Shown here in pieces: positions 1 to 64,000 of a stretch of DNA of 64,000 nucleotides. Where the stretch lies: assembly GCA_026392515.1 (NCBI GenBank), contig JAPLBY010000011.1, positions 62,001 through 126,000 on the forward strand. Direction: 5' to 3'. The position numbers were made by a program, and so were the translations under genes. Source of the stretch: Actinomycetota bacterium. GTDB lineage: Bacteria; Actinomycetota; Actinomycetes; S36-B12; UBA5976. The notes under the pieces are model-generated. The model ran no database searches and was not told the DNA's origin. It saw only the letters and a list, made by a program, of their open reading frames with translations. Within the stretch, counting starts at the first letter, position 1, and each line of letters begins with the position of its first letter.

Positions 1-85
1 TCCGAGCTTCTCGGACTCGGCGAGCAATTAACTGGGCATACTGCGCACCAAAATCAACTACGAGTACCGGGCGGGCGTCAGTCAC
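1..85 (-). CDS. guaA: GMP synthase (glutamine-hydrolysing), N-terminal fragment
   Basis: Only the first 28 codons lie in the window; the gene runs off the left edge. Translation from a GTG at 83-85 gives [20 protein letters not shown] and then ARRVREA, the characteristic start of the class I glutamine amidotransferase domain of GuaA. The enzyme converts XMP to GMP, the step after IMP dehydrogenase, and guaB lies in the same neighbourhood and orientation. There is no usable Shine-Dalgarno at normal spacing. A TAGGCT hexamer ends 6 nt before the GTG, which suggests a leaderless mRNA. Confidence 0.9.
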
Positions 86-91
86 ATCCTT

Positions 92-97
92 AGCCTA
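92..97 (-). promoter_or_regulatory. -10 element of a probable leaderless promoter for guaA
   Basis: Minus-strand TAGGCT fits the actinobacterial -10 consensus TAnnnT and is followed by 6 nt (AAGGAT) and the GTG start. Transcription would then begin at or next to the start codon. I do not see a good -35. The same arrangement recurs at several first genes in this window. Confidence 0.5.
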
Positions 98-135
98 TTG
101 CTAGTCAAGTGTTCGTTACTTGGCACCTGCAAAGA

Positions 136-1800
136 TCAAAGGGCTGCTGGTGCACCGGCTGGCACAACTGGTGACTTAGGCGCGATTCGAGAAACTTCTC
201 GGTACGGCTCACCAAAGTTTGGCCTTTGATCTTGCTCACCCTTGTTAGGCCACATCGACATCGCTCGCTCAGCTTGGGCAGTAATTGTCAGCGAAGGGTT
301 AACGCCTAAGTTTCCAGAGATCGTCGAACCGTCAGTGATGTGTAAACCTTCATACCCAAAGACTCGATGATATGGATCTACAACACCTTCGCTAGCAGAC
401 GAAGCAATCACACATCCGCCAACAAAGTGAGCGGTGAAGGGCGCCTCGATCACTTCACCAAGATTACCCATTGCATCGCCATCGATAGTGGTTGCTAATT
501 CGCGAGCTACCTGGTTTGCCACCGGAATCCAACTTGGGTTTGGTTGGCCTTCACCTTGTCGACTACTTAACTTCCAGCCACCAAATGTGGAATCTCTCTT
601 TCCAAATACTGTTATTGAATTATCCAGAGTTTGCATTACTAGTGCGATCACCGTTTTTTGCGACCAGTCTTTAACCCATAAATGTTTAAGTGCCATCAGC
701 GGTGATTTGGATACCGCATTAATCCAAACCTTCCATCGCGGCTTTGAATCATCACCATCAGTAAGAATTGTTGAAAGTAAGCCCATCGAATTGGAACCAA
801 TGCCATAACGAACCGGCTCAACGTGAGTGTGTTCATCTGGAAAGAATGAAGAAGTAATTGCAACACCACTAGTGAAATCTGGTGACGGAATGTTATTAGC
901 AACTGCGCCAACCAGCGCTTCTGAATTTGTCCTAGATAGATATCCAAGTCTTTTGGAGAGGTTGGGAAGTACTCCTTCATCCTTCATTCGATGCAAAATC
1001 TTTTGAGTGTTGTAAGTTCCGGCGGCTACAACTACATGTTTGGCGCGAAGCGTGCCTTTACTGAAACCACCAGTCTTTTTGGTCCTAACTAACCATTCAT
1101 CACCTGCACGGATTAACTCGGTGACCGTGGTCATTGCCTTAATTTCAGCCCCACCTAATTTGGCTAGGGCTAAATAATTTTTATCAAGGGTGTTCTTAGC
1201 GTTATGACGACATCCCGTCATACATTCACCACAGTTCGTGCAACCTTTTCGAGCTGGACCCACGCCACCAAAATATGGATCTGGAGATTCAATGCCAGGC
1301 CCTTTGCCAAAGTGGACTGCAACTGGAGCAAGTTTGAAAGATTCGCCAACGCCCATTCGATCTGCCACATCTTTCATAGCTGCATCTGCTGGTGAAAAAT
1401 AAGTATTCATTTCAACACCCAGCATGCGTCGCGCTAAGTCATAAAACGGCTTTAGTTCGGTTTGCCAATCTGTAATTCCGGACCAAGGACCTTGAGCAAA
1501 AAATTCCGCAGGCGGTTCATACATAGTGTTTGCATAAACTAATGAGCCACCGCCTACGCCAGCTCCAGCCAAAATCATGACATCTGGCAACATGTGAATT
1601 CGCTGAATTCCGTAACATCCAATCGCTGGTGCGAACAAAAAATCGCGAACTCGCCAAGATGATTTTGCAAACTCATGATCTTTGAATTCGCGGCCAGCTT
1701 CCAGAACTGACACTTTGTAGCCTTTTTCGGTTAGGCGAAGTGCTGCAACAGAACCACCAAAACCTGAGCCAACAACGATTACGTCATAATCGATTGCCAT
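136..1800 (-). CDS. GMC-family FAD oxidoreductase, ChoD/cholesterol-oxidase-like
   Basis: 554 aa, full length. An N-terminal FAD Rossmann motif (VVGSGFGGS, residues 9-17), a GAGVGGGSLVYAN segment near 79-91 and a C-terminal GMC block (HFVGGC...VDPYHRVFGYEGLHITDGS) place it with the mycobacterial ChoD (Rv3409c) branch. Cysteines 187, 190, 193 and 197 form a C-x2-C-x2-C-x3-C cluster followed by RHNAKNTLDKNYL, a hallmark of this branch that resembles an iron-sulfur ligand set. The natural substrate (sterol or other alcohol) cannot be read from sequence. The start codon overlaps the stop of the upstream aldehyde dehydrogenase (TAATG), so the two are co-transcribed, and an alcohol-to-acid sequence is plausible. 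Mycobacterium has the same choD-guaB3-guaB2 order, without the dehydrogenase. Confidence 0.85.
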   Translation of the reverse strand: MAIDYDVIVVGSGFGGSVAALRLTEKGYKVSVLEAGREFKDHEFAKSSWRVRDFLFAPAIGCYGIQRIHMLPDVMILAGAGVGGGSLVYANTMYEPPAEFFAQGPWSGITDWQTELKPFYDLARRMLGVEMNTYFSPADAAMKDVADRMGVGESFKLAPVAVHFGKGPGIESPDPYFGGVGPARKGCTNCGECMTGCRHNAKNTLDKNYLALAKLGGAEIKAMTTVTELIRAGDEWLVRTKKTGGFSKGTLRAKHVVVAAGTYNTQKILHRMKDEGVLPNLSKRLGYLSRTNSEALVGAVANNIPSPDFTSGVAITSSFFPDEHTHVEPVRYGIGSNSMGLLSTILTDGDDSKPRWKVWINAVSKSPLMALKHLWVKDWSQKTVIALVMQTLDNSITVFGKRDSTFGGWKLSSRQGEGQPNPSWIPVANQVARELATTIDGDAMGNLGEVIEAPFTAHFVGGCVIASSASEGVVDPYHRVFGYEGLHITDGSTISGNLGVNPSLTITAQAERAMSMWPNKGEQDQRPNFGEPYREVSRIAPKSPVVPAGAPAAL

Positions 1801-3335
1801 TAGCGGATTCTTAATCGCTTAAGTATCAACAAAGACTTACCTAAAAGCTTGGTCCACTGTTCTTCATCAAAACCAAACTTTGGGCCAATTGAAATCCAAC
1901 GCTGCCTAGCTATCGTCTGTGGTTGAGTGAACCGAAGTAAGCCCTCGATTCCATGTCGGCGACCAAGTCCAGATTGACCCATTCCGCCCATAGGTGCTGC
2001 GACTGATCCATAAGCGGCGGCGAAACCTTCATTAATGTTTACCGAACCTGATCTAAGTTGTTCGGCAATTTGTCGACCGTTACGAGCATTGGAAGTTATT
2101 ACTGAAGCAGATAATCCATAAATTGAATCGTTAGCAAGTGCTATGGCTTCTTCAGTGCTGGAAAACGGTTGAACATAAACACATGGTCCAAAAACTTCTT
2201 CAGTTGAAATCTTCATATCTTTTGTCACACCAGTGAGAACTGTTGGCTCATAGACGTTTGGTCCAATGTCAGTTCGAAGCTTTCCGCCGGTTTCGACTTT
2301 TGCGCCCTGCGCTACTGCCGTTGATACCGCATCGCTAACTCGATTAACCAAAGCATCGGTAACTAGTGACCCTACTTCGTAACCCCAACCCAATTGTGCG
2401 CCAAGTTTCAACTCTTTGACTTTTTTCACAAATGCACTCAAAAACTTTTCGTAAATTGATTCGTGTATGTACATGCGTTCAATTGAGACGCAAAGTTGCC
2501 CAGCAGATGTGAAGCAACCACGAACTGCTACTTCAAGGAAAGTTTCAAGGTTTGCATCAGCACAAACGATTATTGGATTCTTGCCACCAAGTTCTAGAGA
2601 TGCACCAATGAGTCTGGCGCCAGCTTGGGCGGCAACGATCTTTCCAGTTTTAGTTGATCCGGTGAAGCATACGTAATCCACTTCATCGATTAGCGCGGTT
2701 CCCGTTGAATTGCCGTCTCCGGTGACAATCCTGATTACGCCCTCAGGCAATCCCGCTTGGCGAAGTAAATTCAAGCCACGAATTGCAGACCAAGGCGTTT
2801 GATTGTCTGGTCGAACTACAACCGTATTACCCGCCAAGATCGCGGGCAGCGCATCACAAATGGAGAGAACCAATGGATAATTCCAAGGAGAGATGATTCC
2901 AATCACGCCTTTGGGTTGTGACAAAACATAAGTCTTGGTGAAAATCGGTAACGCACCGGCACGACGCTTTGGTGCAAGTGCCCGCTTGCCAATCTTTGCG
3001 TAGTGAGCAGTAATCATGGCTAGGCTGAGAATTTCATCTGCTGCATGGAACCTGGATTTTCCAGTTTCTGCTTGAATCGTTGTTAACAACTCATCTTGAT
3101 TTTCAATCAACAGCTTGTGGAAGCGATCCAGAATCTTTACCCGATGAGAAACTTCAGTATTTGCCCAGGCAGTCTGTGCCTTGCGGGCATTAGCAACAGC
3201 AAGTGCTACATCTTGTTTTGAAGACTCCGGAACGGATTCAATAGTTACACCTGGAAATGGACTAACTGGGTTAATCATGGAACCACTAGTTGCTACCAAG
3301 TTTTGGAGCAACTGATCCTTTGACGAACTATGCAC
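1800..3335 (-). CDS. NAD(P)-dependent aldehyde dehydrogenase, succinic-semialdehyde dehydrogenase type
   Basis: 511 aa member of the ALDH superfamily. The general-base glutamate sits in ELGGKNP (E248) and the nucleophile in AGQLCVS (C282); the cofactor-binding FTGSTKTGK lies near 224-232. Overall sequence is closest to actinobacterial GabD2-type succinic-semialdehyde dehydrogenases, which oxidise succinic semialdehyde to succinate, but the substrate is inferred. The start is a GTG at 3333-3335 with no Shine-Dalgarno and a TAGGCT box 6 nt upstream, pointing to leaderless translation. It is translationally coupled to the GMC oxidase and may oxidise the aldehyde that enzyme makes. Confidence 0.87.
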   Translation of the reverse strand: MHSSSKDQLLQNLVATSGSMINPVSPFPGVTIESVPESSKQDVALAVANARKAQTAWANTEVSHRVKILDRFHKLLIENQDELLTTIQAETGKSRFHAADEILSLAMITAHYAKIGKRALAPKRRAGALPIFTKTYVLSQPKGVIGIISPWNYPLVLSICDALPAILAGNTVVVRPDNQTPWSAIRGLNLLRQAGLPEGVIRIVTGDGNSTGTALIDEVDYVCFTGSTKTGKIVAAQAGARLIGASLELGGKNPIIVCADANLETFLEVAVRGCFTSAGQLCVSIERMYIHESIYEKFLSAFVKKVKELKLGAQLGWGYEVGSLVTDALVNRVSDAVSTAVAQGAKVETGGKLRTDIGPNVYEPTVLTGVTKDMKISTEEVFGPCVYVQPFSSTEEAIALANDSIYGLSASVITSNARNGRQIAEQLRSGSVNINEGFAAAYGSVAAPMGGMGQSGLGRRHGIEGLLRFTQPQTIARQRWISIGPKFGFDEEQWTKLLGKSLLILKRLRIR

Positions 3336-3341
3336 TATCTA

Positions 3342-3347
3342 AGCCTA
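3342..3347 (-). promoter_or_regulatory. -10 element of a probable leaderless promoter for the aldehyde dehydrogenase
   Basis: TAGGCT on the minus strand, then TAGATA and the GTG start codon at 3335. Spacing and hexamer are identical to the guaA case. Confidence 0.55.
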
Positions 3348-3395
3348 GGAGTCAGGTCGACTAAATACCTTGCTATCGCGAAAACGCAGTTACAG

Positions 3396-4508
3396 CTAAT
3401 TAGGAGTTACAACTACTTCGCAGCGTTGGAATTCCTTTAAGTCTGAGTAACCGCAGGTTGCCATGGCGCGGCGAAGGGCACCGACCATGTTCATGGTTCC
3501 ATCAGCTGTGTGAGATGGACCTGAAATGATTTCGCTCAAAGTTCCGGTTGTTCCAAGATCAACAAGTTCACCTCTTGGTAGTTCTAGGTGAGTAGCTTCA
3601 ATCCCCCAGTGCTTGCCGCGACCTGGTGCGTCAGTAGCGCGAGCAAAAGTTGATCCAACAACAACTGCGTCAGCACCTAATGCGATTGCCTTTGAGACAT
3701 CGCCACTTCGACCCATTGAGCCATCGGCAATAACTGAAACGTAACGACCACCAGATTCATCCAGGTAATCGCGGCGAGCAGCAGCAACGTCAGCAACTGC
3801 GCTAGCCATAGGAACGCGGACACCAAGCACATCAAGAGTTGTGTGCGCAGCACCGCCGCCAAATCCAACAAGTACGCCAGCAGCACCAGTTCGCATTAAG
3901 TGCAGCGCGGCTGTGTAAGTTGCGCAGCCACCAACGATTACTGGAACATCAAGTTGGTAAATGAATTCCTTAAGGTTTAATGCTTCGCCACCATTGCTGA
4001 CATGTTCTGCACTAACTGTGGTGCCACGAATTACGAAGATGTCAACGCCAGCATCAACTACCTGCTTGGCAAATTGCGCAGTGCGTTGTGGACTCAATGC
4101 GCCAGCAACTGTGATTCCAGCTGCGCGCATTTCTTGAATGCGAGCGGCGATTAACTCAGGCTTAATTGGCTTGGCATAAATTTCTTGAAGTTTTGCAGTT
4201 GCGCCTTTTGAATCAAGAGCTGCAATGTCATTGAGTACGCCAGTTGGATCTTCGTACCTGGTCCAAACGCCTTCAAGATTTAGAATTGCCAAGCCACCAG
4301 CAGCAGCAAATGTTTTTGCTGACGAAGGTGAGACGACTGAATCCATTGGCGCCGCAATGATTGGGTGATTGAACGAATAGGCGTCAATCTTCCAATCCAG
4401 CGAAACCAGTGCGTCATCACGGGTGCGACGACTTGGCACTAATGAAACATCATCGAATGAATAAGCGGCGCGGGCACGCTTACTTCTACCGATTTCCACG
4501 TCTGACAT
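3396..4508 (-). CDS. guaB3: GuaB3 family IMP dehydrogenase-related protein
   Basis: 370 aa TIM-barrel protein of the IMPDH/GMPR superfamily without CBS domains. The N-terminal SFDDVSLVPSRRTRDD and the C-terminal VGALRRAMATCGYSDLKEFQ are typical of actinobacterial GuaB3 (Rv3410c type). The region aligned with the IMPDH catalytic loop reads GFGGGAAHTTLDVLG and has no cysteine at the nucleophile position, as in mycobacterial GuaB3. Classical IMP dehydrogenase chemistry at that position is therefore not expected. A role in purine nucleotide interconversion is inferred from family and from lying 9 bp downstream of guaB in the same operon. Confidence 0.9.
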   Translation of the reverse strand: MSDVEIGRSKRARAAYSFDDVSLVPSRRTRDDALVSLDWKIDAYSFNHPIIAAPMDSVVSPSSAKTFAAAGGLAILNLEGVWTRYEDPTGVLNDIAALDSKGATAKLQEIYAKPIKPELIAARIQEMRAAGITVAGALSPQRTAQFAKQVVDAGVDIFVIRGTTVSAEHVSNGGEALNLKEFIYQLDVPVIVGGCATYTAALHLMRTGAAGVLVGFGGGAAHTTLDVLGVRVPMASAVADVAAARRDYLDESGGRYVSVIADGSMGRSGDVSKAIALGADAVVVGSTFARATDAPGRGKHWGIEATHLELPRGELVDLGTTGTLSEIISGPSHTADGTMNMVGALRRAMATCGYSDLKEFQRCEVVVTPN

Positions 4509-4517
4509 TTTTCTCCC

Positions 4518-6020
<1,503 letters not shown>

Positions 6021-6052
6021 TTACTGATCAAGCTGGTAACTGCTGGCGATAG

Positions 6053-6070
6053 TCACCTAAATAAAGGTGA
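6053..6070. repeat. Short inverted repeat upstream of guaB
   Basis: TCACCT-AAATAA-AGGTGA, perfect 6-bp arms around a 6-nt centre, about 42 nt upstream of the guaB start and 57 nt downstream of the merR stop. It could be an operator, part of the guaB leader, or a weak terminator of the upstream gene. There is no U-tract on either strand. Confidence 0.5.
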
Positions 6071-6127
6071 ATTGCCTAAGGTTATCGCGGATCAGCCTGC
6101 AGCCAAAAAGCGCAATTTTCTTGTTGC

Positions 6128-7084
6128 TTAACGGCCTGAGGCTGCGGCTAAGGCAATCAGAGTGCTGGTGAAATCCAGTGGCTTAACTACGCCTTCCGGC
6201 AGATCTGGTTGCCAGCCTGGGCCTACAGACATCAGTAGTGGCGCTGGGCGCATTGGCTCTACCGAATCCCAAATGGTGATGTCAGCAGTTCCCTGAGTTT
6301 GTGACCAAACCACGATTGCACTAGGACCAATTTTCTTGGCTGCAGTAGCAAGCGCGTCAGCTGGCATGCGAGCACCAAGAACTCTGCTTGCAATGTTTTG
6401 CTCAGCTAGTCCAGCAGCAATTGCGTACATCGGAATCGTATGAAGTTCATGGGGAGCACAAGCTAATAAGACAGGGCGAGCATTCTCTGGTTCAGTTACT
6501 GAATTGGCAAGATTCCGGAAAAGCCCTGTTACTGATTCCGCAATCAGATGTTCCTGTTCAACACCTTCGCCAGTTTGTTCCCATTTTTCACCAAGAGCTA
6601 TCAGCACTGGAATCAACACATTTTCCCAAGTCCAGACCACGCCATGGCTTCCCAACGAATTAGAAATTACCTGGTCACAACCGCTGGCATCTAAAGCCGC
6701 AGCCGCACGATTTAAAGATCGCATGATCGCTTTGGGACTATCTAATGCAATGACATTGTCAGCTTGGGCTTCGGCTTCTGTCACTACGTGCAACGAAGGC
6801 GTCGAAGTAGTTTCGCCAGCCAGATTGGCTGGGATGACTTCCTGGACCAGAGCAGTCTTTGCGGCTTCGCTCGGGAGCACCCCGTTAAGCATCAGCTTTC
6901 GCATCAAATCGATCCGGGCCACATCGATAGCGGAGTAGCGGCGGTGCGAGCCTGCGACGTGGACACTGGGTCCAAGGCCATACCGTCGGTCCCAGGTGCG
7001 CAAGGTTGCTGGCGCGATTCCAATCCGACGGGCCACTGCTGCAACGGTTAGGCCAATCTCGACCTGAGGCGCGCGCTGTGACAT
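6128..7084 (-). CDS. MerR-type regulator with cobalamin-binding domain (CarH/LitR-like)
   Basis: 318 aa from the preferred start. Residues 11-70 form a MerR winged helix (TVAAVARRIGIAPATLRTWDRRYG). A helical bundle follows with W168-x9-E178-H179, the motif that caps the adenosyl group in CarH photoreceptors. A Rossmann-like B12 domain then carries E213-L-H215, equivalent to the E/D-x-H-x-x-G motif supplying the lower axial histidine; the usual glycine is Pro218 here. Family knowledge suggests AdoCbl- and light-responsive repression; targets are unknown. The ATG at 7082-7084 is preferred because GAGG lies just upstream and the MerR domain follows directly; an in-frame start up to 7165 is possible. 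It is divergent from whiB3. Confidence 0.85.
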   Translation of the reverse strand: MSQRAPQVEIGLTVAAVARRIGIAPATLRTWDRRYGLGPSVHVAGSHRRYSAIDVARIDLMRKLMLNGVLPSEAAKTALVQEVIPANLAGETTSTPSLHVVTEAEAQADNVIALDSPKAIMRSLNRAAAALDASGCDQVISNSLGSHGVVWTWENVLIPVLIALGEKWEQTGEGVEQEHLIAESVTGLFRNLANSVTEPENARPVLLACAPHELHTIPMYAIAAGLAEQNIASRVLGARMPADALATAAKKIGPSAIVVWSQTQGTADITIWDSVEPMRPAPLLMSVGPGWQPDLPEGVVKPLDFTSTLIALAAASGR

Positions 7085-7205
7085 GTGCCTCATTCTTTCG
7101 CCAATTTGGGCATTCTGCACCTTGAGAATCAAGGAGTTCCAATAAACAATGGGGATTTCAGGCAAAACGGCTAAAAACGCGCCAAAACTAATTCAGCAAA
7201 GTTGC

Positions 7206-7234
7206 TTGACCAACTTATGAAGCGGTTCTAGAGT
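7206..7234 (+). promoter_or_regulatory. SigA-type promoter of whiB3
   Basis: TTGACC at 7206-7211, a 17-nt spacer and TAGAGT at 7229-7234, a good match to the housekeeping -35/TAnnnT consensus. Transcription would start near 7241, leaving a roughly 30-nt leader with a GGGAGG ribosome-binding site at 7259-7264. Confidence 0.65.
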
Positions 7235-7270
7235 GAAGGTACAAAGAAACAACCTATCGGGAGGAACCAA

Positions 7271-7570
7271 ATGGCTGATCTAACTAGATTGCCTGGTCCA
7301 AATGCAGACTTCTGGGATTGGCAACTGCACTCAGCTTGCCGTGGCTTAGATTCAGATATTTTCTACCATCCAGATGGTGAACGTGGATCTGCGCGGGAAC
7401 GTCGGGTAGCAACTGCCAAAGCAATTTGTGCAGCTTGCCCAGTTCTAGCGCAGTGTCGTGAAATGGCTCTGAAGACACGTGAACCTTACGGCGTCTGGGG
7501 TGGCATGAGCGAAGAAGATCGGGAAGCGCACTACGCTCGTCAAGCTCGCGCAAACCGAATCACTTCTTAA
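7271..7570 (+). CDS. whiB3: WhiB-family iron-sulfur transcription factor, WhiB3/WhiD-like
   Basis: 99 aa. Four [4Fe-4S] ligands C23, C53, C56 and C62 and the GVWGG turn (74-78) define a WhiB protein. The N-terminus (LPGPNADFWDWQLHSACRG) and HPDGERG closely follow mycobacterial WhiB3 and Streptomyces WhiD, and the position beside groEL/groES matches whiB3 in Mycobacterium. These proteins sense NO/O2 and redox state and act with the primary sigma factor. A strong GGGAGG Shine-Dalgarno and a clear upstream promoter support the ATG at 7271. Confidence 0.93.
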   Translation: MADLTRLPGPNADFWDWQLHSACRGLDSDIFYHPDGERGSARERRVATAKAICAACPVLAQCREMALKTREPYGVWGGMSEEDREAHYARQARANRITS

Positions 7571-7581
7571 CAAAAGAATTA

Positions 7582-7620
7582 AAAACAAAACCCCCGAACA
7601 ATGTCCGGGGGTTTTGTTTT
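7582..7620. terminator. Bidirectional intrinsic terminator after whiB3
   Basis: A 15-bp perfect stem, AAAACAAAACCCCCG (7582-7596) with its complement at 7606-7620, around a 9-nt loop. The stem base is T-rich on both strands, so it can terminate whiB3 on plus and anything reading through from groEL on minus. Confidence 0.85.
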
Positions 7621-7640
7621 GTTTCTAATTTTTTGTGAAC

Positions 7641-7654
7641 CGCACTTTAGTGCG
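7641..7654. repeat. Hairpin in the whiB3-groEL intergenic region
   Basis: CGCACT-TT-AGTGCG, 6-bp perfect arms with only a 2-nt centre. It shares the ACTTTAGTG core with the larger palindrome at 7704-7731. Confidence 0.5.
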
Positions 7655-7657
7655 TAG

Positions 7658-7684
7658 GTTTGCGAAGCCTTGCGGTTCGCAAAC
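7658..7684. repeat. Second hairpin in the whiB3-groEL intergenic region
   Basis: GTTTGCGAA (7658-7666) and TTCGCAAAC (7676-7684) are perfect 9-bp arms around a 9-nt loop. It lies 3' of groEL and may be part of its mRNA 3' end. Confidence 0.55.
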
Positions 7685-7703
7685 AAATGACAGTGCCCAT
7701 TTA

Positions 7704-9369
<1,666 letters not shown>

Positions 9370-9382
9370 TCATAAAGTTGCC

Positions 9383-9411
9383 AACGCCCCGATGTAAACG
9401 ATCGGGGCGTT
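9383..9411. repeat. Intercistronic hairpin between groES and groEL
   Basis: AACGCCCCGAT (9383-9393), 7-nt loop, ATCGGGGCGTT (9401-9411): 11-bp perfect GC-rich stem in the minus-strand groES-groEL transcript. There is no U-tract after it, so partial attenuation or an mRNA processing/stabilising structure is more likely than full termination. Confidence 0.75.
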
Positions 9412-9423
9412 AGCTTGAGATTT

Positions 9424-9723
9424 TTATTTTTCGACGATTGCGAGAATGTCGCGAGCGCCAAGAAGAAGGTATTCAACACCGTTGTACTTAACTTCGGTGC
9501 CGCCGTACTTGGAGTAGATAACAACGTCGCCGACTTTAACGTCAAGCGGAATCCGCTTTTCGCCGTCTTCATCGAAACGACCTGGCCCTACTGCGACGAC
9601 CTTGCCCTCTTGTGGCTTTTCCTTAGCGGTATCTGGGATTACCAAACCCGAAGCGGTGGTCTGCTCGGCTTCTAGTGACTGAACGAGGATGCGATCCTCA
9701 AGTGGCTTAATGTTGACCGACAC
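9424..9723 (-). CDS. groES: 10-kDa co-chaperonin GroES
   Basis: 99 aa, family length. Heptameric lid of the GroEL cage. Starts at GTG (9721-9723) behind AGGAG; the sequence [15 protein letters not shown], the mobile-loop region ([18 protein letters not shown], 20-37) and [19 protein letters not shown] are canonical. First gene of the groES-groEL operon with two CIRCE operators upstream, so HrcA repression and heat induction are expected. Confidence 0.98.
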
Positions 9724-9753
9724 GTCGTGTCTCCTGTTATTACTCGATTTGAA

Positions 9754-9780
9754 TTAGCACCCGAGGCTTTAGAGTGCTAA
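9754..9780. promoter_or_regulatory. CIRCE operator 1 (HrcA site) upstream of groES
   Basis: TTAGCACCC (9754-9762), 9-nt spacer, GAGTGCTAA (9772-9780). It matches the CIRCE consensus TTAGCACTC-N9-GAGTGCTAA at 17 of 18 positions and lies 31 nt from the groES start. Confidence 0.93.
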
Positions 9781-9798
9781 TCCAAATGTAAGCAGGTT

Positions 9799-9825
9799 TT
9801 GGCACTCGGTCAACTTGAGTGCCAG
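9799..9825. promoter_or_regulatory. CIRCE operator 2 (degenerate)
   Basis: TTGGCACTC (9799-9807), 9-nt spacer, GAGTGCCAG (9817-9825). The spacing is exact, with 3 deviations from consensus. It overlaps the stop codon of the upstream gene (TGA at 9810-9812). Tandem CIRCE boxes are known in front of actinobacterial groES operons. Confidence 0.75.
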
Positions 9826-10169
9826 ACCAGAGCCTCATCAGGTTCAGTAGGGCCAAACCATAGGAAATCCTCGGGTTCTCCGGCTTTGGCGGCAAAAATC
9901 GCCTGGATTTGGGCTTTTGCGATTGGGTTTGAGATCGCTATCTGGCCAGACTCGCTGTTTTGAACCTCGGCCAGACATTCAGCCACGACCACCAAGCGGC
10001 TTTCAGTTCCCGCAACCTGCAAGATCTCGGCCTCTAAGACTTCCGGATCGGTTTCATCCCAAGACTGCGCCCAGTCATGGGTGACTGCATAGCCACTGGT
10101 TGCGACCAAAACATTTGAAGCTTTGAATTCAGAGACTTGCTGAGTGGTAACCGGAATCCAAACGCGCAT
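9810..10169 (-). CDS. Conserved actinobacterial hypothetical protein (DUF6912-like)
   Basis: 119 aa, soluble, acidic, no catalytic motif. It opens with MRVWIPVTTQQVSEF and contains a VTHDWAQSW segment and VVVAECLAE. The pattern resembles the small uncharacterised actinobacterial family that starts MRVYVPLT (DUF6912), but I cannot confirm that without a profile search. The gene's 3' end holds the second CIRCE box of groES. It is divergent from the P5C dehydrogenase gene with a 44-bp gap. Function unknown. Confidence 0.7.
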   Translation of the reverse strand: MRVWIPVTTQQVSEFKASNVLVATSGYAVTHDWAQSWDETDPEVLEAEILQVAGTESRLVVVAECLAEVQNSESGQIAISNPIAKAQIQAIFAAKAGEPEDFLWFGPTEPDEALVWHSS

Positions 10170-10213
10170 GGGTCCATTCTTGCCTATAGATAGGTAGGTG
10201 TCAGGATGTACCT

Positions 10214-11839
10214 ATGGATGCAATCACAAATGTTCCCGCCCCTTACAACGAGCCAATTGGCACTTTTGCCCCAGGTACACCTGAGCGAGCTGGTCTAGAA
10301 CAAGGTCTAAAGGATCTTGTTGCTACTACTCACGAATTAACCAACGTCATCGGTGGCAAGAAAGTTATGGCCTCCGGCGAAAAGATTGAAGTTCGCAGTC
10401 CACACGAACATTCCCGAGTACTTGGCGTCACCGCCAACTCAACTCAAGCCGATGCCACCAGTGCAATTGCTGCTGCTAAGGCTGCTGCTCCAATGTGGCG
10501 CGATCTGCCATTTGATGAGCGTGCTGCGGTTATCTTGCGGGCTGCTGACTTACTGTCCGGTCCATGGCGTAACAAAGTTTTGGCAGCAACCGTTTGGGGT
10601 CAGTCCAAGACTGCATACCAAGCTGAGATTGATTCAACTTGTGAGTTGATTGACTTCTGGCGTTTTAATGTTCACTTCGCTCGCCAAATTTTGCAAGAAC
10701 AGCCTGTGTCTTCTCCTGGCGTTTGGAACCGAACCGATCATCGCTCCCTTGAGGGTTTCGTCTACGCGATCACACCGTTTAACTTCACTGCGATTGCTGG
10801 CAACCTTCCAACTGCTCCCGCTTTGATGGGTAACACCGTTATCTGGAAGCCATCCCCTACTCAGCAAGTTGCGGCATCGATCACGATGGATCTTTTGATG
10901 GCTGCTGGATTGCCACCAGGCGTTATCAATATGGTTACTGGCGATGGCATTGCAGTTTCAGATGTTGCGCTGGCTGATCCAGATCTAGCTGGCATTCACT
11001 TCACCGGTTCAACACCGGTGTTCCAGCACCTATGGAAGACCGTCGGAAACAATATTTCGAATTACCGTTCTTACCCTCGACTAGTTGGTGAAACTGGTGG
11101 CAAGGACTTCATCTTTGCTCATCCATCAGCTGAACATCGCACGCTGATCACTGCAATGATTCGTGGTGCGTTTGAATTCCAAGGACAGAAGTGTTCAGCT
11201 GCCTCACGTGCTTACATTCCACGCAGTATTTGGAATGCAATCAAGGATGATTTCTTGGCTGAAGTTGAAGGCATCAAGCAAGGTCACGCATCTGACTTCA
11301 GTAACTTCATGACTGCAGTTATTGATGAGAAAGCTTTCAAGCGAGTAAGCGGTGCAATCGATCGCGCCCATGCTGACAAGTCAATCGAAGTTGCAGCCGG
11401 CGGAACATATGACGGCAGCGAGGGTTGGTTCATTCGCCCAACAGTTTTGGTCGGTTCTGACCCAACTGCTGAATTCTTCACTGACGAATACTTTGGACCA
11501 GTACTTGCTGTCTATATCTACGAAGACAACAACTGGCGCGATACCTTGACTCAAATGGAAGGTATTGCCAAGTATGCGCTAACTGGCGCCATCATCGCCC
11601 AGGATCGTGATGCCATCAATGAAATGTCACACGCCTTGAGATTTGCAGCTGGAAACTTCTACATCAATGACAAGCCAACCGGCGCAGTTGTTGGTCAGCA
11701 ACCATTCGGTGGCGCTCGCGCTTCTGGTACTAACGACAAAGCAGGGGCAGCAATTAACTTGCAGCGCTGGACGAGTGATCGCAGCATCAAGGAAACGATG
11801 GTTCCAGCTCAGAATTACCAATACCCATTCATGGGTTAG
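10214..11839 (+). CDS. pruA: L-glutamate gamma-semialdehyde (1-pyrroline-5-carboxylate) dehydrogenase
   Basis: 541 aa, the length of stand-alone P5C dehydrogenases (ALDH4 type). Oxidises glutamate semialdehyde to glutamate with NAD+, the second step of proline catabolism. Visible motifs are GGKKVMASGEKIEVRSPHEHSRVLG near the N-terminus, HFTGSTPVF, ETGGKDFIF (general-base Glu) and FQGQKCSAASR (nucleophilic Cys). The partner proline dehydrogenase is encoded at the right edge of the window, not adjacent. The ATG at 10214 has a weak AGGA upstream. Confidence 0.95.
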   Translation: MDAITNVPAPYNEPIGTFAPGTPERAGLEQGLKDLVATTHELTNVIGGKKVMASGEKIEVRSPHEHSRVLGVTANSTQADATSAIAAAKAAAPMWRDLPFDERAAVILRAADLLSGPWRNKVLAATVWGQSKTAYQAEIDSTCELIDFWRFNVHFARQILQEQPVSSPGVWNRTDHRSLEGFVYAITPFNFTAIAGNLPTAPALMGNTVIWKPSPTQQVAASITMDLLMAAGLPPGVINMVTGDGIAVSDVALADPDLAGIHFTGSTPVFQHLWKTVGNNISNYRSYPRLVGETGGKDFIFAHPSAEHRTLITAMIRGAFEFQGQKCSAASRAYIPRSIWNAIKDDFLAEVEGIKQGHASDFSNFMTAVIDEKAFKRVSGAIDRAHADKSIEVAAGGTYDGSEGWFIRPTVLVGSDPTAEFFTDEYFGPVLAVYIYEDNNWRDTLTQMEGIAKYALTGAIIAQDRDAINEMSHALRFAAGNFYINDKPTGAVVGQQPFGGARASGTNDKAGAAINLQRWTSDRSIKETMVPAQNYQYPFMG

Positions 11840-11842
11840 CTT

Positions 11843-12193
11843 TTGTCGTCAATCCTGATCACTGATGGCAACTGCGCATTTTGTCAGCGCACTGCCAAGA
11901 AACTCGCTGGGATAGTTCCAACTGGTTGGATCAATGTTCCAAGTACTGAGTTGACCAATAGCTATGGCTTAACTCAGGAGCAGCTAGAACATTCCGTTTG
12001 GCTGATTGAAAATCCTAATTCCGAACAACAGCGTTACAGCGGCGCAAAGGCAGTTGGAAAAGTTTTGCGAATTCGGGGCGGGCTTTGGGGCGGCCTTGGT
12101 TGGCTAACTTTTATTCCACCGACTTCTTGGATAGCCGCGGGAATGTATCGCTTAGTTGCAAACAATCGAAAGTTCTTTAGCCGTTTTGTTTAG
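11843..12193 (+). CDS. DCC-family (DUF393) thiol-disulfide oxidoreductase-like protein
   Basis: 116 aa. The N-terminal DGNCAFC (C11, C14) is the DCC/DUF393 signature, a thioredoxin-like fold with a CxxC pair. Residues about 72-105 are hydrophobic (LWGGLGWLTFIPPTSWIAAGMYRLV) and may associate with the membrane. Substrate unknown. It starts 3 nt after the pruA stop, probably at TTG (11843-11845), so translation is likely coupled. It converges on murB, overlapping its 3' end by 4 nt. Confidence 0.85.
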   Translation: MSSILITDGNCAFCQRTAKKLAGIVPTGWINVPSTELTNSYGLTQEQLEHSVWLIENPNSEQQRYSGAKAVGKVLRIRGGLWGGLGWLTFIPPTSWIAAGMYRLVANNRKFFSRFV

Positions 12194-13179
12194 GAAATGA
12201 AAGTAGCTTCGGGCTTTAGTTCGATATCAAACTTCGCTTTAACGCCCTTAACGATGTGCTCGGCAAGTTCAGAAATGTCTGCACTGGTTGCGTTGCCTCT
12301 ATTAGTTAATGCCAGAGTGTGCTTACTTGAAAGTGCAGCACGACCATTCAAGGTAAAGCCTTTTTTGAAACCCGCCTGTTCGATCAACCAGGCAGCACTA
12401 ACTTTGAATGAGCCATCTGTCTCAGGCCAATGCGGTGCGTTTTCTGGTGCATCTTCAACTCTCGGATTCATAAAGAACGAACCAACGCTCCAAGTGTCAT
12501 GGTCTGCTGAATCCAGCACCATACCTTTGCCTGCGCGAAGTTCTAAGACAGCTGTTTGCAAATCAGAAGTGCTTACTCGATCACCAAGTTCAACCTTGAG
12601 TTTTGCGGCAAGTTCGTTATAAGCAATCGGCGCAGACATGGTTCCAAGCGGTAACTGGAAGGTGACACTCAAGATAACCCAAGTGTCAGGATTTGTTTTG
12701 AAAACTGAAGAGCGATACCCGAACTCGCAATCCGCTGCAAAAATTGTGTCAACAGATTTCGTCTTACGATTCCAGGCGCGAACCTGGGCAATAGTTTCAC
12801 TCACACTTTGTCCGTAAGCGCCCACATTTTGGATTGGGGTTGCACCAACCGTTCCTGGAATGCCGGCTAGTCCTTCAATCCCAGTCCAACCGTTGGCAAC
12901 CGCAGTAGCCACAAAATCATTCCAGTTATGTCCCGCCGCAACAGTTACCCAAGCACCAGCGCAAGCCGATTCATCGTTTACAAAACCTTGCGACTCGATC
13001 TTGATTACGTCACCATGGAAGTCATCGCTAACAATTACGTTGCTGCCGCCGCCAAGAATTAAGGCATTAGGACGAGCGGAAACTGCTTCGATTATTTCTG
13101 ATTCAGACGTCGCAATTACCAGCGAGTTTGGCGTGCCACCAACGCGCAAAGTAGTCAGTTCCGCAAGACTGCGCATCAT
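12190..13179 (-). CDS. murB: UDP-N-acetylmuramate dehydrogenase
   Basis: 329 aa FAD enzyme reducing UDP-GlcNAc-enolpyruvate to UDP-MurNAc with NADPH in peptidoglycan synthesis. The FAD-binding segments LILGGGSNVIVSDDFHG and IPGTVGATPIQNVGAYGQ and the catalytic serine region VGSFFMNPRV are present. It follows the MaoC pair by 4 nt, a common actinobacterial order (rpmG-maoC-maoC-murB). Confidence 0.96.
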   Translation of the reverse strand: MMRSLAELTTLRVGGTPNSLVIATSESEIIEAVSARPNALILGGGSNVIVSDDFHGDVIKIESQGFVNDESACAGAWVTVAAGHNWNDFVATAVANGWTGIEGLAGIPGTVGATPIQNVGAYGQSVSETIAQVRAWNRKTKSVDTIFAADCEFGYRSSVFKTNPDTWVILSVTFQLPLGTMSAPIAYNELAAKLKVELGDRVSTSDLQTAVLELRAGKGMVLDSADHDTWSVGSFFMNPRVEDAPENAPHWPETDGSFKVSAAWLIEQAGFKKGFTLNGRAALSSKHTLALTNRGNATSADISELAEHIVKGVKAKFDIELKPEATFIS

Positions 13180-13183
13180 GTTC

Positions 13184-13609
13184 CTATTGTGCTAGTCGCA
13201 CAGTTGCTTTTGCTAGACCTAAGACTTTGGTTTCACCAAAAACTGCACCAAGATCAACTTGAATCGTTCCATCGTCATTAATCTGTGCGACTTTACCGGT
13301 AAAGCTAACTATTGAACCCTCCGCAGTATTGGGAACAACAACTGGACGAGTCATGCGAACTGAATAGTCAATTACCGCAGTTGGATCTCCCACCCAATTA
13401 GTTACAACCTGAATTGCACGTCCCATAGTCAGCATGCCGTGGGCAATGACATCTGGAAGTCCAACTGACTTTGCAAACTCTTCATCTTGGTGAATTGGAT
13501 TTTGGTCACCGGAAGCATTTGCATAAGCCACTAGGTCAGCGCGAGTAAATGCCAAATCTAGAGCCGGAAGTTCCATGCCGACGGAAACATCGGAAAGTTT
13601 AATTGTCAT
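13184..13609 (-). CDS. hadB: MaoC-like (R)-3-hydroxyacyl thioester dehydratase, HadB-like
   Basis: 141 aa hot-dog-fold protein. The hydratase-2 signature YANASGDQNPIHQDEEFAKSVGLPDVIAHGML contains the catalytic Asp and His of the active HadB subunit. It overlaps the preceding MaoC gene by 4 nt (ATGA), fitting a heterodimer. In mycobacteria HadAB dehydrates FAS-II intermediates for mycolates; nothing here indicates mycolate synthesis, so general fatty-acyl dehydration is the safer inference. Confidence 0.88.
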   Translation of the reverse strand: MTIKLSDVSVGMELPALDLAFTRADLVAYANASGDQNPIHQDEEFAKSVGLPDVIAHGMLTMGRAIQVVTNWVGDPTAVIDYSVRMTRPVVVPNTAEGSIVSFTGKVAQINDDGTIQVDLGAVFGETKVLGLAKATVRLAQ

Positions 13610-14022
13610 GCTTCGGCTCCTCGCACAACTATTTTTGACCAGCCCGTTACAACAAGTTCGTCACCAGAGTAAACATCAGTTTTGAAGGTCGCGATTTCGT
13701 TTGTGCCCAGCGGTTTGATTTCTTCAACCGAAGCACTAACTGTTAGCTCATCCCCAACCCGAATCGGGCGAACGTATTCAAACTTTTGATCGCTATGAAC
13801 TAAGCGGGAGTAATCAAGCTGCAGTGCTGGGTCATGGAAAGCCGTGTCCATGGCATTCATAGTTACAACAATTGGAAAAGTTGGGGGCGCAACAGTGCCG
13901 TCTGCATATGCCGGATTTGTTTCACCTAGTGCTTTGACGAATGCAGAGATATTTTCTGAAGTCACCAAGTAAGGCTTTGAAGGTGGATAGACATGACCAA
14001 TCATGTCGTGGTTCATTCCCAT
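13606..14022 (-). CDS. hadA: MaoC N-terminal-domain dehydratase subunit, HadA-like (UPF0336)
   Basis: 138 aa hot-dog protein of the family usually encoded directly before HadB. It contains YPPSKPYLVTSENISAFVKALGE and TAFHDPALQLDYSRLVHSDQKFEYVRPIRVGDELTV but lacks the catalytic Asp/His signature of HadB, as expected for the substrate-holding subunit. It is preceded by AAGGGA and, further up, by a hairpin with U-tract after rpmG. A second in-frame ATG at 14016 is possible. Confidence 0.85.
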   Translation of the reverse strand: MGMNHDMIGHVYPPSKPYLVTSENISAFVKALGETNPAYADGTVAPPTFPIVVTMNAMDTAFHDPALQLDYSRLVHSDQKFEYVRPIRVGDELTVSASVEEIKPLGTNEIATFKTDVYSGDELVVTGWSKIVVRGAEA

Positions 14023-14033
14023 GGGATTCCCTT

Positions 14034-14069
14034 AAAAAATTAACCTGCTTGTGAACAACAAGCGTTAAT
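14034..14069 (-). terminator. Intrinsic terminator/attenuator between rpmG and hadA
   Basis: Minus-strand ATTAAC-GCTTGT, loop TGTTC, ACAAGC-(AG)-GTTAAT, then TTTTTT (14034-14039). A two-step stem with a 2-nt bulge and U-tract lies just upstream of the hadA ribosome-binding site. Confidence 0.75.
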
Positions 14070-14076
14070 CAATTAA

Positions 14077-14241
14077 TTAACGAGTTTCCTTGTGCAAAGT
14101 GTGCTTGTTGCACTTTGGGCAATGCTTCTTGATCTCTAGGCGGTCAGGATCGTTACGACGATTCTTGCGTGAGATGTAGTTGCGGTCTTTGCAGTCTTCG
14201 CATGCCAAAGTGATCTTTGGACGAACGTCGTTACGTGCCAT
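14077..14241 (-). CDS. rpmG: 50S ribosomal protein bL33
   Basis: 54 aa starting [20 protein letters not shown]; the four zinc-ribbon cysteines (CEDC and CPKC) are intact, so this is the zinc-containing C+ form. The ATG at 14239-14241 is chosen because it matches the family N-terminus, has GAAAGG upstream, and any longer frame would run into the tRNA-Met gene. tRNA-Thr, tRNA-Met and rpmG lie in tandem, a conserved actinobacterial arrangement. Confidence 0.96.
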
Positions 14242-14298
14242 GGTCTTGCCTTTCGTTTGAGCAGCTACACGTGGTGTGTAACTGGTCTTGCCTTTACG

Positions 14299-14372
14299 TA
14301 CCGAGGGCCGGACTTGAACCGGCGACACAGCGATTATGAGCCGCTTGCTCTACCAAGCTGAGCTACCCCGGC
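14299..14372 (-). tRNA. tRNA-Met(CAT), elongator type
   Basis: 74 nt without encoded CCA. The acceptor arm starts GCCGGGG, the D-arm is GCTC...GAGC, the anticodon arm is AGCGG-CTCATAA-TCGCT with anticodon CAT, and the T-arm is GCCGG-TTCAAGT-CCGGC. It lacks the initiator hallmarks, so elongator tRNA-Met; a lysidine-modified tRNA-Ile cannot be excluded by eye. Confidence 0.93.
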
Positions 14373-14400
14373 TTAAAACCGTGCGTAAACACGGTCTTCG

Positions 14401-14472
14401 AGCCCCCTGTCAGAATCGAACTGACGACCTCTTCCTTACCAAGGAAGTGCGCTACCACTGTGCCAAGGGGGC
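14401..14472 (-). tRNA. tRNA-Thr(GGT)
   Basis: 72 nt. The acceptor GCCCCCT pairs with AGGGGGC; the anticodon arm is CTTCC-TTGGTAA-GGAAG with anticodon GGT; the T-arm is GTCAG-TTCGATT-CTGAC. It lies 28 nt upstream of tRNA-Met in the same orientation. The 187 nt between it and the next plus-strand gene hold no other gene I can see. Confidence 0.95.
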
Positions 14473-14659
14473 CAGTCTTTTCTTCTAGAAACGCATTTCT
14501 GCGCCCCGTTAGCGTATCGAATACCTGCCGTTACAGGGAAATTGAGCCCAACTGGCTTAAGGATCGTCCGTTTCGAGGGGCTAACTGCTAAATCTTGGCA
14601 CTCCGAATATCCGCATGAATACTACGATTATTAAAACCTTAGGAAATCGGGAGAATCAC

Positions 14660-15175
14660 ATGGCAACATCAGCGGAAAATTTGAGCGTCTCAGTGCAAGA
14701 CCAAGACGACCAGCTGGGCATTTTGCAGCGCCGCCGGATCGAGGCAAACATCATTTCTCCGATTTACCAGATCATGAAGCGTGAGTTAGGCCAGGAACGA
14801 GCATCCGACATTATTCGGGAAGCAATTACCGAAGATGCACACAAGGCTGGCGCTCGATTTGCTGCAAGTGAACCAAATGGCGCGAACCTATTAACATTCA
14901 TTGCCATCCAAGACCTTTGGAAAAAGGATGACGCACTAGTAACCGATGTAATTGAAGAGTCCGAAGAGGTTTATACCTACGAAGTAAAGCGCTGTGCTTA
15001 TGCCGAGATGTATCAAGAAATGGGCTTGGCTGAAATTGGAAACTTGCTTTCATGCACCCGCGATTTTGAATTCATAGTTGGTTACGATCCAACCATTGAG
15101 ATCACTCGCACCAAAACCATCATGGGTGGCGATTCGCATTGCGATTTCCATTACGTGCGCAAAGCTCAGGCATGA
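14660..15175 (+). CDS. L-2-amino-thiazoline-4-carboxylate hydrolase family protein
   Basis: 171 aa. The C-terminal half (CAYAEMYQEMGLAEIGNLLSC, then FEFIVGYDP, TRTKTIMGG and CDFHY) is a strong match to the ATC hydrolase family (PF14196). The characterised Pseudomonas member opens L-2-amino-thiazoline-4-carboxylate to N-carbamoyl-L-cysteine; most family members are uncharacterised. The start at 14660 is preferred over an earlier in-frame ATG at 14615 because GGGAG lies upstream at good spacing. Its stop overlaps the start of an M20 amidohydrolase (ATGA), so the pair probably acts sequentially: ring opening, then removal of a carbamoyl group. Confidence 0.82.
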   Translation: MATSAENLSVSVQDQDDQLGILQRRRIEANIISPIYQIMKRELGQERASDIIREAITEDAHKAGARFAASEPNGANLLTFIAIQDLWKKDDALVTDVIEESEEVYTYEVKRCAYAEMYQEMGLAEIGNLLSCTRDFEFIVGYDPTIEITRTKTIMGGDSHCDFHYVRKAQA

Positions 15176-16404
15176 CAACTCCCCTGATTAATTCAGCTCG
15201 ACTTTGGAAATCTCTGGATGAAATTTCTGTCTACGGTGCAACACCGGCCGGCGGCCTACATCGTTTAGCAGCATCCAAGGAAGATGGTCAGGCGCGCGAT
15301 TACGTAGTTGCAGCGGCTGGCGAACTTGGTTGCACAATTCGTATCGATGCACTGGGAAATACTTTTATGCGCCGGGCGGGAACTGATTCCAGTGCAAAGA
15401 CAATTCTGATTGGTTCACATTTAGATTCCCAGCCACTTGGCGGAAAGTATGACGGCATCTATGGCGTGATGGCTGGCTTGGAATTACTTCGAGTGCTGCA
15501 CGAATCCAAAACCGAAACTAAGCATGCAATCGAAGTAGCAGTTTGGACGAATGAAGAAGGCGCTCGCTTCGCCCCAGCCATGATGGGTGCAGCCTATTTC
15601 GCTGGTAAGTTCACCGCCGAAGAACTTTTGGTTAGAAAAGATGTTGACGGAGTCCAACTTGGAAAGTCGCTAACTGAAATTGGATACGCCGGAACTGACG
15701 AAGTCTCTCCAGTTGAGCATCAAGCATATTTCGAGATTCACATTGAGCAAGGTCCGATTCTACAAGATGAGAACCTTCAAATTGGCGTCGTCACTTTAGT
15801 GCAAGGTATGCGTTGGTTTCGAGTTGGCATCACAGGCCAAGCAGGTCACACCGGAACTTATCCAATGGAGACTCGCCGCGATGCCCTAGTTGCAGCTTCA
15901 CACTTAATTAAGGCAGTCCAGCAGATTGGTTTGGATCAACCACTTACTGGCCGAGCGACCGTTGGGCACATAGTCGTCACTCCTAACTCCCCTAACGTGA
16001 TTCCGGGGCATGTCGAGTTGATGGTGGAATTCCGAAATCCTGAAGTTACAGTCCTGGATGTGATGACTGCTTCGCTTAATCAAGCTTTGAAAGAAACCGC
16101 TGATAAGTATGGTGTTGAAGTAGAAAGCCAGCAGGAACTTGATTCAGCAACCATAAACTTCACGCAGGAACTTGTTGACCTCGTTGAACAAGCCGCCGCT
16201 TCCTGTGGCAAGACTTCAAAGCGCATGATTTCAGGTGCCGGCCACGATGCCTGCCAGCTTTCCGCAGTCATGCCAACCACCATGATTTTCATTCCATGCG
16301 ACAAAGGAATTAGTCACGCCGAGAACGAGGCAATTACCCAAGAATGGGCAGCTGATGGTGCCCAAGTTCTAGTTGAGACAGTTCTGGCCTTCGACTTGAA
16401 GTAA
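15172..16404 (+). CDS. M20-family Zn-dependent amidohydrolase (N-carbamoyl-L-amino acid hydrolase / allantoate amidohydrolase type)
   Basis: 410 aa. Metal-site motifs are SHLDSQPLGGKYDG, TNEEGARFAPAMMG, HIEQGPILQ and GAGHDACQ, in the order seen in allantoate amidohydrolases, beta-ureidopropionases and N-carbamoyl-L-amino acid hydrolases. These enzymes split ureido groups to ammonia, CO2 and an amine. The exact substrate cannot be read, but translational coupling to an ATC-hydrolase-type protein makes N-carbamoyl-L-cysteine or a similar carbamoyl amino acid the leading candidate. The start at 15172 overlaps the preceding stop by 4 nt. Confidence 0.88.
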   Translation: MTTPLINSARLWKSLDEISVYGATPAGGLHRLAASKEDGQARDYVVAAAGELGCTIRIDALGNTFMRRAGTDSSAKTILIGSHLDSQPLGGKYDGIYGVMAGLELLRVLHESKTETKHAIEVAVWTNEEGARFAPAMMGAAYFAGKFTAEELLVRKDVDGVQLGKSLTEIGYAGTDEVSPVEHQAYFEIHIEQGPILQDENLQIGVVTLVQGMRWFRVGITGQAGHTGTYPMETRRDALVAASHLIKAVQQIGLDQPLTGRATVGHIVVTPNSPNVIPGHVELMVEFRNPEVTVLDVMTASLNQALKETADKYGVEVESQQELDSATINFTQELVDLVEQAAASCGKTSKRMISGAGHDACQLSAVMPTTMIFIPCDKGISHAENEAITQEWAADGAQVLVETVLAFDLK

Positions 16405-16416
16405 GTCGGGGAATAA

Positions 16417-16453
16417 AGAAAGCGCCAGTCCCCGTCGGAACCTGGCGCTTTCT
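16417..16453. terminator. Hairpin terminator between the M20 gene and tRNA-Tyr
   Basis: AGAAAGCGCCAG (16417-16428) and CTGGCGCTTTCT (16442-16453), a 12-bp perfect stem with a 13-nt loop. It serves convergent transcripts: the amidohydrolase on plus and tRNA-Tyr on minus. Confidence 0.8.
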
Positions 16454-16455
16454 GG

Positions 16456-16536
16456 TGGCAGATAGTGGGTTCGAACCACTGTAGCTTTCGCGACGGATTT
16501 ACAGTCCGCTCCCATTGGCCGCTCGGGCAATCTGCC
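16456..16536 (-). tRNA. tRNA-Tyr(GTA)
   Basis: 81 nt, class II tRNA with a long variable arm. The acceptor GGCAGAT pairs with ATCTGCC, the anticodon loop CTGTAAA carries GTA, and the T-loop TTCGAAC is standard. No CCA is encoded. Confidence 0.94.
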
Positions 16537-16604
16537 ATTTGTCGCCCGAAGGCAACTTAGTAAGGATAGCGAGTGAATGGCTGAAAATGCCAATCGGCAA
16601 TTGG

Positions 16605-17828
16605 TTAAAACGAGTCCATAATGTGTCGATTACCACGGTCAAAGGTTAAATAGTTCCACGTCCAGTCGGCCATTGTGCCAATCTTGTTTCGACCACCAAG
16701 GATGTAAAATAGGTGCAACCAGAGCCAAGCCAGCCATGCAATCGGTCCAGAAATTCGAATGCCTTTAACTTCAACAATTGCTTTGTGGCGACCAATAGTT
16801 GCCATTGAGCCTTTGTCTTTGTATTTGAAATTCTCTAATGGTTTTGCTGCAGCTAACGCTTGAATTTGCTTGGCAAGGAATCGCCCTTGCTGCATTGCAA
16901 CTGGTGCAACCATCGGCAATGGGGTGCCGTTAGCACCTACGGCACCAGCGATATCTCCAATTGCCCAAACGTTCTCATAACCGGTTACCTGCAAAGTGCT
17001 CTCAACATCAATTCGACCTCTAGTAACTGGCAGATGCAGAAGATTCATGGCAGGAACACCCTTAACACCGGCTGCCCAAATAGTTGTATTTGCTTGGATC
17101 GTATTTCCATCAAGGGTAAGGATTGAATCTGGCAATACTTCTTTTACAGAAGTGTTTGTAAGAACTGTTACACCAAGTTTTTCTAAATCTTTTTGAGTCT
17201 TGTTAGAAAGTGATTCCGAGAATGAAGGAACTAATCTTGGGCCAGCTTCAATAATGGAAACCCGAACTCGATTTGCCGCATCGGCATAATCAGAATGAAG
17301 TGGTCCTCTAACCAGTTCTGCGAAGGCTCCTGCCATCTCAACACCAGTGGGACCGCCGCCGACAATTGCAATATCGAGGTTATCTTTGTTTCCTTGCCGG
17401 CACATGTCTTCATATGAACGCATAACTTCAGATCGAATCGTTAATGCTTCGCCGACTGTCTTCATTCCTAAGGCATTTTCTTTAACGCCTGGAATTCCAA
17501 AATCCGAAGTTGTTGATCCAAGAGCAATAACTAGGTGGTCATACTTAACAACTTGGCCATCAGTCAAAGTTAACTCGCTGGCTGCAGCATTTAACTTTTC
17601 TGGAGTTCCCATGCGGAACTGAACATTTGTTTTGCGTAATGCGCCACGAATTGGATAAGCAACATGGTCTGCGGCAAGGCCTGCAGTTGAGACTTGATAA
17701 AGCAGCGGCAAGAAAGTTTGAAAGTTGTGACGATCAATCAAAACAACTTCAGCTTGTTTGGAAAGCGCGCGGGCTGCAGTCAGTCCACCGAAACCGGCGC
17801 CAAGTATTACAACTTTTGGCATTGCCAT
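16605..17828 (-). CDS. ndh: Type II NADH dehydrogenase (NDH-2)
   Basis: 407 aa single-subunit, non-proton-pumping NADH:quinone oxidoreductase. An N-terminal FAD motif (VVILGAGFGGLTAARAL), a second Rossmann motif for NADH (IAIVGGGPTGVEMAGAFAEL), the FAD-contact VWAIGDIAG and a C-terminal amphipathic/hydrophobic segment (PIAWLAWLWLHLFYILGG) for membrane association are all present. It would donate to menaquinone made by the men genes in this window and bypass the nuo complex. GAGG precedes the ATG at 17828. It lies 35 bp after the SDR operon in the same direction. Confidence 0.93.
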   Translation of the reverse strand: MAMPKVVILGAGFGGLTAARALSKQAEVVLIDRHNFQTFLPLLYQVSTAGLAADHVAYPIRGALRKTNVQFRMGTPEKLNAAASELTLTDGQVVKYDHLVIALGSTTSDFGIPGVKENALGMKTVGEALTIRSEVMRSYEDMCRQGNKDNLDIAIVGGGPTGVEMAGAFAELVRGPLHSDYADAANRVRVSIIEAGPRLVPSFSESLSNKTQKDLEKLGVTVLTNTSVKEVLPDSILTLDGNTIQANTTIWAAGVKGVPAMNLLHLPVTRGRIDVESTLQVTGYENVWAIGDIAGAVGANGTPLPMVAPVAMQQGRFLAKQIQALAAAKPLENFKYKDKGSMATIGRHKAIVEVKGIRISGPIAWLAWLWLHLFYILGGRNKIGTMADWTWNYLTFDRGNRHIMDSF

Positions 17829-17863
17829 ACTGGCCTCAATTCCTTATGTCTAGCAGGACAAGA

Positions 17864-18649
17864 CTAGTCCCCAAAGCCAGGTCGCGGCACAGAACTCATT
17901 AGGGTCTGGCTAAATCCACCGTCTGCGACAAGGTCGGCGCCCGTTATATATCGAGCCCGATCGCTAGCTAAGAAGGTAACTACATCTGCAATGTCATCTG
18001 GTTTAGCCACTCGACCAACTGGCACCGCAGCATCACGGCGCTGGGCAACATCGCCCACTTGGTAGTAAGCCTCGGTCATAGGCGTGCGAACTAAACCTGG
18101 GCTAACCGTGTTACTTCGAACGCCTTGTGGTCCGAGTTCAAAAGCTAGTTGCTTAGACATAATGACAACGCCTGCTTTACTCACGCTGTATGCGCCACTC
18201 GATCCCTGCGGATTTGTGCTAGATATTGATGCCACATGGATCATTGCGCCATTTCCAGAAGCGACTAGCGCAGGCGTAAAGCTTCGAGCCATTAAGAAAT
18301 AACCGGTCAGATTAACTTTTAATAAGTCGTTCCATTCAACTGTCGTTAAATCGGCAAGCGCACCTGGTCGGACTAAACCAGCGGCATTAACCAAGATGTC
18401 ACAATTTTTGATTGAGGCTGCAACCGAAGTTACTTCATCTTCTTTTGTCACATCACAGACAAACCCTGTTGCGCTGCCACCGCTTGCTTTAATTTCAGCG
18501 ACAGTTGCATCAACTAATTCGCCTGCTCTGTCTAGGACATTGCAGTGCACGCCATTGGTGGATAGCTCGAGTGCTATCGCTTTGCCAATTCCGCCTCCCG
18601 CACCCGTAACTACAGCTGCGCGACCCGAAAGCCCTAACCAGTCACTCAT
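17864..18649 (-). CDS. Short-chain dehydrogenase/reductase (classical SDR)
   Basis: 261 aa. TGAGGGIGKAIA cofactor motif near residues 16-27, NAAGLV, and a catalytic set S...Y-S-V-S-K (SGAYSVSKAG). Last gene of a four-gene operon whose members overlap by 4 nt each (SDR, GntR regulator, flavin monooxygenase, SDR). Substrate unknown; the context suggests oxidation or reduction of an alcohol/ketone before or after the monooxygenase. Confidence 0.88.
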   Translation of the reverse strand: MSDWLGLSGRAAVVTGAGGGIGKAIALELSTNGVHCNVLDRAGELVDATVAEIKASGGSATGFVCDVTKEDEVTSVAASIKNCDILVNAAGLVRPGALADLTTVEWNDLLKVNLTGYFLMARSFTPALVASGNGAMIHVASISSTNPQGSSGAYSVSKAGVVIMSKQLAFELGPQGVRSNTVSPGLVRTPMTEAYYQVGDVAQRRDAAVPVGRVAKPDDIADVVTFLASDRARYITGADLVADGGFSQTLMSSVPRPGFGD

Positions 18650-19932
18650 GACGAAATTGTTTCTGGCTTAACTTCCGACATGATGCTTAATGCAGTTTTT
18701 GTGTGCTCAACTTGATCAAGCCAAATTGGTCGCAAAATATCAATACGCCATTCTTTTTCTTGAAGCTTTTCAAGCGGTCCAGCAATGCTTCGGTATCCAC
18801 CTGCTTGTTCGTGCAGGCGAACCATTTCAAGTGCAATCTTTGCCTGAATCAAATAGATGGGTGGCTGTGGTCCGCGCGCACCAATCATGCCGATCAAATA
18901 AAACTTCTCTAGACCAGTAGGCACGATTGCCGCTCCAACGCGAAGTGGAACGCCTTCTTGTCTTTCTAGATATTCTTCGGACAAGAATGGCAGTGAAGCA
19001 TGGAAGCCAGTTGCATACAAAATGGTGTCGTATTCTTTCGACGTGCCATCGCTGAAGTGAACAGTCTTACCTTCGAATCTTTCGATACCTGGCTTAACTG
19101 CGATGCGGCCGTGATGAATCCAATAAAGCAGTAGCTGGTTAACCACAGGTGGACCATCCGCCAAAGTGCGATGATCCGGTGCTGGCATACCTGGATAGTT
19201 CTCATGGGTACCAACTGATAACCGAATCATTAATCGAGCAATTAGATCTTGCTCTTCGAAAGTGAATTCCTGCATCCAACCAAGCTCAGCGCGTGGCACA
19301 CCAAAAAAGGTTTTTGGTTGGAAGAAATGTCCACGACGGATCACGATGTCGGTTTCAAAATGATTTTGAGCTGCATCAACTGCTAAGTCACAGCCTGAGT
19401 TACCAGATCCGATAACCAGCACTCGGGTACCGTCAATATCTTTAGTGTTTGTGTAACTTCCGGAGTGAATTGTCTTGCCAGTAAATTCACCTGTAAATTC
19501 CGGACGCTTTTCATCCCACAAGTGACCGTTGGCTACGAATACGCCATCGTAATTATCGGTCTTGCCATCACTGGTAGTTACGCTCCAACCAGCTGATCCG
19601 GTTGGTCCATCTGTTGGTAGTGGCTCTACCCGATCAACCGAAACGCCAAAGGTTACATACTTCTTTAGGTCGAACTCTTCAGCAAAGTCTTCGAAGTACT
19701 TCAGCATAAGCTTGCGACTTGGGAAGATCGGCCAATCTTCTGGCATTGGATGTCCGTCATAACCAGTTACTTTGCTCGAAGTAATCAGGTGCAATGCTTC
19801 ATAGTCGGTATTCCAGTGTCCACCAACGGCCTGAGTGCGCTCAAAGCAATCAAATTCAAGGCCGGCATCAACCAAAGTTTTCATCGATGCCAAGCCGGCT
19901 GGGCCGGCACCAATCACACAGTACTTACTCAT
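18646..19932 (-). CDS. Flavin-containing monooxygenase (class B, FMO-like)
   Basis: 428 aa. FAD motif VIGAGPAGLASM (6-17), the FMO signature F-x-G-x3-H-x3-Y (FTGKTIHSGSY) and the NADPH motif VIGSGNSGCDLA are in order. FMO-like enzymes oxygenate soft nucleophiles (N or S) or insert oxygen into ketones; which applies here cannot be told. The length suits bacterial FMOs. It is translationally coupled to a GntR regulator upstream and an SDR downstream. Confidence 0.9.
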   Translation of the reverse strand: MSKYCVIGAGPAGLASMKTLVDAGLEFDCFERTQAVGGHWNTDYEALHLITSSKVTGYDGHPMPEDWPIFPSRKLMLKYFEDFAEEFDLKKYVTFGVSVDRVEPLPTDGPTGSAGWSVTTSDGKTDNYDGVFVANGHLWDEKRPEFTGEFTGKTIHSGSYTNTKDIDGTRVLVIGSGNSGCDLAVDAAQNHFETDIVIRRGHFFQPKTFFGVPRAELGWMQEFTFEEQDLIARLMIRLSVGTHENYPGMPAPDHRTLADGPPVVNQLLLYWIHHGRIAVKPGIERFEGKTVHFSDGTSKEYDTILYATGFHASLPFLSEEYLERQEGVPLRVGAAIVPTGLEKFYLIGMIGARGPQPPIYLIQAKIALEMVRLHEQAGGYRSIAGPLEKLQEKEWRIDILRPIWLDQVEHTKTALSIMSEVKPETISS

Positions 19933-20660
19933 CGCACATTCTCCATTTCGAATAAGTTATTCATTAAAGGTCTTTCGAATAGTTCATTAACTTCAACTTC
20001 ACTAAACGGCTTCATAAACTCCCGAACTGAGGTTTGAATATGGCCATTCCAGATTTCAATCGCTTGGCTGGCGTTTCCTACTTTTATTGCCTTGAGCAAC
20101 TTTTCATGTCTTGAAATCAACGCTTTATGATCTGAGTCGTCGTATTTAATTCCCAAGAATCGCACAAAGACACCAATGTCTACTGCAGTCTGCTCAAACA
20201 TTTCGGTAATCCGGGGCAGGGCGCCCAACGCAATTAGAGCTGACTGAAAATCTAAATCGAGTGAAATCATACGATTTGCATTTCCGCCCACAGCAGTCCG
20301 CATTGCTTCCAATTTCTTGGTGACTTTTCCCAGATCCAGTTCGGATTCCAAACTCAATTGAGATGCATGCGTTACCGCGATCGAACCCATTGACATTCGC
20401 ATCGCATAAACCTCAAGTACGTCATCAAAATTCGGCGCCGAAACGATGGCACCGCGATTTTTTCGATGCTCCACTAAACCTTCAGTTGCCAAAATTCTTA
20501 TAGCTTCGCGAATTGGACCACGCGAAGTTTTGAAAGATTCTGATAGCTCTTGTTCGATTAACCGATCTCCAGGGTGAAGTTTGCCCACCAGAATCGCATC
20601 TCGGATTTGTTCAGCAAGGAGCTCTGCTGTGCTCTGGCTTTCTAAGGCTTGAAATGTCAT
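19929..20660 (-). CDS. GntR/FadR-family transcriptional regulator
   Basis: 243 aa. A winged HTH (about residues 12-75: AEQIRDAILVGKLHPGDRLIEQELSE then TSRGPIREAIRIL) is followed by an all-helical FCD-type ligand domain. These proteins usually repress catabolic genes and release DNA on binding a small acid. Encoded inside the SDR-FMO-SDR operon with 4-nt overlaps on both sides, it is most likely the local autoregulated repressor; candidate sites lie at 21371-21399. Confidence 0.9.
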   Translation of the reverse strand: MTFQALESQSTAELLAEQIRDAILVGKLHPGDRLIEQELSESFKTSRGPIREAIRILATEGLVEHRKNRGAIVSAPNFDDVLEVYAMRMSMGSIAVTHASQLSLESELDLGKVTKKLEAMRTAVGGNANRMISLDLDFQSALIALGALPRITEMFEQTAVDIGVFVRFLGIKYDDSDHKALISRHEKLLKAIKVGNASQAIEIWNGHIQTSVREFMKPFSEVEVNELFERPLMNNLFEMENVR

Positions 20661-21358
20661 CTCATTACATCCGCGCCAGAAATCACGATGGTTTCTCCAT
20701 CTACGAACCCAGCTTTAGTTGGATCGGAAAGCAACCACACCCACTCAGCAATTTCTGATGGCTGAGCTACGCGACCAACTGGAATTGATTTTGCAGCCTC
20801 TTCCATACGACCTGTTGCGGCATTGCCTGGTGTAGCTACCCAGCCAGGTGCGATTCCGTTAACGCGAATACCTTTTGGTGCCAGTTCAAGTGCAAGAGAT
20901 TTAGTGATCATGATGACTGCTGACTTTGAAGCGCCATATAGAAGTTGGCCGCGCGAAACTGTAAAACCATCAACCGATGCGAAATTAACTACTGCAGATC
21001 CAGGTTTCATGTGAGGAACACAGGCTGCAGTGACATTCAAGACCCCCAGCACATTTACATCAAAAATGAAGCGGAAGTTTTCTTCAGTAAATGTTTCAAG
21101 TGTTGTTGGTGGAAAAACACCCGCAACGTTTGCCACTGCATCGATGTTCCCACCAGCAGCTTTAATGGCTGAAGCTAAAGCGGTTTCGAGTGATTCTCGG
21201 TTTCGCACATCGGCCTTAACCCAATGCAAGTTTGCAGATTCAATTCCAGGGTTATCGGAAACATCGACGGCGATCACTTGCCAGTCCCGCTCGAGGTACA
21301 GCTCAGCGGTAGCTCGACCCATTCCACTGCCAGTACCTGTTATCACTGCAGTTCCCAT
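20657..21358 (-). CDS. Short-chain dehydrogenase/reductase (classical SDR), first gene of the FMO operon
   Basis: 233 aa. TGTGSGMGRATAE motif (8-20), NVAGVFPP, and the catalytic YGASKSAV. AGGAG sits 7 nt before the ATG at 21358. Its 3' end overlaps the GntR gene by 4 nt. The substrate is unknown. Confidence 0.88.
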   Translation of the reverse strand: MGTAVITGTGSGMGRATAELYLERDWQVIAVDVSDNPGIESANLHWVKADVRNRESLETALASAIKAAGGNIDAVANVAGVFPPTTLETFTEENFRFIFDVNVLGVLNVTAACVPHMKPGSAVVNFASVDGFTVSRGQLLYGASKSAVIMITKSLALELAPKGIRVNGIAPGWVATPGNAATGRMEEAAKSIPVGRVAQPSEIAEWVWLLSDPTKAGFVDGETIVISGADVMR

Positions 21359-21370
21359 GAATACTCCTAA

Positions 21371-21399
21371 ATTGTCAACAATCTACAATTCTGAACAAT
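21371..21399. promoter_or_regulatory. Candidate GntR-type operator upstream of the SDR-GntR-FMO-SDR operon
   Basis: ATTGT-CA-ACAAT palindrome at 21371-21382, with further ACAAT half-sites at 21385-21389 and 21395-21399, all 13-41 nt upstream of the first start codon. FadR-type regulators bind short AT-rich palindromes of this kind, and the regulator is encoded in the operon. Confidence 0.5.
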
Positions 21400-21524
21400 A
21401 CGCAGACTCCGCTCGTGAGTCAAGGCCTTTCAGAAAATCTTTAGATCTGGCAGCCACCTCAACCAAACTGATTTATTCAGCCCAGTAAAGTGGGGTGAAA
21501 TATCCAGTTTCTAGTGAGGTAAAA

Positions 21525-22016
21525 ATGGCTGATTCCAGTATGGACATTGTGAGCAAAGTAGATCGTCAGGAAGCCGACAATGCCCTCGGCCAGGCTGCCA
21601 AAGAACTTGCTACTCGCTTTGACTTCAAAGGAACTGAAACCACTATTGAGTGGAAAGGTGAACTTGGTGTTGAGATTAGTTCCAGCACGGAAGATCGCGC
21701 CAAGGCTGCGCTCGAAGTTTTCCGGGAAAAACTAATCAAACGTGGCGTCAGCCTGAAGTCATTTAATGCTGGTGATCCCCGGGTATCTGGCAAAGATTAC
21801 AAAATTAATGGCGAGTTCAAGGCTGGTATCAGCCAAGAGCAGGCCAAGAAACTTGGCAAGATCATTCGCGATGAAGGCCCAAAGAACGTAAAGACTCAAG
21901 TTCAGGGTGAAGAACTTCGCGTGACTGGAAAGAGTCGAGATGATTTGCAAGCAGTCCAGCAGTTGCTGAGTGAATCTGATTTAGATTTCGCAGTTCAATA
22001 CACGAACTATCGCTAA
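21525..22016 (+). CDS. yajQ: YajQ family nucleotide-binding protein (UPF0234)
   Basis: 163 aa, family length. Starts [27 protein letters not shown] and contains RFDFKGTE and the C-terminal LQAVQQLL...[12 protein letters not shown] typical of YajQ. Homologues bind nucleotides or RNA, and one Xanthomonas member binds cyclic di-GMP; the role in Actinobacteria is not established. The ATG at 21525 has GTGAGG upstream. Its stop directly abuts the stop of the convergent NuoI-like gene. Confidence 0.94.
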
Positions 22017-22412
22017 TTATTTCTTTCGCCGGCCACTTGGTGGTTCGTCTATTTGTGGTGCCACTGACCCATCACTTCGTCTTGCACTAGGAAGCGATGC
22101 AGCTAGCGCCTCAATTCCATAAATCAGTTCGCCACGGCCTTGGCCAGCTGGCATTGGTGAGTCTGACCAGAACAGCGCATCAAATGGGCAAACGTCGATG
22201 CAAATACCGCACCACATACATTGACCAAAATCAATTGTGAACTGATCCAAAACATTCTTCGTTGCTTGTCTCCGGGAATTGCTATATGCCGGCGCATCTG
22301 GATCAGGTTCAGTGTGAGCTTGTACTGTGATGCACCAGTCTGGACATTCTCGAACACACAGCATGCAAGAAGTACATGAAGATGGATGTAACGCAATCGT
22401 TGAATGGTTCAT
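22017..22412 (-). CDS. NuoI-like 2x[4Fe-4S] ferredoxin subunit (second copy)
   Basis: 131 aa from the ATG at 22410-22412, which overlaps the previous stop by 4 nt. Two clusters: C13, C16, C19, C23 and C65, C68, C71, C75, equivalent to N6a/N6b of complex I. The tail is acidic then basic with no recognisable domain. The canonical nuoI is at 31239-31787. This copy ends a mini-operon with NuoB- and NuoC-like proteins, suggesting an electron-transfer module separate from the full complex. Confidence 0.85.
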   Translation of the reverse strand: MNHSTIALHPSSCTSCMLCVRECPDWCITVQAHTEPDPDAPAYSNSRRQATKNVLDQFTIDFGQCMWCGICIDVCPFDALFWSDSPMPAGQGRGELIYGIEALAASLPSARRSDGSVAPQIDEPPSGRRKK

Positions 22413-22858
22413 GATTTCCACTCCGGTAATACTCCTGGCGGAAGGGATGGTCGGCGCTTGGCATTTTCATCAGGTTCAACGGCTCCGGGCCATTCCGCTC
22501 CAGCTCTGGTAGCAAGCGCAAAATCTCGGCGAAGCGGATGACCAGAGAGTTCAATTTCAAAAGCTGGGGACTCGTCATTGTTTCCGTTGAACTTTACGCC
22601 AAACATTTGAGAAACTTCGCGTTCATGAAAACTAACGTTTGGAAAAACATCCACAAGTGAGTCAATCGCGGCATCAACATCTGTACTCAGAATTGTGCTC
22701 TCCGATAAGTCTTCCTTTGAAAGCATTAGCGAGATTTCGAAAGCATCTCCCCCATTGTGAGTTGCCGTTAACCACTCACATCTAACAAAACCACTTTGCT
22801 TTAGTTCAGCTGCTTCGCTTTGCCAATCAGAGTTTTCTACGATTTGAATTTGCGTCAT
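22409..22858 (-). CDS. NuoC-like subunit (second copy)
   Basis: 149 aa. The 30-kDa-subunit signature is clear in its second half: FHEREVSQMFGVKF and GHPLRRDF. It is shorter than the main NuoC (231 aa) and lacks an obvious NuoD partner nearby. It overlaps both neighbours by 4 nt. Confidence 0.82.
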   Translation of the reverse strand: MTQIQIVENSDWQSEAAELKQSGFVRCEWLTATHNGGDAFEISLMLSKEDLSESTILSTDVDAAIDSLVDVFPNVSFHEREVSQMFGVKFNGNNDESPAFEIELSGHPLRRDFALATRAGAEWPGAVEPDENAKRRPSLPPGVLPEWKS

Positions 22859-23238
22859 TTGCTTGCCAATTCCACTGCTTGCATAAGTGCCGCGGCTAAC
22901 TCTTCTGGTCCTGGTGGGCAGCCTGGGACTTGGATGTCTACTGGCACCAATTCATGCGCACCCGAGATAACGGAATAGGAATCCCAATACGGTCCGCCCG
23001 AAATTGCGCAAGCTCCAAAGGCAACTACTACTTTAGGTTCCTGCAAGGCATCATAAGCAGACTTAACCGTGGGAGCTAAAGCGTGCGTGACCGTTCCCGC
23101 AATAACCAAAATGTGTTCAGCCGCTGACAACTTTGATGCTGAAGTAGTTTGATCCCACGCGCTTGACACTAAATCCACTGAGCTTGATTCCACTCCGCAG
23201 CAAGCCAAACCGGCTTGTAACACTGAAAGATTGCTCAC
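22855..23238 (-). CDS. NuoB-like 20-kDa [4Fe-4S] subunit (second copy)
   Basis: 127 aa. All four N2-type ligands are kept: C13-C14 (GLACCG), C77 (GACAISGG) and C107 (GCPPGPE). It is much shorter than the canonical NuoB encoded at 39292-39846 (184 aa). It could belong to a second complex-I-like or hydrogenase-related assembly; no NuoD/large-subunit gene or membrane subunit is next to it. Confidence 0.83.
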   Translation of the reverse strand: MSNLSVLQAGLACCGVESSSVDLVSSAWDQTTSASKLSAAEHILVIAGTVTHALAPTVKSAYDALQEPKVVVAFGACAISGGPYWDSYSVISGAHELVPVDIQVPGCPPGPEELAAALMQAVELASK

Positions 23239-23247
23239 AGTATGACT

Positions 23248-24180
23248 CTAGTCAGGATCTGGGACGAAAGACTTGCTGACATTTCGACGATTGCGTAAGG
23301 CATCAGTTGTGAGAATAACTAGAGCCACCCAAGTAATCACAAATCCAATCCAGCGAACTTGTGGCATTGCCTCTTGAGTCATCCAAACTCCAACAAAGAA
23401 TTGGATGGTTGGGCCAATGTATTGCAACATTCCAAGAGTTGTAAATGGCAATCGAGTGATCGCTACGCCAAATGCCAACAGTGGAATCGCGGTGAAAATT
23501 CCAGCGCTCGCCATCCAAAGTGTGTGATCGAGTCCATATTCCAAGAACGTATTGCCGCCATTAAATTGCAACCAGATTAAGTAGCCAATTGCCAATGGTG
23601 TCAGGATCAATGTCTCAATCATCAAACTTTCTAGAGATTGCACATTGGCCAGTTTCTTGACGTACCCATACATCGTAAAACTTGTCGAGAGGGATAATGC
23701 CACCCAAGGCACTACACCCATGGCAATAGTTATGAACATGACTGCAAATGCTGCAATGCCAATTGCTAACCACTGCATTGGACGAAGTTTTTCCTTAAAG
23801 AAAAAGACGCCGAGTGCCACGTTAAGTAGCGGGGTTATGTAGTAGCCAAGAGAGGAATCTAGAACGTGGCCATTCATACTTGCCCAGATAAATAGTCCCC
23901 AGTTAACTCCAATAAGTACTGAAGCAACGGCTAGTAACTTCATTTGCCGGGAGTTCTTTAGAACAACCTGTAATGATGCAATTCGCTTTTGGTAAAGCAA
24001 AATGATTGCTACGAATAAAAGGCTCCAAAGAATTCGATGAGCCAGAATTTCCAAAGGTTTTGCTGGTGCAAGATATGGCCAGTAAAGAATTACTGCGCCC
24101 CAGATTATGTAGGCAATAAAGCCATTCATCAGGCCAATGGAATGCTCGGAGCGCTTCTCTTTTTCAACCTGAATACTCAT
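23248..24180 (-). CDS. rarD: RarD-type EamA/DMT-superfamily permease
   Basis: 310 aa, about ten transmembrane helices. The N-terminal GLMNGFIAYIIWGAVILYWPYL and the repeat LGYYITPLLNVALGVFFFKEKLRPMQWLAIGIA are typical of RarD. Substrate unknown. It lies 9 nt upstream of the NuoB-like gene in the same direction, so probably co-transcribed. There is no clear Shine-Dalgarno; a TAGTTT hexamer ends 9 nt before the ATG. Confidence 0.88.
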   Translation of the reverse strand: MSIQVEKEKRSEHSIGLMNGFIAYIIWGAVILYWPYLAPAKPLEILAHRILWSLLFVAIILLYQKRIASLQVVLKNSRQMKLLAVASVLIGVNWGLFIWASMNGHVLDSSLGYYITPLLNVALGVFFFKEKLRPMQWLAIGIAAFAVMFITIAMGVVPWVALSLSTSFTMYGYVKKLANVQSLESLMIETLILTPLAIGYLIWLQFNGGNTFLEYGLDHTLWMASAGIFTAIPLLAFGVAITRLPFTTLGMLQYIGPTIQFFVGVWMTQEAMPQVRWIGFVITWVALVILTTDALRNRRNVSKSFVPDPD

Positions 24181-24228
24181 GATGAAACAAAACTATTGCA
24201 CTGATGAATCAGTTTGTAATTTGGGTTG

Positions 24229-25206
24229 CTAAACCGTGCGGCAAGCCACGCTGTCGACAAGAGTTGCCATTGCAGTCTTTGCATCACAATCTGGCAGAGC
24301 CGTTAGTCGCTCGCGGGCGCGATCAGCCCATTGCTCAAGAACTTCGCGAGCTTGATCCATAGCTGGGTGCACTCGCAACGCTGCTAGCGCCTCAGCATGT
24401 TCGGCGTCATCAGTGATGGCTCGGCTTAGCAATTCGCACAATCGCGGAGGTGTATCTGGATCCGCAAGGGCAAACAGCACTGGCAAAGTACGAATGCCTT
24501 CGCGCAAATCGGTTCCTGGGGTCTTGCCAGAAACTTCAGACTCAATATCTAGTAAGTCATCGCTTAACTGGAAAGCGATACCGATGCTCTCACCGAAGTC
24601 TGCAATTCGATCTGTTAGTTCAGCAGAGACACCACTCATCATTGCGCCATATCTTCCAGCAGCTGCGATCAGCGAACCAGTTTTATCTGCCAGCACTTCT
24701 AAGTGGTGAACAATTGGATCTTCGTCACCCTGCGGTCCAACGCTTTCCCGAAGTTGCCCGATAACAAGTCTTTCAAAAGTTTCAGCTTGAACCCGAACCG
24801 CATCTGGTCCTAAATCAGCGAGCAACTTTGAGGATCGCGCGAACAAAAAGTCACCACTTAGAATCGCAACAGTATTTCCCCATCGGCTATTTGCAGACTG
24901 TGTGCCACGGCGAACCTCGGCTTCATCCATCACATCATCGTGATACAAGGTTGCTAAGTGAGTAAGTTCCACAACGACAGCCGAAGGAACCACGCCTTCA
25001 GATTTAGGATCTCCAAAGTGTGATGCCAAAAGAACAAGCAATGGACGGAATCTCTTGCCACCAGCTTCAACTAAATGGCGCGCTGTGATGTCAGCAAGTT
25101 CATAGTCACTTCGGATTTCTTCCCGGAGGCGATCTTCAATCGCAGCAAGCCCAGCAAACATCTCTTCTTCGAGTGCTGCTAACTCTTCAGGGAATAAAAC
25201 GCTCAC
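24229..25206 (-). CDS. Polyprenyl diphosphate synthase (menaquinone side chain)
   Basis: 325 aa trans-isoprenyl diphosphate synthase. First aspartate-rich motif region YHDDVMDEAEVRRG, second motif QLSDDLLDIESE, plus GGKRFRPLL. Long-chain (hepta- to nona-prenyl) type by similarity to GrcC/HepB; chain length cannot be read directly. Starts at GTG (25206) behind AAGGA. It directly follows nuoN, tying the quinone tail to the quinone-reducing complex; ring enzymes are encoded downstream at 40-53 kb. Confidence 0.9.
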   Translation of the reverse strand: MSVLFPEELAALEEEMFAGLAAIEDRLREEIRSDYELADITARHLVEAGGKRFRPLLVLLASHFGDPKSEGVVPSAVVVELTHLATLYHDDVMDEAEVRRGTQSANSRWGNTVAILSGDFLFARSSKLLADLGPDAVRVQAETFERLVIGQLRESVGPQGDEDPIVHHLEVLADKTGSLIAAAGRYGAMMSGVSAELTDRIADFGESIGIAFQLSDDLLDIESEVSGKTPGTDLREGIRTLPVLFALADPDTPPRLCELLSRAITDDAEHAEALAALRVHPAMDQAREVLEQWADRARERLTALPDCDAKTAMATLVDSVACRTV

Positions 25207-25249
25207 ACGTCAATCCTTGCATTTTGCAGGCAAAGTTGCGACTTGAGGC

Positions 25250-26818
25250 CTAGCGAATGAACAATCCTGCATTGATTACCAAATCAAGTACTGGTTGTGG
25301 AGCGATTCCGAGTAACAAGGTGAATGCTGCACTGGTGCCAATGGCTACTGTCGTGAATGCACTTGGCACAACGACGCTTGGTCCATCAACTGGAGGTTCG
25401 GTAAAGAACATAAGGACTATGACTCGGGCGTAGAAGAACGCTGCGATTGCGCTGGCAACTACCGCAACTATTACTAGCGGAGTTGCGCCGCCATCAATAG
25501 CTGCTGTGAACACTGCGAACTTTCCAGTGAAGCCACTTGTCAGCGGGATACCAGCTAAAGCCAATAGGAATAGCGCAAAAATACTTGCCATCCACGGAGA
25601 TTTCTTACCAAGCCCAGCCCATTGCGACAAGTGTGTTGCTTCACCGGAAGCGTCACGCACTAATCCAACGATTGCAAAGACACCAACTGATGTGAAGCCG
25701 TAAGCGAGTAAGTAGAACAAAGTGCTAGAAAGTCCAGCAGCGCTTGTTGAAATTACGCCAAGCAAAATGAAGCCAGTATGTGCAACGGAAGAGAATGCCA
25801 GCATGCGCTTCATGTCAGTTTGAGTCACCGCAAGCAATGAACCAATAACCATTGAAAGGATCGCGATTACCCACATCATTGGGCGCCAATCCCAGCGCAT
25901 TCCACCGAAGGCTACGTAGAAGACGCGAAGCAATGCACCAAACGCGGCAACCTTAGTTGCTGCACTCATGAATGCAGTAAGTGGAGTTGGCGAACCTTGG
26001 TAAACATCTGGAACCCACTGGTGGAACGGTACCGCTCCAACCTTAAAGAGCAATCCAACTGCGATCATTCCAATACCTGGAATGATCAAACCATCTTGTG
26101 ATGAGTTCTCCATTGCTACGGCAACAGTGCTGAAGCTAATTGAAGTTGTCGCAGCATAAATTAGTGCGGCGCCGAATAGGAAAAATGCGCTGGAGAATGC
26201 GCCAAGAATGAAGTACTTGAGTGCTGCTTCGTGACTTAGAAGTCGGCGGCGGCGAGCCATACTGGCCATCAAGTAAAGCGGCAACGAGAAAACTTCTAGT
26301 GCTACGAACATAGTCAGGAAATCATTTGAAACTGGGAACAGCAGCATTCCACCAACACAGAATAAATACAGTGGCCAGATTTCAGTTTGTAGCCATCCTT
26401 GCGCGGTGAACTGTCGTTCATCTTCGCTACCAGGAAGTGTGGATGAGCGAGATGCAAAAGCATCTCCTTGCGGATCAATTTGTCGTTCTGCAAGCAGTAA
26501 TGCAGCTACAAATGAAACCAGCAGGATAATTCCCTGAAGCACCATGCCAGGACCATCAATTGCAACTGCGCCACTTGCTGCCAACTGACGCAATCCCTTT
26601 ACTTGGCCACCGTTGGTTACCGGATCGCCAGCAAGTGGCGCAGTGGCATTGATAACGACATAAGCAAATGCCAACACAATGCTGGCTAGCACCAACATAA
26701 GTTGGATCGGACGACGTAATGTGCGAGGAATAAATGCTTCAACCAGGACAGATAGAACTCCAGATGCAAGCAAGATAATGATTGGAGCTAGCGCTTGATA
26801 CTCAACAGAGACCTTCAT
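25250..26818 (-). CDS. nuoN: NADH-quinone oxidoreductase subunit N
   Basis: 522 aa antiporter-like proton-translocating membrane subunit with about 14 helices; KVGAVPFHQWVPDVYQGSPTPLTAFMSAATKVAAFGALLR contains the helix-7/8 lysines and the broken-helix region. Last nuo gene; its start overlaps the nuoM stop by 4 nt. Confidence 0.96.
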   Translation of the reverse strand: MKVSVEYQALAPIIILLASGVLSVLVEAFIPRTLRRPIQLMLVLASIVLAFAYVVINATAPLAGDPVTNGGQVKGLRQLAASGAVAIDGPGMVLQGIILLVSFVAALLLAERQIDPQGDAFASRSSTLPGSEDERQFTAQGWLQTEIWPLYLFCVGGMLLFPVSNDFLTMFVALEVFSLPLYLMASMARRRRLLSHEAALKYFILGAFSSAFFLFGAALIYAATTSISFSTVAVAMENSSQDGLIIPGIGMIAVGLLFKVGAVPFHQWVPDVYQGSPTPLTAFMSAATKVAAFGALLRVFYVAFGGMRWDWRPMMWVIAILSMVIGSLLAVTQTDMKRMLAFSSVAHTGFILLGVISTSAAGLSSTLFYLLAYGFTSVGVFAIVGLVRDASGEATHLSQWAGLGKKSPWMASIFALFLLALAGIPLTSGFTGKFAVFTAAIDGGATPLVIVAVVASAIAAFFYARVIVLMFFTEPPVDGPSVVVPSAFTTVAIGTSAAFTLLLGIAPQPVLDLVINAGLFIR

Positions 26819-28341
26819 GAGCCACTCCCTTCAATTACAACTGTGGCTTCTGGATCAGTTACACCCACATATGTTTGAACTTGTTCAACGGCCGGGTTAA
26901 TGACGTTAAGAGCAACCTGCGGTACGAAGCCTAAAGCAATAATTATTGCTATCAGCGGTGCAACAGCAACTAGTTCGCGTCTTGAGATCTCGGTAATGCT
27001 CTCTTCGACTTCCTTACTTGGAACTCCAGTCATCATTCTTTGGTAGAGCCAAAGGATGTAAACGGCTGCTAAGACAATTCCGAAGGTCGCAATGATCGCT
27101 GCTGTTGGATTAACTGCATATGCACCCGTCAGTACTAAGAATTCTGAGACGAAGGTAGACATGCCAGGAAGTGCAAGTCCTGAAAGTCCTGAAAGCAGGA
27201 ATACGCCAGCAAGAATTGGTGCAACCTTTTGGACGCCACCAAAGTCTGCAATTCGCTTTGAGCCGCGACGCGATACCAGGTAGCCCATGACTAAGAACAA
27301 CGCACCAGTGGAGAAACCGTGGTTGACCATGTAGAACGAAGATCCACTTAGTCCCTGTGAAGTCATCACAAAGATGCCTAAAACGATGAAGCCAAAGTGC
27401 GAGATCGAAGTAAATGCCACAAGACGCATCACATCTGTTTGTCCAATGGCCAAAAGTGCGCCGTAGAAAATACTGATTACAGCAAGCGTGATGATTGCCG
27501 GAGCATAAAACTTACTCGCTTCTGGGAAAATCGGAAGCAAGAAGTGCAGCATGGCAAAAGTTCCAACCTTATCGAGCACGCCAACTAGCAAAGTTGATGT
27601 TGCTGGTGTTGCTTCAGCTGCCGCATCTGGCAGCCAGGTATGGAAAGGCACCATAGGCGCCTTTACTGCGAAGGCAAAGAAGAATCCAAGAAAAAGCATT
27701 TTCTGCGTTGCTGGATCAATGTTTAAAGTCGTTAGAGTTTGGAAATCGAAAGTTCCCTGCCCAAGTTGACGGCTTGATACAACATAAAGGCCAATTAGCG
27801 CAGCCAGCATGAATAAGCCACCGACAAGTGAATACAGCAAGAATTTCATTGCCGCATAAGCACGTTGCGGGCCACCAAATCTTCCAATTAAAAAGTAGAT
27901 CGGAAACAGCATTGCTTCGAAGAAGACATAAAAGAGAAATAAATCATTAGCGGCAAATACGCCAATGATGAAAACTTCTAAGACAAGAATTAAGGAAAAG
28001 TAGCCCTTAACCGATCCCTGACTTGCATTTTCAGCATCCCACCAGCCAGCAATGATTGCTATCGGTACCAAAATTGCAGACATCACAATAAGTGAAGCTG
28101 AGATTCCATTCACGCCCAGAGTCCAAGAGATTCCAAAAGCTGGAATCCAATCGTAGGACTCAACGTGCTGCAGTCCCCCAGATGAATTATCTAGGCCAAG
28201 CACCATAAGAACGGACCCAACCAAAGTGGCGAGCGCAAAACCTAAGGCAATTTGCTTAGCTAAAGTCGCTTTCGCAGCTGGAAGCAAGAAAACAACAATC
28301 GACCCAACTAGTGGGATCAGCATCAAAGTCGTTAGCAACAT
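26815..28341 (-). CDS. nuoM: NADH-quinone oxidoreductase subunit M
   Basis: 508 aa antiporter-like subunit. FFEAMLFPIYFLIGRFGG carries the TM5 glutamate and AVKAPMVPFHTWLPDAAAEATPATSTLLVGVLDKVGTF the TM7/TM8 lysines of the proton channel. It starts 2 nt after the nuoL stop. Confidence 0.97.
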   Translation of the reverse strand: MLLTTLMLIPLVGSIVVFLLPAAKATLAKQIALGFALATLVGSVLMVLGLDNSSGGLQHVESYDWIPAFGISWTLGVNGISASLIVMSAILVPIAIIAGWWDAENASQGSVKGYFSLILVLEVFIIGVFAANDLFLFYVFFEAMLFPIYFLIGRFGGPQRAYAAMKFLLYSLVGGLFMLAALIGLYVVSSRQLGQGTFDFQTLTTLNIDPATQKMLFLGFFFAFAVKAPMVPFHTWLPDAAAEATPATSTLLVGVLDKVGTFAMLHFLLPIFPEASKFYAPAIITLAVISIFYGALLAIGQTDVMRLVAFTSISHFGFIVLGIFVMTSQGLSGSSFYMVNHGFSTGALFLVMGYLVSRRGSKRIADFGGVQKVAPILAGVFLLSGLSGLALPGMSTFVSEFLVLTGAYAVNPTAAIIATFGIVLAAVYILWLYQRMMTGVPSKEVEESITEISRRELVAVAPLIAIIIALGFVPQVALNVINPAVEQVQTYVGVTDPEATVVIEGSGS

Positions 28342-28343
28342 GA

Positions 28344-30203
28344 TTAAAGCCTCACTAGTAGAAGTATGAGCGCAATCAAAACTGCGCCACCGAGCATAGT
28401 TACTGCATAAGAACGTGCGTAACCATTCTGAAGTCGTTGAGCTCGAGCCGATAGGCCACCAATCGAAGCAGCAAGACCGCTTACTAAGCCATCAATCGCT
28501 TTGGAATCAAACCAGGTAAGTGAACGAGTCAAATACTGGCCAGGGCGCATGAACGCGGCTTCGTTTAGCGCATCGCCGTAAGCATCTGCTCTGGCCGCGC
28601 GAGTTAGGAAGCGAACATCTGTTGGTGCCACAACCGGAACTGGACGGCGACCGTATCGCAACCAAGCGAATAGCGCGCCACCAAGGACAACGGCAAGTGT
28701 GATTGGAATCAAAACTGAATGTGAAACTGAATGTTCTGGTTTCGCAAATCCAGTCACAGGCTCTAGCCAGTGCTCGATGTCACCAACAAACAGCATCGCC
28801 ATACCACCAAAGACTGAACCCAGTGCTAACACAATCATTGGGATTGTCATTACGGCTGGAGACTCGTGCGGATGAACGTCGTCTTCCCAGCGAGCTTCAC
28901 CAAAGAATGTCATGGCCATCATGCGTGTCATGTAGAAGGCAGTAACACCAGCACCAAGCAAAGTTGCCAGACCAATTATCAAACTTTGGCTAAAGGCCAC
29001 ATAAATGATTTCATCTTTCGACCAGAATCCGGCAAAAGGCGGTACGCCAATAATCGCCAAGAAACCAAGACCAAATGTTGCGTACGTAATCTTCATCATG
29101 ATGCGCAGTGCGCCGTAGTGACGCATGTTCACATCGTCATGCATGCCATGCATAACTGATCCCGCACCAAGGAATAGTCCAGCCTTAAACATGCCGTGAG
29201 TAAGTAAGTGGAAGATTGCAAAGACATAGCCAACTGGGCCAAGTCCAGCAGCTAGAACCATGTAACCGATTTGGCTCATAGTCGAACCTGCTAGACCCTT
29301 CTTAATGTCATCTTTTGCAGTTCCGATGAATGCACCAAGTAGCAAGGTAATTGCACCGACAATTACTACTGCGGTTCGGGCAGTTTCGGAGAGATCAAAA
29401 ATGGCATGAGCTCTGACAATTAAATAGACACCGGCGGTAACCATAGTTGCCGCGTGAATCAGCGCGGAAACTGGAGTTGGACCCTCCATCGCATCAAGTA
29501 ACCAAGATTGCAGTGGGAACTGCGCACTCTTTCCACAGGCAGCCAAAAGTAACGCCAAGCCGATCCAAGTAATCGTGGATGGAGATCCTGATTCGGCCGC
29601 CGCATTAACGCCCTCAAAAGTTACGGTTCCAAATGTTACGAACATGAGAATGATCGCGAGTGACAGACCTACGTCACCAACGCGGTTTACGATAAACGCT
29701 TTCTTGCCAGCAGTAGCTGCACTTGGCTTTTGTTGGTAGAAGCTGATCAATAGGTAAGAGGCAAGGCCAACACCTTCCCAGCCCACGTAAAGCAAGAAAT
29801 AGTTGTCAGCAAGAACCAAAAGCAACATTGCTGCTACGAACAAATTCAAGTAAGCAAAGAAGCGACGGCGATTTGGGTCGTGCTCCATGTACCCAATCGA
29901 GTAAATGTGAATCAAAGTTCCAACGCCGGTGATCAAAAGCACGAACACGATCGACAACTGATCTAGGTGTAAGCCAAATGGAATTTGAAAGGCCCCAACC
30001 GCGATCCAATCGAATAAGTGTTGTCCGACTTCACGTTCTTCTTCTGACTTGCCAACCATTTGAATGAACAAGAATGCGCCAAGCAGGAATGAACCAGCAG
30101 ACATTGCAACAGCTAAGAAATGTCCCCAGGCGTTGGTTCGACGGCCCCCGAGCAAGAGCACTGTGGCGCCAACTAATGGCAGACCAATAAGAGCGGCAAT
30201 CAT
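28344..30203 (-). CDS. nuoL: NADH-quinone oxidoreductase subunit L
   Basis: 619 aa, the largest antiporter-like subunit. [16 protein letters not shown] contains the TM5 glutamate; [40 protein letters not shown] gives the TM7/TM8 lysine and histidines. The extended C-terminus forms the lateral helix along the membrane arm. Confidence 0.97.
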
Positions 30204-30214
30204 GTTCAGTTCCT

Positions 30215-30514
30215 TTAGTACTTCATCAGACTTGCTTCGTCGATCGAGGCTGATCGACGAGTTCGGAAAATTGTCACGATAATTGCAAGTCCAACTACAA
30301 CTTCAGCTGCTGCAACAACCATTACAAAGAAAGCAACTACGAGTCCATCAAGTGTTCCGGTATTGCGGGCTGCGGCAACGAAAGCAAGATTTGCAGCGTT
30401 GAGCATTAGTTCAACGCTCATGAAAACGATGATCGCATTTCTGCGAACCAGCACACCATAAACTCCGATGGTAAAGAGAATGGCAGCAAGAATTAAGTAG
30501 TTATTTGGATTCAC
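30215..30514 (-). CDS. nuoK: NADH-quinone oxidoreductase subunit K
   Basis: 99 aa, three transmembrane helices. [17 protein letters not shown] contains the conserved membrane glutamate. It overlaps nuoJ by 4 nt. Confidence 0.96.
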
Positions 30515-31239
30515 TTGCCTGCCTCCTCAATTGAGTTCGGCTTGGCAACTTTGCCTTCACCGCGGAATGCATTTGGAAGGGAATCAATTGAAGTTGATCC
30601 GTCAGGCAACAATGCTGGGGTATCAACCGAGTTGTTTCTGGCCATTACACCTGGTGCTGGCAGCGGAGTTACGTGGTTACCCATAGTGCGTTCGCGCTGC
30701 AATTGATCCTGAGTCTTTCGAGGTGCCCATCGTTCGTTGTGAGCAAGAACCATTGCGCCAAGTGCTGCCGTAATAAGTAGTGCCGACAAAACTTCAAATG
30801 CAAATAGGTATTGTCCAAACACCAAATAAGCAATAGCTTTCAAGTGGCCACCATAGCCAGCATTAGCAATTGCTAGTCCTGCTGAAGGTGAGGCGAGCGT
30901 GCTGGCAATGGATGCCACAACCACACCACCAAAAGTTAAAGCAAACAACGCAGCTAGCAGTCTTTGACCTTTGATAGTTTCCAAAAGTGAATCAGATGAA
31001 TCCACACCAACAATCATCAGTACGAAAAGGAACAGCATCATGACTGCACCGGTGTAAACGATGATCTGGGTGGTTCCTAGGAATGGTGCTTCAAGTGTGA
31101 AGTAAAGAACTGCAATGTTAATCATTGCAAAGGCAACCCAAAGTGCACTGTGCACGGCTTTCTTGGAAACAACCATGCCAAGTGCACCAACAACAGCGAA
31201 CGTACCCGAGACCCAAAAAACTACGCTCTCACCATTCAC
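30511..31239 (-). CDS. nuoJ: NADH-quinone oxidoreductase subunit J
   Basis: 242 aa; five hydrophobic segments including the conserved [24 protein letters not shown] (TM3 with the pi-bulge). The C-terminal 70 residues are hydrophilic and proline-rich, an actinobacterial extension compared with the shorter E. coli subunit. The start overlaps the nuoI stop by 1 nt. Confidence 0.95.
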
Positions 31240-31787
31240 TATTCGTCACCTACTTTTACGGCACTTGGTGTTGGGCTGCTGCCAACTTTGCCTTCGTAGT
31301 AATCGATTGCAGTTGTACCTGGAGCCATGTCGTGAGGTGGAAGTTCCATTCCAGCCAAAAGCGGGGCAAGTAGATCTTCTTTTGTGAAAATCAGTTTCTC
31401 GCGACTGTCATCGGCTAATTCATATTCATTTGTCATGGTTAGCGCTCTAGTTGGGCATGCCTCAATGCATAAACCACAAAGAATGCAGCGTAAGTAATTG
31501 ATTTGATAAGTCCGGCCGTAACGCTCTCCTGGTGAGAAACGTTCTTCTTCAGTGTTGTCCGCACCTTCAACATAAATGGCGTCTGCCGGGCAAGCCCAAG
31601 CACACAACTCACAGCCAATGCATTTTTCTAAACCGTCTGGATGTCGGTTTAGCTGGTGACGACCATGGAAGCGAGGCTTTGGTGGATACTTATCCTTCTC
31701 TTCCGGGTACTGCTCTGTTGTCACCTTCTTGAACATCGATAAGAAAGTGACTCCGAATCCACGGATAACTTGTGGAACTTTAGACAT
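31239..31787 (-). CDS. nuoI: NADH-quinone oxidoreductase subunit I
   Basis: 182 aa, two [4Fe-4S] clusters: [12 protein letters not shown] and [12 protein letters not shown] (N6a, N6b). Passes electrons to NuoB. It overlaps nuoH by 8 nt. Compare the shorter second copy at 22017-22412. Confidence 0.97.
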
Positions 31788-33123
31788 TGGTGCCCTCCGT
31801 GGTTTCCGTTACGACCTGAGATGCAACGGAACCGCTTGAAATCGTTACCTTTGCGTGGCGTGATGGCTGAGCAACTTGACCTGGCATTGGTGGCACCGGG
31901 AATCCGCCAGCAAAAGGATCGAAGTCTTGCTCGGCTTCTAACGCAGCTCGTTGCTCTTCAACTTCGTCAGATTTCTTGCGTCGTAAATCAAGTGTGTATG
32001 AAATCAAAACAATCAGGATTAGCACTGCACTTGCCGCAAACAGCAAGTTACGTGACTCTAAGCCACCGGTGTTGCGCAAGTAGCGAGCGATTGCAACGAT
32101 CAAGATCCAAGCAATCGATACTGGAATCAAAACTTTCCAACCAAACTTCATGAATTGGTCATAACGCAAGCGAGGTAGCGTTCCGCGTAGCCAGATGAAT
32201 ACGAAGATGAATGCAAAAACCTTGCCGAAGAACCAAAGCATTGGCCACCAACCGACATTGGCTTGATCCCATAGCGAGATTGGCCACGGTGCGCGCCAAC
32301 CGCCAAGGAACAAAGTCGTGGCAAGTGCCGAAACAGTAACCATGTTTACGTACTCAGCCAAGAAGAACAATGCGAACTTTAGAGATGAATATTCAGTATG
32401 GAAGCCACCAACAAGTTCGCCTTCAGCTTCTGGCAAGTCAAATGGTGCACGGTTAGTTTCGCCAACCATTGCAGTTGTGTAGATGATGAAAGACGGAAGT
32501 AGTAGCACGATGTACCACATTGGCTCTTGCGCTGCGACAATCTGCGAAGTCGACATTGACTCGGCATAAAGGAATACCGCAACAAAGGAAAGTCCCATTG
32601 CAATTTCGTAGCTGATCATCTGGGCTGAAGAACGAAGTCCGCCAAGTAGCGGGTAGATCGAGCCTGAAGACCAACCAGCAAGCACGGTTCCGTAAATTCC
32701 AACGGATGCAATTGCCAATACATATAGAACAGAAACTGGGAAGTCGGTCAGTTGAAGCGGAGTCACTGTGCCAAAAATCGAAACTTCAGGACCCAGTGGG
32801 ATTACGGCAAATGTTAAGAATGCTGTGGTGGCTGCGATAACTGGCGCTATTACATAAACCGCTAAGTGTGCACCCTTTGGAATGATTTCTTCCTTAAGGG
32901 CTAACTTAATTCCGTCCATCAATGACTGAAGTAAACCAAATGGTCCGACTCGGTTTGGCCCGATACGCATTTGCATGCGGCCAACAACACGACGCTCTGC
33001 CCAAATAGTAAGCAGAGTCATGACGACCATGATTACGAAAATTCCTAGAACCTTTACCGCAATAACTGCAGCTGGATCATTTCCAAAGATACTTAGATCA
33101 CCTTGAGCTTGGGAGCGAAACAT
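31780..33123 (-). CDS. nuoH: NADH-quinone oxidoreductase subunit H
   Basis: 447 aa membrane subunit forming the quinone entry site. [35 protein letters not shown] and the FFLAEYVNM loop are canonical. A hydrophilic C-terminal extension of about 70 residues is typical of Actinobacteria. The TAATG overlap with nuoG couples the two. Confidence 0.97.
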
Positions 33124-35339
33124 TAGTTACCTCCCTTTGCAACGTCAACAACACAGCCAGATGACAAGTTCAAAGAACTTCCCTCGCTATTTGCAGGCAA
33201 CCAGACAACGTCATCGGACATTCCAGCAGTGACAATCAGTGGTGCACTGGCAGTATTGCCACAGCAACTTACAGTCGCAGTTGCGCCATCAACTAAGTTC
33301 AGCTTTTGTGCAGTTGATGGGCTAACTCGAACTACTGCAACTCTGGCAGTTGCCGCTAGGTATGGTTCGCCGCTTTGCAATGAACCCTTGTCGAGTAGGT
33401 GGCGCCAAGTCGAAAGCACTGCTTGTCCATTTCCAACAGTTTCAGTGGAAGCAGAATCTGCCTTAAGTGCAGGCTTAGTTGCAGTGGCCCAGAAAGCGGA
33501 AACTGAAAGTGACTTTCCAAGTTCGCGAGCTAACTCGCCAAGAACATCAGCATCACTTAGTGCGCCTGGAGTTGGAATGACCGCACCAAAGCTTCGGTCG
33601 CGACCTTCCCAGTTACGGAAAGTTCCGGCTTTTTCAGTTACAACTGCAACTGGCAAAACTACATCTGCTTCGGCAGTTACATCTGTGTGGCGAGTCTCAA
33701 GCGAAACTACGAACTGCGCTTTTTCGATTGCAGACATTAGGTCGCCATCAACATCTTCAGGCGAAACGCCACCTACTACTAGTCCCTTAATTGCAGATCC
33801 AGTAGCAGCAACAATTTCAGAAGTGTTGCGACCGTCGATTGGAAGTAAGCCAGCGTCAAGCGCGCCGCGATCTCCTGCACGACGTGGGATCCAAGCCAAC
33901 TTCGCACCGGTTTTGGAAACAAGTTCAGCAACTGCTGTTAGTGCGCCCGGAGTTTGGGCGGCACGTTCGCCCACCAAAATCACGCTGTCACCTGAAAGAT
34001 GGGTTGCCGCGGAAGCAATTACCGATACTTCTTCGCGTGGACCTGCAGTTAGTAAAGTCCCCTTCATCTTTGCAAGACCAGCACTTGTGTAAGGCGCAAC
34101 TGAGTAAACCTTTGTTGTACCGCTTAAGGCTGCTTTGCGAAGACGCAAGAAAACAATTGGTGATTCATCTTCTGGTTCAAACGAAACCAGAAGCACACTC
34201 TTCGCAGCTTCTAAGTCTCCGTAAGTTACCTCAAGACCCTTGTTGGCTACATGATTTGCCAGGAATGCAGTCTCTTCGTTACTTACTGCGCGAGCACGGA
34301 AATCAACATCGTTTGTACCAAGGACTTCTCTGGCAAACGAAGCGTAAGCATGCGCATCTTCAACGGTCACTCGCCCACCGGTCAATACTGCAGTTGCTTT
34401 TCCAGCATTTGCTAATCCAGCAGCTGCGACTCGCAATGCCTCTGGCCATGAGGCTGGAACTAAGTTACCTGCATCGTCACGAACTAATGGATGAGTTAAG
34501 CGACCTTCGTTTGTGTATGGGAATGCGAATCGACCCTTGTCACAGTTCCACTCTTCGTTAACTTCAGGTGCATCCCAAGCTAGTCGACGCATAACTGTGC
34601 TGCGACGAACGTCAGTGCGCAGTGCGCATCCACTTGCGCAGTGTTCACATGCCGTTGGTGTGCTTACTAAATCAAATGGACGGGAGCGGAAACGATACTT
34701 TGCACTTGTTAATGCGCCAACTGGACAGATCTGAATTGTGTTTCCAGAGAAGTATGAATCAAACGGCTGATCTTCCGAGGTTCCAACTTGTTGCTTTGCA
34801 CCGCGTTCTAACAATTCAATGAACGGATCGCCAGCAATTTGGTCTGCGAAGCGAGTGCAACGCGCGCAAGATACGCAGCGCTCACGATCAAGCAGAACTT
34901 GAGCGCTTACATTGATTGGCTTTGGAAAAGTTCGCTTGGTGCCTTCGAATCTTGTTTCACCCTGACCATTTGTCATTGCCTGATTTTGCAGTGGGCATTC
35001 GCCGCCCTTGTCGCAAATTGGGCAATCAAGTGGGTGGTTGATTAGCAAAAATTCCATAACGCCGGCTTGAGCCTTTTCGGCCATTTCGCTGGTGTGCTGA
35101 GTTTTGATAACCATGCCTTCAGCAACTGTGACTGCACATGAAGGTTGTGGCTTACCTTGTCCTTCAATTTCAACCAGACACATTCGACAAGCTGCAACTG
35201 GATCTAAAAGTGGGTGGTCACAGAAACGCGGAATTGCAGTACCAAGCATTTCGGCAACGCGAATGATTAATGTTCCCGCTGGTACTTCAACTACTACGCC
35301 ATCAACGGTGACGGTAACAGTTTGCGTAGTTACGGTCAT
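33123..35339 (-). CDS. nuoG: NADH-quinone oxidoreductase subunit G
   Basis: 738 aa. N-terminal [2Fe-2S] domain ([15 protein letters not shown]), the His/Cys N5 motif ([17 protein letters not shown]), N4 (CVSCARC) and the N7 motif CEHCASGC, then a degenerate molybdopterin-oxidoreductase fold. Presence of the N7 cysteines follows the actinobacterial and E. coli type. Confidence 0.96.
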
Positions 35340-36637
35340 CGAGTCGCTCCTGCAAATACTGTGGCGGCTACTGGATCAAAGCTTTCGTTAGCTGGCGTAT
35401 TTGTCGCTTGCACAAATTCATCGCGGAAGTACTTAAGTGCTGCTGGGAATGGTGTTGCGGCAGCATCACCAAGAGCGCAGAAGGAACGGCCAGCAATCTG
35501 TGAGCAAATGTCGATCAACTTATCTAGATCAGATTCGGTGCCATGACCATCTTCGAATCGATGGAGAACATCACTTAACCACCAAGTGCCTTCCCGACAT
35601 GGTGTGCACTTGCCACATGATTCGTGCTTGTAGAAAGCCAACCATCCAGTAACGGCGCGAACCACAGAAGTTGTGTCATCGAAAATCATTGGAGTTCCAG
35701 TGCCAAGCATGGAACCAGCTGCAGCAATGTCTTCGTAAGTTAACGGAGTATCAAGTAAATCTGGAGTCAGCATTGGAACTGATGATCCGCCTGGTAACCA
35801 GAACTTAACTTTGTGACCGTCGCGAACTCCCCCAGCATGCTCAAGAAGCTCACGCATGGTGATTCCAAGTGGAGCTTCGTAAATTCCTGGACGATTTACG
35901 TGACCAGAAACTGCGAACAACTTGAAGCCTGGTGACTTTTCAGTTCCAAATGACTTGAACCAATCAACACCGTTGTTAACGATGTATGGAATGTTTGCAA
36001 TTGTCTCAACGTTATTTACGCAAGATGGTGAAGCATAAAGTCCAGCGACTGCAGGAAACGGTGGCTTCAAACGTGGCTGACCGCGACGACCTTCAAGGGA
36101 ATCCAGTAGCGCAGTTTCTTCACCACAAATGTAGGCACCGGCACCAGCGTGCAAAACAACTTCAAGATCAAATCCAGATCCCATGATGTTCTTACCAAGG
36201 TATCCCGCAGCATAAGCTTCGCGAATCGCGTTATTAACCCGACGGAAAACGTGTGGAACTTCGCCACGAATGTAAATGAATGCGTGGTTAGCGCGCATTG
36301 CGTATGAAGCAATGATGATGCCTTCGATTAATGAATGCGGGTTAGCCATCATTAATGGAATGTCTTTGCAAGCACCTGGTTCAGACTCATCGGCGTTGAT
36401 AACTAAGTAATGCGGTTTGCCATCGCCTTGTGGAACAAAGCTCCACTTAAGGCCAGTTGGGAATCCAGCACCACCACGACCACGTAGGCCTGAATCTTTA
36501 ACCATCGAAATGATGTCATCTGGGCCAGTTGCGAACGCCTTCTTGAATGCGGTGTAACCGCCGTGGCGCATGTAGCCCGTAATTTTGTAGGAATCAACTT
36601 CATCCCAATGTGCACTGAGTACCGGAGTTAATGTCAT
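35336..36637 (-). CDS. nuoF: NADH-quinone oxidoreductase subunit F
   Basis: 433 aa NADH- and FMN-binding subunit. GRGGAGFPTGLKW forms the NADH site, GAGAYICGEETALLDSLEG binds FMN, and ESCGKCTPCREGTWW ligates N3. It overlaps nuoG and nuoE by 4 nt each. Confidence 0.98.
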   Translation of the reverse strand: MTLTPVLSAHWDEVDSYKITGYMRHGGYTAFKKAFATGPDDIISMVKDSGLRGRGGAGFPTGLKWSFVPQGDGKPHYLVINADESEPGACKDIPLMMANPHSLIEGIIIASYAMRANHAFIYIRGEVPHVFRRVNNAIREAYAAGYLGKNIMGSGFDLEVVLHAGAGAYICGEETALLDSLEGRRGQPRLKPPFPAVAGLYASPSCVNNVETIANIPYIVNNGVDWFKSFGTEKSPGFKLFAVSGHVNRPGIYEAPLGITMRELLEHAGGVRDGHKVKFWLPGGSSVPMLTPDLLDTPLTYEDIAAAGSMLGTGTPMIFDDTTSVVRAVTGWLAFYKHESCGKCTPCREGTWWLSDVLHRFEDGHGTESDLDKLIDICSQIAGRSFCALGDAAATPFPAALKYFRDEFVQATNTPANESFDPVAATVFAGATR

Positions 36638-37281
36638 TTCTTTACTCCTGGTGCAGTTTGGCCAAGTTCTTTAGCGCGATTCAATCCGGCAAGCATTTGC
36701 TCATCGGCCTGGACGCCTTCATCAACTAAGCCATCATCGAAGCCAGCCAAAGTTAATTCGTTTTCCTTAAAGGTACGAATCTTTGGCCCACGGGTGCTGA
36801 TAACTTCTTTGCCGCTGGCAAGTTTTTCAACTACATCAATTGCAGATTCTGGTGTCATGTTGTCCAAGAATTCCCAGTTCGCAGTCATAACTGGTGCGTG
36901 CGTGCAAGCAGCCTGACATTCAATCCGCTCAAGTGAGATTTTTCCATCTGGAGTTACTTCGTCATGGCCGATACCAAGTCGAGAACTTAGCTTCTCCCAA
37001 ATTGCATCGCCACCGAGAATGCCACAGCCTGGGTTGATGCATACGCCGATGTGATATTCACCAGCTGGCTTGCGGTGATACATGGTGTAGAAAGTTGCCA
37101 CTGCAGCAACTTCAGCTGTAGTTAGGGAAAGTTCATCAGCACATAAAGCAATACCGTCTGCACTTACGTAGCCTTCTTCAGACTGAACTAAGTGCAACAT
37201 TGGCAAAAGTGCAGATCTTGCCTGCGGGTAACGCGAAATGATTTCGCGCGCTTGTACTCGAGTTGATTCAGATAGTGACAT
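36634..37281 (-). CDS. nuoE: NADH-quinone oxidoreductase subunit E
   Basis: 215 aa. [2Fe-2S] N1a ligands in VCINPGCGILGG and ECQAACTHAPVM. The C-terminus extends about 40 residues beyond the shortest bacterial forms. It abuts nuoD with a 1-nt overlap. Confidence 0.97.
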   Translation of the reverse strand: MSLSESTRVQAREIISRYPQARSALLPMLHLVQSEEGYVSADGIALCADELSLTTAEVAAVATFYTMYHRKPAGEYHIGVCINPGCGILGGDAIWEKLSSRLGIGHDEVTPDGKISLERIECQAACTHAPVMTANWEFLDNMTPESAIDVVEKLASGKEVISTRGPKIRTFKENELTLAGFDDGLVDEGVQADEQMLAGLNRAKELGQTAPGVKK

Positions 37282-38600
37282 TAACGATCAACGCCTCCCA
37301 TAACTGGATCAATCGATGCAACTGCAGCAATTACATCTGCAATTTGTCCGCCTTCACACATTGCGGCAACGGCTTGAAGATTTGTAAATGACGGATCGCG
37401 GTAATGAACTCGGTATGGACGAGTGCCGCCATCGGACACAATGTGAACGCCAAGTTCGCCACGTGGTGATTCAACTGCGCTGTAAACCTGACCGGCTGGA
37501 ACTTGGAAGCCTTCAGTAACTAACTTGAAGTGGTGGATTAAAGCTTCCATCGACTCGCCCATGATGTGGCGAATGTGATCTAGCGAGTTTCCTTGACCAT
37601 CAGAACCAATAGATAACTGAGCTGGCCAAGCAATCTTCTTGTCTTCAACCATGACTGGTCCTGGCTGCAAGCGATCAAGACACTGTTCAACAATGTTTAG
37701 TGACTGTTCCATTTCAGTTAAGCGAATCAAGAAGCGACCATAAGCATCTGAAGTGGTCTGAGTCATGACATCGAATTCGTAATTCTCGTATCCGCTGTAT
37801 GGCGATGTCTTGCGAAGGTCTTCAGGTAGACCAGTTGCGCGAAGCACTGGGCCAGTAACACCAAGAGCCATGCAACCAGCAAGATCAAGTTTGCCGATGC
37901 CCTGAGTTCGAGCTAACCAAATTGAGTTGTCGACCAACATGTCAGCGGTATCTTTCATGCGACGAGGTAGCGCCATGATTGTGTCGCGGATTTGCTGCTC
38001 AGCACCAGCTGGCAAATCTTGTGCCACACCACCTGGTCGGATGTAAGCACTATTCATACGTAAGCCGGTTACAAGTTCAAATAAGTCAAGAACTGATTCG
38101 CGCTCGCGGAATCCGAAAATCATTGCGGTAAGTGCGCCAAGTTCCATACCGCCTGTTGCAAGCGCAACTAAGTGGGAAGAAACACGGTTAAGTTCCATCA
38201 TCATTACGCGAATGATTTGTGCGCGTTCTGGAATCTGATCAGTAATACCTAGGAGTTTTTCAACGCCTAAGCAGTATGCAGTCTCATTGAAGAATGGTGA
38301 CAAGTAATCCATACGAGTAACGAAAGTTACGCCCTGGGTCCAAGTGCGGTATTCAAGATTCTTTTCGATACCGGTATGTAGGTAGCCGATTCCACAACGA
38401 GCTTCAGTTACGGATTCGCCTTCAAGTTCCAAAATCAAACGCAATACGCCGTGAGTTGAAGGGTGCTGTGGACCCATGTTTACAACAATGCGTTCGTATT
38501 CGCCTTCGGCAGCACCAAGAACTGAATCCCAGTCTTGACCCATAACGGTATGGACGCGACCTTCAGTTGTTTCGTAATTAGGTGAGTAAGTATCAGACAT
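37281..38600 (-). CDS. nuoD: NADH-quinone oxidoreductase subunit D
   Basis: 439 aa 49-kDa subunit related to the hydrogenase large subunit. [22 protein letters not shown] contains the quinone-site His-Pro-Ser-Thr-His motif, and the C-terminal VMGGVDR is the usual end. It is the only NuoD-type gene in the window. Confidence 0.98.
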
Positions 38601-39295
38601 TAGCTGTAAGACCTCCGAACATCTGGAGGTGGAATAGTTGCGCCCTTGTATTCAACTGGAACGCCACCAAGTGGATAGTCCTTGCGCTGGGGATGACCTT
38701 GCCAATCGTCCGGCATCATGATGCGGATTAAGTGTGGATGACCATCAAAAATAATTCCAAAGAAGTCATATGCTTCGCGTTCATGCCAGTCGTTGGTTGG
38801 GTAAACCGACATGATCGAAGGAATGTGTGGATTGGCATCTGCAACGGAAACTTCAAGTCGAATTCGGCGATTGTGGGTTATCGAACGGAAATGGTAAACC
38901 GCGTGTAACTCACGATCTTTATATTCTGGGTAGTGAACGCCGCTAACTCCAAGGCATAGTTCAAAGCGCAGACCTGGTTCATCGCGAAGAGTTTTTGCTA
39001 TCGCAACTAATTCACTCGGGCGAACATGAAGCGTTAGCTCATCATGATCTACAACTACTTTTTCAATTGCCTTATCCCAAGATGAATCAAAATCTGGCAG
39101 TGCTGCAATCAATTCGTCAGCAAGTACATCAAAGTAACTTCCGTACGGGCGTTCAGATGGAGCTGGAACCGGTACCACAATTGCAAGTCCGCCAAAGCCC
39201 GATGTATCACCAGAGCCAGAAGCGCCAAACATTCCTTGGCTAGCGCTTGTAACTTCGAGCAACGGCTGACCGTTGTGTACTACTTCATTGCTCAT
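38600..39295 (-). CDS. nuoC: NADH-quinone oxidoreductase subunit C
   Basis: 231 aa. [29 protein letters not shown] and [12 protein letters not shown] are the 30-kDa signature. The N-terminal 55 residues are glycine/serine-rich and likely flexible. The start overlaps the nuoB stop by 4 nt. Confidence 0.96.
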
Positions 39296-39846
39296 CGCAG
39301 TAAACCTCGCTGCGCGGTTACTGGCGTTGCAAGTAGTGCTTCTTTTTCAAGTTCAACAATTTCACGTTTGCGGTTTGAGCCCAGTTTGGTATCACCGATT
39401 TGTTCGTGAAGTTTTAGTAAGGCATCGATAAGCATTTCTGGGCGAGGTGGACAGCCTGGCAAGTAAATATCAACTGGTACAACGTGGTCAACACCTTGCA
39501 CGATTGCATAGTTATTGAACATGCCACCTGAGGATGCACAGGCACCCATAGCAAGCACCCACTTAGGCTCTGGCATTTGATCGTAAATCTGACGAAGTAC
39601 CGGAGCCATTTTTTGGCTAACGCGACCAGCCACGATCATCAAGTCAGCTTGGCGAGGTGAAGCGCGGAAAACTTCCATTCCAAAGCGCGCTAAGTCATAT
39701 CGTCCTGCACCAGACGCCATCATTTCAATAGCACAGCAGGCAAGACCAAATGTTGCTGGCCATAGAGAGTTCTTGCGGGCATAGCCAGCTAAGCCTTCAA
39801 CAGTGGTCAGTAAAACACCACTTGGCAGTTTCTCTTCTAGTCCCAT
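39292..39846 (-). CDS. nuoB: NADH-quinone oxidoreductase subunit B
   Basis: 184 aa. N2 cluster ligands in [21 protein letters not shown] context, GACASSGG and GCPPRPE. Electron donor to menaquinone at the NuoB/NuoD interface. Confidence 0.98.
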
Positions 39847-39872
39847 TTTTTTCCTCTAACCTCTAGAAATTC

Positions 39873-40241
39873 TTAATCCCACTCAAGTCCACCACGACGC
39901 CAAACAAATGCGTACGCAACTAGAACTGTGAGAATGAAAATGATCATTTCAATTAATCCAAACAAACCAAGCGCATCGAAGGTAACTGCCCATGGGTATA
40001 GAAAAACTATTTCGATGTCAAAAATAATGAAGAGCATTGCAGTTACGTAGTACTTGACTGGGAAGCGTCCGCCACCAAGCTGGGCTTGAGCTGGCTGGAT
40101 TCCACATTCGTACGCATCGACTTTGGCGCGGTTGTATCTTTTTGGTCCGGTAAACGAAGCAGCAGCAACAGAGAAGACAGCAAAACCAAATGCCAAAAGA
40201 CCTAAGAAGAAAATGGGTAGGTACACATTTCCCTGTCCCAC
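39873..40241 (-). CDS. nuoA: NADH-quinone oxidoreductase subunit A
   Basis: 122 aa, three transmembrane helices; KVDAYECGIQP holds the conserved loop cysteine and glutamate. Starts at GTG (40239-40241) with AAAGGTGG upstream. First of fourteen nuo genes in canonical order A-N. The 5' region carries a Rex-type operator. Confidence 0.96.
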   Translation of the reverse strand: MGQGNVYLPIFFLGLLAFGFAVFSVAAASFTGPKRYNRAKVDAYECGIQPAQAQLGGGRFPVKYYVTAMLFIIFDIEIVFLYPWAVTFDALGLFGLIEMIIFILTVLVAYAFVWRRGGLEWD

Positions 40242-40271
40242 GGTTAGGCCACCTTTCGCTTGCGCTAATCA

Positions 40272-40277
40272 ATCCTA
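40272..40277 (-). promoter_or_regulatory. Candidate -10 of the nuo operon promoter
   Basis: Minus-strand TAGGAT (TAnnnT) about 31 nt upstream of the nuoA start, leaving room for a short leader with a Shine-Dalgarno. No convincing -35. The Rex-type operator lies about 40 nt further upstream. Confidence 0.4.
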
Positions 40278-40315
40278 GAGCCGAAAAGCCCCTTGAAAAT
40301 TCAGCATTTGTGCGT

Positions 40316-40333
40316 TTGTGAATTAATTCACTA
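40316..40333. promoter_or_regulatory. Rex operator (ROP) upstream of the nuo operon
   Basis: TTGTGAATTAATTCACTA: matches the Rex consensus TTGTGAA-N4-TTCACAA at 13 of 14 defined positions, with a 14-bp perfect palindrome GTGAATTAATTCAC at its core. It lies 75-92 nt upstream of nuoA. Rex is encoded in this window at 60178-60882. Confidence 0.8.
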
Positions 40334-40353
40334 ATGCGCCCTTAGTTTATTTG

Positions 40354-40409
40354 CCGATGGTTAATGGGTCACTTTTGGGTCCTGGCTTACTAACCGATCG
40401 TTAAATGGG
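40354..40409. repeat. Direct repeat CCGATnGTTAA(A)TGGG, 40-bp period
   Basis: Copies at 40354-40368 and 40394-40409 differ at one internal base and one inserted A. They start exactly 40 bp apart, upstream of the Rex site and just 3' of menG, and could be paired protein-binding sites. Confidence 0.4.
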
Positions 40410-40413
40410 GTGA

Positions 40414-41103
40414 CTATTTGGTTGCTCGGTGCAGGGCAACAATTCCGCCAGTTAAATCGCGATATTCGCAGGTTTTCCAGCCTGATGCCAAAATCACTTT
40501 GCTCAGTTCGTCCTGATTAGGCCAGGCCCGAATCGATTCGGCCAAGTAAACATAGGCATCTGGATTGCTCGACATCTTGTTAGCTACCGCGGGCAGCGCC
40601 TTCATTAGGTATTCCATATAGACCGTGCGAAATGGCGACCAAGTTGGATGGCTGAATTCGCAAACTACCAAGCGGCCACCTGGCTTGGTGACTCTGGCCA
40701 TTTCAGCAAGCGCCTTTTTCGGATCCTGAACATTTCGCAGTCCAAATGAAATTGTCACGGCATCGAAGGATTCATCGGCAAATGGCAAGTTCATGGCATC
40801 GCCTTGGACAAAAGTTAAATGTGGGAATTGACTACGTCCCACCTCAATCATTCCGGCACTGAAATCACAAGCAGTTGGATTAGCTCCAGCTTCATAAAAA
40901 GGTTGAGTGCTCGTTCCAGTTCCAGCAGCTAAATCTAAAATTTCTTCGCCAACTGTTGGTGCTACTGCAGCGACCACAGCTTTACGCCAGGTGCGAGTCT
41001 GACCCAGGCTCAGAACGTCATTTGTAATGTCATATTTTTTTGCGACAGCATCAAACATCGCAGCCACTTCATGAGGCTCTTTATTTAAATATGCGCGTGA
41101 CAT
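40414..41103 (-). CDS. menG: Demethylmenaquinone methyltransferase
   Basis: 229 aa UbiE/MenG methyltransferase, the last step of menaquinone synthesis. SAM motif [12 protein letters not shown], then [27 protein letters not shown] and [15 protein letters not shown], all canonical. The start at 41101-41103 gives the family N-terminus [25 protein letters not shown]; longer frames would overlap the next gene. The end lies 172 nt from nuoA in the same orientation. Confidence 0.95.
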
Positions 41104-41147
41104 GTCTCTAGTCTGCCATCTTTTATGCCGTGCGCATTCCCAAGCAC

Positions 41148-42551
41148 TTAGGCCAAAGTGGGTAACTTTTCTAGCACCGATTTCCAAAGTGCGTGCACAT
41201 TTGGAATGGCTGTCGCTACGCGTTCCTGATCCTTAGTCAATGTCGCATCACGCAAAATCACACTTGCAGTCGTTGGTGATAGCGCAATGTCACCTACGAA
41301 CAAGGATTTCCAAACTTTATCTTCATCACTTCTTATCTGCTCAAGATCTGCCATATCTTTACGCAAGGTGGCTGCCTTCTCGGTGAGGTTTTCACGATGC
41401 TCTTGCGACAATGTCACAATTCCTCCAATGACTGCTCCGCCATTAAAGAAGATGAATGGGATTGTCGCATAAGCCAGAGCCGCGCTGTATGAGCCCGAAT
41501 TATCGCCAGCGAAGTATCCAAGAATTAAAAGCCAGAAAAACAAATAGGTAATCACAATTGCTTCATAGATAAGTACTCGGATTAAAACTGGCAAACTGGT
41601 CACTTTTGTCACTACGTAAATCTCATAAGCCCAAAAAATTACGAAACTTGAAATGCTTAAAATGATTCCCCAAAATAATGCGTGGGAATCAGTTAGAAAG
41701 TAACTGAGCCAACTGCTGAATCCAAAAAAAGCAAAGATTGAAATCAATCCCGGAAGTGCATCATTCTTTTTAGTACTGGCATCGATTACGGACGAAAGTG
41801 TGGAGTTTGATCTTGAACTAATCCTTGGGATTCGCACCAAATCTGGAAAGCGATTTGAGATTTTCTCGATTCGACTCTCGACTTCATCTAGCGTTTCGTT
41901 TAGTTGGCTTATTTCAATATCAATATCCTGGTGGGGCGAACTCGTTGCCACAAAGTTTTCTAAAGTTCCTCTGGTTGATTGAATCTCAAGGGAAACTTCT
42001 CGAATTGCAAAAGTCCTGGCCTCTCTTATCGTCAAAGAGAGCTCAAGTTGTTGCTTAGACAAAGTTGTCAGCAACTCTTTTCCAATATTTACTTGTCTAA
42101 AGTTGCTATCCAAAGCTGCAGAAACCCAGCCAAAGCCAAGATAGATAAATGTTGTAAACAACAGACTGATTATGCGTTGCAATAGAGATTGCGTAATTGG
42201 CTCTAGATTCCAAGTTATAAGAATGACTTCGAACAGAAATGTTCCAAGAATGTTCACAAGCAAAACGGCCACTACAACAATTGCTGGAAAGTATTTTCCT
42301 AATGCGGCGCGAGGTAGCAGTTTTCCAACGATTGCTAGCAGAGCGACAACCAAGCATTGCGAAATTGCCAACGCACCAAGACTGTAGACAATTAACTGAC
42401 TTTGATCCGCTGCATAGACCGTTAGCTTTCCAAGTGAGAAAACCAACGATGACAGACTTAAAGCAGCCAAGTTAAACGTCTCGGGACCGGCAATATTTTG
42501 AATTAACCGACGCTTTTTTGGACTTGCTGGCGTGGCAGTTAACTGGGTCAC
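41148..42551 (-). CDS. Unrecognised polytopic membrane protein with central coiled-coil
   Basis: 467 aa. Two hydrophobic blocks of about four helices each (residues about 28-145 and 265-380) flank a hydrophilic, heptad-like region (about 150-250) rich in Leu, Glu, Gln and Ser, and a soluble C-terminal tail of about 80 residues follows. No catalytic motif, HisKA or HATPase box is evident. The start is GTG (42549-42551) with TAGACT 6 nt upstream, suggesting leaderless expression. It sits between menG and menF, but no functional link is visible. Confidence 0.8.
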
Positions 42552-42557
42552 CCCTTA

Positions 42558-42563
42558 AGTCTA
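42558..42563 (-). promoter_or_regulatory. -10 element of a probable leaderless promoter (membrane protein)
   Basis: TAGACT, then TAAGGG, then the GTG start at 42551. The TAAGGG could mimic a Shine-Dalgarno but directly touches the start codon, so it cannot function as one. Confidence 0.5.
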
Positions 42564-42604
42564 TGTAGGTCATACGCGCACATGCCCAGAAGTAAAAGAC
42601 GTCG

Positions 42605-42610
42605 TAGGCT
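42605..42610 (+). promoter_or_regulatory. Candidate -10 upstream of menF
   Basis: TAGGCT ends 9 nt before the menF ATG, implying a leader of only 2-3 nt. The hexamer is identical to those of guaA, the aldehyde dehydrogenase gene and menE. Confidence 0.4.
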
Positions 42611-42619
42611 TATCGAGTT

Positions 42620-43882
42620 ATGACTTCATTAGCTGCGGACCAAGAATCAATCTTGTACGTCCGAACCGTTGAAATACCTGACATTCCTAATCTGCTTGCG
42701 CTGCTGCCGGCAGACGGTGGTTTGGCTTGGATCAATGGATTAGCTACAAATCAAATGGGAATCGTTGGCTGGGGTGAAGTTACTCGTAGTTCATTTCATG
42801 GGCCTGAGCGATTTAGTCGGGCGCAACGCTGGTGGTCCCAACAATGTGCTACCTCAAAAGGTGACGAACCGATTGCCTTTGCCTCGTTTGCCTTTGATAA
42901 GGATCCAGGAAATTCAGTTTTAGTCATTCCAGAAGTAGCAATAATTCGAAACCAAACTGGTACCCGACTAACAATTACCAGCGATGTCGCAATCTCGGAT
43001 GCGCAGCTTGCTGGAGTTCTCAGTGAGATAAATCGACCTCGGGTAGTTTCGCAAGGAATTAACAACGTTACTTGGTTACCCGGATCAAGACCGGTGTCGG
43101 AATGGCAAGCCGCCGTAGATTCTGCGGTTTCTCGCATCAACGCCGGAGAGTTAGACAAAGTAGTTTTGGCTCGCGACATCGTGGCTCAACTCGATGAACC
43201 AATTAACATCGGCGCACTACTAATTCGACTTAATGAATCGTTTCCAGAATGTTGGACTTTTTGTGTAGATGGATTAGTCGGGGCTACTCCAGAACTTTTG
43301 ATTCGTCGTGATGGTGAACACGTAACAAGCCGCGTACTTGCTGGAACTATGCGTCGAAGCCGGGACACAGATCGCGATGGCCAACTTGCTGCCGAGTTGC
43401 TTGACTCAGATAAAGATCAAGAAGAACATGTTTACGCCGTCGAGTCAGTTGCTGCTGCGCTTGCAACACATTGCACAGATTTGAATGTGCCAGAACGTCC
43501 TTTTATTTTGCGTCTAGCGAATGTCCAGCACTTGGCAACTGACGTTACTGGCGAACTTGTGGATGCTGCCCCAGCGCTTGCACTTGCCGCTTCATTGCAT
43601 CCAACCGCTGCGGTTTGCGGAACTCCGACTGAGCGTGCCACACATGTAATCAAAGAACTAGAAGGCATGGATCGCGGCCGCTACTCAGCTCCCGTTGGAT
43701 GGCTAGCTGCAAATGGCAACGGTGAGTTTGGGATTGCATTGCGATGCGCTCTCGTTGAAACTGACGATCGAAAGACATTGCGATTATTTGCTGGTTGCGG
43801 AATTGTTGCTGGCTCAACTGGTGAATCAGAAGTTGCCGAGTCGCAGGCTAAATTCGCCGCGATGAAATCGGCCTTGGAATAA
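42620..43882 (+). CDS. menF: Isochorismate synthase
   Basis: 420 aa chorismate-binding enzyme converting chorismate to isochorismate, the entry to menaquinone synthesis. KVVLARDIV, ATPELLIRRDGEHVTSRVLAGTMRR, HLATDVTG and the C-terminal GMDRGRYSAPVGW / CGIVAGSTGESE are family motifs. It is transcribed away from menG. Its stop abuts the P450 stop without a spacer. Confidence 0.93.
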   Translation: MTSLAADQESILYVRTVEIPDIPNLLALLPADGGLAWINGLATNQMGIVGWGEVTRSSFHGPERFSRAQRWWSQQCATSKGDEPIAFASFAFDKDPGNSVLVIPEVAIIRNQTGTRLTITSDVAISDAQLAGVLSEINRPRVVSQGINNVTWLPGSRPVSEWQAAVDSAVSRINAGELDKVVLARDIVAQLDEPINIGALLIRLNESFPECWTFCVDGLVGATPELLIRRDGEHVTSRVLAGTMRRSRDTDRDGQLAAELLDSDKDQEEHVYAVESVAAALATHCTDLNVPERPFILRLANVQHLATDVTGELVDAAPALALAASLHPTAAVCGTPTERATHVIKELEGMDRGRYSAPVGWLAANGNGEFGIALRCALVETDDRKTLRLFAGCGIVAGSTGESEVAESQAKFAAMKSALE

Positions 43883-45085
43883 CTAGCCGTTGTTAGCTGG
43901 GATTGTTTCCCAGCCACGCAATACAAAAGTTGGACGTTGAACTGGAGTTCCAGCTAATTGCAAGTTTGGGAATCTTTCAAACATCATCGGGAGTGAGTTT
44001 TGCATCTCGAGCCGAGCTAATGGCGCACCAATACAAAAATGAATTCCGGCACCAAATGCAATGTGCGGATTGTGCTTCCTAGTTATGTCGAATTGATCAG
44101 TGTTTTCGAAAACTTCTTCATCCCGATTTGCCGAACCCAGCATGGATACAACTTTTTGTCCCACAAGAACTGTGGTTCCGCCAATTACCGTTTCACTTGT
44201 TGCAGTTCTTTCAAACATGTGCAGTGGTGAATCAAATCGCATCATTTCTTCGAGTGCGGTTTCAGTAAGTTCACGTGGAGAACTTTTCATTAATTCAAGT
44301 TGTTCTGCATTTCGGAACATAGCAACCATGCCATTTCCAAAACCATTTACTGATGCTTCGTGCCCGGCATTGAGTAGCAAAACACACATCGCAATGAGTT
44401 CATGCTCATTTAGCTTCTCACCTTGTTCTTCAACTTCGACCAAAGCAGTTATCAAATCTTGTTGTGGATCAACTTTTCGCTTAGCAGCCAAGTCGGCTAT
44501 GTACGAACTGAATTCATAGCCTGCCTTTTGCGCGGCAAGTTCTTGTTCTCGCGTCCTGCCATACTCATACATCTTCACTATGTCCTGCGACCAGCGACGT
44601 AAGTCATTGGCCATTTCGCGTGGGACACCCAATAGATCTGCGATAACCAGAACCGGCAATGGCTCGGCATAGTCCGCCAAAATATCGAAACTTCCGGTAC
44701 TTACTAACTTTGCTTCGGCTTCATCAAGTAACCGCTCACAAATTTCCTCAATGTTTGGCTCAAGTGCTGCGATCCGGCCTGGTGTAAATGCTTTTTGAAC
44801 TAATGATCGCAATCTAGTGTGCTTAGGGGGCTCGCTATCCAAAATCGAATCGGAATGTAGCCAGTTAAAGATTTCCCATTCATCAAATGGTTCTTGTGCT
44901 TGATAGAGCCGACCTAAACTTTTATTTCGAAGTGTTGCGTTAGCTGTTTCATGAGTTGGTGCCAACCATAGGCCGAGGCGATCACTCCATATGAGATCTC
45001 GATGTGACCGAAGCTCACGGTAAATGTCGTAAGGATTTGCAACCGTTGCTGGGTCGCGAGTATCTAAAATGTCAGCCAAGCTCAT
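43883..45085 (-). CDS. Cytochrome P450
   Basis: 400 aa bacterial class I P450. Heme-thiolate loop FGAGIHFCIGAPLARLE, ExxR in EEMMR, and an I-helix LLNAGHEASVNGFGNG, in which the usual acid-alcohol pair reads Glu-Ala-Ser rather than Glu/Asp-Thr. Soluble monooxygenase needing a ferredoxin and reductase that are not adjacent; substrate unknown. Its start overlaps a small 4-TM gene by 4 nt. It needs heme although the local heme genes are missing. Confidence 0.92.
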   Translation of the reverse strand: MSLADILDTRDPATVANPYDIYRELRSHRDLIWSDRLGLWLAPTHETANATLRNKSLGRLYQAQEPFDEWEIFNWLHSDSILDSEPPKHTRLRSLVQKAFTPGRIAALEPNIEEICERLLDEAEAKLVSTGSFDILADYAEPLPVLVIADLLGVPREMANDLRRWSQDIVKMYEYGRTREQELAAQKAGYEFSSYIADLAAKRKVDPQQDLITALVEVEEQGEKLNEHELIAMCVLLLNAGHEASVNGFGNGMVAMFRNAEQLELMKSSPRELTETALEEMMRFDSPLHMFERTATSETVIGGTTVLVGQKVVSMLGSANRDEEVFENTDQFDITRKHNPHIAFGAGIHFCIGAPLARLEMQNSLPMMFERFPNLQLAGTPVQRPTFVLRGWETIPANNG

Positions 45086-45498
45086 GCGCTAGTTGGCTGC
45101 TCTTCCTTGTAGCCAATGGACTTGATTGGAAGCGTGATCATATACAACGCAGCAAAGCCAGCACCAATTCCAACAAAAACCCAACGGCCTGTTGTGGCTG
45201 TGCCTGGTGCAAGATAAGTCAGAACAGCTAACCCAATTGAAGCCAAAATCATTACTAAAGCTGCTCGACGAAAAGCTGGATCACCAGCATTGCGCGATGT
45301 AGTTGCCATATGAGCTGCAAGAGCGACAAGTAATACGCCGGTCAACCTAAATGACCAAACTACAGATTCGTTAGAGGGTAAGCCTATGTATGAAACAAAT
45401 GCGAAAGGGTCTACTAGCAATACCCCGGCACTTAACGCAAAAACGATCGATCCGATGATCATGACTAAGCGAGAGTAACGATATCTGGAATTGCGCAT
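45082..45498 (-). CDS. Small four-helix membrane protein, unknown function
   Basis: 138 aa, four predicted transmembrane segments (about residues 9-31, 45-64, 78-96 and 103-124). No recognised domain. Translationally coupled to the P450 (4-nt overlap), so possibly linked to its substrate or membrane positioning; this is inference only. TAGACT and 6 nt precede the ATG at 45498. Confidence 0.75.
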   Translation of the reverse strand: MRNSRYRYSRLVMIIGSIVFALSAGVLLVDPFAFVSYIGLPSNESVVWSFRLTGVLLVALAAHMATTSRNAGDPAFRRAALVMILASIGLAVLTYLAPGTATTGRWVFVGIGAGFAALYMITLPIKSIGYKEEQPTSA

Positions 45499-45504
45499 GG
45501 GATA

Positions 45505-45510
45505 AGTCTA
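45505..45510 (-). promoter_or_regulatory. -10 element of a probable leaderless promoter (4-TM protein/P450 operon)
   Basis: TAGACT, 6-nt TATCCC, then the ATG. Same layout as at 42558-42563. Confidence 0.5.
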
Positions 45511-45544
45511 GAACTGCTCACGAAAAACAAGTTCAGGCACTCGA

Positions 45545-46402
45545 CTACTTGTGTAAGAGTCCCGCTTCACTCAATTTGGTGTCGCATTCAGTGGAACCTG
45601 GAATAGGTGCCTCAGGGGTTCTGGCTGGGCAAACTCGTTCAAATGCACAGTAATCACACAAGCGGGATACTCGAGCTTCCCAAGATGAACTCTGGACATC
45701 ACTTTCACTACCTGCCCGCATCTGAGCAAGTTTTTCACCCTGTGAAATTACCAGTCCTGAATCTGCCGGTCTTCTAACTACTTCTTGTGCATTTAGAAAA
45801 ATCAGTTCAACTTCATCAACATCGATGTCATGTTGTGTCTTAAATCCCAATGCATATAAATATGGCTGAGCTAATTTGTCATCAACAAACTTTCCTGGAC
45901 TCTTACCAGTCTTGTAATCGGTAACTCGATTAACGCCATCTACGGTAAACCGATCAACTTTTCCAAAGAAATTAACACCATTGATTTCGACACTAAGTTC
46001 CATTTCAAGATGTTCTGGTTGAACTACAACTTCAGTTGGGTTCTCAACCTTAAACAAATTCTCAATAGCTTCTTTAACACTGTGCTTCATTTTGTTATCA
46101 GACTCGAATGGTTTGTATTCAGCAGCTTTGAGCATGCGTGGACCATGCTCTCGAAGCAATTCCATTGCAGCTTCTAATGTTCGTTCTTCAGGGGCTAGCC
46201 GATAAAGGTGTTCAACAACTTCGTGCGTGATTGAGCCGCCTGCCAATGCAGAAGTTGGAGGTTCACGCCAGCCATCAATGTAAGAGAAGAAATACTTCAA
46301 TCCACATTGCTGATACAGCGACATTTGGGAATAGGAAACCCGCTTAGGGAGGTTTGCTTTCGCAGGTTGTTCAACGTCAACCCGCAATGATTTATCAGCC
46401 AC
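45545..46402 (-). CDS. RecB-family PD-(D/E)XK exonuclease with Fe-S-type cysteines
   Basis: 285 aa stand-alone Cas4/AddB-type nuclease domain. Motifs: ITHEVVEHLY (motif I His), VDRFTVDGVNRVTDYKTGKSPG (Asp and DYKTGK core) and QPYLYALGF. C33 near the N-terminus and the C-terminal CDYCAFERVCP would ligate a [4Fe-4S] cluster as in AddB. No helicase domain or CRISPR array is nearby. Starts at GTG (46400-46402) behind GGGAG. Such proteins are common in Actinobacteria and presumably act in DNA repair. Confidence 0.9.
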   Translation of the reverse strand: MADKSLRVDVEQPAKANLPKRVSYSQMSLYQQCGLKYFFSYIDGWREPPTSALAGGSITHEVVEHLYRLAPEERTLEAAMELLREHGPRMLKAAEYKPFESDNKMKHSVKEAIENLFKVENPTEVVVQPEHLEMELSVEINGVNFFGKVDRFTVDGVNRVTDYKTGKSPGKFVDDKLAQPYLYALGFKTQHDIDVDEVELIFLNAQEVVRRPADSGLVISQGEKLAQMRAGSESDVQSSSWEARVSRLCDYCAFERVCPARTPEAPIPGSTECDTKLSEAGLLHK

Positions 46403-46457
46403 TTTTTGTACTCCCTTGTTGCATTAACCGTACTTGGCTTGACTGACGTTTCGGCCG

Positions 46458-47585
46458 TTACGGCTTAGAAATGCGGGATTTAACTTGATCGTGCGGCAAT
46501 GCGTACGAGGTATTTCCGTCTCGACCAATCATCGTCTCGTTGTTTACTAGTGCATTCAATACCGACTCTTCAACACTTTGAACCACGGCCGTAAAGAAGG
46601 CATCTAGATAGTTCCAAGGCACAAAATCCAAAGACTTCAATTCAGCTTCGTTTCGTTTTTGGGTTGGGAAGCCACTTGATAGCTCGCCTGGTTGTGCAGT
46701 AGAAACAGCCAGGAAGATATCTCCACTGAAATGTCCACCAGCAGTTCCAGTTCTGGCAAGTCCAAGTGGAACGCGTCTTGCAAGTGCCCGACATTGGTCC
46801 GGTAGTAACGGTGCATTCGTTGCGACTACAACAATCACCGAGCCGGCTCCCCCAGGTACGGTTCGGGATTTGTCTCGATCAATCCAAGTTGATTCGTCCA
46901 TCGGATTTGGCACATCTAAATCCGACATGTCTTGACCGTGGATACGAAGTTCCTTTCGATCACCAAAGTTAGCTTGAACGAAAACCCCAACAACATAATC
47001 TTTTCCGCCAAATGGAACAGTTCGGGATGCCGTTCCATTGCCACCTTTAAATCCGTAGCAATTCATTCCGGTTCCGCCGCCGTGCGATCCTTCACTGACT
47101 TGGCCGCCAGTTGCTGAATCAATTGCAGCGATGGCATGTTCAGTAGTTACATGCGCACCATTTATGTCATTTAGATAGCCGTCCCAAGTTTCCGCTACAA
47201 CTGGAAGTAACCATTCCATGGCAGCCTCAGGAAAGTTTTTCTTAACCCATTCGATAACTCCCCGATGAACCGTTCCGACCGCATGAGTATTGGTAATCAT
47301 GATTGGGCCAGACAAGCCACCGGTTTCGTTAATCCAATGTGAACCAGTCATTTCACCGTTGCCGTTTAGTGAATAGATCCCTGCAGGTATTGCATGCTGA
47401 GTATTTGACTTTCCGACTGGCAAAATTGCTGTTACTCCAGTTCGAACTGGACCGCCATCAGGAATCAAATCACCTTCACCTGAAATCAAAGTCACCATGC
47501 CAACTTCAAGACCTGGAACATCTGTGATGGCATTTAATGCGCCAGGCTGGCCCTCAAACTTGATTCCTAAATCACGAGCGCGCAT
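46458..47585 (-). CDS. P1-family peptidase, DmpA-like aminopeptidase/beta-peptidyl aminopeptidase
   Basis: 375 aa Ntn-hydrolase-like enzyme. The autocleavage site is in GGAGSVIVVVATNAPLLP (Gly-Ser), which generates alpha and beta chains, and HGGGTGMNCYGFKGGNGTASR is the other family block. DmpA-type enzymes cleave N-terminal L-residues or beta-peptides. It is 10 nt downstream of menD, probably read from the men operon, without an obvious metabolic link. Confidence 0.9.
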   Translation of the reverse strand: MRARDLGIKFEGQPGALNAITDVPGLEVGMVTLISGEGDLIPDGGPVRTGVTAILPVGKSNTQHAIPAGIYSLNGNGEMTGSHWINETGGLSGPIMITNTHAVGTVHRGVIEWVKKNFPEAAMEWLLPVVAETWDGYLNDINGAHVTTEHAIAAIDSATGGQVSEGSHGGGTGMNCYGFKGGNGTASRTVPFGGKDYVVGVFVQANFGDRKELRIHGQDMSDLDVPNPMDESTWIDRDKSRTVPGGAGSVIVVVATNAPLLPDQCRALARRVPLGLARTGTAGGHFSGDIFLAVSTAQPGELSSGFPTQKRNEAELKSLDFVPWNYLDAFFTAVVQSVEESVLNALVNNETMIGRDGNTSYALPHDQVKSRISKP

Positions 47586-47595
47586 TTTTCGATCC

Positions 47596-49242
47596 TTAAC
47601 TACTTTTTACCTGAGTGACGATTTGTGTAATCAAATCATTCTCCGCACTTCGGTCCCCTGTCAGGCAAACTATGACTTTGATGCCTGGCATTTTTTCAAA
47701 ACTTTCCAAAGCAAACTTCAATTCAGTTTTCGTTGTAACTTGCTTTGCTGGAATCCCCAATGATTCGGCAATAACCCAAAGGTCTTTCCCGTGCGGTGTG
47801 CCAAAGACTTTTTCGTAATGCTCTTGGTATTCCACTGCACCCTGTTCAAGCTGGCTAAAGATTCCGCTGCCATTGTTGTCTAAAACAACAATCGTTAAGT
47901 TTGGTTGCTCTTGGCCTTCTCCTAGGTTCAAGCCACCTAGATCATGCAGGAATGCGATGTCTCCCATAAGCAAGACCGTTCGTTTCTTAGTACCGATTGC
48001 TACACCAGTAGCAGTTGAAATCAACCCATCGATTCCATTTGCACCTCGGTTGCCAAAGACCTGCAAACCATTTCGACTGCCGGCATGAGCTTCAAGGTGA
48101 CGCACAGGCCATGATGCAGCAACAAATAATTGATCGCCTTGTCCAGCTTGGTTCCAAACAACCTGCGCCGCACTTGGCCCCGTTAAGGTGTTCGCTGCCA
48201 AAGCAGTTTCTACTGCATTCGCAGCTTTGTTATCCAACGTTTGCCATTGCTGCAACCACTCCGGGTCGATTTTGGTTTCAAGTTTTGGAACGCATTCAAG
48301 AATCTCGTTGGCACTTGATACTGGATCCGGTAAGTCTGGCCCGGCAGTTGCACTGTGGATTGCAATGTGAATTGGGACGTTCTTTAGTAAGCCCAGAATT
48401 GCGCGCGATAACCCAACCGTTCCGAAGGTAACAACGGCTTCAACTTTTGGTGCAATGTCTGCCTGCAGTAGAACTACACCGTGAGAAATTGCGTTGGTAA
48501 GCATGTGAGAATTCGCAGTTGGCTCCCAAAGGATTGGCCAACCTATTTCTTGCGAAACTTGATTGATTTCTTCGATGGCTTCAGCATCAGCATTGTCGCC
48601 AACAATGAATATTCCTCGGGATGGGACTTCGATGCGCTTTTGATTGCATTCAGTTTTTGAAGTGGACTTAAGGTTTGGTGACTTTGGTTGCCATTCAATT
48701 TGTTTCACATCTGGCATCAGTGGTAATTCAAACTGCACGTTCATTTGTGCTGGACCTGGCCGGCCTGAAACGCTTGATTCAATAACCTTGCTGATGTCCA
48801 AAGCAGTTGCGTTGCCAGCAGCCACATCTAACTTGGACTTAACAAAAGTTCCAAACATTCCAAATTGATTAATAGTTTGCGGCGCACTTTTTCCGCGGGC
48901 AGATGCCGGACGATCAGCGCTCAAAACTATGACAGGTACAGCGCTATGAAAGGCCTCTACAACTGCCGGCATTAAGTTCGCAACTGCCGAACCTGAAGTT
49001 ACAACTACCGGAACTGGCTTGCTAGTTGCTTTTGCAATTCCCAGGGCAAGGAATCCAGCATCACGTTCGTCGATACGAACTTGGATTTTGATTAGACCAG
49101 CTTTCTCTGCTTGCGCAAATGCCCAAGACAGCGGGGCATTGCGAGAACCGGGAGCAATTACTACTTGCTCGGTGCCGGCATCGAGGCAGCTTTGAACTAT
49201 TGATCGAGCTAATTCTGTTGACGTCATATCATTCGATGTCAT
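47596..49242 (-). CDS. menD: SEPHCHC synthase (2-succinyl-5-enolpyruvyl-6-hydroxy-3-cyclohexene-1-carboxylate synthase)
   Basis: 548 aa ThDP enzyme joining isochorismate and 2-oxoglutarate. The N-terminal VIAPGSRNAPLSWAF and IDERDAGFLALGIA and the ThDP motif GDIAFLHDLGGLN...VLDNNGSGIFS are clear. It overlaps menC by 4 nt. Confidence 0.96.
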   Translation of the reverse strand: MTSNDMTSTELARSIVQSCLDAGTEQVVIAPGSRNAPLSWAFAQAEKAGLIKIQVRIDERDAGFLALGIAKATSKPVPVVVTSGSAVANLMPAVVEAFHSAVPVIVLSADRPASARGKSAPQTINQFGMFGTFVKSKLDVAAGNATALDISKVIESSVSGRPGPAQMNVQFELPLMPDVKQIEWQPKSPNLKSTSKTECNQKRIEVPSRGIFIVGDNADAEAIEEINQVSQEIGWPILWEPTANSHMLTNAISHGVVLLQADIAPKVEAVVTFGTVGLSRAILGLLKNVPIHIAIHSATAGPDLPDPVSSANEILECVPKLETKIDPEWLQQWQTLDNKAANAVETALAANTLTGPSAAQVVWNQAGQGDQLFVAASWPVRHLEAHAGSRNGLQVFGNRGANGIDGLISTATGVAIGTKKRTVLLMGDIAFLHDLGGLNLGEGQEQPNLTIVVLDNNGSGIFSQLEQGAVEYQEHYEKVFGTPHGKDLWVIAESLGIPAKQVTTKTELKFALESFEKMPGIKVIVCLTGDRSAENDLITQIVTQVKSS

Positions 49243-50291
49243 TGCTCCACTGCCTCCTTCACACTCGCACTCACCAAATCATTGGCACCGCTCTGCCATG
49301 CTCGCACAATGCGCTCTTGCCACCAAAGTCGATCGCTGTAACTGACCTTTGCAGCGGCAGTAGCAAGAAGGTGGGCATCGGGACTAGCTCGTCTAACAAT
49401 AAGTTCGCCATTTGTTGGCAAAGTGGTCGGTGTTACCAAATCTTCCGCAAACAATGTTCCAGTACCTAAACCACAGGCTCCATATATATGCGGGATGCTG
49501 GCGGCCAGTGCGATGCCGCTTGATAAACCTACGGATGTATCCAAAGATCCACTTACTACCGCAGGCAAGCCAATTTCAGTTACTAGATCGAGTGCCTGTT
49601 GGACGCCACCCAATGGAATTGCTTTAACTACCAAAATGTCGGCCGCTAATCGAATCTCATCGACATCCACACTGGATGCCAATCGCAAAGATTCATCCAC
49701 CGCAATTTGAATTGGTTGCGTCCAGCTTTGCATTTTGTTCTTAAGTTCAATTAACTCAGCAATGGTCGAACAAGGCTGCTCAATGTAATCGAGTCCGCCA
49801 GCTGCTTGCTCAAGTATCGGAATCGCTTGCATAGCTTGTTCAAGATTCCATTGCCCGTTTACATCGATTCGAATTTTTCCTTCGGTGCCTAATCGGTCCA
49901 AGGTAGTGCGAACTACTTTGACTCGTAACTCATCACTAGCCAAGGAGTCTGGAGTTGAATCAGCAACTTTAATTTTGAATGTGGTCATCCCATGAACATT
50001 GACTGCAGCTTCGACTGCGGAAATTGTTTGCTCAACATTCAGTATCGGAATAATGGAATTCACTGGGACTGAGGATCGAAGTTTTGCCGGATAGGCTCCA
50101 AAGGCAGATTCGAGTGCTCCGGCCAGCCACTTAGCGCAGACTTCGTCGCCGTATTCATGGAACGGTGCAAACTCGCCCCAGCCTGAAGGCCCACTTATCA
50201 ATACGCCAGTGCGTGTTTGAGTATTACGAAACTTTCCGTTTAGCTTTAACGCAAATGGAATAGCTTGTTCCGCAATCTCCGCAATAGACAT
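49239..50291 (-). CDS. menC: o-Succinylbenzoate synthase
   Basis: 350 aa enolase-superfamily enzyme dehydrating SHCHC to o-succinylbenzoate. Catalytic lysine in TFKIKVAD, metal ligands in RIDVNGQW, YIEQPC and IAVDESL, and the second lysine in LVVKAIPLGG. It lies 14 nt after menB. Confidence 0.93.
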   Translation of the reverse strand: MSIAEIAEQAIPFALKLNGKFRNTQTRTGVLISGPSGWGEFAPFHEYGDEVCAKWLAGALESAFGAYPAKLRSSVPVNSIIPILNVEQTISAVEAAVNVHGMTTFKIKVADSTPDSLASDELRVKVVRTTLDRLGTEGKIRIDVNGQWNLEQAMQAIPILEQAAGGLDYIEQPCSTIAELIELKNKMQSWTQPIQIAVDESLRLASSVDVDEIRLAADILVVKAIPLGGVQQALDLVTEIGLPAVVSGSLDTSVGLSSGIALAASIPHIYGACGLGTGTLFAEDLVTPTTLPTNGELIVRRASPDAHLLATAAAKVSYSDRLWWQERIVRAWQSGANDLVSASVKEAVEQ

Positions 50292-50305
50292 ATCGCTACT
50301 AAAAA

Positions 50306-51238
50306 CTATGGACGTTTTGGAAATTGCGAGAAATCAGGTCGGCGCTTTTCTTTATAAGCGTTGCGACCCTCTTGTGCTTCTTCACTCATATAAAAGAGCA
50401 ACGTTGCATCGCCAGCAAGCTGTTGAATTCCCGCTAAACCATCATCAGCAGCATTGTGACTTGCCTTAAGCATGCGCAGTGAAAGCGGAGATAGTCGCAA
50501 CATCTCGCGGCACCACTGAACGGTTTCAATTTCAAGATCTTGCAGTGGTACAACTGAGTTCACTAAGCCCCAGTCATACGCTTGCTCGGCGCCATACTGA
50601 CGACACAAGAACCAAATTTCGCGAGCACGCTTTTGTCCAATGTGACGTGCAAGTAATCCAGAGCCATAGCCACCATCGAAGGATCCAACGATTGGACCAG
50701 TCTGTCCAAAGCGGGCATTGTCAGCAGCAATGGAAAGATCGCAAACTACGTGCAGTACGTGTCCGCCACCAATTGAATAACCAGCAATCATTGCAACCAC
50801 TGGTTTTGGAATTCGGCGAATTGCAATTTGCAAATCTAAAACGTTGAGTCGACCTACTCCAGCTTGAGCAACTGCGTCATCGCCGATGTAACCATCATCG
50901 CCACGGATCATTTGGTCGCCGCCACTGCAGAAAGCCCAATCGCCTTGGCCGGTCAAAATGACTACGCCAACACTTGGATCGTCACGAACCACATCAAAAG
51001 CATGAATCAATTCCTGCACAGTTTGTGGTCGGAATGCATTGCGCTTCTCAGGACGATTGATGGTGATTTTGGCAATGCCTGAATCAACACCTGCAGATCG
51101 CTCCAAAATAATGTCGGTGTAATCACCGGTTCGTACCCACTCACAGGCAGTCGTGATTGATGAGTAACTTGGGTCTTTTTTCGCAGGACTGTCGTCTGCA
51201 ACCACTGGTGGGAGTACGTACTTTGTGCGGGTATCCAT
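50306..51238 (-). CDS. menB: 1,4-Dihydroxy-2-naphthoyl-CoA synthase
   Basis: 310 aa crotonase-family enzyme. [12 protein letters not shown] oxyanion-hole region, [41 protein letters not shown] and [17 protein letters not shown] are diagnostic of MenB. AAGG precedes the ATG at 51238. First gene of a menB-menC-menD operon, divergent from menE-menA. Confidence 0.97.
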
Positions 51239-51278
51239 AACAAACCTTAGGAAAATCTTGAGGAATAGTTCTTCGCTC

Positions 51279-51284
51279 TAGGCT
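51279..51284 (+). promoter_or_regulatory. -10 element of a probable leaderless promoter for menE
   Basis: TAGGCT, a 7-nt gap, then ATG at 51292. No Shine-Dalgarno. The 53-bp menB-menE intergenic gap must hold both divergent promoters. Confidence 0.5.
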
Positions 51285-51291
51285 AGTCTCG

Positions 51292-52593
51292 ATGACGCAA
51301 TCTGACACATCCAGAAAAAGCCAGAATCCGCGGGTGCTTACCGCGGTGACGGTTCCCCCTGGCATGGGTGGAGTTTTGAAACTCGCCTCTGTTATCGGCC
51401 CAGCCCTTGATGGATCTGGCCCAGCTATTGCTCCAATGGCTGCCAGCCCTGAATTCGTTGTTACTCAGACATTGGATGCGCTTCGCCCCGACGATCCAAA
51501 TCATCCACTCGAATCCAACGACATCGCAATTGTTAGTGCGACATCGGGATCAACTGGGACTCCAAGAGGAGTTTTGCTAAGTCAACAAGCTTTGTCGGCT
51601 TCTGCAACAGCTTTTGGAAATCGCTTCGGTACCAACAATCGTTGGGTGGTATCTATGCCAGTTCATCGCATTGCCGGCATTATGGTTCTGGTTCGGTCTT
51701 GGTATCACAACAGTCCATTTGAAATTGATCCAAGTGTTGGCGGCGCTCGTCAATTTGAAGCTGCTGCGTTTGCTGCCACCACAATGCGAGCTGCGCGAGA
51801 GAGCGATAAAGATGGCCGAGCGCTAATGGTTTCTTTGGTTCCAACTCAGATCGCTCGACTGATTGAATCAGGCAGCGTTGGAATTGAAGCATTGCAGTCT
51901 TATGACTTAGTACTGAGTGGAGCTGCGGCTACACCGCAACCAATGTTAAACAAAATGCGCGAATTAGGAATCAAGGTTTCTATTTCTTATGGCATGACCG
52001 AAACTTGTGGTGGCTGCGTATTTGATGGCCGACCACTTGATGGCGTAAATATCTCACTTGGCACTAAAGATGATGTTGAGCCAGGTCGAGTGACAATTTC
52101 TGGCGCAGTAGCTGCAAGTGGTTACCGCCTGCGTCCCGATCTAGACGCAGTCAGTTTTATCTCAGGCCAAGTTCAAACGCATGATGTTGGAAAACTCGAC
52201 GCCAGTGGCCTGCTTCACATCTTGGGTCGATTGGATGACGTTGTAACAGTTGGTGGAGTCAACGTTGCCCTGAGCGCAGTTGAATCCTTAATCCGACATC
52301 ATCCAGCAATCGAAGATGTTGCTGTCATTGATTTACAAGATGAACTCTGGGGATCTATTCCGATTGCTTACGTAGTAACTCGCAACCATATTTCCAATCC
52401 TGCAAGTTTGATCTCCGAGATACAGGGAACAATTCGTGATCAAATCAGTAGAGCTGCAGTTCCTCGAACTGTGCAAATTGTGACTTCACTACCCATGCTC
52501 GATTCTGGAAAAATCGATCGGATAAGTTTGCGGATGCAAGCTGCAAATGAAATGACGCAGAAACTGTTTCCGCACCCAGGAACAAACCATTAA
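51292..52593 (+). CDS. menE: o-Succinylbenzoate-CoA ligase
   Basis: 433 aa adenylate-forming enzyme. P-loop SATSGSTGTPRGVLLS, SYGMTETCGGCVFDG and LGRLDDVVTVGGVNVA are the A3, A5 and A8 motifs. It is short for the superfamily, as actinobacterial MenE usually is. It starts 53 nt from menB in the opposite direction. Confidence 0.94.
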   Translation: MTQSDTSRKSQNPRVLTAVTVPPGMGGVLKLASVIGPALDGSGPAIAPMAASPEFVVTQTLDALRPDDPNHPLESNDIAIVSATSGSTGTPRGVLLSQQALSASATAFGNRFGTNNRWVVSMPVHRIAGIMVLVRSWYHNSPFEIDPSVGGARQFEAAAFAATTMRAARESDKDGRALMVSLVPTQIARLIESGSVGIEALQSYDLVLSGAAATPQPMLNKMRELGIKVSISYGMTETCGGCVFDGRPLDGVNISLGTKDDVEPGRVTISGAVAASGYRLRPDLDAVSFISGQVQTHDVGKLDASGLLHILGRLDDVVTVGGVNVALSAVESLIRHHPAIEDVAVIDLQDELWGSIPIAYVVTRNHISNPASLISEIQGTIRDQISRAAVPRTVQIVTSLPMLDSGKIDRISLRMQAANEMTQKLFPHPGTNH

Positions 52594-52601
52594 GGATTTT
52601 C

Positions 52602-53495
52602 ATGGCCACCCGTTCTCAATGGATTGACGGCGCACGAACCCGAACTTTGCCGGCAGCTGTTGCTCCAGTTTTGGTCGGGTCTTCAATTGCAGAGTTTGAA
52701 GGATCCTTTCGACCACTAATTGCATTGCTGGCACTTGTTGTGAGCCTGTCACTTCAAGTCGGCGTTAACTATGCAAATGATTACAGCGATGGCATCCGCG
52801 GCACCGATGAAAATCGCGTTGGTCCAGTTCGTCTAGTTGGACAGAAGTTAGCAACTCCAGATGAAGTTAAGCGGGCGGCATTCATCTCGTTTGGAATTAG
52901 CGCGCTGGCTGGACTCGGCATGGTTTTGTTAAGCCAAGTTTGGTTACTTGTTCCGATCGGAATTGCTGCCATTGCTGCTGCCTGGTTTTACACCGGAGGA
53001 TCTAAGCCGTATGGCTACGCCGGTTACGGTGAGTTATTTGTCTTCGTTTTCTTTGGCCTTGTCGCAGTCGCTGGCACAAGTGCTAGCCAAACTGGCCAAG
53101 TGACCGTTTTAGCTTTGCTGGGCGGTGTCGCATGTGGCGCGTTTTCAACTGCAATTTTGGTTGCAAACAATTTGCGAGATATCCCAACGGATCGACTAAC
53201 TGGGAAACGAACTTTGGCAGTTCGATTGGGAGATGCAAAAACCCGCGAACTTTATCGCGCCTGTATTTTAGTTGGCTTCTTCATGCCTCTTGCTATGAAC
53301 TTTTCCAAGACAGGTCCGGAAAGCGCATTTATCGGCTTGTTCGCAATTCTTAGTGCTCGGCGCCCACTGCAGGCAGTTCGAAATGGAGCTACTGGTCCAG
53401 ATTTGATTCCGGTTCTCGGTGACACCGCACGCATGCTGTTACTTTTCTCTGGAATGATTTCTGTTGCAATTTGGTTGTCACCAAACGGAATGTAA
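52602..53495 (+). CDS. menA: 1,4-Dihydroxy-2-naphthoate polyprenyltransferase
   Basis: 297 aa UbiA-family membrane prenyltransferase. First aspartate motif NYANDYSDGIRGTDE, second NNLRDIPTDRLTGKRTLAVRLG; about eight helices. Joins the naphthoate head to the polyprenyl chain made by the synthase at 24229-25206. It is 8 nt downstream of menE. Confidence 0.96.
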   Translation: MATRSQWIDGARTRTLPAAVAPVLVGSSIAEFEGSFRPLIALLALVVSLSLQVGVNYANDYSDGIRGTDENRVGPVRLVGQKLATPDEVKRAAFISFGISALAGLGMVLLSQVWLLVPIGIAAIAAAWFYTGGSKPYGYAGYGELFVFVFFGLVAVAGTSASQTGQVTVLALLGGVACGAFSTAILVANNLRDIPTDRLTGKRTLAVRLGDAKTRELYRACILVGFFMPLAMNFSKTGPESAFIGLFAILSARRPLQAVRNGATGPDLIPVLGDTARMLLLFSGMISVAIWLSPNGM

Positions 53496-53497
53496 AG

Positions 53498-53743
53498 CTA
53501 CTCGTCAAAATCTTCTTTACGAGTATTGGCATCTAGCTTTTTGTTAATGCTGGTGAAGTAGCCCGAAATTCGCCCACCTAGTTGGGAGCGCTGACTGTTC
53601 AGTAGAACCAAAGATAAAAGTCCTGAACCCAAGAACCCCAAAATAATTAATAGCGGCCCGCGCAGGCCGAACAAATAACCAATACCCAAGGTAACGGCAA
53701 GTAAGCCAAGTCGGGCCAGAGTGTATGAAATGAATGGGTTCAC
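53498..53743 (-). CDS. DUF4229 small membrane protein
   Basis: 81 aa, two transmembrane helices (about residues 5-23 and 28-47) and a charged tail. Its position next to menA and its length fit the actinobacterial DUF4229 family; function unknown. Starts at GTG (53741-53743) with TAAACT 6 nt upstream. Its stop is 2 nt from the menA stop. Confidence 0.8.
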   Translation of the reverse strand: MNPFISYTLARLGLLAVTLGIGYLFGLRGPLLIILGFLGSGLLSLVLLNSQRSQLGGRISGYFTSINKKLDANTRKEDFDE

Positions 53744-53749
53744 TTCATT

Positions 53750-53755
53750 AGTTTA
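53750..53755 (-). promoter_or_regulatory. -10 element of a probable leaderless promoter (DUF4229 gene)
   Basis: TAAACT, AATGAA, GTG. The divergent gene at 53798 has the same kind of promoter within a 54-bp intergenic gap. Confidence 0.5.
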
Positions 53756-53785
53756 TGTCTGTTCGCCAAGTTTCGAATTCTGACT

Positions 53786-53791
53786 TACGAT
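53786..53791 (+). promoter_or_regulatory. -10 element of a probable leaderless promoter (PLDc_N gene)
   Basis: TACGAT, CTAGGT, ATG at 53798. Confidence 0.5.
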
Positions 53792-53797
53792 CTAGGT

Positions 53798-54055
53798 ATG
53801 CCTCGCTTTGTTTTGCTTGTTTTAGTCATAGGTCTATCGGTCTATGCCCTTGCTGACTGCTTGCAGACACCAAATCCAAAAGCGCTACCGAAATTGGTAT
53901 GGCTTGTAATCATTGTTCTCATACCTGTCATTGGTCCACTGCTATGGATTTTGTTTGGCCGGACCAATGGCCGTGGCTGGGGACGCGGCGATGACGACGT
54001 GTTTGCGCCAGATGACGATCCGAGTTTCTTGCGCGATCTTTCGCCTAAGCGATAG
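53798..54055 (+). CDS. PLDc_N-domain small membrane protein
   Basis: 85 aa. Two hydrophobic helices (about residues 3-20 and 32-51), with IPVIGPLLWILFGR matching the phospholipase D-nuclease N-terminal (PLDc_N) domain found alone in many Actinobacteria. The acidic C-terminal tail is cytosolic. No catalytic domain; function unknown. It converges on ccsB with 7 nt between stops. Confidence 0.82.
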   Translation: MPRFVLLVLVIGLSVYALADCLQTPNPKALPKLVWLVIIVLIPVIGPLLWILFGRTNGRGWGRGDDDVFAPDDDPSFLRDLSPKR

Positions 54056-54062
54056 CTATTGC

Positions 54063-55067
54063 CTACAGGCCAGAGTATGAATGCAGGCCTTGGACGAAAA
54101 TGTTCACAACAAAGTAGTTGAAAAGAATCGTGGCGTAGCCAGCAATTGCTACATACGCTGCTTTTTTGCCGCGCCAACCTGCAGTTGCCCGGGCGTGTAA
54201 ATAGGCCGCATAAATCACCCAAGTAATGAAAGCCCAGGTCTCTTTCGGATCCCAACCCCAGTAACGACCCCAAGCAGCCTCTGCCCAGATTGCCCCAGCA
54301 ATAACCGCAAAGGTCCAAATCGGAAACATAAATGCATGAATTCGATATGACATTAGGTCTAAGCGATCTGCGGAAGGAATGCGTTGTGCGAAAGCAGAAC
54401 TGCGGCCTGGTTCTTTTCCGGCTGCTACCCGATCCTCGGCTGCTTGAGCAACTAGATACAAACCTGACAGTGCAGCGCCCATTGTGAAAGCGCCGATACA
54501 GACCACTGCGGCAGACACGTGAATCGCTAGCCAATAAGAATTAAGCGCTGGAACCAGCTGTGCACTTTCGGTGTACAAAACCGTTAAGGCAAGGCCTAAG
54601 TCAAGCAAGACTGGAATCGAAATGAATAGTCCAAGCCAACGAAGATCGCGCGAGATTGACATTGAGCAATAAGTCAACGAAACAGCAAAGCCAGCCGCTA
54701 ACGAAAACTCATACATGTTTCCGATTGGCACTCGACCTGCCGAGAGGCCGCGGAAAACAATTGCTGCACCCAATAGCAAAGTTCCGAGCCAAGTTAATGA
54801 CATTCCGATATTGCCGGCCCGACGTCCTTCGCCAAGATCAACACCATCAGAAACTGAAGTTGAAACTGATGGTTCGTCTAGGGTCGCAGTGGAACCTTTG
54901 CGAACTTGGTGCGATGCACTGGTGCGTTGTGCCGAAACTTCAATCGTTTCAATTCTGCGGCCCTTAGCTAACGAAACGCTGAATGCGACCATCGCACCGG
55001 TAAAGGCAGTCATGGATCCGTAAACCATGGCGTTACTTGCTTGCGCCAATGTTTCATTTACAGTCAT
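54063..55067 (-). CDS. ccsB: Cytochrome c biogenesis protein CcsB (ResC/CcsA type), System II
   Basis: 334 aa membrane protein with about eight helices. The heme-handling tryptophan-rich WWD motif (AEAAWGRYWGWDPKETW) and flanking histidines are present. With ResB it exports heme and ligates it to apocytochrome c. The start overlaps the resB stop by 4 nt. Confidence 0.94.
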   Translation of the reverse strand: MTVNETLAQASNAMVYGSMTAFTGAMVAFSVSLAKGRRIETIEVSAQRTSASHQVRKGSTATLDEPSVSTSVSDGVDLGEGRRAGNIGMSLTWLGTLLLGAAIVFRGLSAGRVPIGNMYEFSLAAGFAVSLTYCSMSISRDLRWLGLFISIPVLLDLGLALTVLYTESAQLVPALNSYWLAIHVSAAVVCIGAFTMGAALSGLYLVAQAAEDRVAAGKEPGRSSAFAQRIPSADRLDLMSYRIHAFMFPIWTFAVIAGAIWAEAAWGRYWGWDPKETWAFITWVIYAAYLHARATAGWRGKKAAYVAIAGYATILFNYFVVNIFVQGLHSYSGL

Positions 55068-56548
55068 AACTTTTCCTCCGGAGCATTTACTAGTCTGGCT
55101 AGCTGTGAAATTTCATCCGCCAAACCAGGAGCTTCAGTTTTTGATAACCCAGCAACTTCAATCAGATTACCTTCATCTTCGGAAGCCGTCACCCGCAGCC
55201 AAGCTCGGCGACGCGGAATCAAAAGCGACAGTGACAATCCGACAATGGACGCAATGGCAGCTCCAAGTGCCCACCCTTTACCTGGATCTTTTGTGATTAC
55301 AAACGAAGCCCACTGACGGTAGCCAGTAAATTCAACAGTTCCAGCAGAGTTTGGAAGATTCCAAGTTTCGCCGGGGGCTAGTTCTTCAATTCCAATTCGT
55401 TCCATGTTTTCGGTATCAATCCGATAAACGCTTTGTGGCATTCCAGAATCGAGACCTAAATCACCCTGCCAGGCACTCAAATAAACCTCTGGATTATCTG
55501 CTGCAGGGAACACTGACTTTGGTCCCATAGAAAAATCATCAGTAACCGTTGGGAGGAAAAATCCCTGCAGACCAATTTGTGGAACCGTATCGGGGACCTT
55601 AACTACTCCGCTTGAAGTGAAGGCTGAATCCTGTGGCAAGAATACGGCTGCATCTTCCCAAACAACTTTTCCAGCAGCATCACGCACTGTGAACTCTGGC
55701 GCGAAACCATGGCCAACTAAATAAACCGTGATACCTGAAGTGCGAAGTGGATAGTTAACTTCAATAGTTACTGGTCTTGGTTGCGACTTTGGATCATCCT
55801 TGACTATTACGTCGGCACGGAATGCTCGCGGTGCACCGTTTTGCTGTCCCCCACGCTGGAAGGTTGCCTCGAAATCCTTGAGCTCAAATGAAAACGGCGG
55901 CAAGTCATCGGCGCCAAACAGTCGGCCTGGGGCAAAGGTGTCGTACTGCGTAACATTGTTCGCAAACCCAGCATCTTCTCGCACAATTACTGTTCCTCGA
56001 TAACCAACTGCACCGCCATAGCCAACCGCCACTAACAAAACTAAAAGCGATAAATGAAATAGCAAGTTTCCGGTTTCCCGGGCGTAACCCTTTTCGGCCG
56101 AAAGCCACTCATCACCCTGGCGAACTCGCCAACCTCGTTTCTTCCAAGCTGCAGCAGTTTCCGAAACCACCTGTTCGGCGGTCGAATTGCTTTGCCACTG
56201 GAGGTGCACTGGTAGGCGGCTGAGATTTCTAGGCGCCGCCGGAGGCTGGCTTCGAAGTTCTTTGTAGTGATCAACTGCTCGCGGTAACACACATCCAGTT
56301 AGCGAAATGAATAGCAGCAAGTAGATCGAAGCAAACCAGGGTGAAGCAAAAACGTCGAACATGTAAAACCGGTCGAGAATCGGACCAGTAGTTGGGTTGT
56401 CCTTTAAGAATTCATTAACTCGCAGCGGTGAAGTTCCTCGTTGCGGAAAAATTGATCCCGGAATACTTGCCAGCGCTAGCAAGAAAAGCAAAATCAAAGC
56501 AATGCGCATGCTGGTTAGCTGTCGCCATAACCACCGCATAGTTGCCAT
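55064..56548 (-). CDS. resB: Cytochrome c biogenesis protein ResB, System II
   Basis: 494 aa. RIALILLFLLALASIPGSIFPQRG in the first helix, a second helix after SPWFASIYLLLFISLTGCVLPR, a large extracytoplasmic domain (about residues 200-420) and a C-terminal helix. Partner of CcsB. Confidence 0.94.
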   Translation of the reverse strand: MATMRWLWRQLTSMRIALILLFLLALASIPGSIFPQRGTSPLRVNEFLKDNPTTGPILDRFYMFDVFASPWFASIYLLLFISLTGCVLPRAVDHYKELRSQPPAAPRNLSRLPVHLQWQSNSTAEQVVSETAAAWKKRGWRVRQGDEWLSAEKGYARETGNLLFHLSLLVLLVAVGYGGAVGYRGTVIVREDAGFANNVTQYDTFAPGRLFGADDLPPFSFELKDFEATFQRGGQQNGAPRAFRADVIVKDDPKSQPRPVTIEVNYPLRTSGITVYLVGHGFAPEFTVRDAAGKVVWEDAAVFLPQDSAFTSSGVVKVPDTVPQIGLQGFFLPTVTDDFSMGPKSVFPAADNPEVYLSAWQGDLGLDSGMPQSVYRIDTENMERIGIEELAPGETWNLPNSAGTVEFTGYRQWASFVITKDPGKGWALGAAIASIVGLSLSLLIPRRRAWLRVTASEDEGNLIEVAGLSKTEAPGLADEISQLARLVNAPEEKL

Positions 56549-56571
56549 TACTTATTCACCATTACTTTTCA

Positions 56572-57333
56572 TTAGATTGGAACTCCCCAATCAGCTGCCC
56601 AAACACGCAATCCAATTGTTAGGTCGTTCCAGTACCCAGTTACTAGGAGTAACCCAATCACAATAAGCATGACGCCACCGAAATACATAATTCCTCGTGA
56701 ATGCTTGCGTAGGACTTTGACAGTTCGAATACTTCGTTCGAAGAACAACGCAATGAACACAAATGGAAGTCCCAGTCCTAAGCAATAGGCTGCACTCAGA
56801 ATTGCGCCACGGACTGCACTGGCTTCAGTCAGCGCCATACCTTGAACTGCGGCCAAAGTTGGACCAATACAAGGAGTCCACCCAATCGCAAACAAGGCGC
56901 CAAGTAAAAATGCCCCAAACAAAGTTCCAGTCGGAACTCGGTGGATTCTGATGTCACGTTGAATTGCAGGAATTGCACCCAAAAAACCCAGGCCAAGAAT
57001 TACAACAACGACACCCATGATCATTTGAATGGTTCGCTGATACTCAAGGAGTAGTTGTCCGATGCCGCCAAATAGTGCGCCATAAGAAATAAACACAACC
57101 GAGAATCCAGAAACGAAAATGATTGATCCCCACACTGCGCGGGATCGCGAAACTGAGGTGCGTTGCGCAGTGGCTCTGGCTCCCGCAACTCCTGTTATGT
57201 AAGAGAGGTATCCGGGCACAAGCGGAAGTACGCAAGGTGACAGAAATGAAACTAGACCAGCAAGAAATGCAAGTGGGATGGCAAGTAACAGCGAACCCGA
57301 TGTGATCGTTTCTACTATCTCAATTGCTGGCAT
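56572..57333 (-). CDS. ccdA: CcdA-type thiol-disulfide transporter
   Basis: 253 aa, six helices. FLSPCVLPLVPGYLS and GWTPCIGPTLAAV hold the redox cysteines that pass electrons across the membrane to keep apocytochrome c thiols reduced. The start overlaps the TlpA stop by 1 nt. Confidence 0.95.
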   Translation of the reverse strand: MPAIEIVETITSGSLLLAIPLAFLAGLVSFLSPCVLPLVPGYLSYITGVAGARATAQRTSVSRSRAVWGSIIFVSGFSVVFISYGALFGGIGQLLLEYQRTIQMIMGVVVVILGLGFLGAIPAIQRDIRIHRVPTGTLFGAFLLGALFAIGWTPCIGPTLAAVQGMALTEASAVRGAILSAAYCLGLGLPFVFIALFFERSIRTVKVLRKHSRGIMYFGGVMLIVIGLLLVTGYWNDLTIGLRVWAADWGVPI

Positions 57334-57902
57334 TAGCTTTCGCTCTCCAGAACGGCTGCAATTACAACCCGCAATTCAGACTCAGTTGTTGGTCCCAAGA
57401 TACGAGCCGCAACTCTGCCTTGTGAATCCAAAATGATTGTTGAAGGCGTTGCTGCTGGACCTAGATTTCCGAAAACTAAAGTTAACTGTCCATCCTTATC
57501 TCGAATAGATGGATAAGAAACTTTGAATCTTTCGTTAAATGCTTTCGCAGCGGCAAGGCCATCACGAGTATTTAGTCCAAGGAATTCAACGCCTTGGTCT
57601 TTGAACTGCAGGTATGAATTCTCTAATTCACTCGCCTCAGATCTACATGGTCCACACCAGGATGCCCAAAGATTTATGACAACTGGTTTACCTTGCCAGC
57701 TCGCAATATCTAGCGGCGTTCCATCTAGCGTCTCGCCTGCGAGTGAAATCGGTTCGCCACGTTCTTCGGGTGCGAGCAGGACGGTACTGCCATCGCCAGA
57801 AATGTAACCAGTGTCAGAAGTATTTGAAGTACTGCTCGCACCACATCCCGTCAGGAACGCTAAGCACGCACCTGCAAAAACTAGAGCGGCAACTTTACGC
57901 AC
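57333..57902 (-). CDS. TlpA/ResA-like thiol-disulfide lipoprotein
   Basis: 189 aa. Signal peptide with lipobox LTGC (C20), then a thioredoxin fold with W-C83-G-P-C86. Extracytoplasmic partner of CcdA in cytochrome c maturation. The start lies inside the end of the upstream phosphatase gene (8-nt overlap). Confidence 0.94.
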   Translation of the reverse strand: MRKVAALVFAGACLAFLTGCGASSTSNTSDTGYISGDGSTVLLAPEERGEPISLAGETLDGTPLDIASWQGKPVVINLWASWCGPCRSEASELENSYLQFKDQGVEFLGLNTRDGLAAAKAFNERFKVSYPSIRDKDGQLTLVFGNLGPAATPSTIILDSQGRVAARILGPTTESELRVVIAAVLESES

Positions 57903-58530
57903 CGGCGATCTTGCTCGCTTTCCCCAAGAGGTCTGCGCTCGGTTCGGTGTACAAAACCGCTACTAAAGCATCGTCATCAAATGTCAGTGAAGTTAGCGAA
58001 GCCAAGCTGCATTGACGTTTGCGAGGATCATGCGGAAAACGTCGATCTTCGAAATCAAGACGACTTATCCAAATTGGAAGTTGGTGGCTGACCAGAACTG
58101 CTTCATGTCCCCGCGCTGCATCACGAGCATCCGCAACCGCTTGTCGCATCCGAGCTGCAACAACCACATAGGGCTCACCCCAAGATGGGCGAATTGGGTT
58201 GTAGAGATGTTTCCAGGCTCGTGGTTGACGAAGAACACCGTCGCCAACTGAAACTCGTTCGCCTTCAAACACATTGTCAGCTTCAATCAGATTTTCGTCA
58301 GTGCCAATTGTTAAACCAAGTACCCCAGCAATCGGCGCCGCAGTTTGCTGGGCACGCTCTAACGGCGATGAGATCACTACTGTCACATCGCGAGATGCCA
58401 AGGCTTCGGCAGCGCGCTGCGCCATTTCATGGCCTAGCTCTGAAAGTCGATATCCGGGCAGACGTCCATAAAGGACCTTGTCCGGGTTATGAACTTCACC
58501 GTGACGCAGTAAGTGAACCGTTGTCTGCAT
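57895..58530 (-). CDS. Histidine phosphatase / phosphoglycerate-mutase-like protein
   Basis: 211 aa from the ATG at 58528-58530. LLRHGE (H10) is the catalytic motif; the second histidine is in LVSHQLPIW. It occupies the slot between hemD/hemL and the cytochrome c genes where Actinobacteria commonly have a GpmB-like protein. True substrate unknown. Longer upstream frames run into hemD and were not used. Confidence 0.88.
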   Translation of the reverse strand: MQTTVHLLRHGEVHNPDKVLYGRLPGYRLSELGHEMAQRAAEALASRDVTVVISSPLERAQQTAAPIAGVLGLTIGTDENLIEADNVFEGERVSVGDGVLRQPRAWKHLYNPIRPSWGEPYVVVAARMRQAVADARDAARGHEAVLVSHQLPIWISRLDFEDRRFPHDPRKRQCSLASLTSLTFDDDALVAVLYTEPSADLLGKASKIAGA

Positions 58531-58543
58531 ACTACTAATCAGA

Positions 58544-60130
58544 TCACGTTGCGCGACGTCGTGCAGCCGAGCGCTTACGAGATGGGCGCCAGCCAACTGA
58601 GCCTGAAGTTTCAGCTTCATCGCGAAGAGCGCCGCCATGAACTGCCAAGGCGTTTGCCAAGGCTGTGATGGTGGCATCTTCTGGAAGTACATCAACCCGT
58701 AGGCCATGCTCTTGAGCAGTCTTAGCGGTTGCAGGTCCGATGCAGGCAATGATTGTTGTTGGGTGAGGCTTGCCAGCGATTCCAACCAGGTTACGAACTG
58801 TGCTACTTGAGGTGAAAATCACAGCGTCGAAGCCACCACTCTTGATTGCTTCGCGTGTCTCTACCGCCGGAGGTGCAGCGCGCACTGTGCGGAAGGCCGT
58901 TACGTCTTCGACTTCCCAGCCAAGTGCAGTAAGACCAGCAACCAAAGTGTCAGTTGCAATGTCAGCTCGTGGCAAGAAGATTCGATTAATCGGATCGTTG
59001 ATTGAATCAAACTCTGGCCATTCCTCGAGCAAGCTGGCAGTAGTTTGTTCTTCTTCTGGAACTAGGTCTGGACGAACACCCATTGCAATCAATGCGTTAA
59101 CGGTGTCTTCGCCGATGGCAGCAATTTTGATTCCTGAAAGTGAACGAGCATCTAACCCATACTCTTCAAAACGTTCGCGAATTGCGCGCACTGCGTTAAG
59201 GCTGGTGAAAACTACCCATTCAAATCTTCCGGATACAAGTCCGTGAATTGCACGTTCCATTTGTTGTGGTGTGCGAGGTGGTTCAACCGACATAGTTGGA
59301 ACTTCAAACGGAACTGCGCCAAATGAAATCATTTGTTCGCGTAAGTCTTCTGTTGAATCCTTAGTGCGAGGTACGAGTACGCGCCAGCCATGCAGCGGAC
59401 GATTCTCAAACCATGCGGTGCGATCGCCAACAGTTTCGCCAATGATGACAATTCCGTTGCCGCTTTGCTTGGCAAGCTTCACTGCATTTGGAAGTGCCTC
59501 AAGAGTTGAATGCAAAGAACGCTGCTCAACTGTGGCGCCATCACGGACGATTGCAACTGGTGTTGAACCTTCGCGACCTGCCTTGATAAGAGCCTTAGAA
59601 ACTTCAGTTACTCGATCTGCGGCATTGTGAACTACCAGTGTCACAAGTGGATCAATGTGTGCGGCCCAATCAACGATTGGCGAATCAGCATCGATGATGC
59701 GAACTTCGCGAGTGCGACCACCAGTTAGTGAAACACCAACGTGAGCTGCGACTGCAGTTAGCGGAGAAACGCCGGCAGCAACTTCAAAAGCATGGCCTGC
59801 CTTGGCGATTGCTGATGTCTCCATAGCGAGGCGCCCATCAAGAACTGGGTCACCTGAAAGTAGTCGAACTACCTGCAGGCCATCCTTACGAGCATCAAGC
59901 AAAACTTTGGTGCGGGCAGCCAACGAAAGTGGTGCACCGGCATTGTCCACGGCAACTAGTACTTGTCCTGAGGAAACTATCTCGGCAAGGCGAGTTATTT
60001 CTTCGTCAACAACTACGACGTCAGCTGATTGAAGCAACCGATGCGCGCGAACTGTTAATAGATCTGGGTCACCGGGTCCGGCAACCACAAAAGACACTCC
60101 GACTGCGGCAGATACCTGCGAGCTAGCCAT
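58544..60130 (-). CDS. hemD: Bifunctional-type SUMT (degenerate) / uroporphyrinogen-III synthase fusion
   Basis: 528 aa. The C-terminal half (about 255-510) is a HemD fold: GWRVLVPRTKD, VVFTSLNAVRAI, RIFLPRADIATDTLVAGLTALGW, IFTSSSTVRNL and CIGPATAKTAQEHG, all well kept. The N-terminal half resembles uroporphyrinogen-III methyltransferase (FVVAGPGDPDLLTVRAHRLL), but the usual RLKGGDPFVFGRGGEE block reads RLLSGDPVLDGRLAMET, so methyltransferase activity is doubtful. The tail is strongly basic. Actinobacteria normally carry hemA and hemC before and hemB and hemL after this gene; none is here. Confidence 0.88.
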   Translation of the reverse strand: MASSQVSAAVGVSFVVAGPGDPDLLTVRAHRLLQSADVVVVDEEITRLAEIVSSGQVLVAVDNAGAPLSLAARTKVLLDARKDGLQVVRLLSGDPVLDGRLAMETSAIAKAGHAFEVAAGVSPLTAVAAHVGVSLTGGRTREVRIIDADSPIVDWAAHIDPLVTLVVHNAADRVTEVSKALIKAGREGSTPVAIVRDGATVEQRSLHSTLEALPNAVKLAKQSGNGIVIIGETVGDRTAWFENRPLHGWRVLVPRTKDSTEDLREQMISFGAVPFEVPTMSVEPPRTPQQMERAIHGLVSGRFEWVVFTSLNAVRAIRERFEEYGLDARSLSGIKIAAIGEDTVNALIAMGVRPDLVPEEEQTTASLLEEWPEFDSINDPINRIFLPRADIATDTLVAGLTALGWEVEDVTAFRTVRAAPPAVETREAIKSGGFDAVIFTSSSTVRNLVGIAGKPHPTTIIACIGPATAKTAQEHGLRVDVLPEDATITALANALAVHGGALRDEAETSGSVGWRPSRKRSAARRRAT

Positions 60131-60177
60131 TTACACACCTACCTTGTTTGTGTACTTGCAGCTTTGGGAAGTCATTT

Positions 60178-60882
60178 TTATCCTGCATTCGCTTGAGTCA
60201 GCGCGCTTTGGGATTTGCGCTGTTCGTGGAATGCAAGAATCTGTAGTTCGGTCGCAAGGTCTACGCGACGCACGTCAACACCAGCTGGTACTTCGATAAG
60301 TACCGGTGCGAAATTCAAAATACTTGTGATGCCATTGCGAACCATTAAGTCGCAAACTTCTTGGGCAGCTGTTTCTGGAGTTGCAATAACTCCGATTGAT
60401 GCGCCACTGCTTAGAACAACCTGTGGCAGTTTTGAAATGTCCGTAACAACGATTTCTTTGCCAGCGACAGTTACGGTTTCGCCAACTCGATTTGGGTCAG
60501 TGTCGAACAAGCCCACAACCGAAAAACCTCGGGATGCAAAACCTGGGTAGCCAGCAAGTGCGTTACCCAGGTTTCCAATTCCAACAATTACTACTGGCCA
60601 AACCTGAGTAAGTCCCAATGCGCGAGCAATTTGGTAAAGCAAGAATTCAACGTCATAACCAACGCCACGAGTTCCATACGAACCTAGGAATGAAAGATCC
60701 TTGCGAAGTTTTGCGCTAGACACACCACTGGCCTCGGCCAACTCTTCGGACGAGACCAGGAGAACTCCACGCGCAGTTAGTGAAAGTAGGCTGCGGTGAT
60801 ACATCGGAAGACGACTAACGGTCGCGTCAGGGATAACACCACGAGCACTTACGTGCGAGTTCGGTGTCTGCGACAGCGACAT
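60178..60882 (-). CDS. rex: Redox-sensing transcriptional repressor Rex
   Basis: 234 aa. N-terminal winged helix (MYHRSLLSLTARGVLLVSSEELAEASGVSSAKLRKDLSFLGSYGTRGVGY), then an NAD(H)-binding Rossmann domain VVIVGIGNLGNALAGY. Senses the NADH/NAD+ ratio; NADH releases it from DNA. The ATG at 60880-60882 is preferred over 60889-60891 because AAGGA then has normal spacing. A near-consensus Rex site precedes nuoA; I see none in front of rex itself. Confidence 0.95.
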   Translation of the reverse strand: MSLSQTPNSHVSARGVIPDATVSRLPMYHRSLLSLTARGVLLVSSEELAEASGVSSAKLRKDLSFLGSYGTRGVGYDVEFLLYQIARALGLTQVWPVVIVGIGNLGNALAGYPGFASRGFSVVGLFDTDPNRVGETVTVAGKEIVVTDISKLPQVVLSSGASIGVIATPETAAQEVCDLMVRNGITSILNFAPVLIEVPAGVDVRRVDLATELQILAFHEQRKSQSALTQANAG

Positions 60883-60915
60883 TAAAACCATCCTTTTTGT
60901 GACCGTATGGCGATC

Positions 60916-60943
60916 AGGTTATGCGCCTTTTCGCTTTGTGCAA
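60916..60943 (-). promoter_or_regulatory. Candidate promoter of rex
   Basis: Minus-strand TTGCAC (60938-60943), a 16-nt spacer and TAACCT (60916-60921), about 33 nt upstream of the rex start. Plausible but weak. A small inverted repeat (CCCTAG-ATCGTG-CTAGGG, 60958-60975) lies just upstream. Confidence 0.4.
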
Positions 60944-61034
60944 AATTGGCGTTAAGGCCCTAGATCGTGCTAGGGAAATCAAGGATTTTTGATGTTACAA
61001 ACGTGACTGATGTGACTTGACGAAGAGGTGAAAA

Positions 61035-61283
61035 TTAGTTGGTTTTTTTTGTTAATGCAGCGCGAAGGCGTGCTTCGTCTACGCGCCACTTGTCATGAAT
61101 TTTTCCGTCAATCATCGTGACTGGGATTGATTCAAAATACTGATCTGCCAGTTGGGGGTCTTCCAGAATTGATTGTTCACTCCAAGTTTCACCAAGTTCC
61201 TCGCACACTTTGGCGATTATTAACCTGGCGTTTTGACATAAATGGCAATCTGGTTTTCCAATGAGTACAACACGTGGATCCAT
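61035..61283 (-). CDS. Glutaredoxin-like protein (DUF836 type)
   Basis: 82 aa from the ATG at 61281-61283 (GGGAG upstream). Thioredoxin fold with C13-H-L-C16 and the cis-proline region ESIPVTMIDG. A short redox protein commonly encoded near rex and the HAD phosphatase in Actinobacteria. Longer frames upstream overlap the divergent HAD gene. Confidence 0.88.
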   Translation of the reverse strand: MDPRVVLIGKPDCHLCQNARLIIAKVCEELGETWSEQSILEDPQLADQYFESIPVTMIDGKIHDKWRVDEARLRAALTKKTN

Positions 61284-61332
61284 TTTTTTGCTCCCATCGG
61301 TCTGTAACCAGTGTGGCACATTGCATTCGCAG

Positions 61333-61338
61333 TACCCT
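61333..61338 (+). promoter_or_regulatory. -10 element of a probable leaderless promoter (HAD gene)
   Basis: TACCCT, ATAAAC, ATG at 61345. No Shine-Dalgarno. Confidence 0.5.
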
Positions 61339-61344
61339 ATAAAC

Positions 61345-62169
61345 ATGGGTTCAAATTCAGTTGGAATGCCTATCAATGAAGCCATTCCGGAACCCCAAAA
61401 AATTGGTGCGTTCTTTGATATCGATAACACAATCATGCGCGGTGCCAGCATCTATCACTTGGCTCGAGGATTGTTTGCCCGCAAGATCTTGAGCGCAACT
61501 GACTTAGCTAACTTTGCAATTGCGCAAGGAAAGTTTCTGACTTACGGTTCCGAGAATCTTTCCGACATGGCCCGCATCACCGAGAATGCGCTTTCGTTTG
61601 TAACCGGCCGAACCGTCGAAGAAGTAATCGGATTGTCCGAAGAAATTTATGACGAAATCATGGCTGACAAAGTTTGGCCAGGAACCGTGCAATTGGCTCA
61701 CACACACCGAGCAGCTGGGCACCAGGTTTGGTTAGTCTCGGCAGCGCCAATTGAGCTGGCAAACATCATCGCAACCAGACTCGGATTAAGTGGAGCGATT
61801 GCCACAGTCAGCGAAGTTGAAAACGGTGTCTACACCGGTCGCCTAAAAAATCCTCCGATGCATGGCGAGCAAAAAGCCATCGCCGTTGCAAAGTTAGCTA
61901 GCGAACATGGTTTGGATTTGGTTCATAGTTTTGCGTATTCCGATTCCAGCAATGACATTCCACTTTTGGAAAGCGTCGGGAATCCAACTGCGATTAATCC
62001 AGATTCGTCGCTACGAAGTCATGCCATCGAGAATGGCTGGCCGGTCCATGATTTCCGAAGACAGCGGTTAGTTAAGCGATATGGCGTACCTGCGGGCGCA
62101 ACAGCCATTGCATTAGTAGGCGCGGGTGCCGGGATAGCAATTGCTGCCACCCGACGCTCCCGCGCCTGA
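61345..62169 (+). CDS. HAD-IB family phosphatase (SerB-like)
   Basis: 274 aa. The nucleophile motif reads FFDIDNTIMRG, motif II is LVSAAP, and motif III/IV are in SYSDSSNDIPLLE-like YSDSSNDIPLLESVG. A C-terminal hydrophobic helix (TAIALVGAGAGIAIAAT) suggests membrane tethering. Substrate (phosphoserine, phospholipid or other) unresolved. The ATG at 61345 is supported by a leaderless -10 and overlaps no neighbour. Confidence 0.88.
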   Translation: MGSNSVGMPINEAIPEPQKIGAFFDIDNTIMRGASIYHLARGLFARKILSATDLANFAIAQGKFLTYGSENLSDMARITENALSFVTGRTVEEVIGLSEEIYDEIMADKVWPGTVQLAHTHRAAGHQVWLVSAAPIELANIIATRLGLSGAIATVSEVENGVYTGRLKNPPMHGEQKAIAVAKLASEHGLDLVHSFAYSDSSNDIPLLESVGNPTAINPDSSLRSHAIENGWPVHDFRRQRLVKRYGVPAGATAIALVGAGAGIAIAATRRSRA

Positions 62170-62184
62170 AGTTTTTGAAGGGGT

Positions 62185-62286
62185 TTACTTACCCTTATTG
62201 CGACGCTGCGAACGCGTCTTCTTAAGCATTTTGCGATGCTTCTTCTTGGCCATGCGCTTGCGGCGCTTCTTGATCACCGAGCCCAT
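62185..62286 (-). CDS. bS22 / AURKAIP1-COX24-domain small basic ribosomal protein
   Basis: 33 aa: MGSVIKKRRKRMAKKKHRK then MLKKTRSQRRNKGK. This lysine/arginine-rich peptide is the actinobacterial 30S-associated protein bS22 (COX24/AURKAIP1 domain). A good Shine-Dalgarno (AAAGGTGG) precedes the ATG at 62284-62286. The usual neighbours (HAD phosphatase, HTH protein, proC) support it. Confidence 0.93.
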   Translation of the reverse strand: MGSVIKKRRKRMAKKKHRKMLKKTRSQRRNKGK

Positions 62287-62379
62287 TTGGACCACCTTTA
62301 CTTATGTTGTTTAACTGAGTCTACGTGCTTGCTTTAGTGAACTTGCGTTAGGACTGGATTGCTCCAGTTACCCAACTAA

Positions 62380-62586
62380 TTAGCCTGCTTCTACAAATGA
62401 TTCTTGTAGGTAGGTATGAACAGCTTGTTCTGGAATTCGAAAGGATCTTCCAACCTGAACTGCTGGTAGTTCACCGTTATGCACTAAGCGATAGACAGTC
62501 ATTTTTGAAACTCGCATTGCAGTTGCAACTTCAGCAACTGTTAAGAAGCGAACTTCTCCGAGCGGACGTTCATTTGATGCACCCAT
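62380..62586 (-). CDS. Excisionase-type HTH DNA-binding protein
   Basis: 68 aa. A MerR-like winged helix alone: FLTVAEVATAMRVSKMTVYRLVHNGELPAVQVGRSFRIPEQAVHTYL. Members of this family sit beside proC and bS22 in many Actinobacteria and are chromosomal regulators, not phage excisionases. Distinct from classical BldC in sequence. Targets unknown; the 157-nt region upstream contains a 20-nt palindrome at 62716-62735. Confidence 0.88.
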   Translation of the reverse strand: MGASNERPLGEVRFLTVAEVATAMRVSKMTVYRLVHNGELPAVQVGRSFRIPEQAVHTYLQESFVEAG

Positions 62587-62715
62587 AGGTCACCGAAACC
62601 ATTCTGTGTGGGCTAAGCACCGGCTTCCCCTCCGGGCTGAACTTCACACTCATTCGTAGATGCTTACATTAGTGGCGAATGGGACTCAAGTGAAAGTCGG
62701 TTCAGAAAGTAACTT

Positions 62716-62735
62716 AAATTACACGTGTGTAATTT
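62716..62735. repeat. AT-rich palindrome downstream of proC
   Basis: AAATTACAC-GT-GTGTAATTT, perfect 9-bp arms. It is 8 nt beyond the proC stop and about 130 nt upstream of the HTH gene. It lacks the GC-rich stem and U-tract of a terminator, so an operator is more likely. Confidence 0.6.
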
Positions 62736-62743
62736 GGAACTGG

Positions 62744-63541
62744 CTATTGCATACCCAGTTCTTTTGAACGATCACGAGCCGCTTCCATCGCACTCAAAAA
62801 CGCTGCACGAACTTTAAAGTCATCAAACTGTCGCAATGCGGCAACCGTAGTGCCACCAGGCGAAGTAACTTGTTCGCGCAAAACCGTTGGATGTTCTTTG
62901 GTTTCCCGAAGCATGGTTGCTGCGCCATAGACGGTTTGCAAGACCAACTCGTTGGCCACATCGCGGGGCAGACCAAGCATTACTCCACCCTCGATCATAG
63001 CTTCTACAACGTAAAAGATGTAGGCCGGGCCAGAGCCTGAAATCGCAGTAACTGCGTCTTGGTATTTCTCAGGAACTCGGACAACTTGACCAACGCTTCG
63101 AAGCAAAATTTCAACTGTTAATAAATGTTCCTCGGTACTGTTCGTACCCGAGCTGATCGCAGCCATACCTTGATCAACCAAAGCTGGGGTGTTTGGCATA
63201 ACGCGAATAACTGGTGTTTGGGCGGGCAATAAATCTTCCATGAAGCTGGTCGTGATTCCAGCAGCGAGTGAGACAACTAAAGTTCCAGGCCTTAGCGAGT
63301 CTTTGATTTCATCCAAAACAATCGCCATATCTTGAGGCTTTACTACTAAAACAACGGTGTCAGCCTTAGCGGAAACTTCTTGATTTGTTCCATTTGCTAC
63401 GCCGTGCTCTTTAGTAACTTCAGCCGATCTTTCAATTCGACGATCCGCGATTAGAAGTTCAGATTTTGGAACTCCAGCTCTTAGTAGGCCCGATAACAAG
63501 GTCTCCCCCATTACGCCAGCCCCGATGATGGCAGTAGTCAC
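62744..63541 (-). CDS. proC: Pyrroline-5-carboxylate reductase
   Basis: 265 aa. Reduces P5C to proline with NAD(P)H. Rossmann motif TTAIIGAGVMGETLLSGLLRAG, RVMPNTPALVDQGMAAI, and the C-terminal signature ISGSGPAYIFYVVEAMIEGGVMLGLPRDVA with VTSPGGTTVAALRQF. It follows the proline dehydrogenase gene by 9 nt, so synthesis and breakdown enzymes of proline share a transcript. Confidence 0.97.
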   Translation of the reverse strand: MTTAIIGAGVMGETLLSGLLRAGVPKSELLIADRRIERSAEVTKEHGVANGTNQEVSAKADTVVLVVKPQDMAIVLDEIKDSLRPGTLVVSLAAGITTSFMEDLLPAQTPVIRVMPNTPALVDQGMAAISSGTNSTEEHLLTVEILLRSVGQVVRVPEKYQDAVTAISGSGPAYIFYVVEAMIEGGVMLGLPRDVANELVLQTVYGAATMLRETKEHPTVLREQVTSPGGTTVAALRQFDDFKVRAAFLSAMEAARDRSKELGMQ

Positions 63542-63550
63542 GACGCAGTC

Positions 63551-64000
63551 CTAACCCTTGGAAACCAAGGAACGCAAGAAGAGTGAAAGGTTAGATGGCT
63601 TCTCTGCCATCCGGCGCATTAGGTATGGGTACCACTGATCGCCGTAAGGAACGTAAACCCGAACTTTGTGACCCAGTTCAGCCAAACGAACTTGCTCGTC
63701 TGGGCGGACGCCAAGCAGCATCTGGAACTCGAAGGTTTCCTTACTGCGACCGCTTCGAAGGGCCAGTGCTTGGCCAATCTGGATCAGGCGTGGGTCATGC
63801 GTTGCCAACATTGGGTAAGCATCGGATTCGATCAAGGTGCTCATGCTGCGCACATAAGCCTTATCGATTTCACCTCGATCTACAAATGCTACGTCGGCAG
63901 CTTCGGCGTATGCACCCTTGCAAAGACGGATGCGGGAGTCGGTGTAAGAGTAGGCAGCAACGTCATCTTCAGTGCGATGAAGTTGTGCTTGAAGTACGCC
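63551..64000 (-). CDS. Proline dehydrogenase, C-terminal part
   Basis: 150 codons visible; the gene continues beyond the right edge. The frame is open to position 64000 and contains SRIRLCKGAYAEAADVAF, HDPRLI, and FEFQMLLGVRPDEQVRLAELGHKVRVYVPYGDQWYPYLMRR, the FAD/substrate barrel motifs of monofunctional proline dehydrogenase. It oxidises proline to P5C, the substrate of the dehydrogenase encoded at 10214-11839. Confidence 0.93.
   Translation of the reverse strand, partial: GVLQAQLHRTEDDVAAYSYTDSRIRLCKGAYAEAADVAFVDRGEIDKAYVRSMSTLIESDAYPMLATHDPRLIQIGQALALRSGRSKETFEFQMLLGVRPDEQVRLAELGHKVRVYVPYGDQWYPYLMRRMAEKPSNLSLFLRSLVSKG

Follow-up and report, generated by a model that had tools for sequence, protein, structure and literature searches.

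The window, by which we mean the entire 64,000-nucleotide stretch of DNA analysed, is part of contig 35 of a 1.69 Mb genome (94% complete) of a Candidatus Nanopelagicales member. It contains two plus-strand genes, ORF A and ORF B, with minus-strand tRNA genes on both sides (Table 1); therefore, ORF A and ORF B form a free-standing two-gene unit. The gene pair and its families are confirmed, and both family calls of a preliminary description made from the sequence hold, with the PF14196 match of ORF A and the M20 matches of ORF B above their cut-offs. Because a relative in genome G028 (L033 7271-7786) lacks the extension and because GGGAG precedes position 14660, we rejected the upstream in-frame ATG at 14615 as the start of ORF A. 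As read directly, the ATG of ORF B (15172-15174) overlaps the TGA of ORF A (15173-15175). The preliminary description had the two genes fused translationally at this ATGA; the overlap is there but the fusion is not, and a single fused protein was rejected in favor of separate, overlapping ORFs that are probably coupled.

Table 1 Features of the ORF A/ORF B locus, in window coordinates
Feature	Position	Strand	Basis
tRNA-Met, upstream flank of operon	14298-14372	-	ARAGORN
tRNA-Thr, nearest upstream neighbour	14400-14472	-	ARAGORN
GGGAG, likely ribosome-binding site of ORF A	14649-14653	+	Sequence reading
ORF A, atcB-like gene, ATC hydrolase family, 171 aa	14660-15175	+	PF14196 match; first of pair
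Cys112 codon, first of three invariant Cys of ORF A, probable metal site	14993-14995	+	40/40 aligned sequences; 20/20 in wider set
Cys132 codon, second invariant Cys of ORF A, LLSC motif	15053-15055	+	Same alignments as Cys112
Cys161 codon, third invariant Cys of ORF A, CDF motif	15140-15142	+	Same alignments as Cys112
ATGA, overlap of ORF A stop and ORF B start	15172-15175	+	Sequence reading
ORF B, M20 N-carbamoyl-amino-acid hydrolase, 410 aa	15172-16404	+	Peptidase_M20 + M20_dimer (Pfam), TIGR01879, NF006769
Arg288 codon of ORF B, counterpart of Rhizobium Arg291	16033-16035	+	R in 38/38 ATC-linked M20s
tRNA-Tyr, nearest downstream neighbour	16453-16536	-	ARAGORN

Five Nanopelagicales junctions were read (G000, G024, G028, G029, and G034), and those of G024 and G034 are gaps of 3 nt and 2 nt, respectively. 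ORF A is 96% identical in the same-genus genome G029. Within the genus, purifying selection on ORF A and ORF B is strong, with dN/dS at most 0.058 wherever it is defined and dS mostly saturated. The GC content of ORF A (0.476), ORF B (0.494), and the window (0.481) gives no support to the idea, which we discarded, that the operon is a recent foreign island. In a set of 394 genomes from the class, strong matches were confined to this genus (4 genomes) and three other matches were weak or partial, the actinomycete JB111 perhaps lying outside this sample. No racemase or transporter gene adjoins ORF A/ORF B within the window. Downstream, the minus strand carries at 16605-21358 a series of NDH-2-like, SDR, flavin-monooxygenase-like, GntR-type regulator, and second SDR genes (named by eye), which also adjoins the operon in G022, G028, and G029 and looks like a separate catabolic cluster. 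Further on, NuoB-, NuoC-, and ferredoxin/NuoI-like genes (also named by eye) lie at 22017-22858 and on to ~23240 (cf. L036 2917-4138), apart from the complex I operon at 25250-39846; in G037 and G038, this set adjoins 2-oxoacid:ferredoxin-oxidoreductase-like genes.

ORF A matches the PF14196 (ATC_hydrolase) profile over its entire length (positions 1-145 of 145) with an E-value of 1.6e-37 and 130 bits against a cut-off of 28.1. An alignment of 40 sequences has 41 invariant columns; Cys112, Cys132, and Cys161 are invariant in all 40, and a three-cysteine cluster is common to V4R domains. A sequence search for a solved structure of ORF A returned none, and an AlphaFold2 model was built from the 40-row alignment (pLDDT 86.7). 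The PDB folds closest to this model are the V4R domains of MopR, PoxR, and DmpR, followed by Bet3 and H-NOX (Foldseek E 1e-5 to ~4e-3; VIA Z 6 to 9.2). The Z values for H-NOX, V4R, and Bet3 are middling for VIA; they indicate a common arrangement and not a function. In PMC5847659, V4R and heme-NO-binding domains had already been connected with PF14196, as had a three-cysteine cluster, and PMC7264223 describes the zinc of DmpR as bound by three cysteines and one glutamate. Because three cysteines of ORF A are invariant, their cluster is likely a metal site, and we infer that it may have a catalytic role. Thus, the model shares its fold, at a moderate level of match, and its three-cysteine cluster with the V4R/H-NOX/Bet3 proteins, including the sensors MopR, DmpR, and PoxR; however, those proteins are sensors or trafficking factors whereas the family of ORF A is one of enzymes.

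ORF B contains Peptidase_M20 and M20_dimer domains (Pfam) and scores 392 bits against TIGR01879 (hydantoinase/carbamoylase; cut-off 204), 518 bits against NF006769 (titled allantoate amidohydrolase; cut-off 452), and 254 bits against TIGR03176 (AllC, allantoate deiminase), the last being below the equivalog cut-off of 597.75. NF006769 also covers the ATC-linked M20s of Burkholderia, Pseudomonas, Serratia, Sinorhizobium, Neisseriaceae, and an Apibacter MAG, as well as three M20s from loci where a nearby PF14196 gene was not found; the M20 of JB111 is slightly below its cut-off. Because NF006769 spans ATC-linked M20s, its allantoate title is without weight. Naming ORF B an allantoate amidohydrolase by this NCBIfam title was, therefore, rejected as uninformative, the model being non-discriminating and the AllC cut-off missed. 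The conserved active-site residues of ORF B are H83, D94, E128, E129, H190, Q193, R288, and H382. Glu128, Gln193, Arg288, and His382 correspond to Glu131, Gln196, Arg291, and His385 of the Rhizobium N-carbamoyl-beta-alanine enzyme, their equivalents are invariant in 38 of the 38 linked M20s, and all carbamoyl- and carboxylate-binding residues named for 8c46 are retained. According to PMC10952681, Arg291 of the Rhizobium N-carbamoyl-beta-alanine amidohydrolase binds the carboxylate and 8c46 accepts many linear N-carbamoyl-L-amino acids. This set of residues fits a substrate that bears both a carbamoyl and a carboxylate group, e.g. N-carbamoyl-cysteine, without singling it out. ORF B is of the same fold family as the M20 carbamoylases 8c46, 8apz, and 3n5f and shares their metal ligands and the residues that bind the substrate; however, in the M20 tree, which was calculated without 3n5f, 8c46 and 8apz belong to a different clade.

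In a scan of genome contigs with ORF A, 573 relatives were confirmed, and neighbourhoods were counted in the best 80 of them. Directly downstream of the PF14196 gene, an M20 of the ORF B class is present in 77 of these best 80 of 573 loci; the three partner-less loci, of which one is at a contig end, are all from Nanopelagicales, and with the six Nanopelagicales loci removed the partner is present in 74/74 of the best-80 set. Because the loci were picked by ORF A alone, this frequency together with the purifying selection indicates that the pairing exceeds chance. The best-80 loci span Actinomycetota, Pseudomonadota, and one Bacteroidota MAG (Apibacter); they are mostly from Pseudomonas, Burkholderia/Paraburkholderia, Serratia, and Enterobacteriaceae, with JB111 and Neisseriaceae in addition, and because few genera dominate, the 74 loci are not 74 independent cases. 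Based on script-chosen starts, the junctions of the 77 pairs are overlaps of 4 nt (38 pairs), 8 nt (35), and 11 nt (2) and gaps of 2 nt and 3 nt (one each). Among the best 80 of 573 loci, a divergent LysR-like gene precedes the pair in 69 and an ABC substrate-binding protein gene does so in 66, both clusters being named from annotated relatives. In the gamma- and betaproteobacterial loci, the pair ends a LysR plus ABC-transporter operon, i.e. a catabolic uptake operon.

Farther afield, 84 plasmid records match ORF A, all at <60% identity. The Sinorhizobium and Shinella pairs inspected have a 4-nt overlap; one Sinorhizobium pair has a gene of the arylmalonate decarboxylase/Asp-Glu racemase family directly upstream, and the Shinella pair has a PLP (cysteine-synthase-like) gene downstream. 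The partners of more distant PF14196 proteins (~44% identity) are M20s of a different class and FAD oxidoreductases and, because of these other partners, the family is not bound to one substrate. We note that two Azospirillum loci (L022 3660-4172 and L023 3697-4206) contain a second "ATC hydrolase" that is 18-19% identical to ORF A in the alignment and adjoins the same ABC transporter; this annotation takes in very divergent proteins. Also, the record CAMBGF010000062.1 (L047), which matches the Nanopelagicales genome G034, is titled Bifidobacterium breve and is probably a mislabelled MAG.

The parallel with Pseudomonas drawn in the preliminary description is borne out, as the pair is a widely conserved operon present in many Pseudomonas (e.g. 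L053, L054, L069, and L073). Shiba et al. (2002) reportedly attributed one gene to each step, the first encoding L-ATC hydrolase and the second N-carbamoyl-L-cysteine amidohydrolase, and the atcB-atcC genes of Pseudomonas sp. BS and ON-4a are reportedly the subject of that work and of Ohmachi et al. (2004) and Tashima et al. (2006), with reported protein masses of 19.5 and 44.7 kDa. In the window, likewise, a PF14196 gene is followed by an adjacent M20 carbamoylase gene. The proteins of the Pseudomonas genome loci (~18.1-18.8 and 43.8-44.7 kDa) are near the masses reported for atcB-atcC and are ~57% (ORF A) and 48% (ORF B) identical to those of the window. Unlike in Pseudomonas, the window pair has no adjacent ABC transporter or LysR gene, and its host is a streamlined actinobacterium without sulfate-reduction genes. 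Our literature search found no experimental paper on ATC hydrolase; as reviewed in PMC10821248, the demonstrated conversion of DL-ATC to L-cysteine in Pseudomonas follows one pathway via N-carbamoyl-cysteine and another via S-carbamoyl-cysteine.

The ORF B tree has 52 rows, and its unlinked set consists of only 10 rows, several with long branches. In this tree, the nearest relatives of the window protein are other Nanopelagicales, and JB111 joins them next (100/99). Bona fide AllC is on a very distant branch; thus, the firm placement with allantoate amidohydrolases that the preliminary description had named as counting against cysteine salvage is not what we find. A single clade of ATC-linked M20s is rejected (AU p 9.6e-8), also without Aminobacter (4.9e-4, a test picked after the tree was seen), whereas a clade of gamma/beta plus actinobacterial M20s is not (p 0.47). 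The Aminobacter partner lies inside the clade of the characterised N-carbamoyl-beta-alanine/L-carbamoylases 8c46 and 8apz (100/100). Within the limits set by the long branches and the few unlinked rows, the pattern is as if carbamoylases of different clades had repeatedly been recruited or replaced beside one ring-opening enzyme and, if so, this argues that the second step is a decarbamoylation.

In the ORF A tree, one group (93/99) unites the window protein and the other paired Nanopelagicales proteins with JB111 and with four solo copies from Nanopelagicales, and in it the solo copies are sister to the paired ones (90/71). This sister relationship suggests that ORF B may have been lost once, in the solo lineage. 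The solo genomes G030, G037, G038, and G039 (88-95% complete) encode an ORF A homologue with 58-72% identity and genome-wide have no ORF B-like M20 at E 1e-30; in these congeners, step 2 would be done otherwise or the product would differ. In G039, the homologue is at the same tRNA-flanked site as the window operon and heads a stretch (L031 7373-16255) with eight further genes, whose products are a member of the polysaccharide-deacetylase family, SDRs (two), an amino-acid permease, a member of the arginase family, an amidase, a SnoaL-like protein, and an NCS1 permease. Of these, the amidase could be a stand-in for ORF B. In G038, tRNA-Thr adjoins tRNA-Tyr and the ORF A homologue is elsewhere; the tRNA-Thr/tRNA-Tyr site looks like an exchange hotspot. 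As a separate observation, a 3462-aa ORF (L029 1168-11556, minus strand) lies directly upstream of the solo ATC hydrolase gene of G037.

The preliminary description had also called for a check of assimilatory sulfate reduction genes and had taken a need for reduced sulfur as its premise. In profile searches of the host's own genome (94% complete), PF01507 (PAPS/APS reductase) and PF01077 (sulfite reductase) had no match, while control genomes gave PF01507 in 14/14 and PF01077 in 11/14. The premise holds for this organism, and PMC5301498 describes published acI genomes as missing assimilatory sulfate reduction and needing reduced sulfur. However, the absence is genus-wide and not tied to the operon: PF01507 is present in 2/23 and PF01077 in 1/23 genomes, operon or no operon, and because nearly all of the 23 genus genomes are without sulfate-reduction genes, no correlation between this absence and the operon was found. 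The exception G023 has both genes and a partial ORF A homologue at a contig end. Moreover, the own genome has cysteine synthase (one match above cut-off) and, therefore, sulfide or a similar compound could also serve.

Our working hypothesis, which we consider reasonably probable, is that the pair is an atcB-atcC type operon that converts a cyclic isothiourea via N-carbamoyl-cysteine to cysteine. Specifically, ORF A, with its small alpha/beta ligand-binding fold, would hydrolytically open the cyclic isothiourea of L-2-amino-thiazoline-4-carboxylate (L-ATC) or a close analogue to give an N-carbamoyl amino acid, which from L-ATC would be N-carbamoyl-L-cysteine. Subsequently, ORF B, as a dinuclear-metal enzyme with the conserved residues, would hold the carboxylate via Arg288 and use Glu128 as base to remove the carbamoyl group, yielding L-cysteine, CO2, and ammonia; the gene overlap would couple the two enzymes. 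A host without detectable sulfate-to-sulfide genes would thereby gain nitrogen as well as the sulfur of cysteine from an organic compound that is already reduced. By sequence comparison, the two-step mechanism is well supported and L-ATC is the probable exact substrate; the sulfur-salvage role in the host is plausible only. Cysteine salvage as originally proposed is partly supported: the families and the operon conservation speak for it, and the genus-wide absence of sulfate-reduction genes, the cysteine synthase, and the four relatives that keep the ATC hydrolase without the M20 speak against a close tie to sulfur need.

A variant of the same two-step logic is that the substrate is another cyclic compound (an isourea, a guanidine, or a hydantoin- or thiohydantoin-like amino acid) and that the M20 decarbamoylates the product, with no sulfur involved. 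We regard this as somewhat unlikely. We know of no PF14196-family chemistry that has been demonstrated other than on L-ATC, and none of the conserved neighbours in the paired loci hints at a different substrate. On the other hand, the wider PF14196 family has different partners, and the G039 context (arginase-family, amidase, polysaccharide-deacetylase-family, and NCS1 permease genes) resembles nitrogen-rich or cyclic-ureide catabolism. Also, DL-ATC was the supplied substrate in the Pseudomonas work, from which we infer that its natural role is unproven. Breadth among M20 carbamoylases, as for 8c46 in PMC10952681, fits the variant as well; the PF14196 chemistry in PMC5847659 is on L-ATC.

That ORF B is an allantoate amidohydrolase or beta-ureidopropionase of purine/pyrimidine breakdown, with incidental PF14196 adjacency, appears very unlikely: the title of NF006769, which ORF B passes, speaks for it, but that model equally covers M20s that are ATC-linked in Pseudomonas, Serratia, Burkholderia, and other bacteria, AllC is far off in both score (254 vs 598 bits) and tree, and the adjacency in 77 of the best 80 of 573 loci also speaks against it. 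Moreover, with the models searched, no allantoinase, hydantoinase, or dihydropyrimidinase was found above cut-off in the own genome, in which the best amidohydrolase, and sole full-length match to the allantoinase/hydantoinase models, is a dihydroorotase (724.5 bits; cut-off 538). It is more improbable still that the operon serves detoxification rather than nutrition, clearing the cyanide-cystine adduct ATC and recovering cysteine. A cytochrome-bd-type oxidase set (cydAB + DUF2474), a type of oxidase that can be cyanide-tolerant, lies ~6 kb upstream of the Aminobacter pair, in this one case only; however, the conserved neighbours in the best 80 of 573 loci include no gene that we recognised as cyanide-related, and the gamma/betaproteobacterial uptake operon argues for an external nutrient. 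The formation of ATC on cleavage of cystine by cyanide is itself established chemistry, as described in PMC9291117.

Returning to the atcB-atcC type reading, this is a known operon type in an ecologically interesting host, a small freshwater actinobacterium, and, if the reading is true, a dedicated pair of enzymes acting on a cyclic cysteine derivative would offer a testable explanation of where some acI-type actinobacteria obtain reduced sulfur. As the survey shows, this pathway, known chiefly from industrial work with Pseudomonas, is a widespread, often transporter-linked operon of plant- and soil-associated bacteria. To our knowledge, an ATC-type cyclic cysteine adduct has not been considered as a sulfur currency in fresh waters. 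More speculatively, and as a scenario that we hold to be rather doubtful, streamlined freshwater Nanopelagicales without sulfate reduction may draw reduced sulfur and nitrogen from dissolved ATC (cyanide-modified cystine) or a like cyclic cysteine adduct, PF14196 may have recruited M20s of different clades separately, and some congeners may use another second enzyme.

Finally, the PDB entry 4wjb ("putative amidohydrolase/peptidase"), from Burkholderia cenocepacia, has 393 of 416 residues (~94%) in common with the M20 that is ATC-linked in B. cepacia L103. It belongs to the gamma/beta group whereas ORF B belongs to the actinobacterial group. By this identity, 4wjb is probably a solved structure of the AtcC-type enzyme class, and a structure of the second enzyme may, thus, already exist in the PDB under a generic name.

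Follow-up and report, generated by a model that had tools for sequence, protein, structure and literature searches.

Three short genes beside the canonical complex I operon of an Actinomycetota bacterium form a well-supported remnant of Nuo2, a complex I relative of the 11-subunit type without the NADH module. The remnant comprises genes for NuoB-, NuoC- and NuoI-type subunits (B′, C′ and I′) in the window, the 64,000-nucleotide stretch of DNA that was analysed, and a gene for a NuoD-type subunit (D′) on another contig of the same genome. Loss of the membrane subunits of Nuo2 at least three times within the Actinomycetes is likewise well supported. A first-pass annotation of the window had rated the three genes its strongest candidate for an undescribed system. 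This does not apply to the parent Nuo2, which is already published for Streptomyces (PMC3765725, PMC9239103); the repeatedly evolved form that keeps B, C, D and I and lacks any membrane subunit was, however, not found described in the open-access literature.

The mini-operon and its distant partner gene

The three genes lie on the minus strand. The first, B′ (22855..23238), encodes a NuoB-type subunit of 127 aa that carries the N2 [4Fe-4S] cluster; it is followed by C′ (22409..22858), encoding a NuoC (30 kDa)-type subunit of 149 aa, and I′ (22017..22421), encoding a NuoI-type subunit of 134 aa with two [4Fe-4S] clusters. All three open reading frames are intact, overlapping by 4 bases (B′/C′) and 13 bases (C′/I′), and their products match the Pfam families Oxidored_q6 (1.4e-23), Complex1_30kDa (7.4e-18) and Fer4 (2.1e-9), respectively, far above chance. 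None reaches the NCBIfam cut-off for NuoB, NuoC or NuoI, which marks them as divergent proteins. The N2 ligands of B′ (C13, C14, C77 and C107) and the two CxxCxxCxxxC sets of I′ (C16/19/22/26 and C68/71/74/78) are invariant across relatives. The earlier description of overlapping genes for short B, C and I subunits with all Fe-S ligands in place was thus correct, as was the remark that they are shorter than the canonical copies (184, 231 and 182 aa). The first cluster motif of I′ lies within the signature CTSCMLCVRECPxWCI, where an extra, fifth cysteine (C30, in CPxWC; 22332-22376, codons 16-30) is invariant in both I′ and the Nuo2-type I.

While C′ retains the HEREx..MFG signature, neither the amphipathic helix at the N-terminus nor the quinone-channel loop is present in B′, and I′ lacks the N-terminal membrane-anchoring helix of NuoI. 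The fold predicted for B′ in a single-chain model is that of NuoB (Foldseek E 1e-10).

The mini-operon is bounded, here and in relatives, by the convergent yajQ (21495..22016, plus strand), and rarD (23248..24180, minus) is conserved upstream. The rarD/B′ junction of 9 bases (23239..23247) is the site at which most relatives carry a divergent korB-korA pair, encoding a 2-oxoacid:ferredoxin oxidoreductase, which is absent here. A conserved polyprenyl diphosphate synthase gene (24229..25206, minus) separates rarD from nuoN of the canonical complex I operon nuoA-N (25250..40241, minus), which encodes a separate enzyme. The conservation of rarD-B-C-I synteny, proposed earlier as a check, was found with this modification: in most families of the order the block reads nuoN-pps-rarD-korBA<->B′C′I′-yajQ. 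The place between rarD and B′ that usually belongs to korAB is taken in one relative by an acyl-CoA dehydrogenase gene (L018 6690-7853). On the other side of the locus, genes for a flavin-containing monooxygenase-like protein, an SDR and a GntR regulator, together with two further ORFs (window 16605-21358), are conserved by yajQ in close relatives (L117, L121).

The first-pass annotation noted that no NuoD, NuoH or antiporter partner was nearby and built on the premise that a NuoD-type subunit was missing. This is accurate at the locus and, for NuoH and the antiporters, also genome-wide, but not for NuoD. The genome-wide search that it had called for showed that the canonical nuoD is accompanied by a second NuoD-type gene, D′ (390 aa). 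D′ lies on the minus strand of another contig (G000:C14:35040-36212 = L007:9541-10713), next to DUF2520-panC-coaX-lysS. In the 94% complete draft genome, neither a second NuoH nor a second antiporter set was found, the single NuoH and the three antiporters all being canonical, and a second membrane cluster elsewhere in the genome was rejected on this basis. The suggestion of a split second complex was therefore not far off: the NuoD-type gene that goes with the three is located elsewhere in the genome.

In the examined genomes of the class, D′ stands alone near panC, and the examined stretches around it contained no other genes of the B′C′I′/D′ set. It is 28% identical to canonical NuoD, and its single-chain model (pLDDT 89) has the predicted fold of NuoD, with a Foldseek E of 1e-21 to the 49 kDa subunit of mitochondrial complex I. 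The core HRGAEKLFE..RDYRQ..NRHDW and the C-terminal GDxDR are retained. Where NuoD has its quinone-binding Tyr (PMC8119997), a Trp is found in 85/85 Nuo2 D sequences, from full and stripped forms alike (that is, with and without the membrane subunits).

Though their genes are unlinked, I′ and D′ co-occur: among 317 Actinomycetes, both were present in 124 genomes, neither in 185 and only one in 8, counts that ignore kinship. Several of the 8 discordant genomes are incomplete assemblies. Within the order Nanopelagicales, D′ and B′ occur together in almost every member of the window's genus and across most of families f2, f3, f6 and f7, and are jointly missing from f4, f5 and several f1 genera. 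In f4, f5 and G004 (L286-L289: G004, G019, G020, G023), the corresponding locus carries korAB without B′ and D′, pointing to other KorAB acceptors there. Family f56, elsewhere in the phylum, has a second, weaker I′-like group (E about 1e-19), possibly another divergent NuoI set.

Nuo2 and the repeated loss of its membrane arm

Many other Actinomycetes carry, at the same locus, the arrangement korAB<->nuoA2-B2-C2-H2-I2-J2-K2-L2-M2-N2-htpX, with D near panC, while outside the class D lies inside the operon directly before H (...D-H-I-J-K...). These genes form a separate Nuo2 clade found across the phylum. The window genome shares with them the orthologous B, C and I at the nuoN-pps-rarD/kor/yajQ locus, a Nuo2-type NuoD at the panC locus typical of the class, and the Trp in place of the quinone-binding Tyr. 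The membrane subunits A, H and J-N are missing from it, as is the divergent korAB present in most relatives.

The Streptomyces nuo2 genes have been described as lacking NuoEFG, with a non-contiguous nuoD2 (PMC3765725), and their function has been called unclear (PMC9239103). Streptomyces Nuo2 (SCO4599-SCO4608; PMC3765725, PMC9239103) resembles the set described here in its orthologous B, C and I, its D set apart near panC and its lack of NuoEFG, and the locus is of the same type, with divergent korAB and HtpX/YajQ downstream. It keeps A, H and J-N, however, whereas B, C, I and the distant D are all that is left in the window genome, with membrane-facing parts trimmed and no korAB. In some full operons (L194, L291; G255, G438), about 4-5 kb of other genes lie between nuoH2 and nuoI2.

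When canonical NuoD is used to root the D trees, stripped forms branch from within the full form and at least three changes are required, although the branches of stripped D′ are long and may distort the topology. We also used a tree of KorAB only, replacing a concatenated species-proxy tree in which genomes without korAB shared no columns with korAB-only genomes. This tree rejected a single stripped clade (AU p=0.003) and required five changes. Transitional cases were found as well. One genome (G193) retains A, B, C and I together with a truncated nuoH2, and a single genus (g55) contains both a full form (G438) and a complete genome with B, C and I only at the locus (G315). As the trees alone are insufficient to give the direction of change, we rely on the truncated nuoH2 of G193, on the outgroup and on where the stripped form falls once the tree is rooted, which together indicate loss rather than gain.

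Membrane- or quinone-channel-facing parts of I′ and B′ and, to a lesser extent, D′ were lost along with the membrane arm. Nuo2-type NuoH is present in 12/12 full genomes and, apart from the G193 fragment, in 0/24 stripped ones. By motif search, the N-terminal amphipathic segment of I (…QYPD…PPRSRG) was detected in 28/29 full versus 2/41 stripped forms, and the quinone-channel loop of B, searched as a 21-letter motif, in 22/22 versus 1/40. The stripped genomes in which the I or B motif is still present are the recent cases G193 and G180. In D, the loop histidines (equivalents of His34 and His38) are retained in 27/27 full forms and in 36/40 and 35/40 stripped forms, respectively. The window genome's D′ reads APATHG at these positions, which have also drifted in some relatives.

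A plausible order of events would start from an 11-gene ancestor, followed by relocation of D to panC in the class, loss of the membrane genes and, in the window species, loss of korAB. In the window lineage, none of the seven membrane subunits of Nuo2 (A, H, J, K, L, M and N) has survived.

In the usual view, complex I arose when a soluble redox module was joined to a membrane pump. The reverse step, shedding the pump and keeping the soluble module, has apparently happened repeatedly in nature.

Selection, proposed function and alternatives

All four genes are under strong purifying selection. Within the window's genus, dN/dS (YN00) was 0.02-0.03 for I′, 0.05-0.07 for D′, 0.04-0.11 for B′ and 0.11-0.16 for C′, in comparisons in which dS was often high. 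As these values are low despite the loss of korAB, the set has a function that is independent of KorAB. KorAB as an obligate partner was rejected, since korAB is lost in the window species and in many relatives that keep B′ and D′ intact. The retention of the soluble module under such selection implies useful chemistry without quinone access or proton pumping; the window genome has neither the quinone channel nor the membrane arm of an 11-subunit complex I-like proton pump.

We consider it probable, with appreciable room for the other readings given below, that B′, C′, D′ and I′ form one soluble Fe-S complex that is fed by ferredoxin and reduces a non-membrane acceptor in the D′ pocket. Reduced ferredoxin would pass electrons to the two [4Fe-4S] clusters of I′; from there they would reach the N2-like cluster of B′ and finally the D′ pocket, where Trp takes the place of complex I's quinone Tyr and the non-membrane acceptor would be reduced. 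Ancestrally, ferredoxin may have been reduced by the divergently encoded KorAB (2-oxoglutarate:ferredoxin oxidoreductase). Solubility is suggested by the loss of every membrane subunit and anchor, and ferredoxin as donor by the absence of an NADH module together with the link to korAB in the ancestor. Gene content does not force this choice of donor, given that KorAB is absent here and present without B′ and D′ in f4 and f5. The soluble ferredoxin-linked relay mentioned in the first-pass annotation came close, the wider family being linked to a 2-oxoacid:ferredoxin oxidoreductase. More tentatively, and with slightly less than even confidence, complex I could have given rise several times, by shedding its entire proton-pumping arm, to a class of membrane-less enzymes represented by the stripped forms: a ferredoxin-dependent soluble B′C′D′I′ with a D′ pocket open to solvent, in which a soluble partner other than quinone is reduced or oxidised.

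Comparison with known systems places the set apart from each of them. The Desulfitobacterium enzyme (PMC11238625) likewise has Q-module subunits, no NADH module and ferredoxin or another donor, but it has a full membrane arm, of which there is none here, and the NuoD quinone-binding Tyr is here replaced by Trp. Canonical complex I (nuoA-N) has homologous B, C, D and I; in contrast to it, B′C′D′I′ form a separate clade with no N-module partner, no membrane arm and an unlinked D. The hydrophilic module of group 4 [NiFe] hydrogenases (Ech/Mbh type) is ferredoxin-linked and comprises counterparts of B, C, D and I, all four of them hydrophilic. Unlike in these hydrogenases, the NiFe cysteine motifs (CxxC), sought in the D′ sequence and alignment, are absent, and D′ groups with NuoD by sequence and fold; membership in group 4 was rejected for lack of the NiFe-site CxxC.

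An alternative that we regard as unlikely is that B′C′D′I′ docks on the membrane arm of the canonical complex I in place of NuoBCDI, with ferredoxin feeding the quinone pool. The canonical complex I is nearly always present, as judged by second NuoD hits of canonical type and by canonical NuoH in 24/24 stripped genomes, and its operon adjoins the mini-operon, in keeping with such an exchange. In complex I structures, however, the B and I segments matching those lost face NuoH/NuoA, which weakens the case for docking on the canonical arm: the B′ helix and loop that contact NuoH/NuoA and the N-terminal helix of I′ are lost where the Nuo2-type NuoH is lost. The Trp in place of the quinone-binding Tyr also speaks against it. 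A shade less likely still is a non-catalytic or regulatory module, acting as an Fe-S redox sensor, a scaffold, or an electron sink reserved for KorAB and other enzymes that use ferredoxin. Such a role would suit the divergent korAB linkage in most relatives and the dispensable membrane machinery, but no cluster ligand is missing, the D′ core next to the N2 site is preserved, and purifying selection is strong even after korAB loss.

Quinone chemistry may nevertheless remain, as the β1-β2 histidines and the HRGAEK...RDYRQ...NRHDW core of D′ mostly persist. That B′C′D′I′ is still a quinone reductase, held at the membrane by an unrelated, unrecognised anchor protein, appears improbable to us: retention of the His34/His38 equivalents in 36/40 and 35/40 stripped D′ favours it, but across the order no additional conserved gene was found at either the B′C′I′ or the D′ locus, and the loop-histidine positions have drifted in the window species and some relatives. 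Least credible by far is decay of duplicated canonical nuo genes. The proteins are indeed short and divergent, as decaying copies might be, yet they belong to a separate, phylum-wide clade, dN/dS is 0.02-0.16, and ORFs and synteny are intact in the relatives carrying the genes. A recent canonical paralogue was also rejected on the D tree, in which D′ does not cluster with the canonical copy of the same genome. Neither of the two outcomes named in the first-pass annotation as overturning its reading occurred: dN/dS gave no sign of degenerating duplicates, and no second membrane cluster was found in this genome.

The analysis also provides a framework for Streptomyces nuo2, which includes a C subunit and has its D encoded by the gene linked to panC; Trp stands at the quinone site and ferredoxin from KorAB is the likely donor. 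Full and stripped forms both occur in complete genomes, which opens the question to bench testing. In one complete genome of 3.2 Mb (G285, L250), we found a Nuo2-type D and H only, and Nuo2 is apparently the sole complex I.
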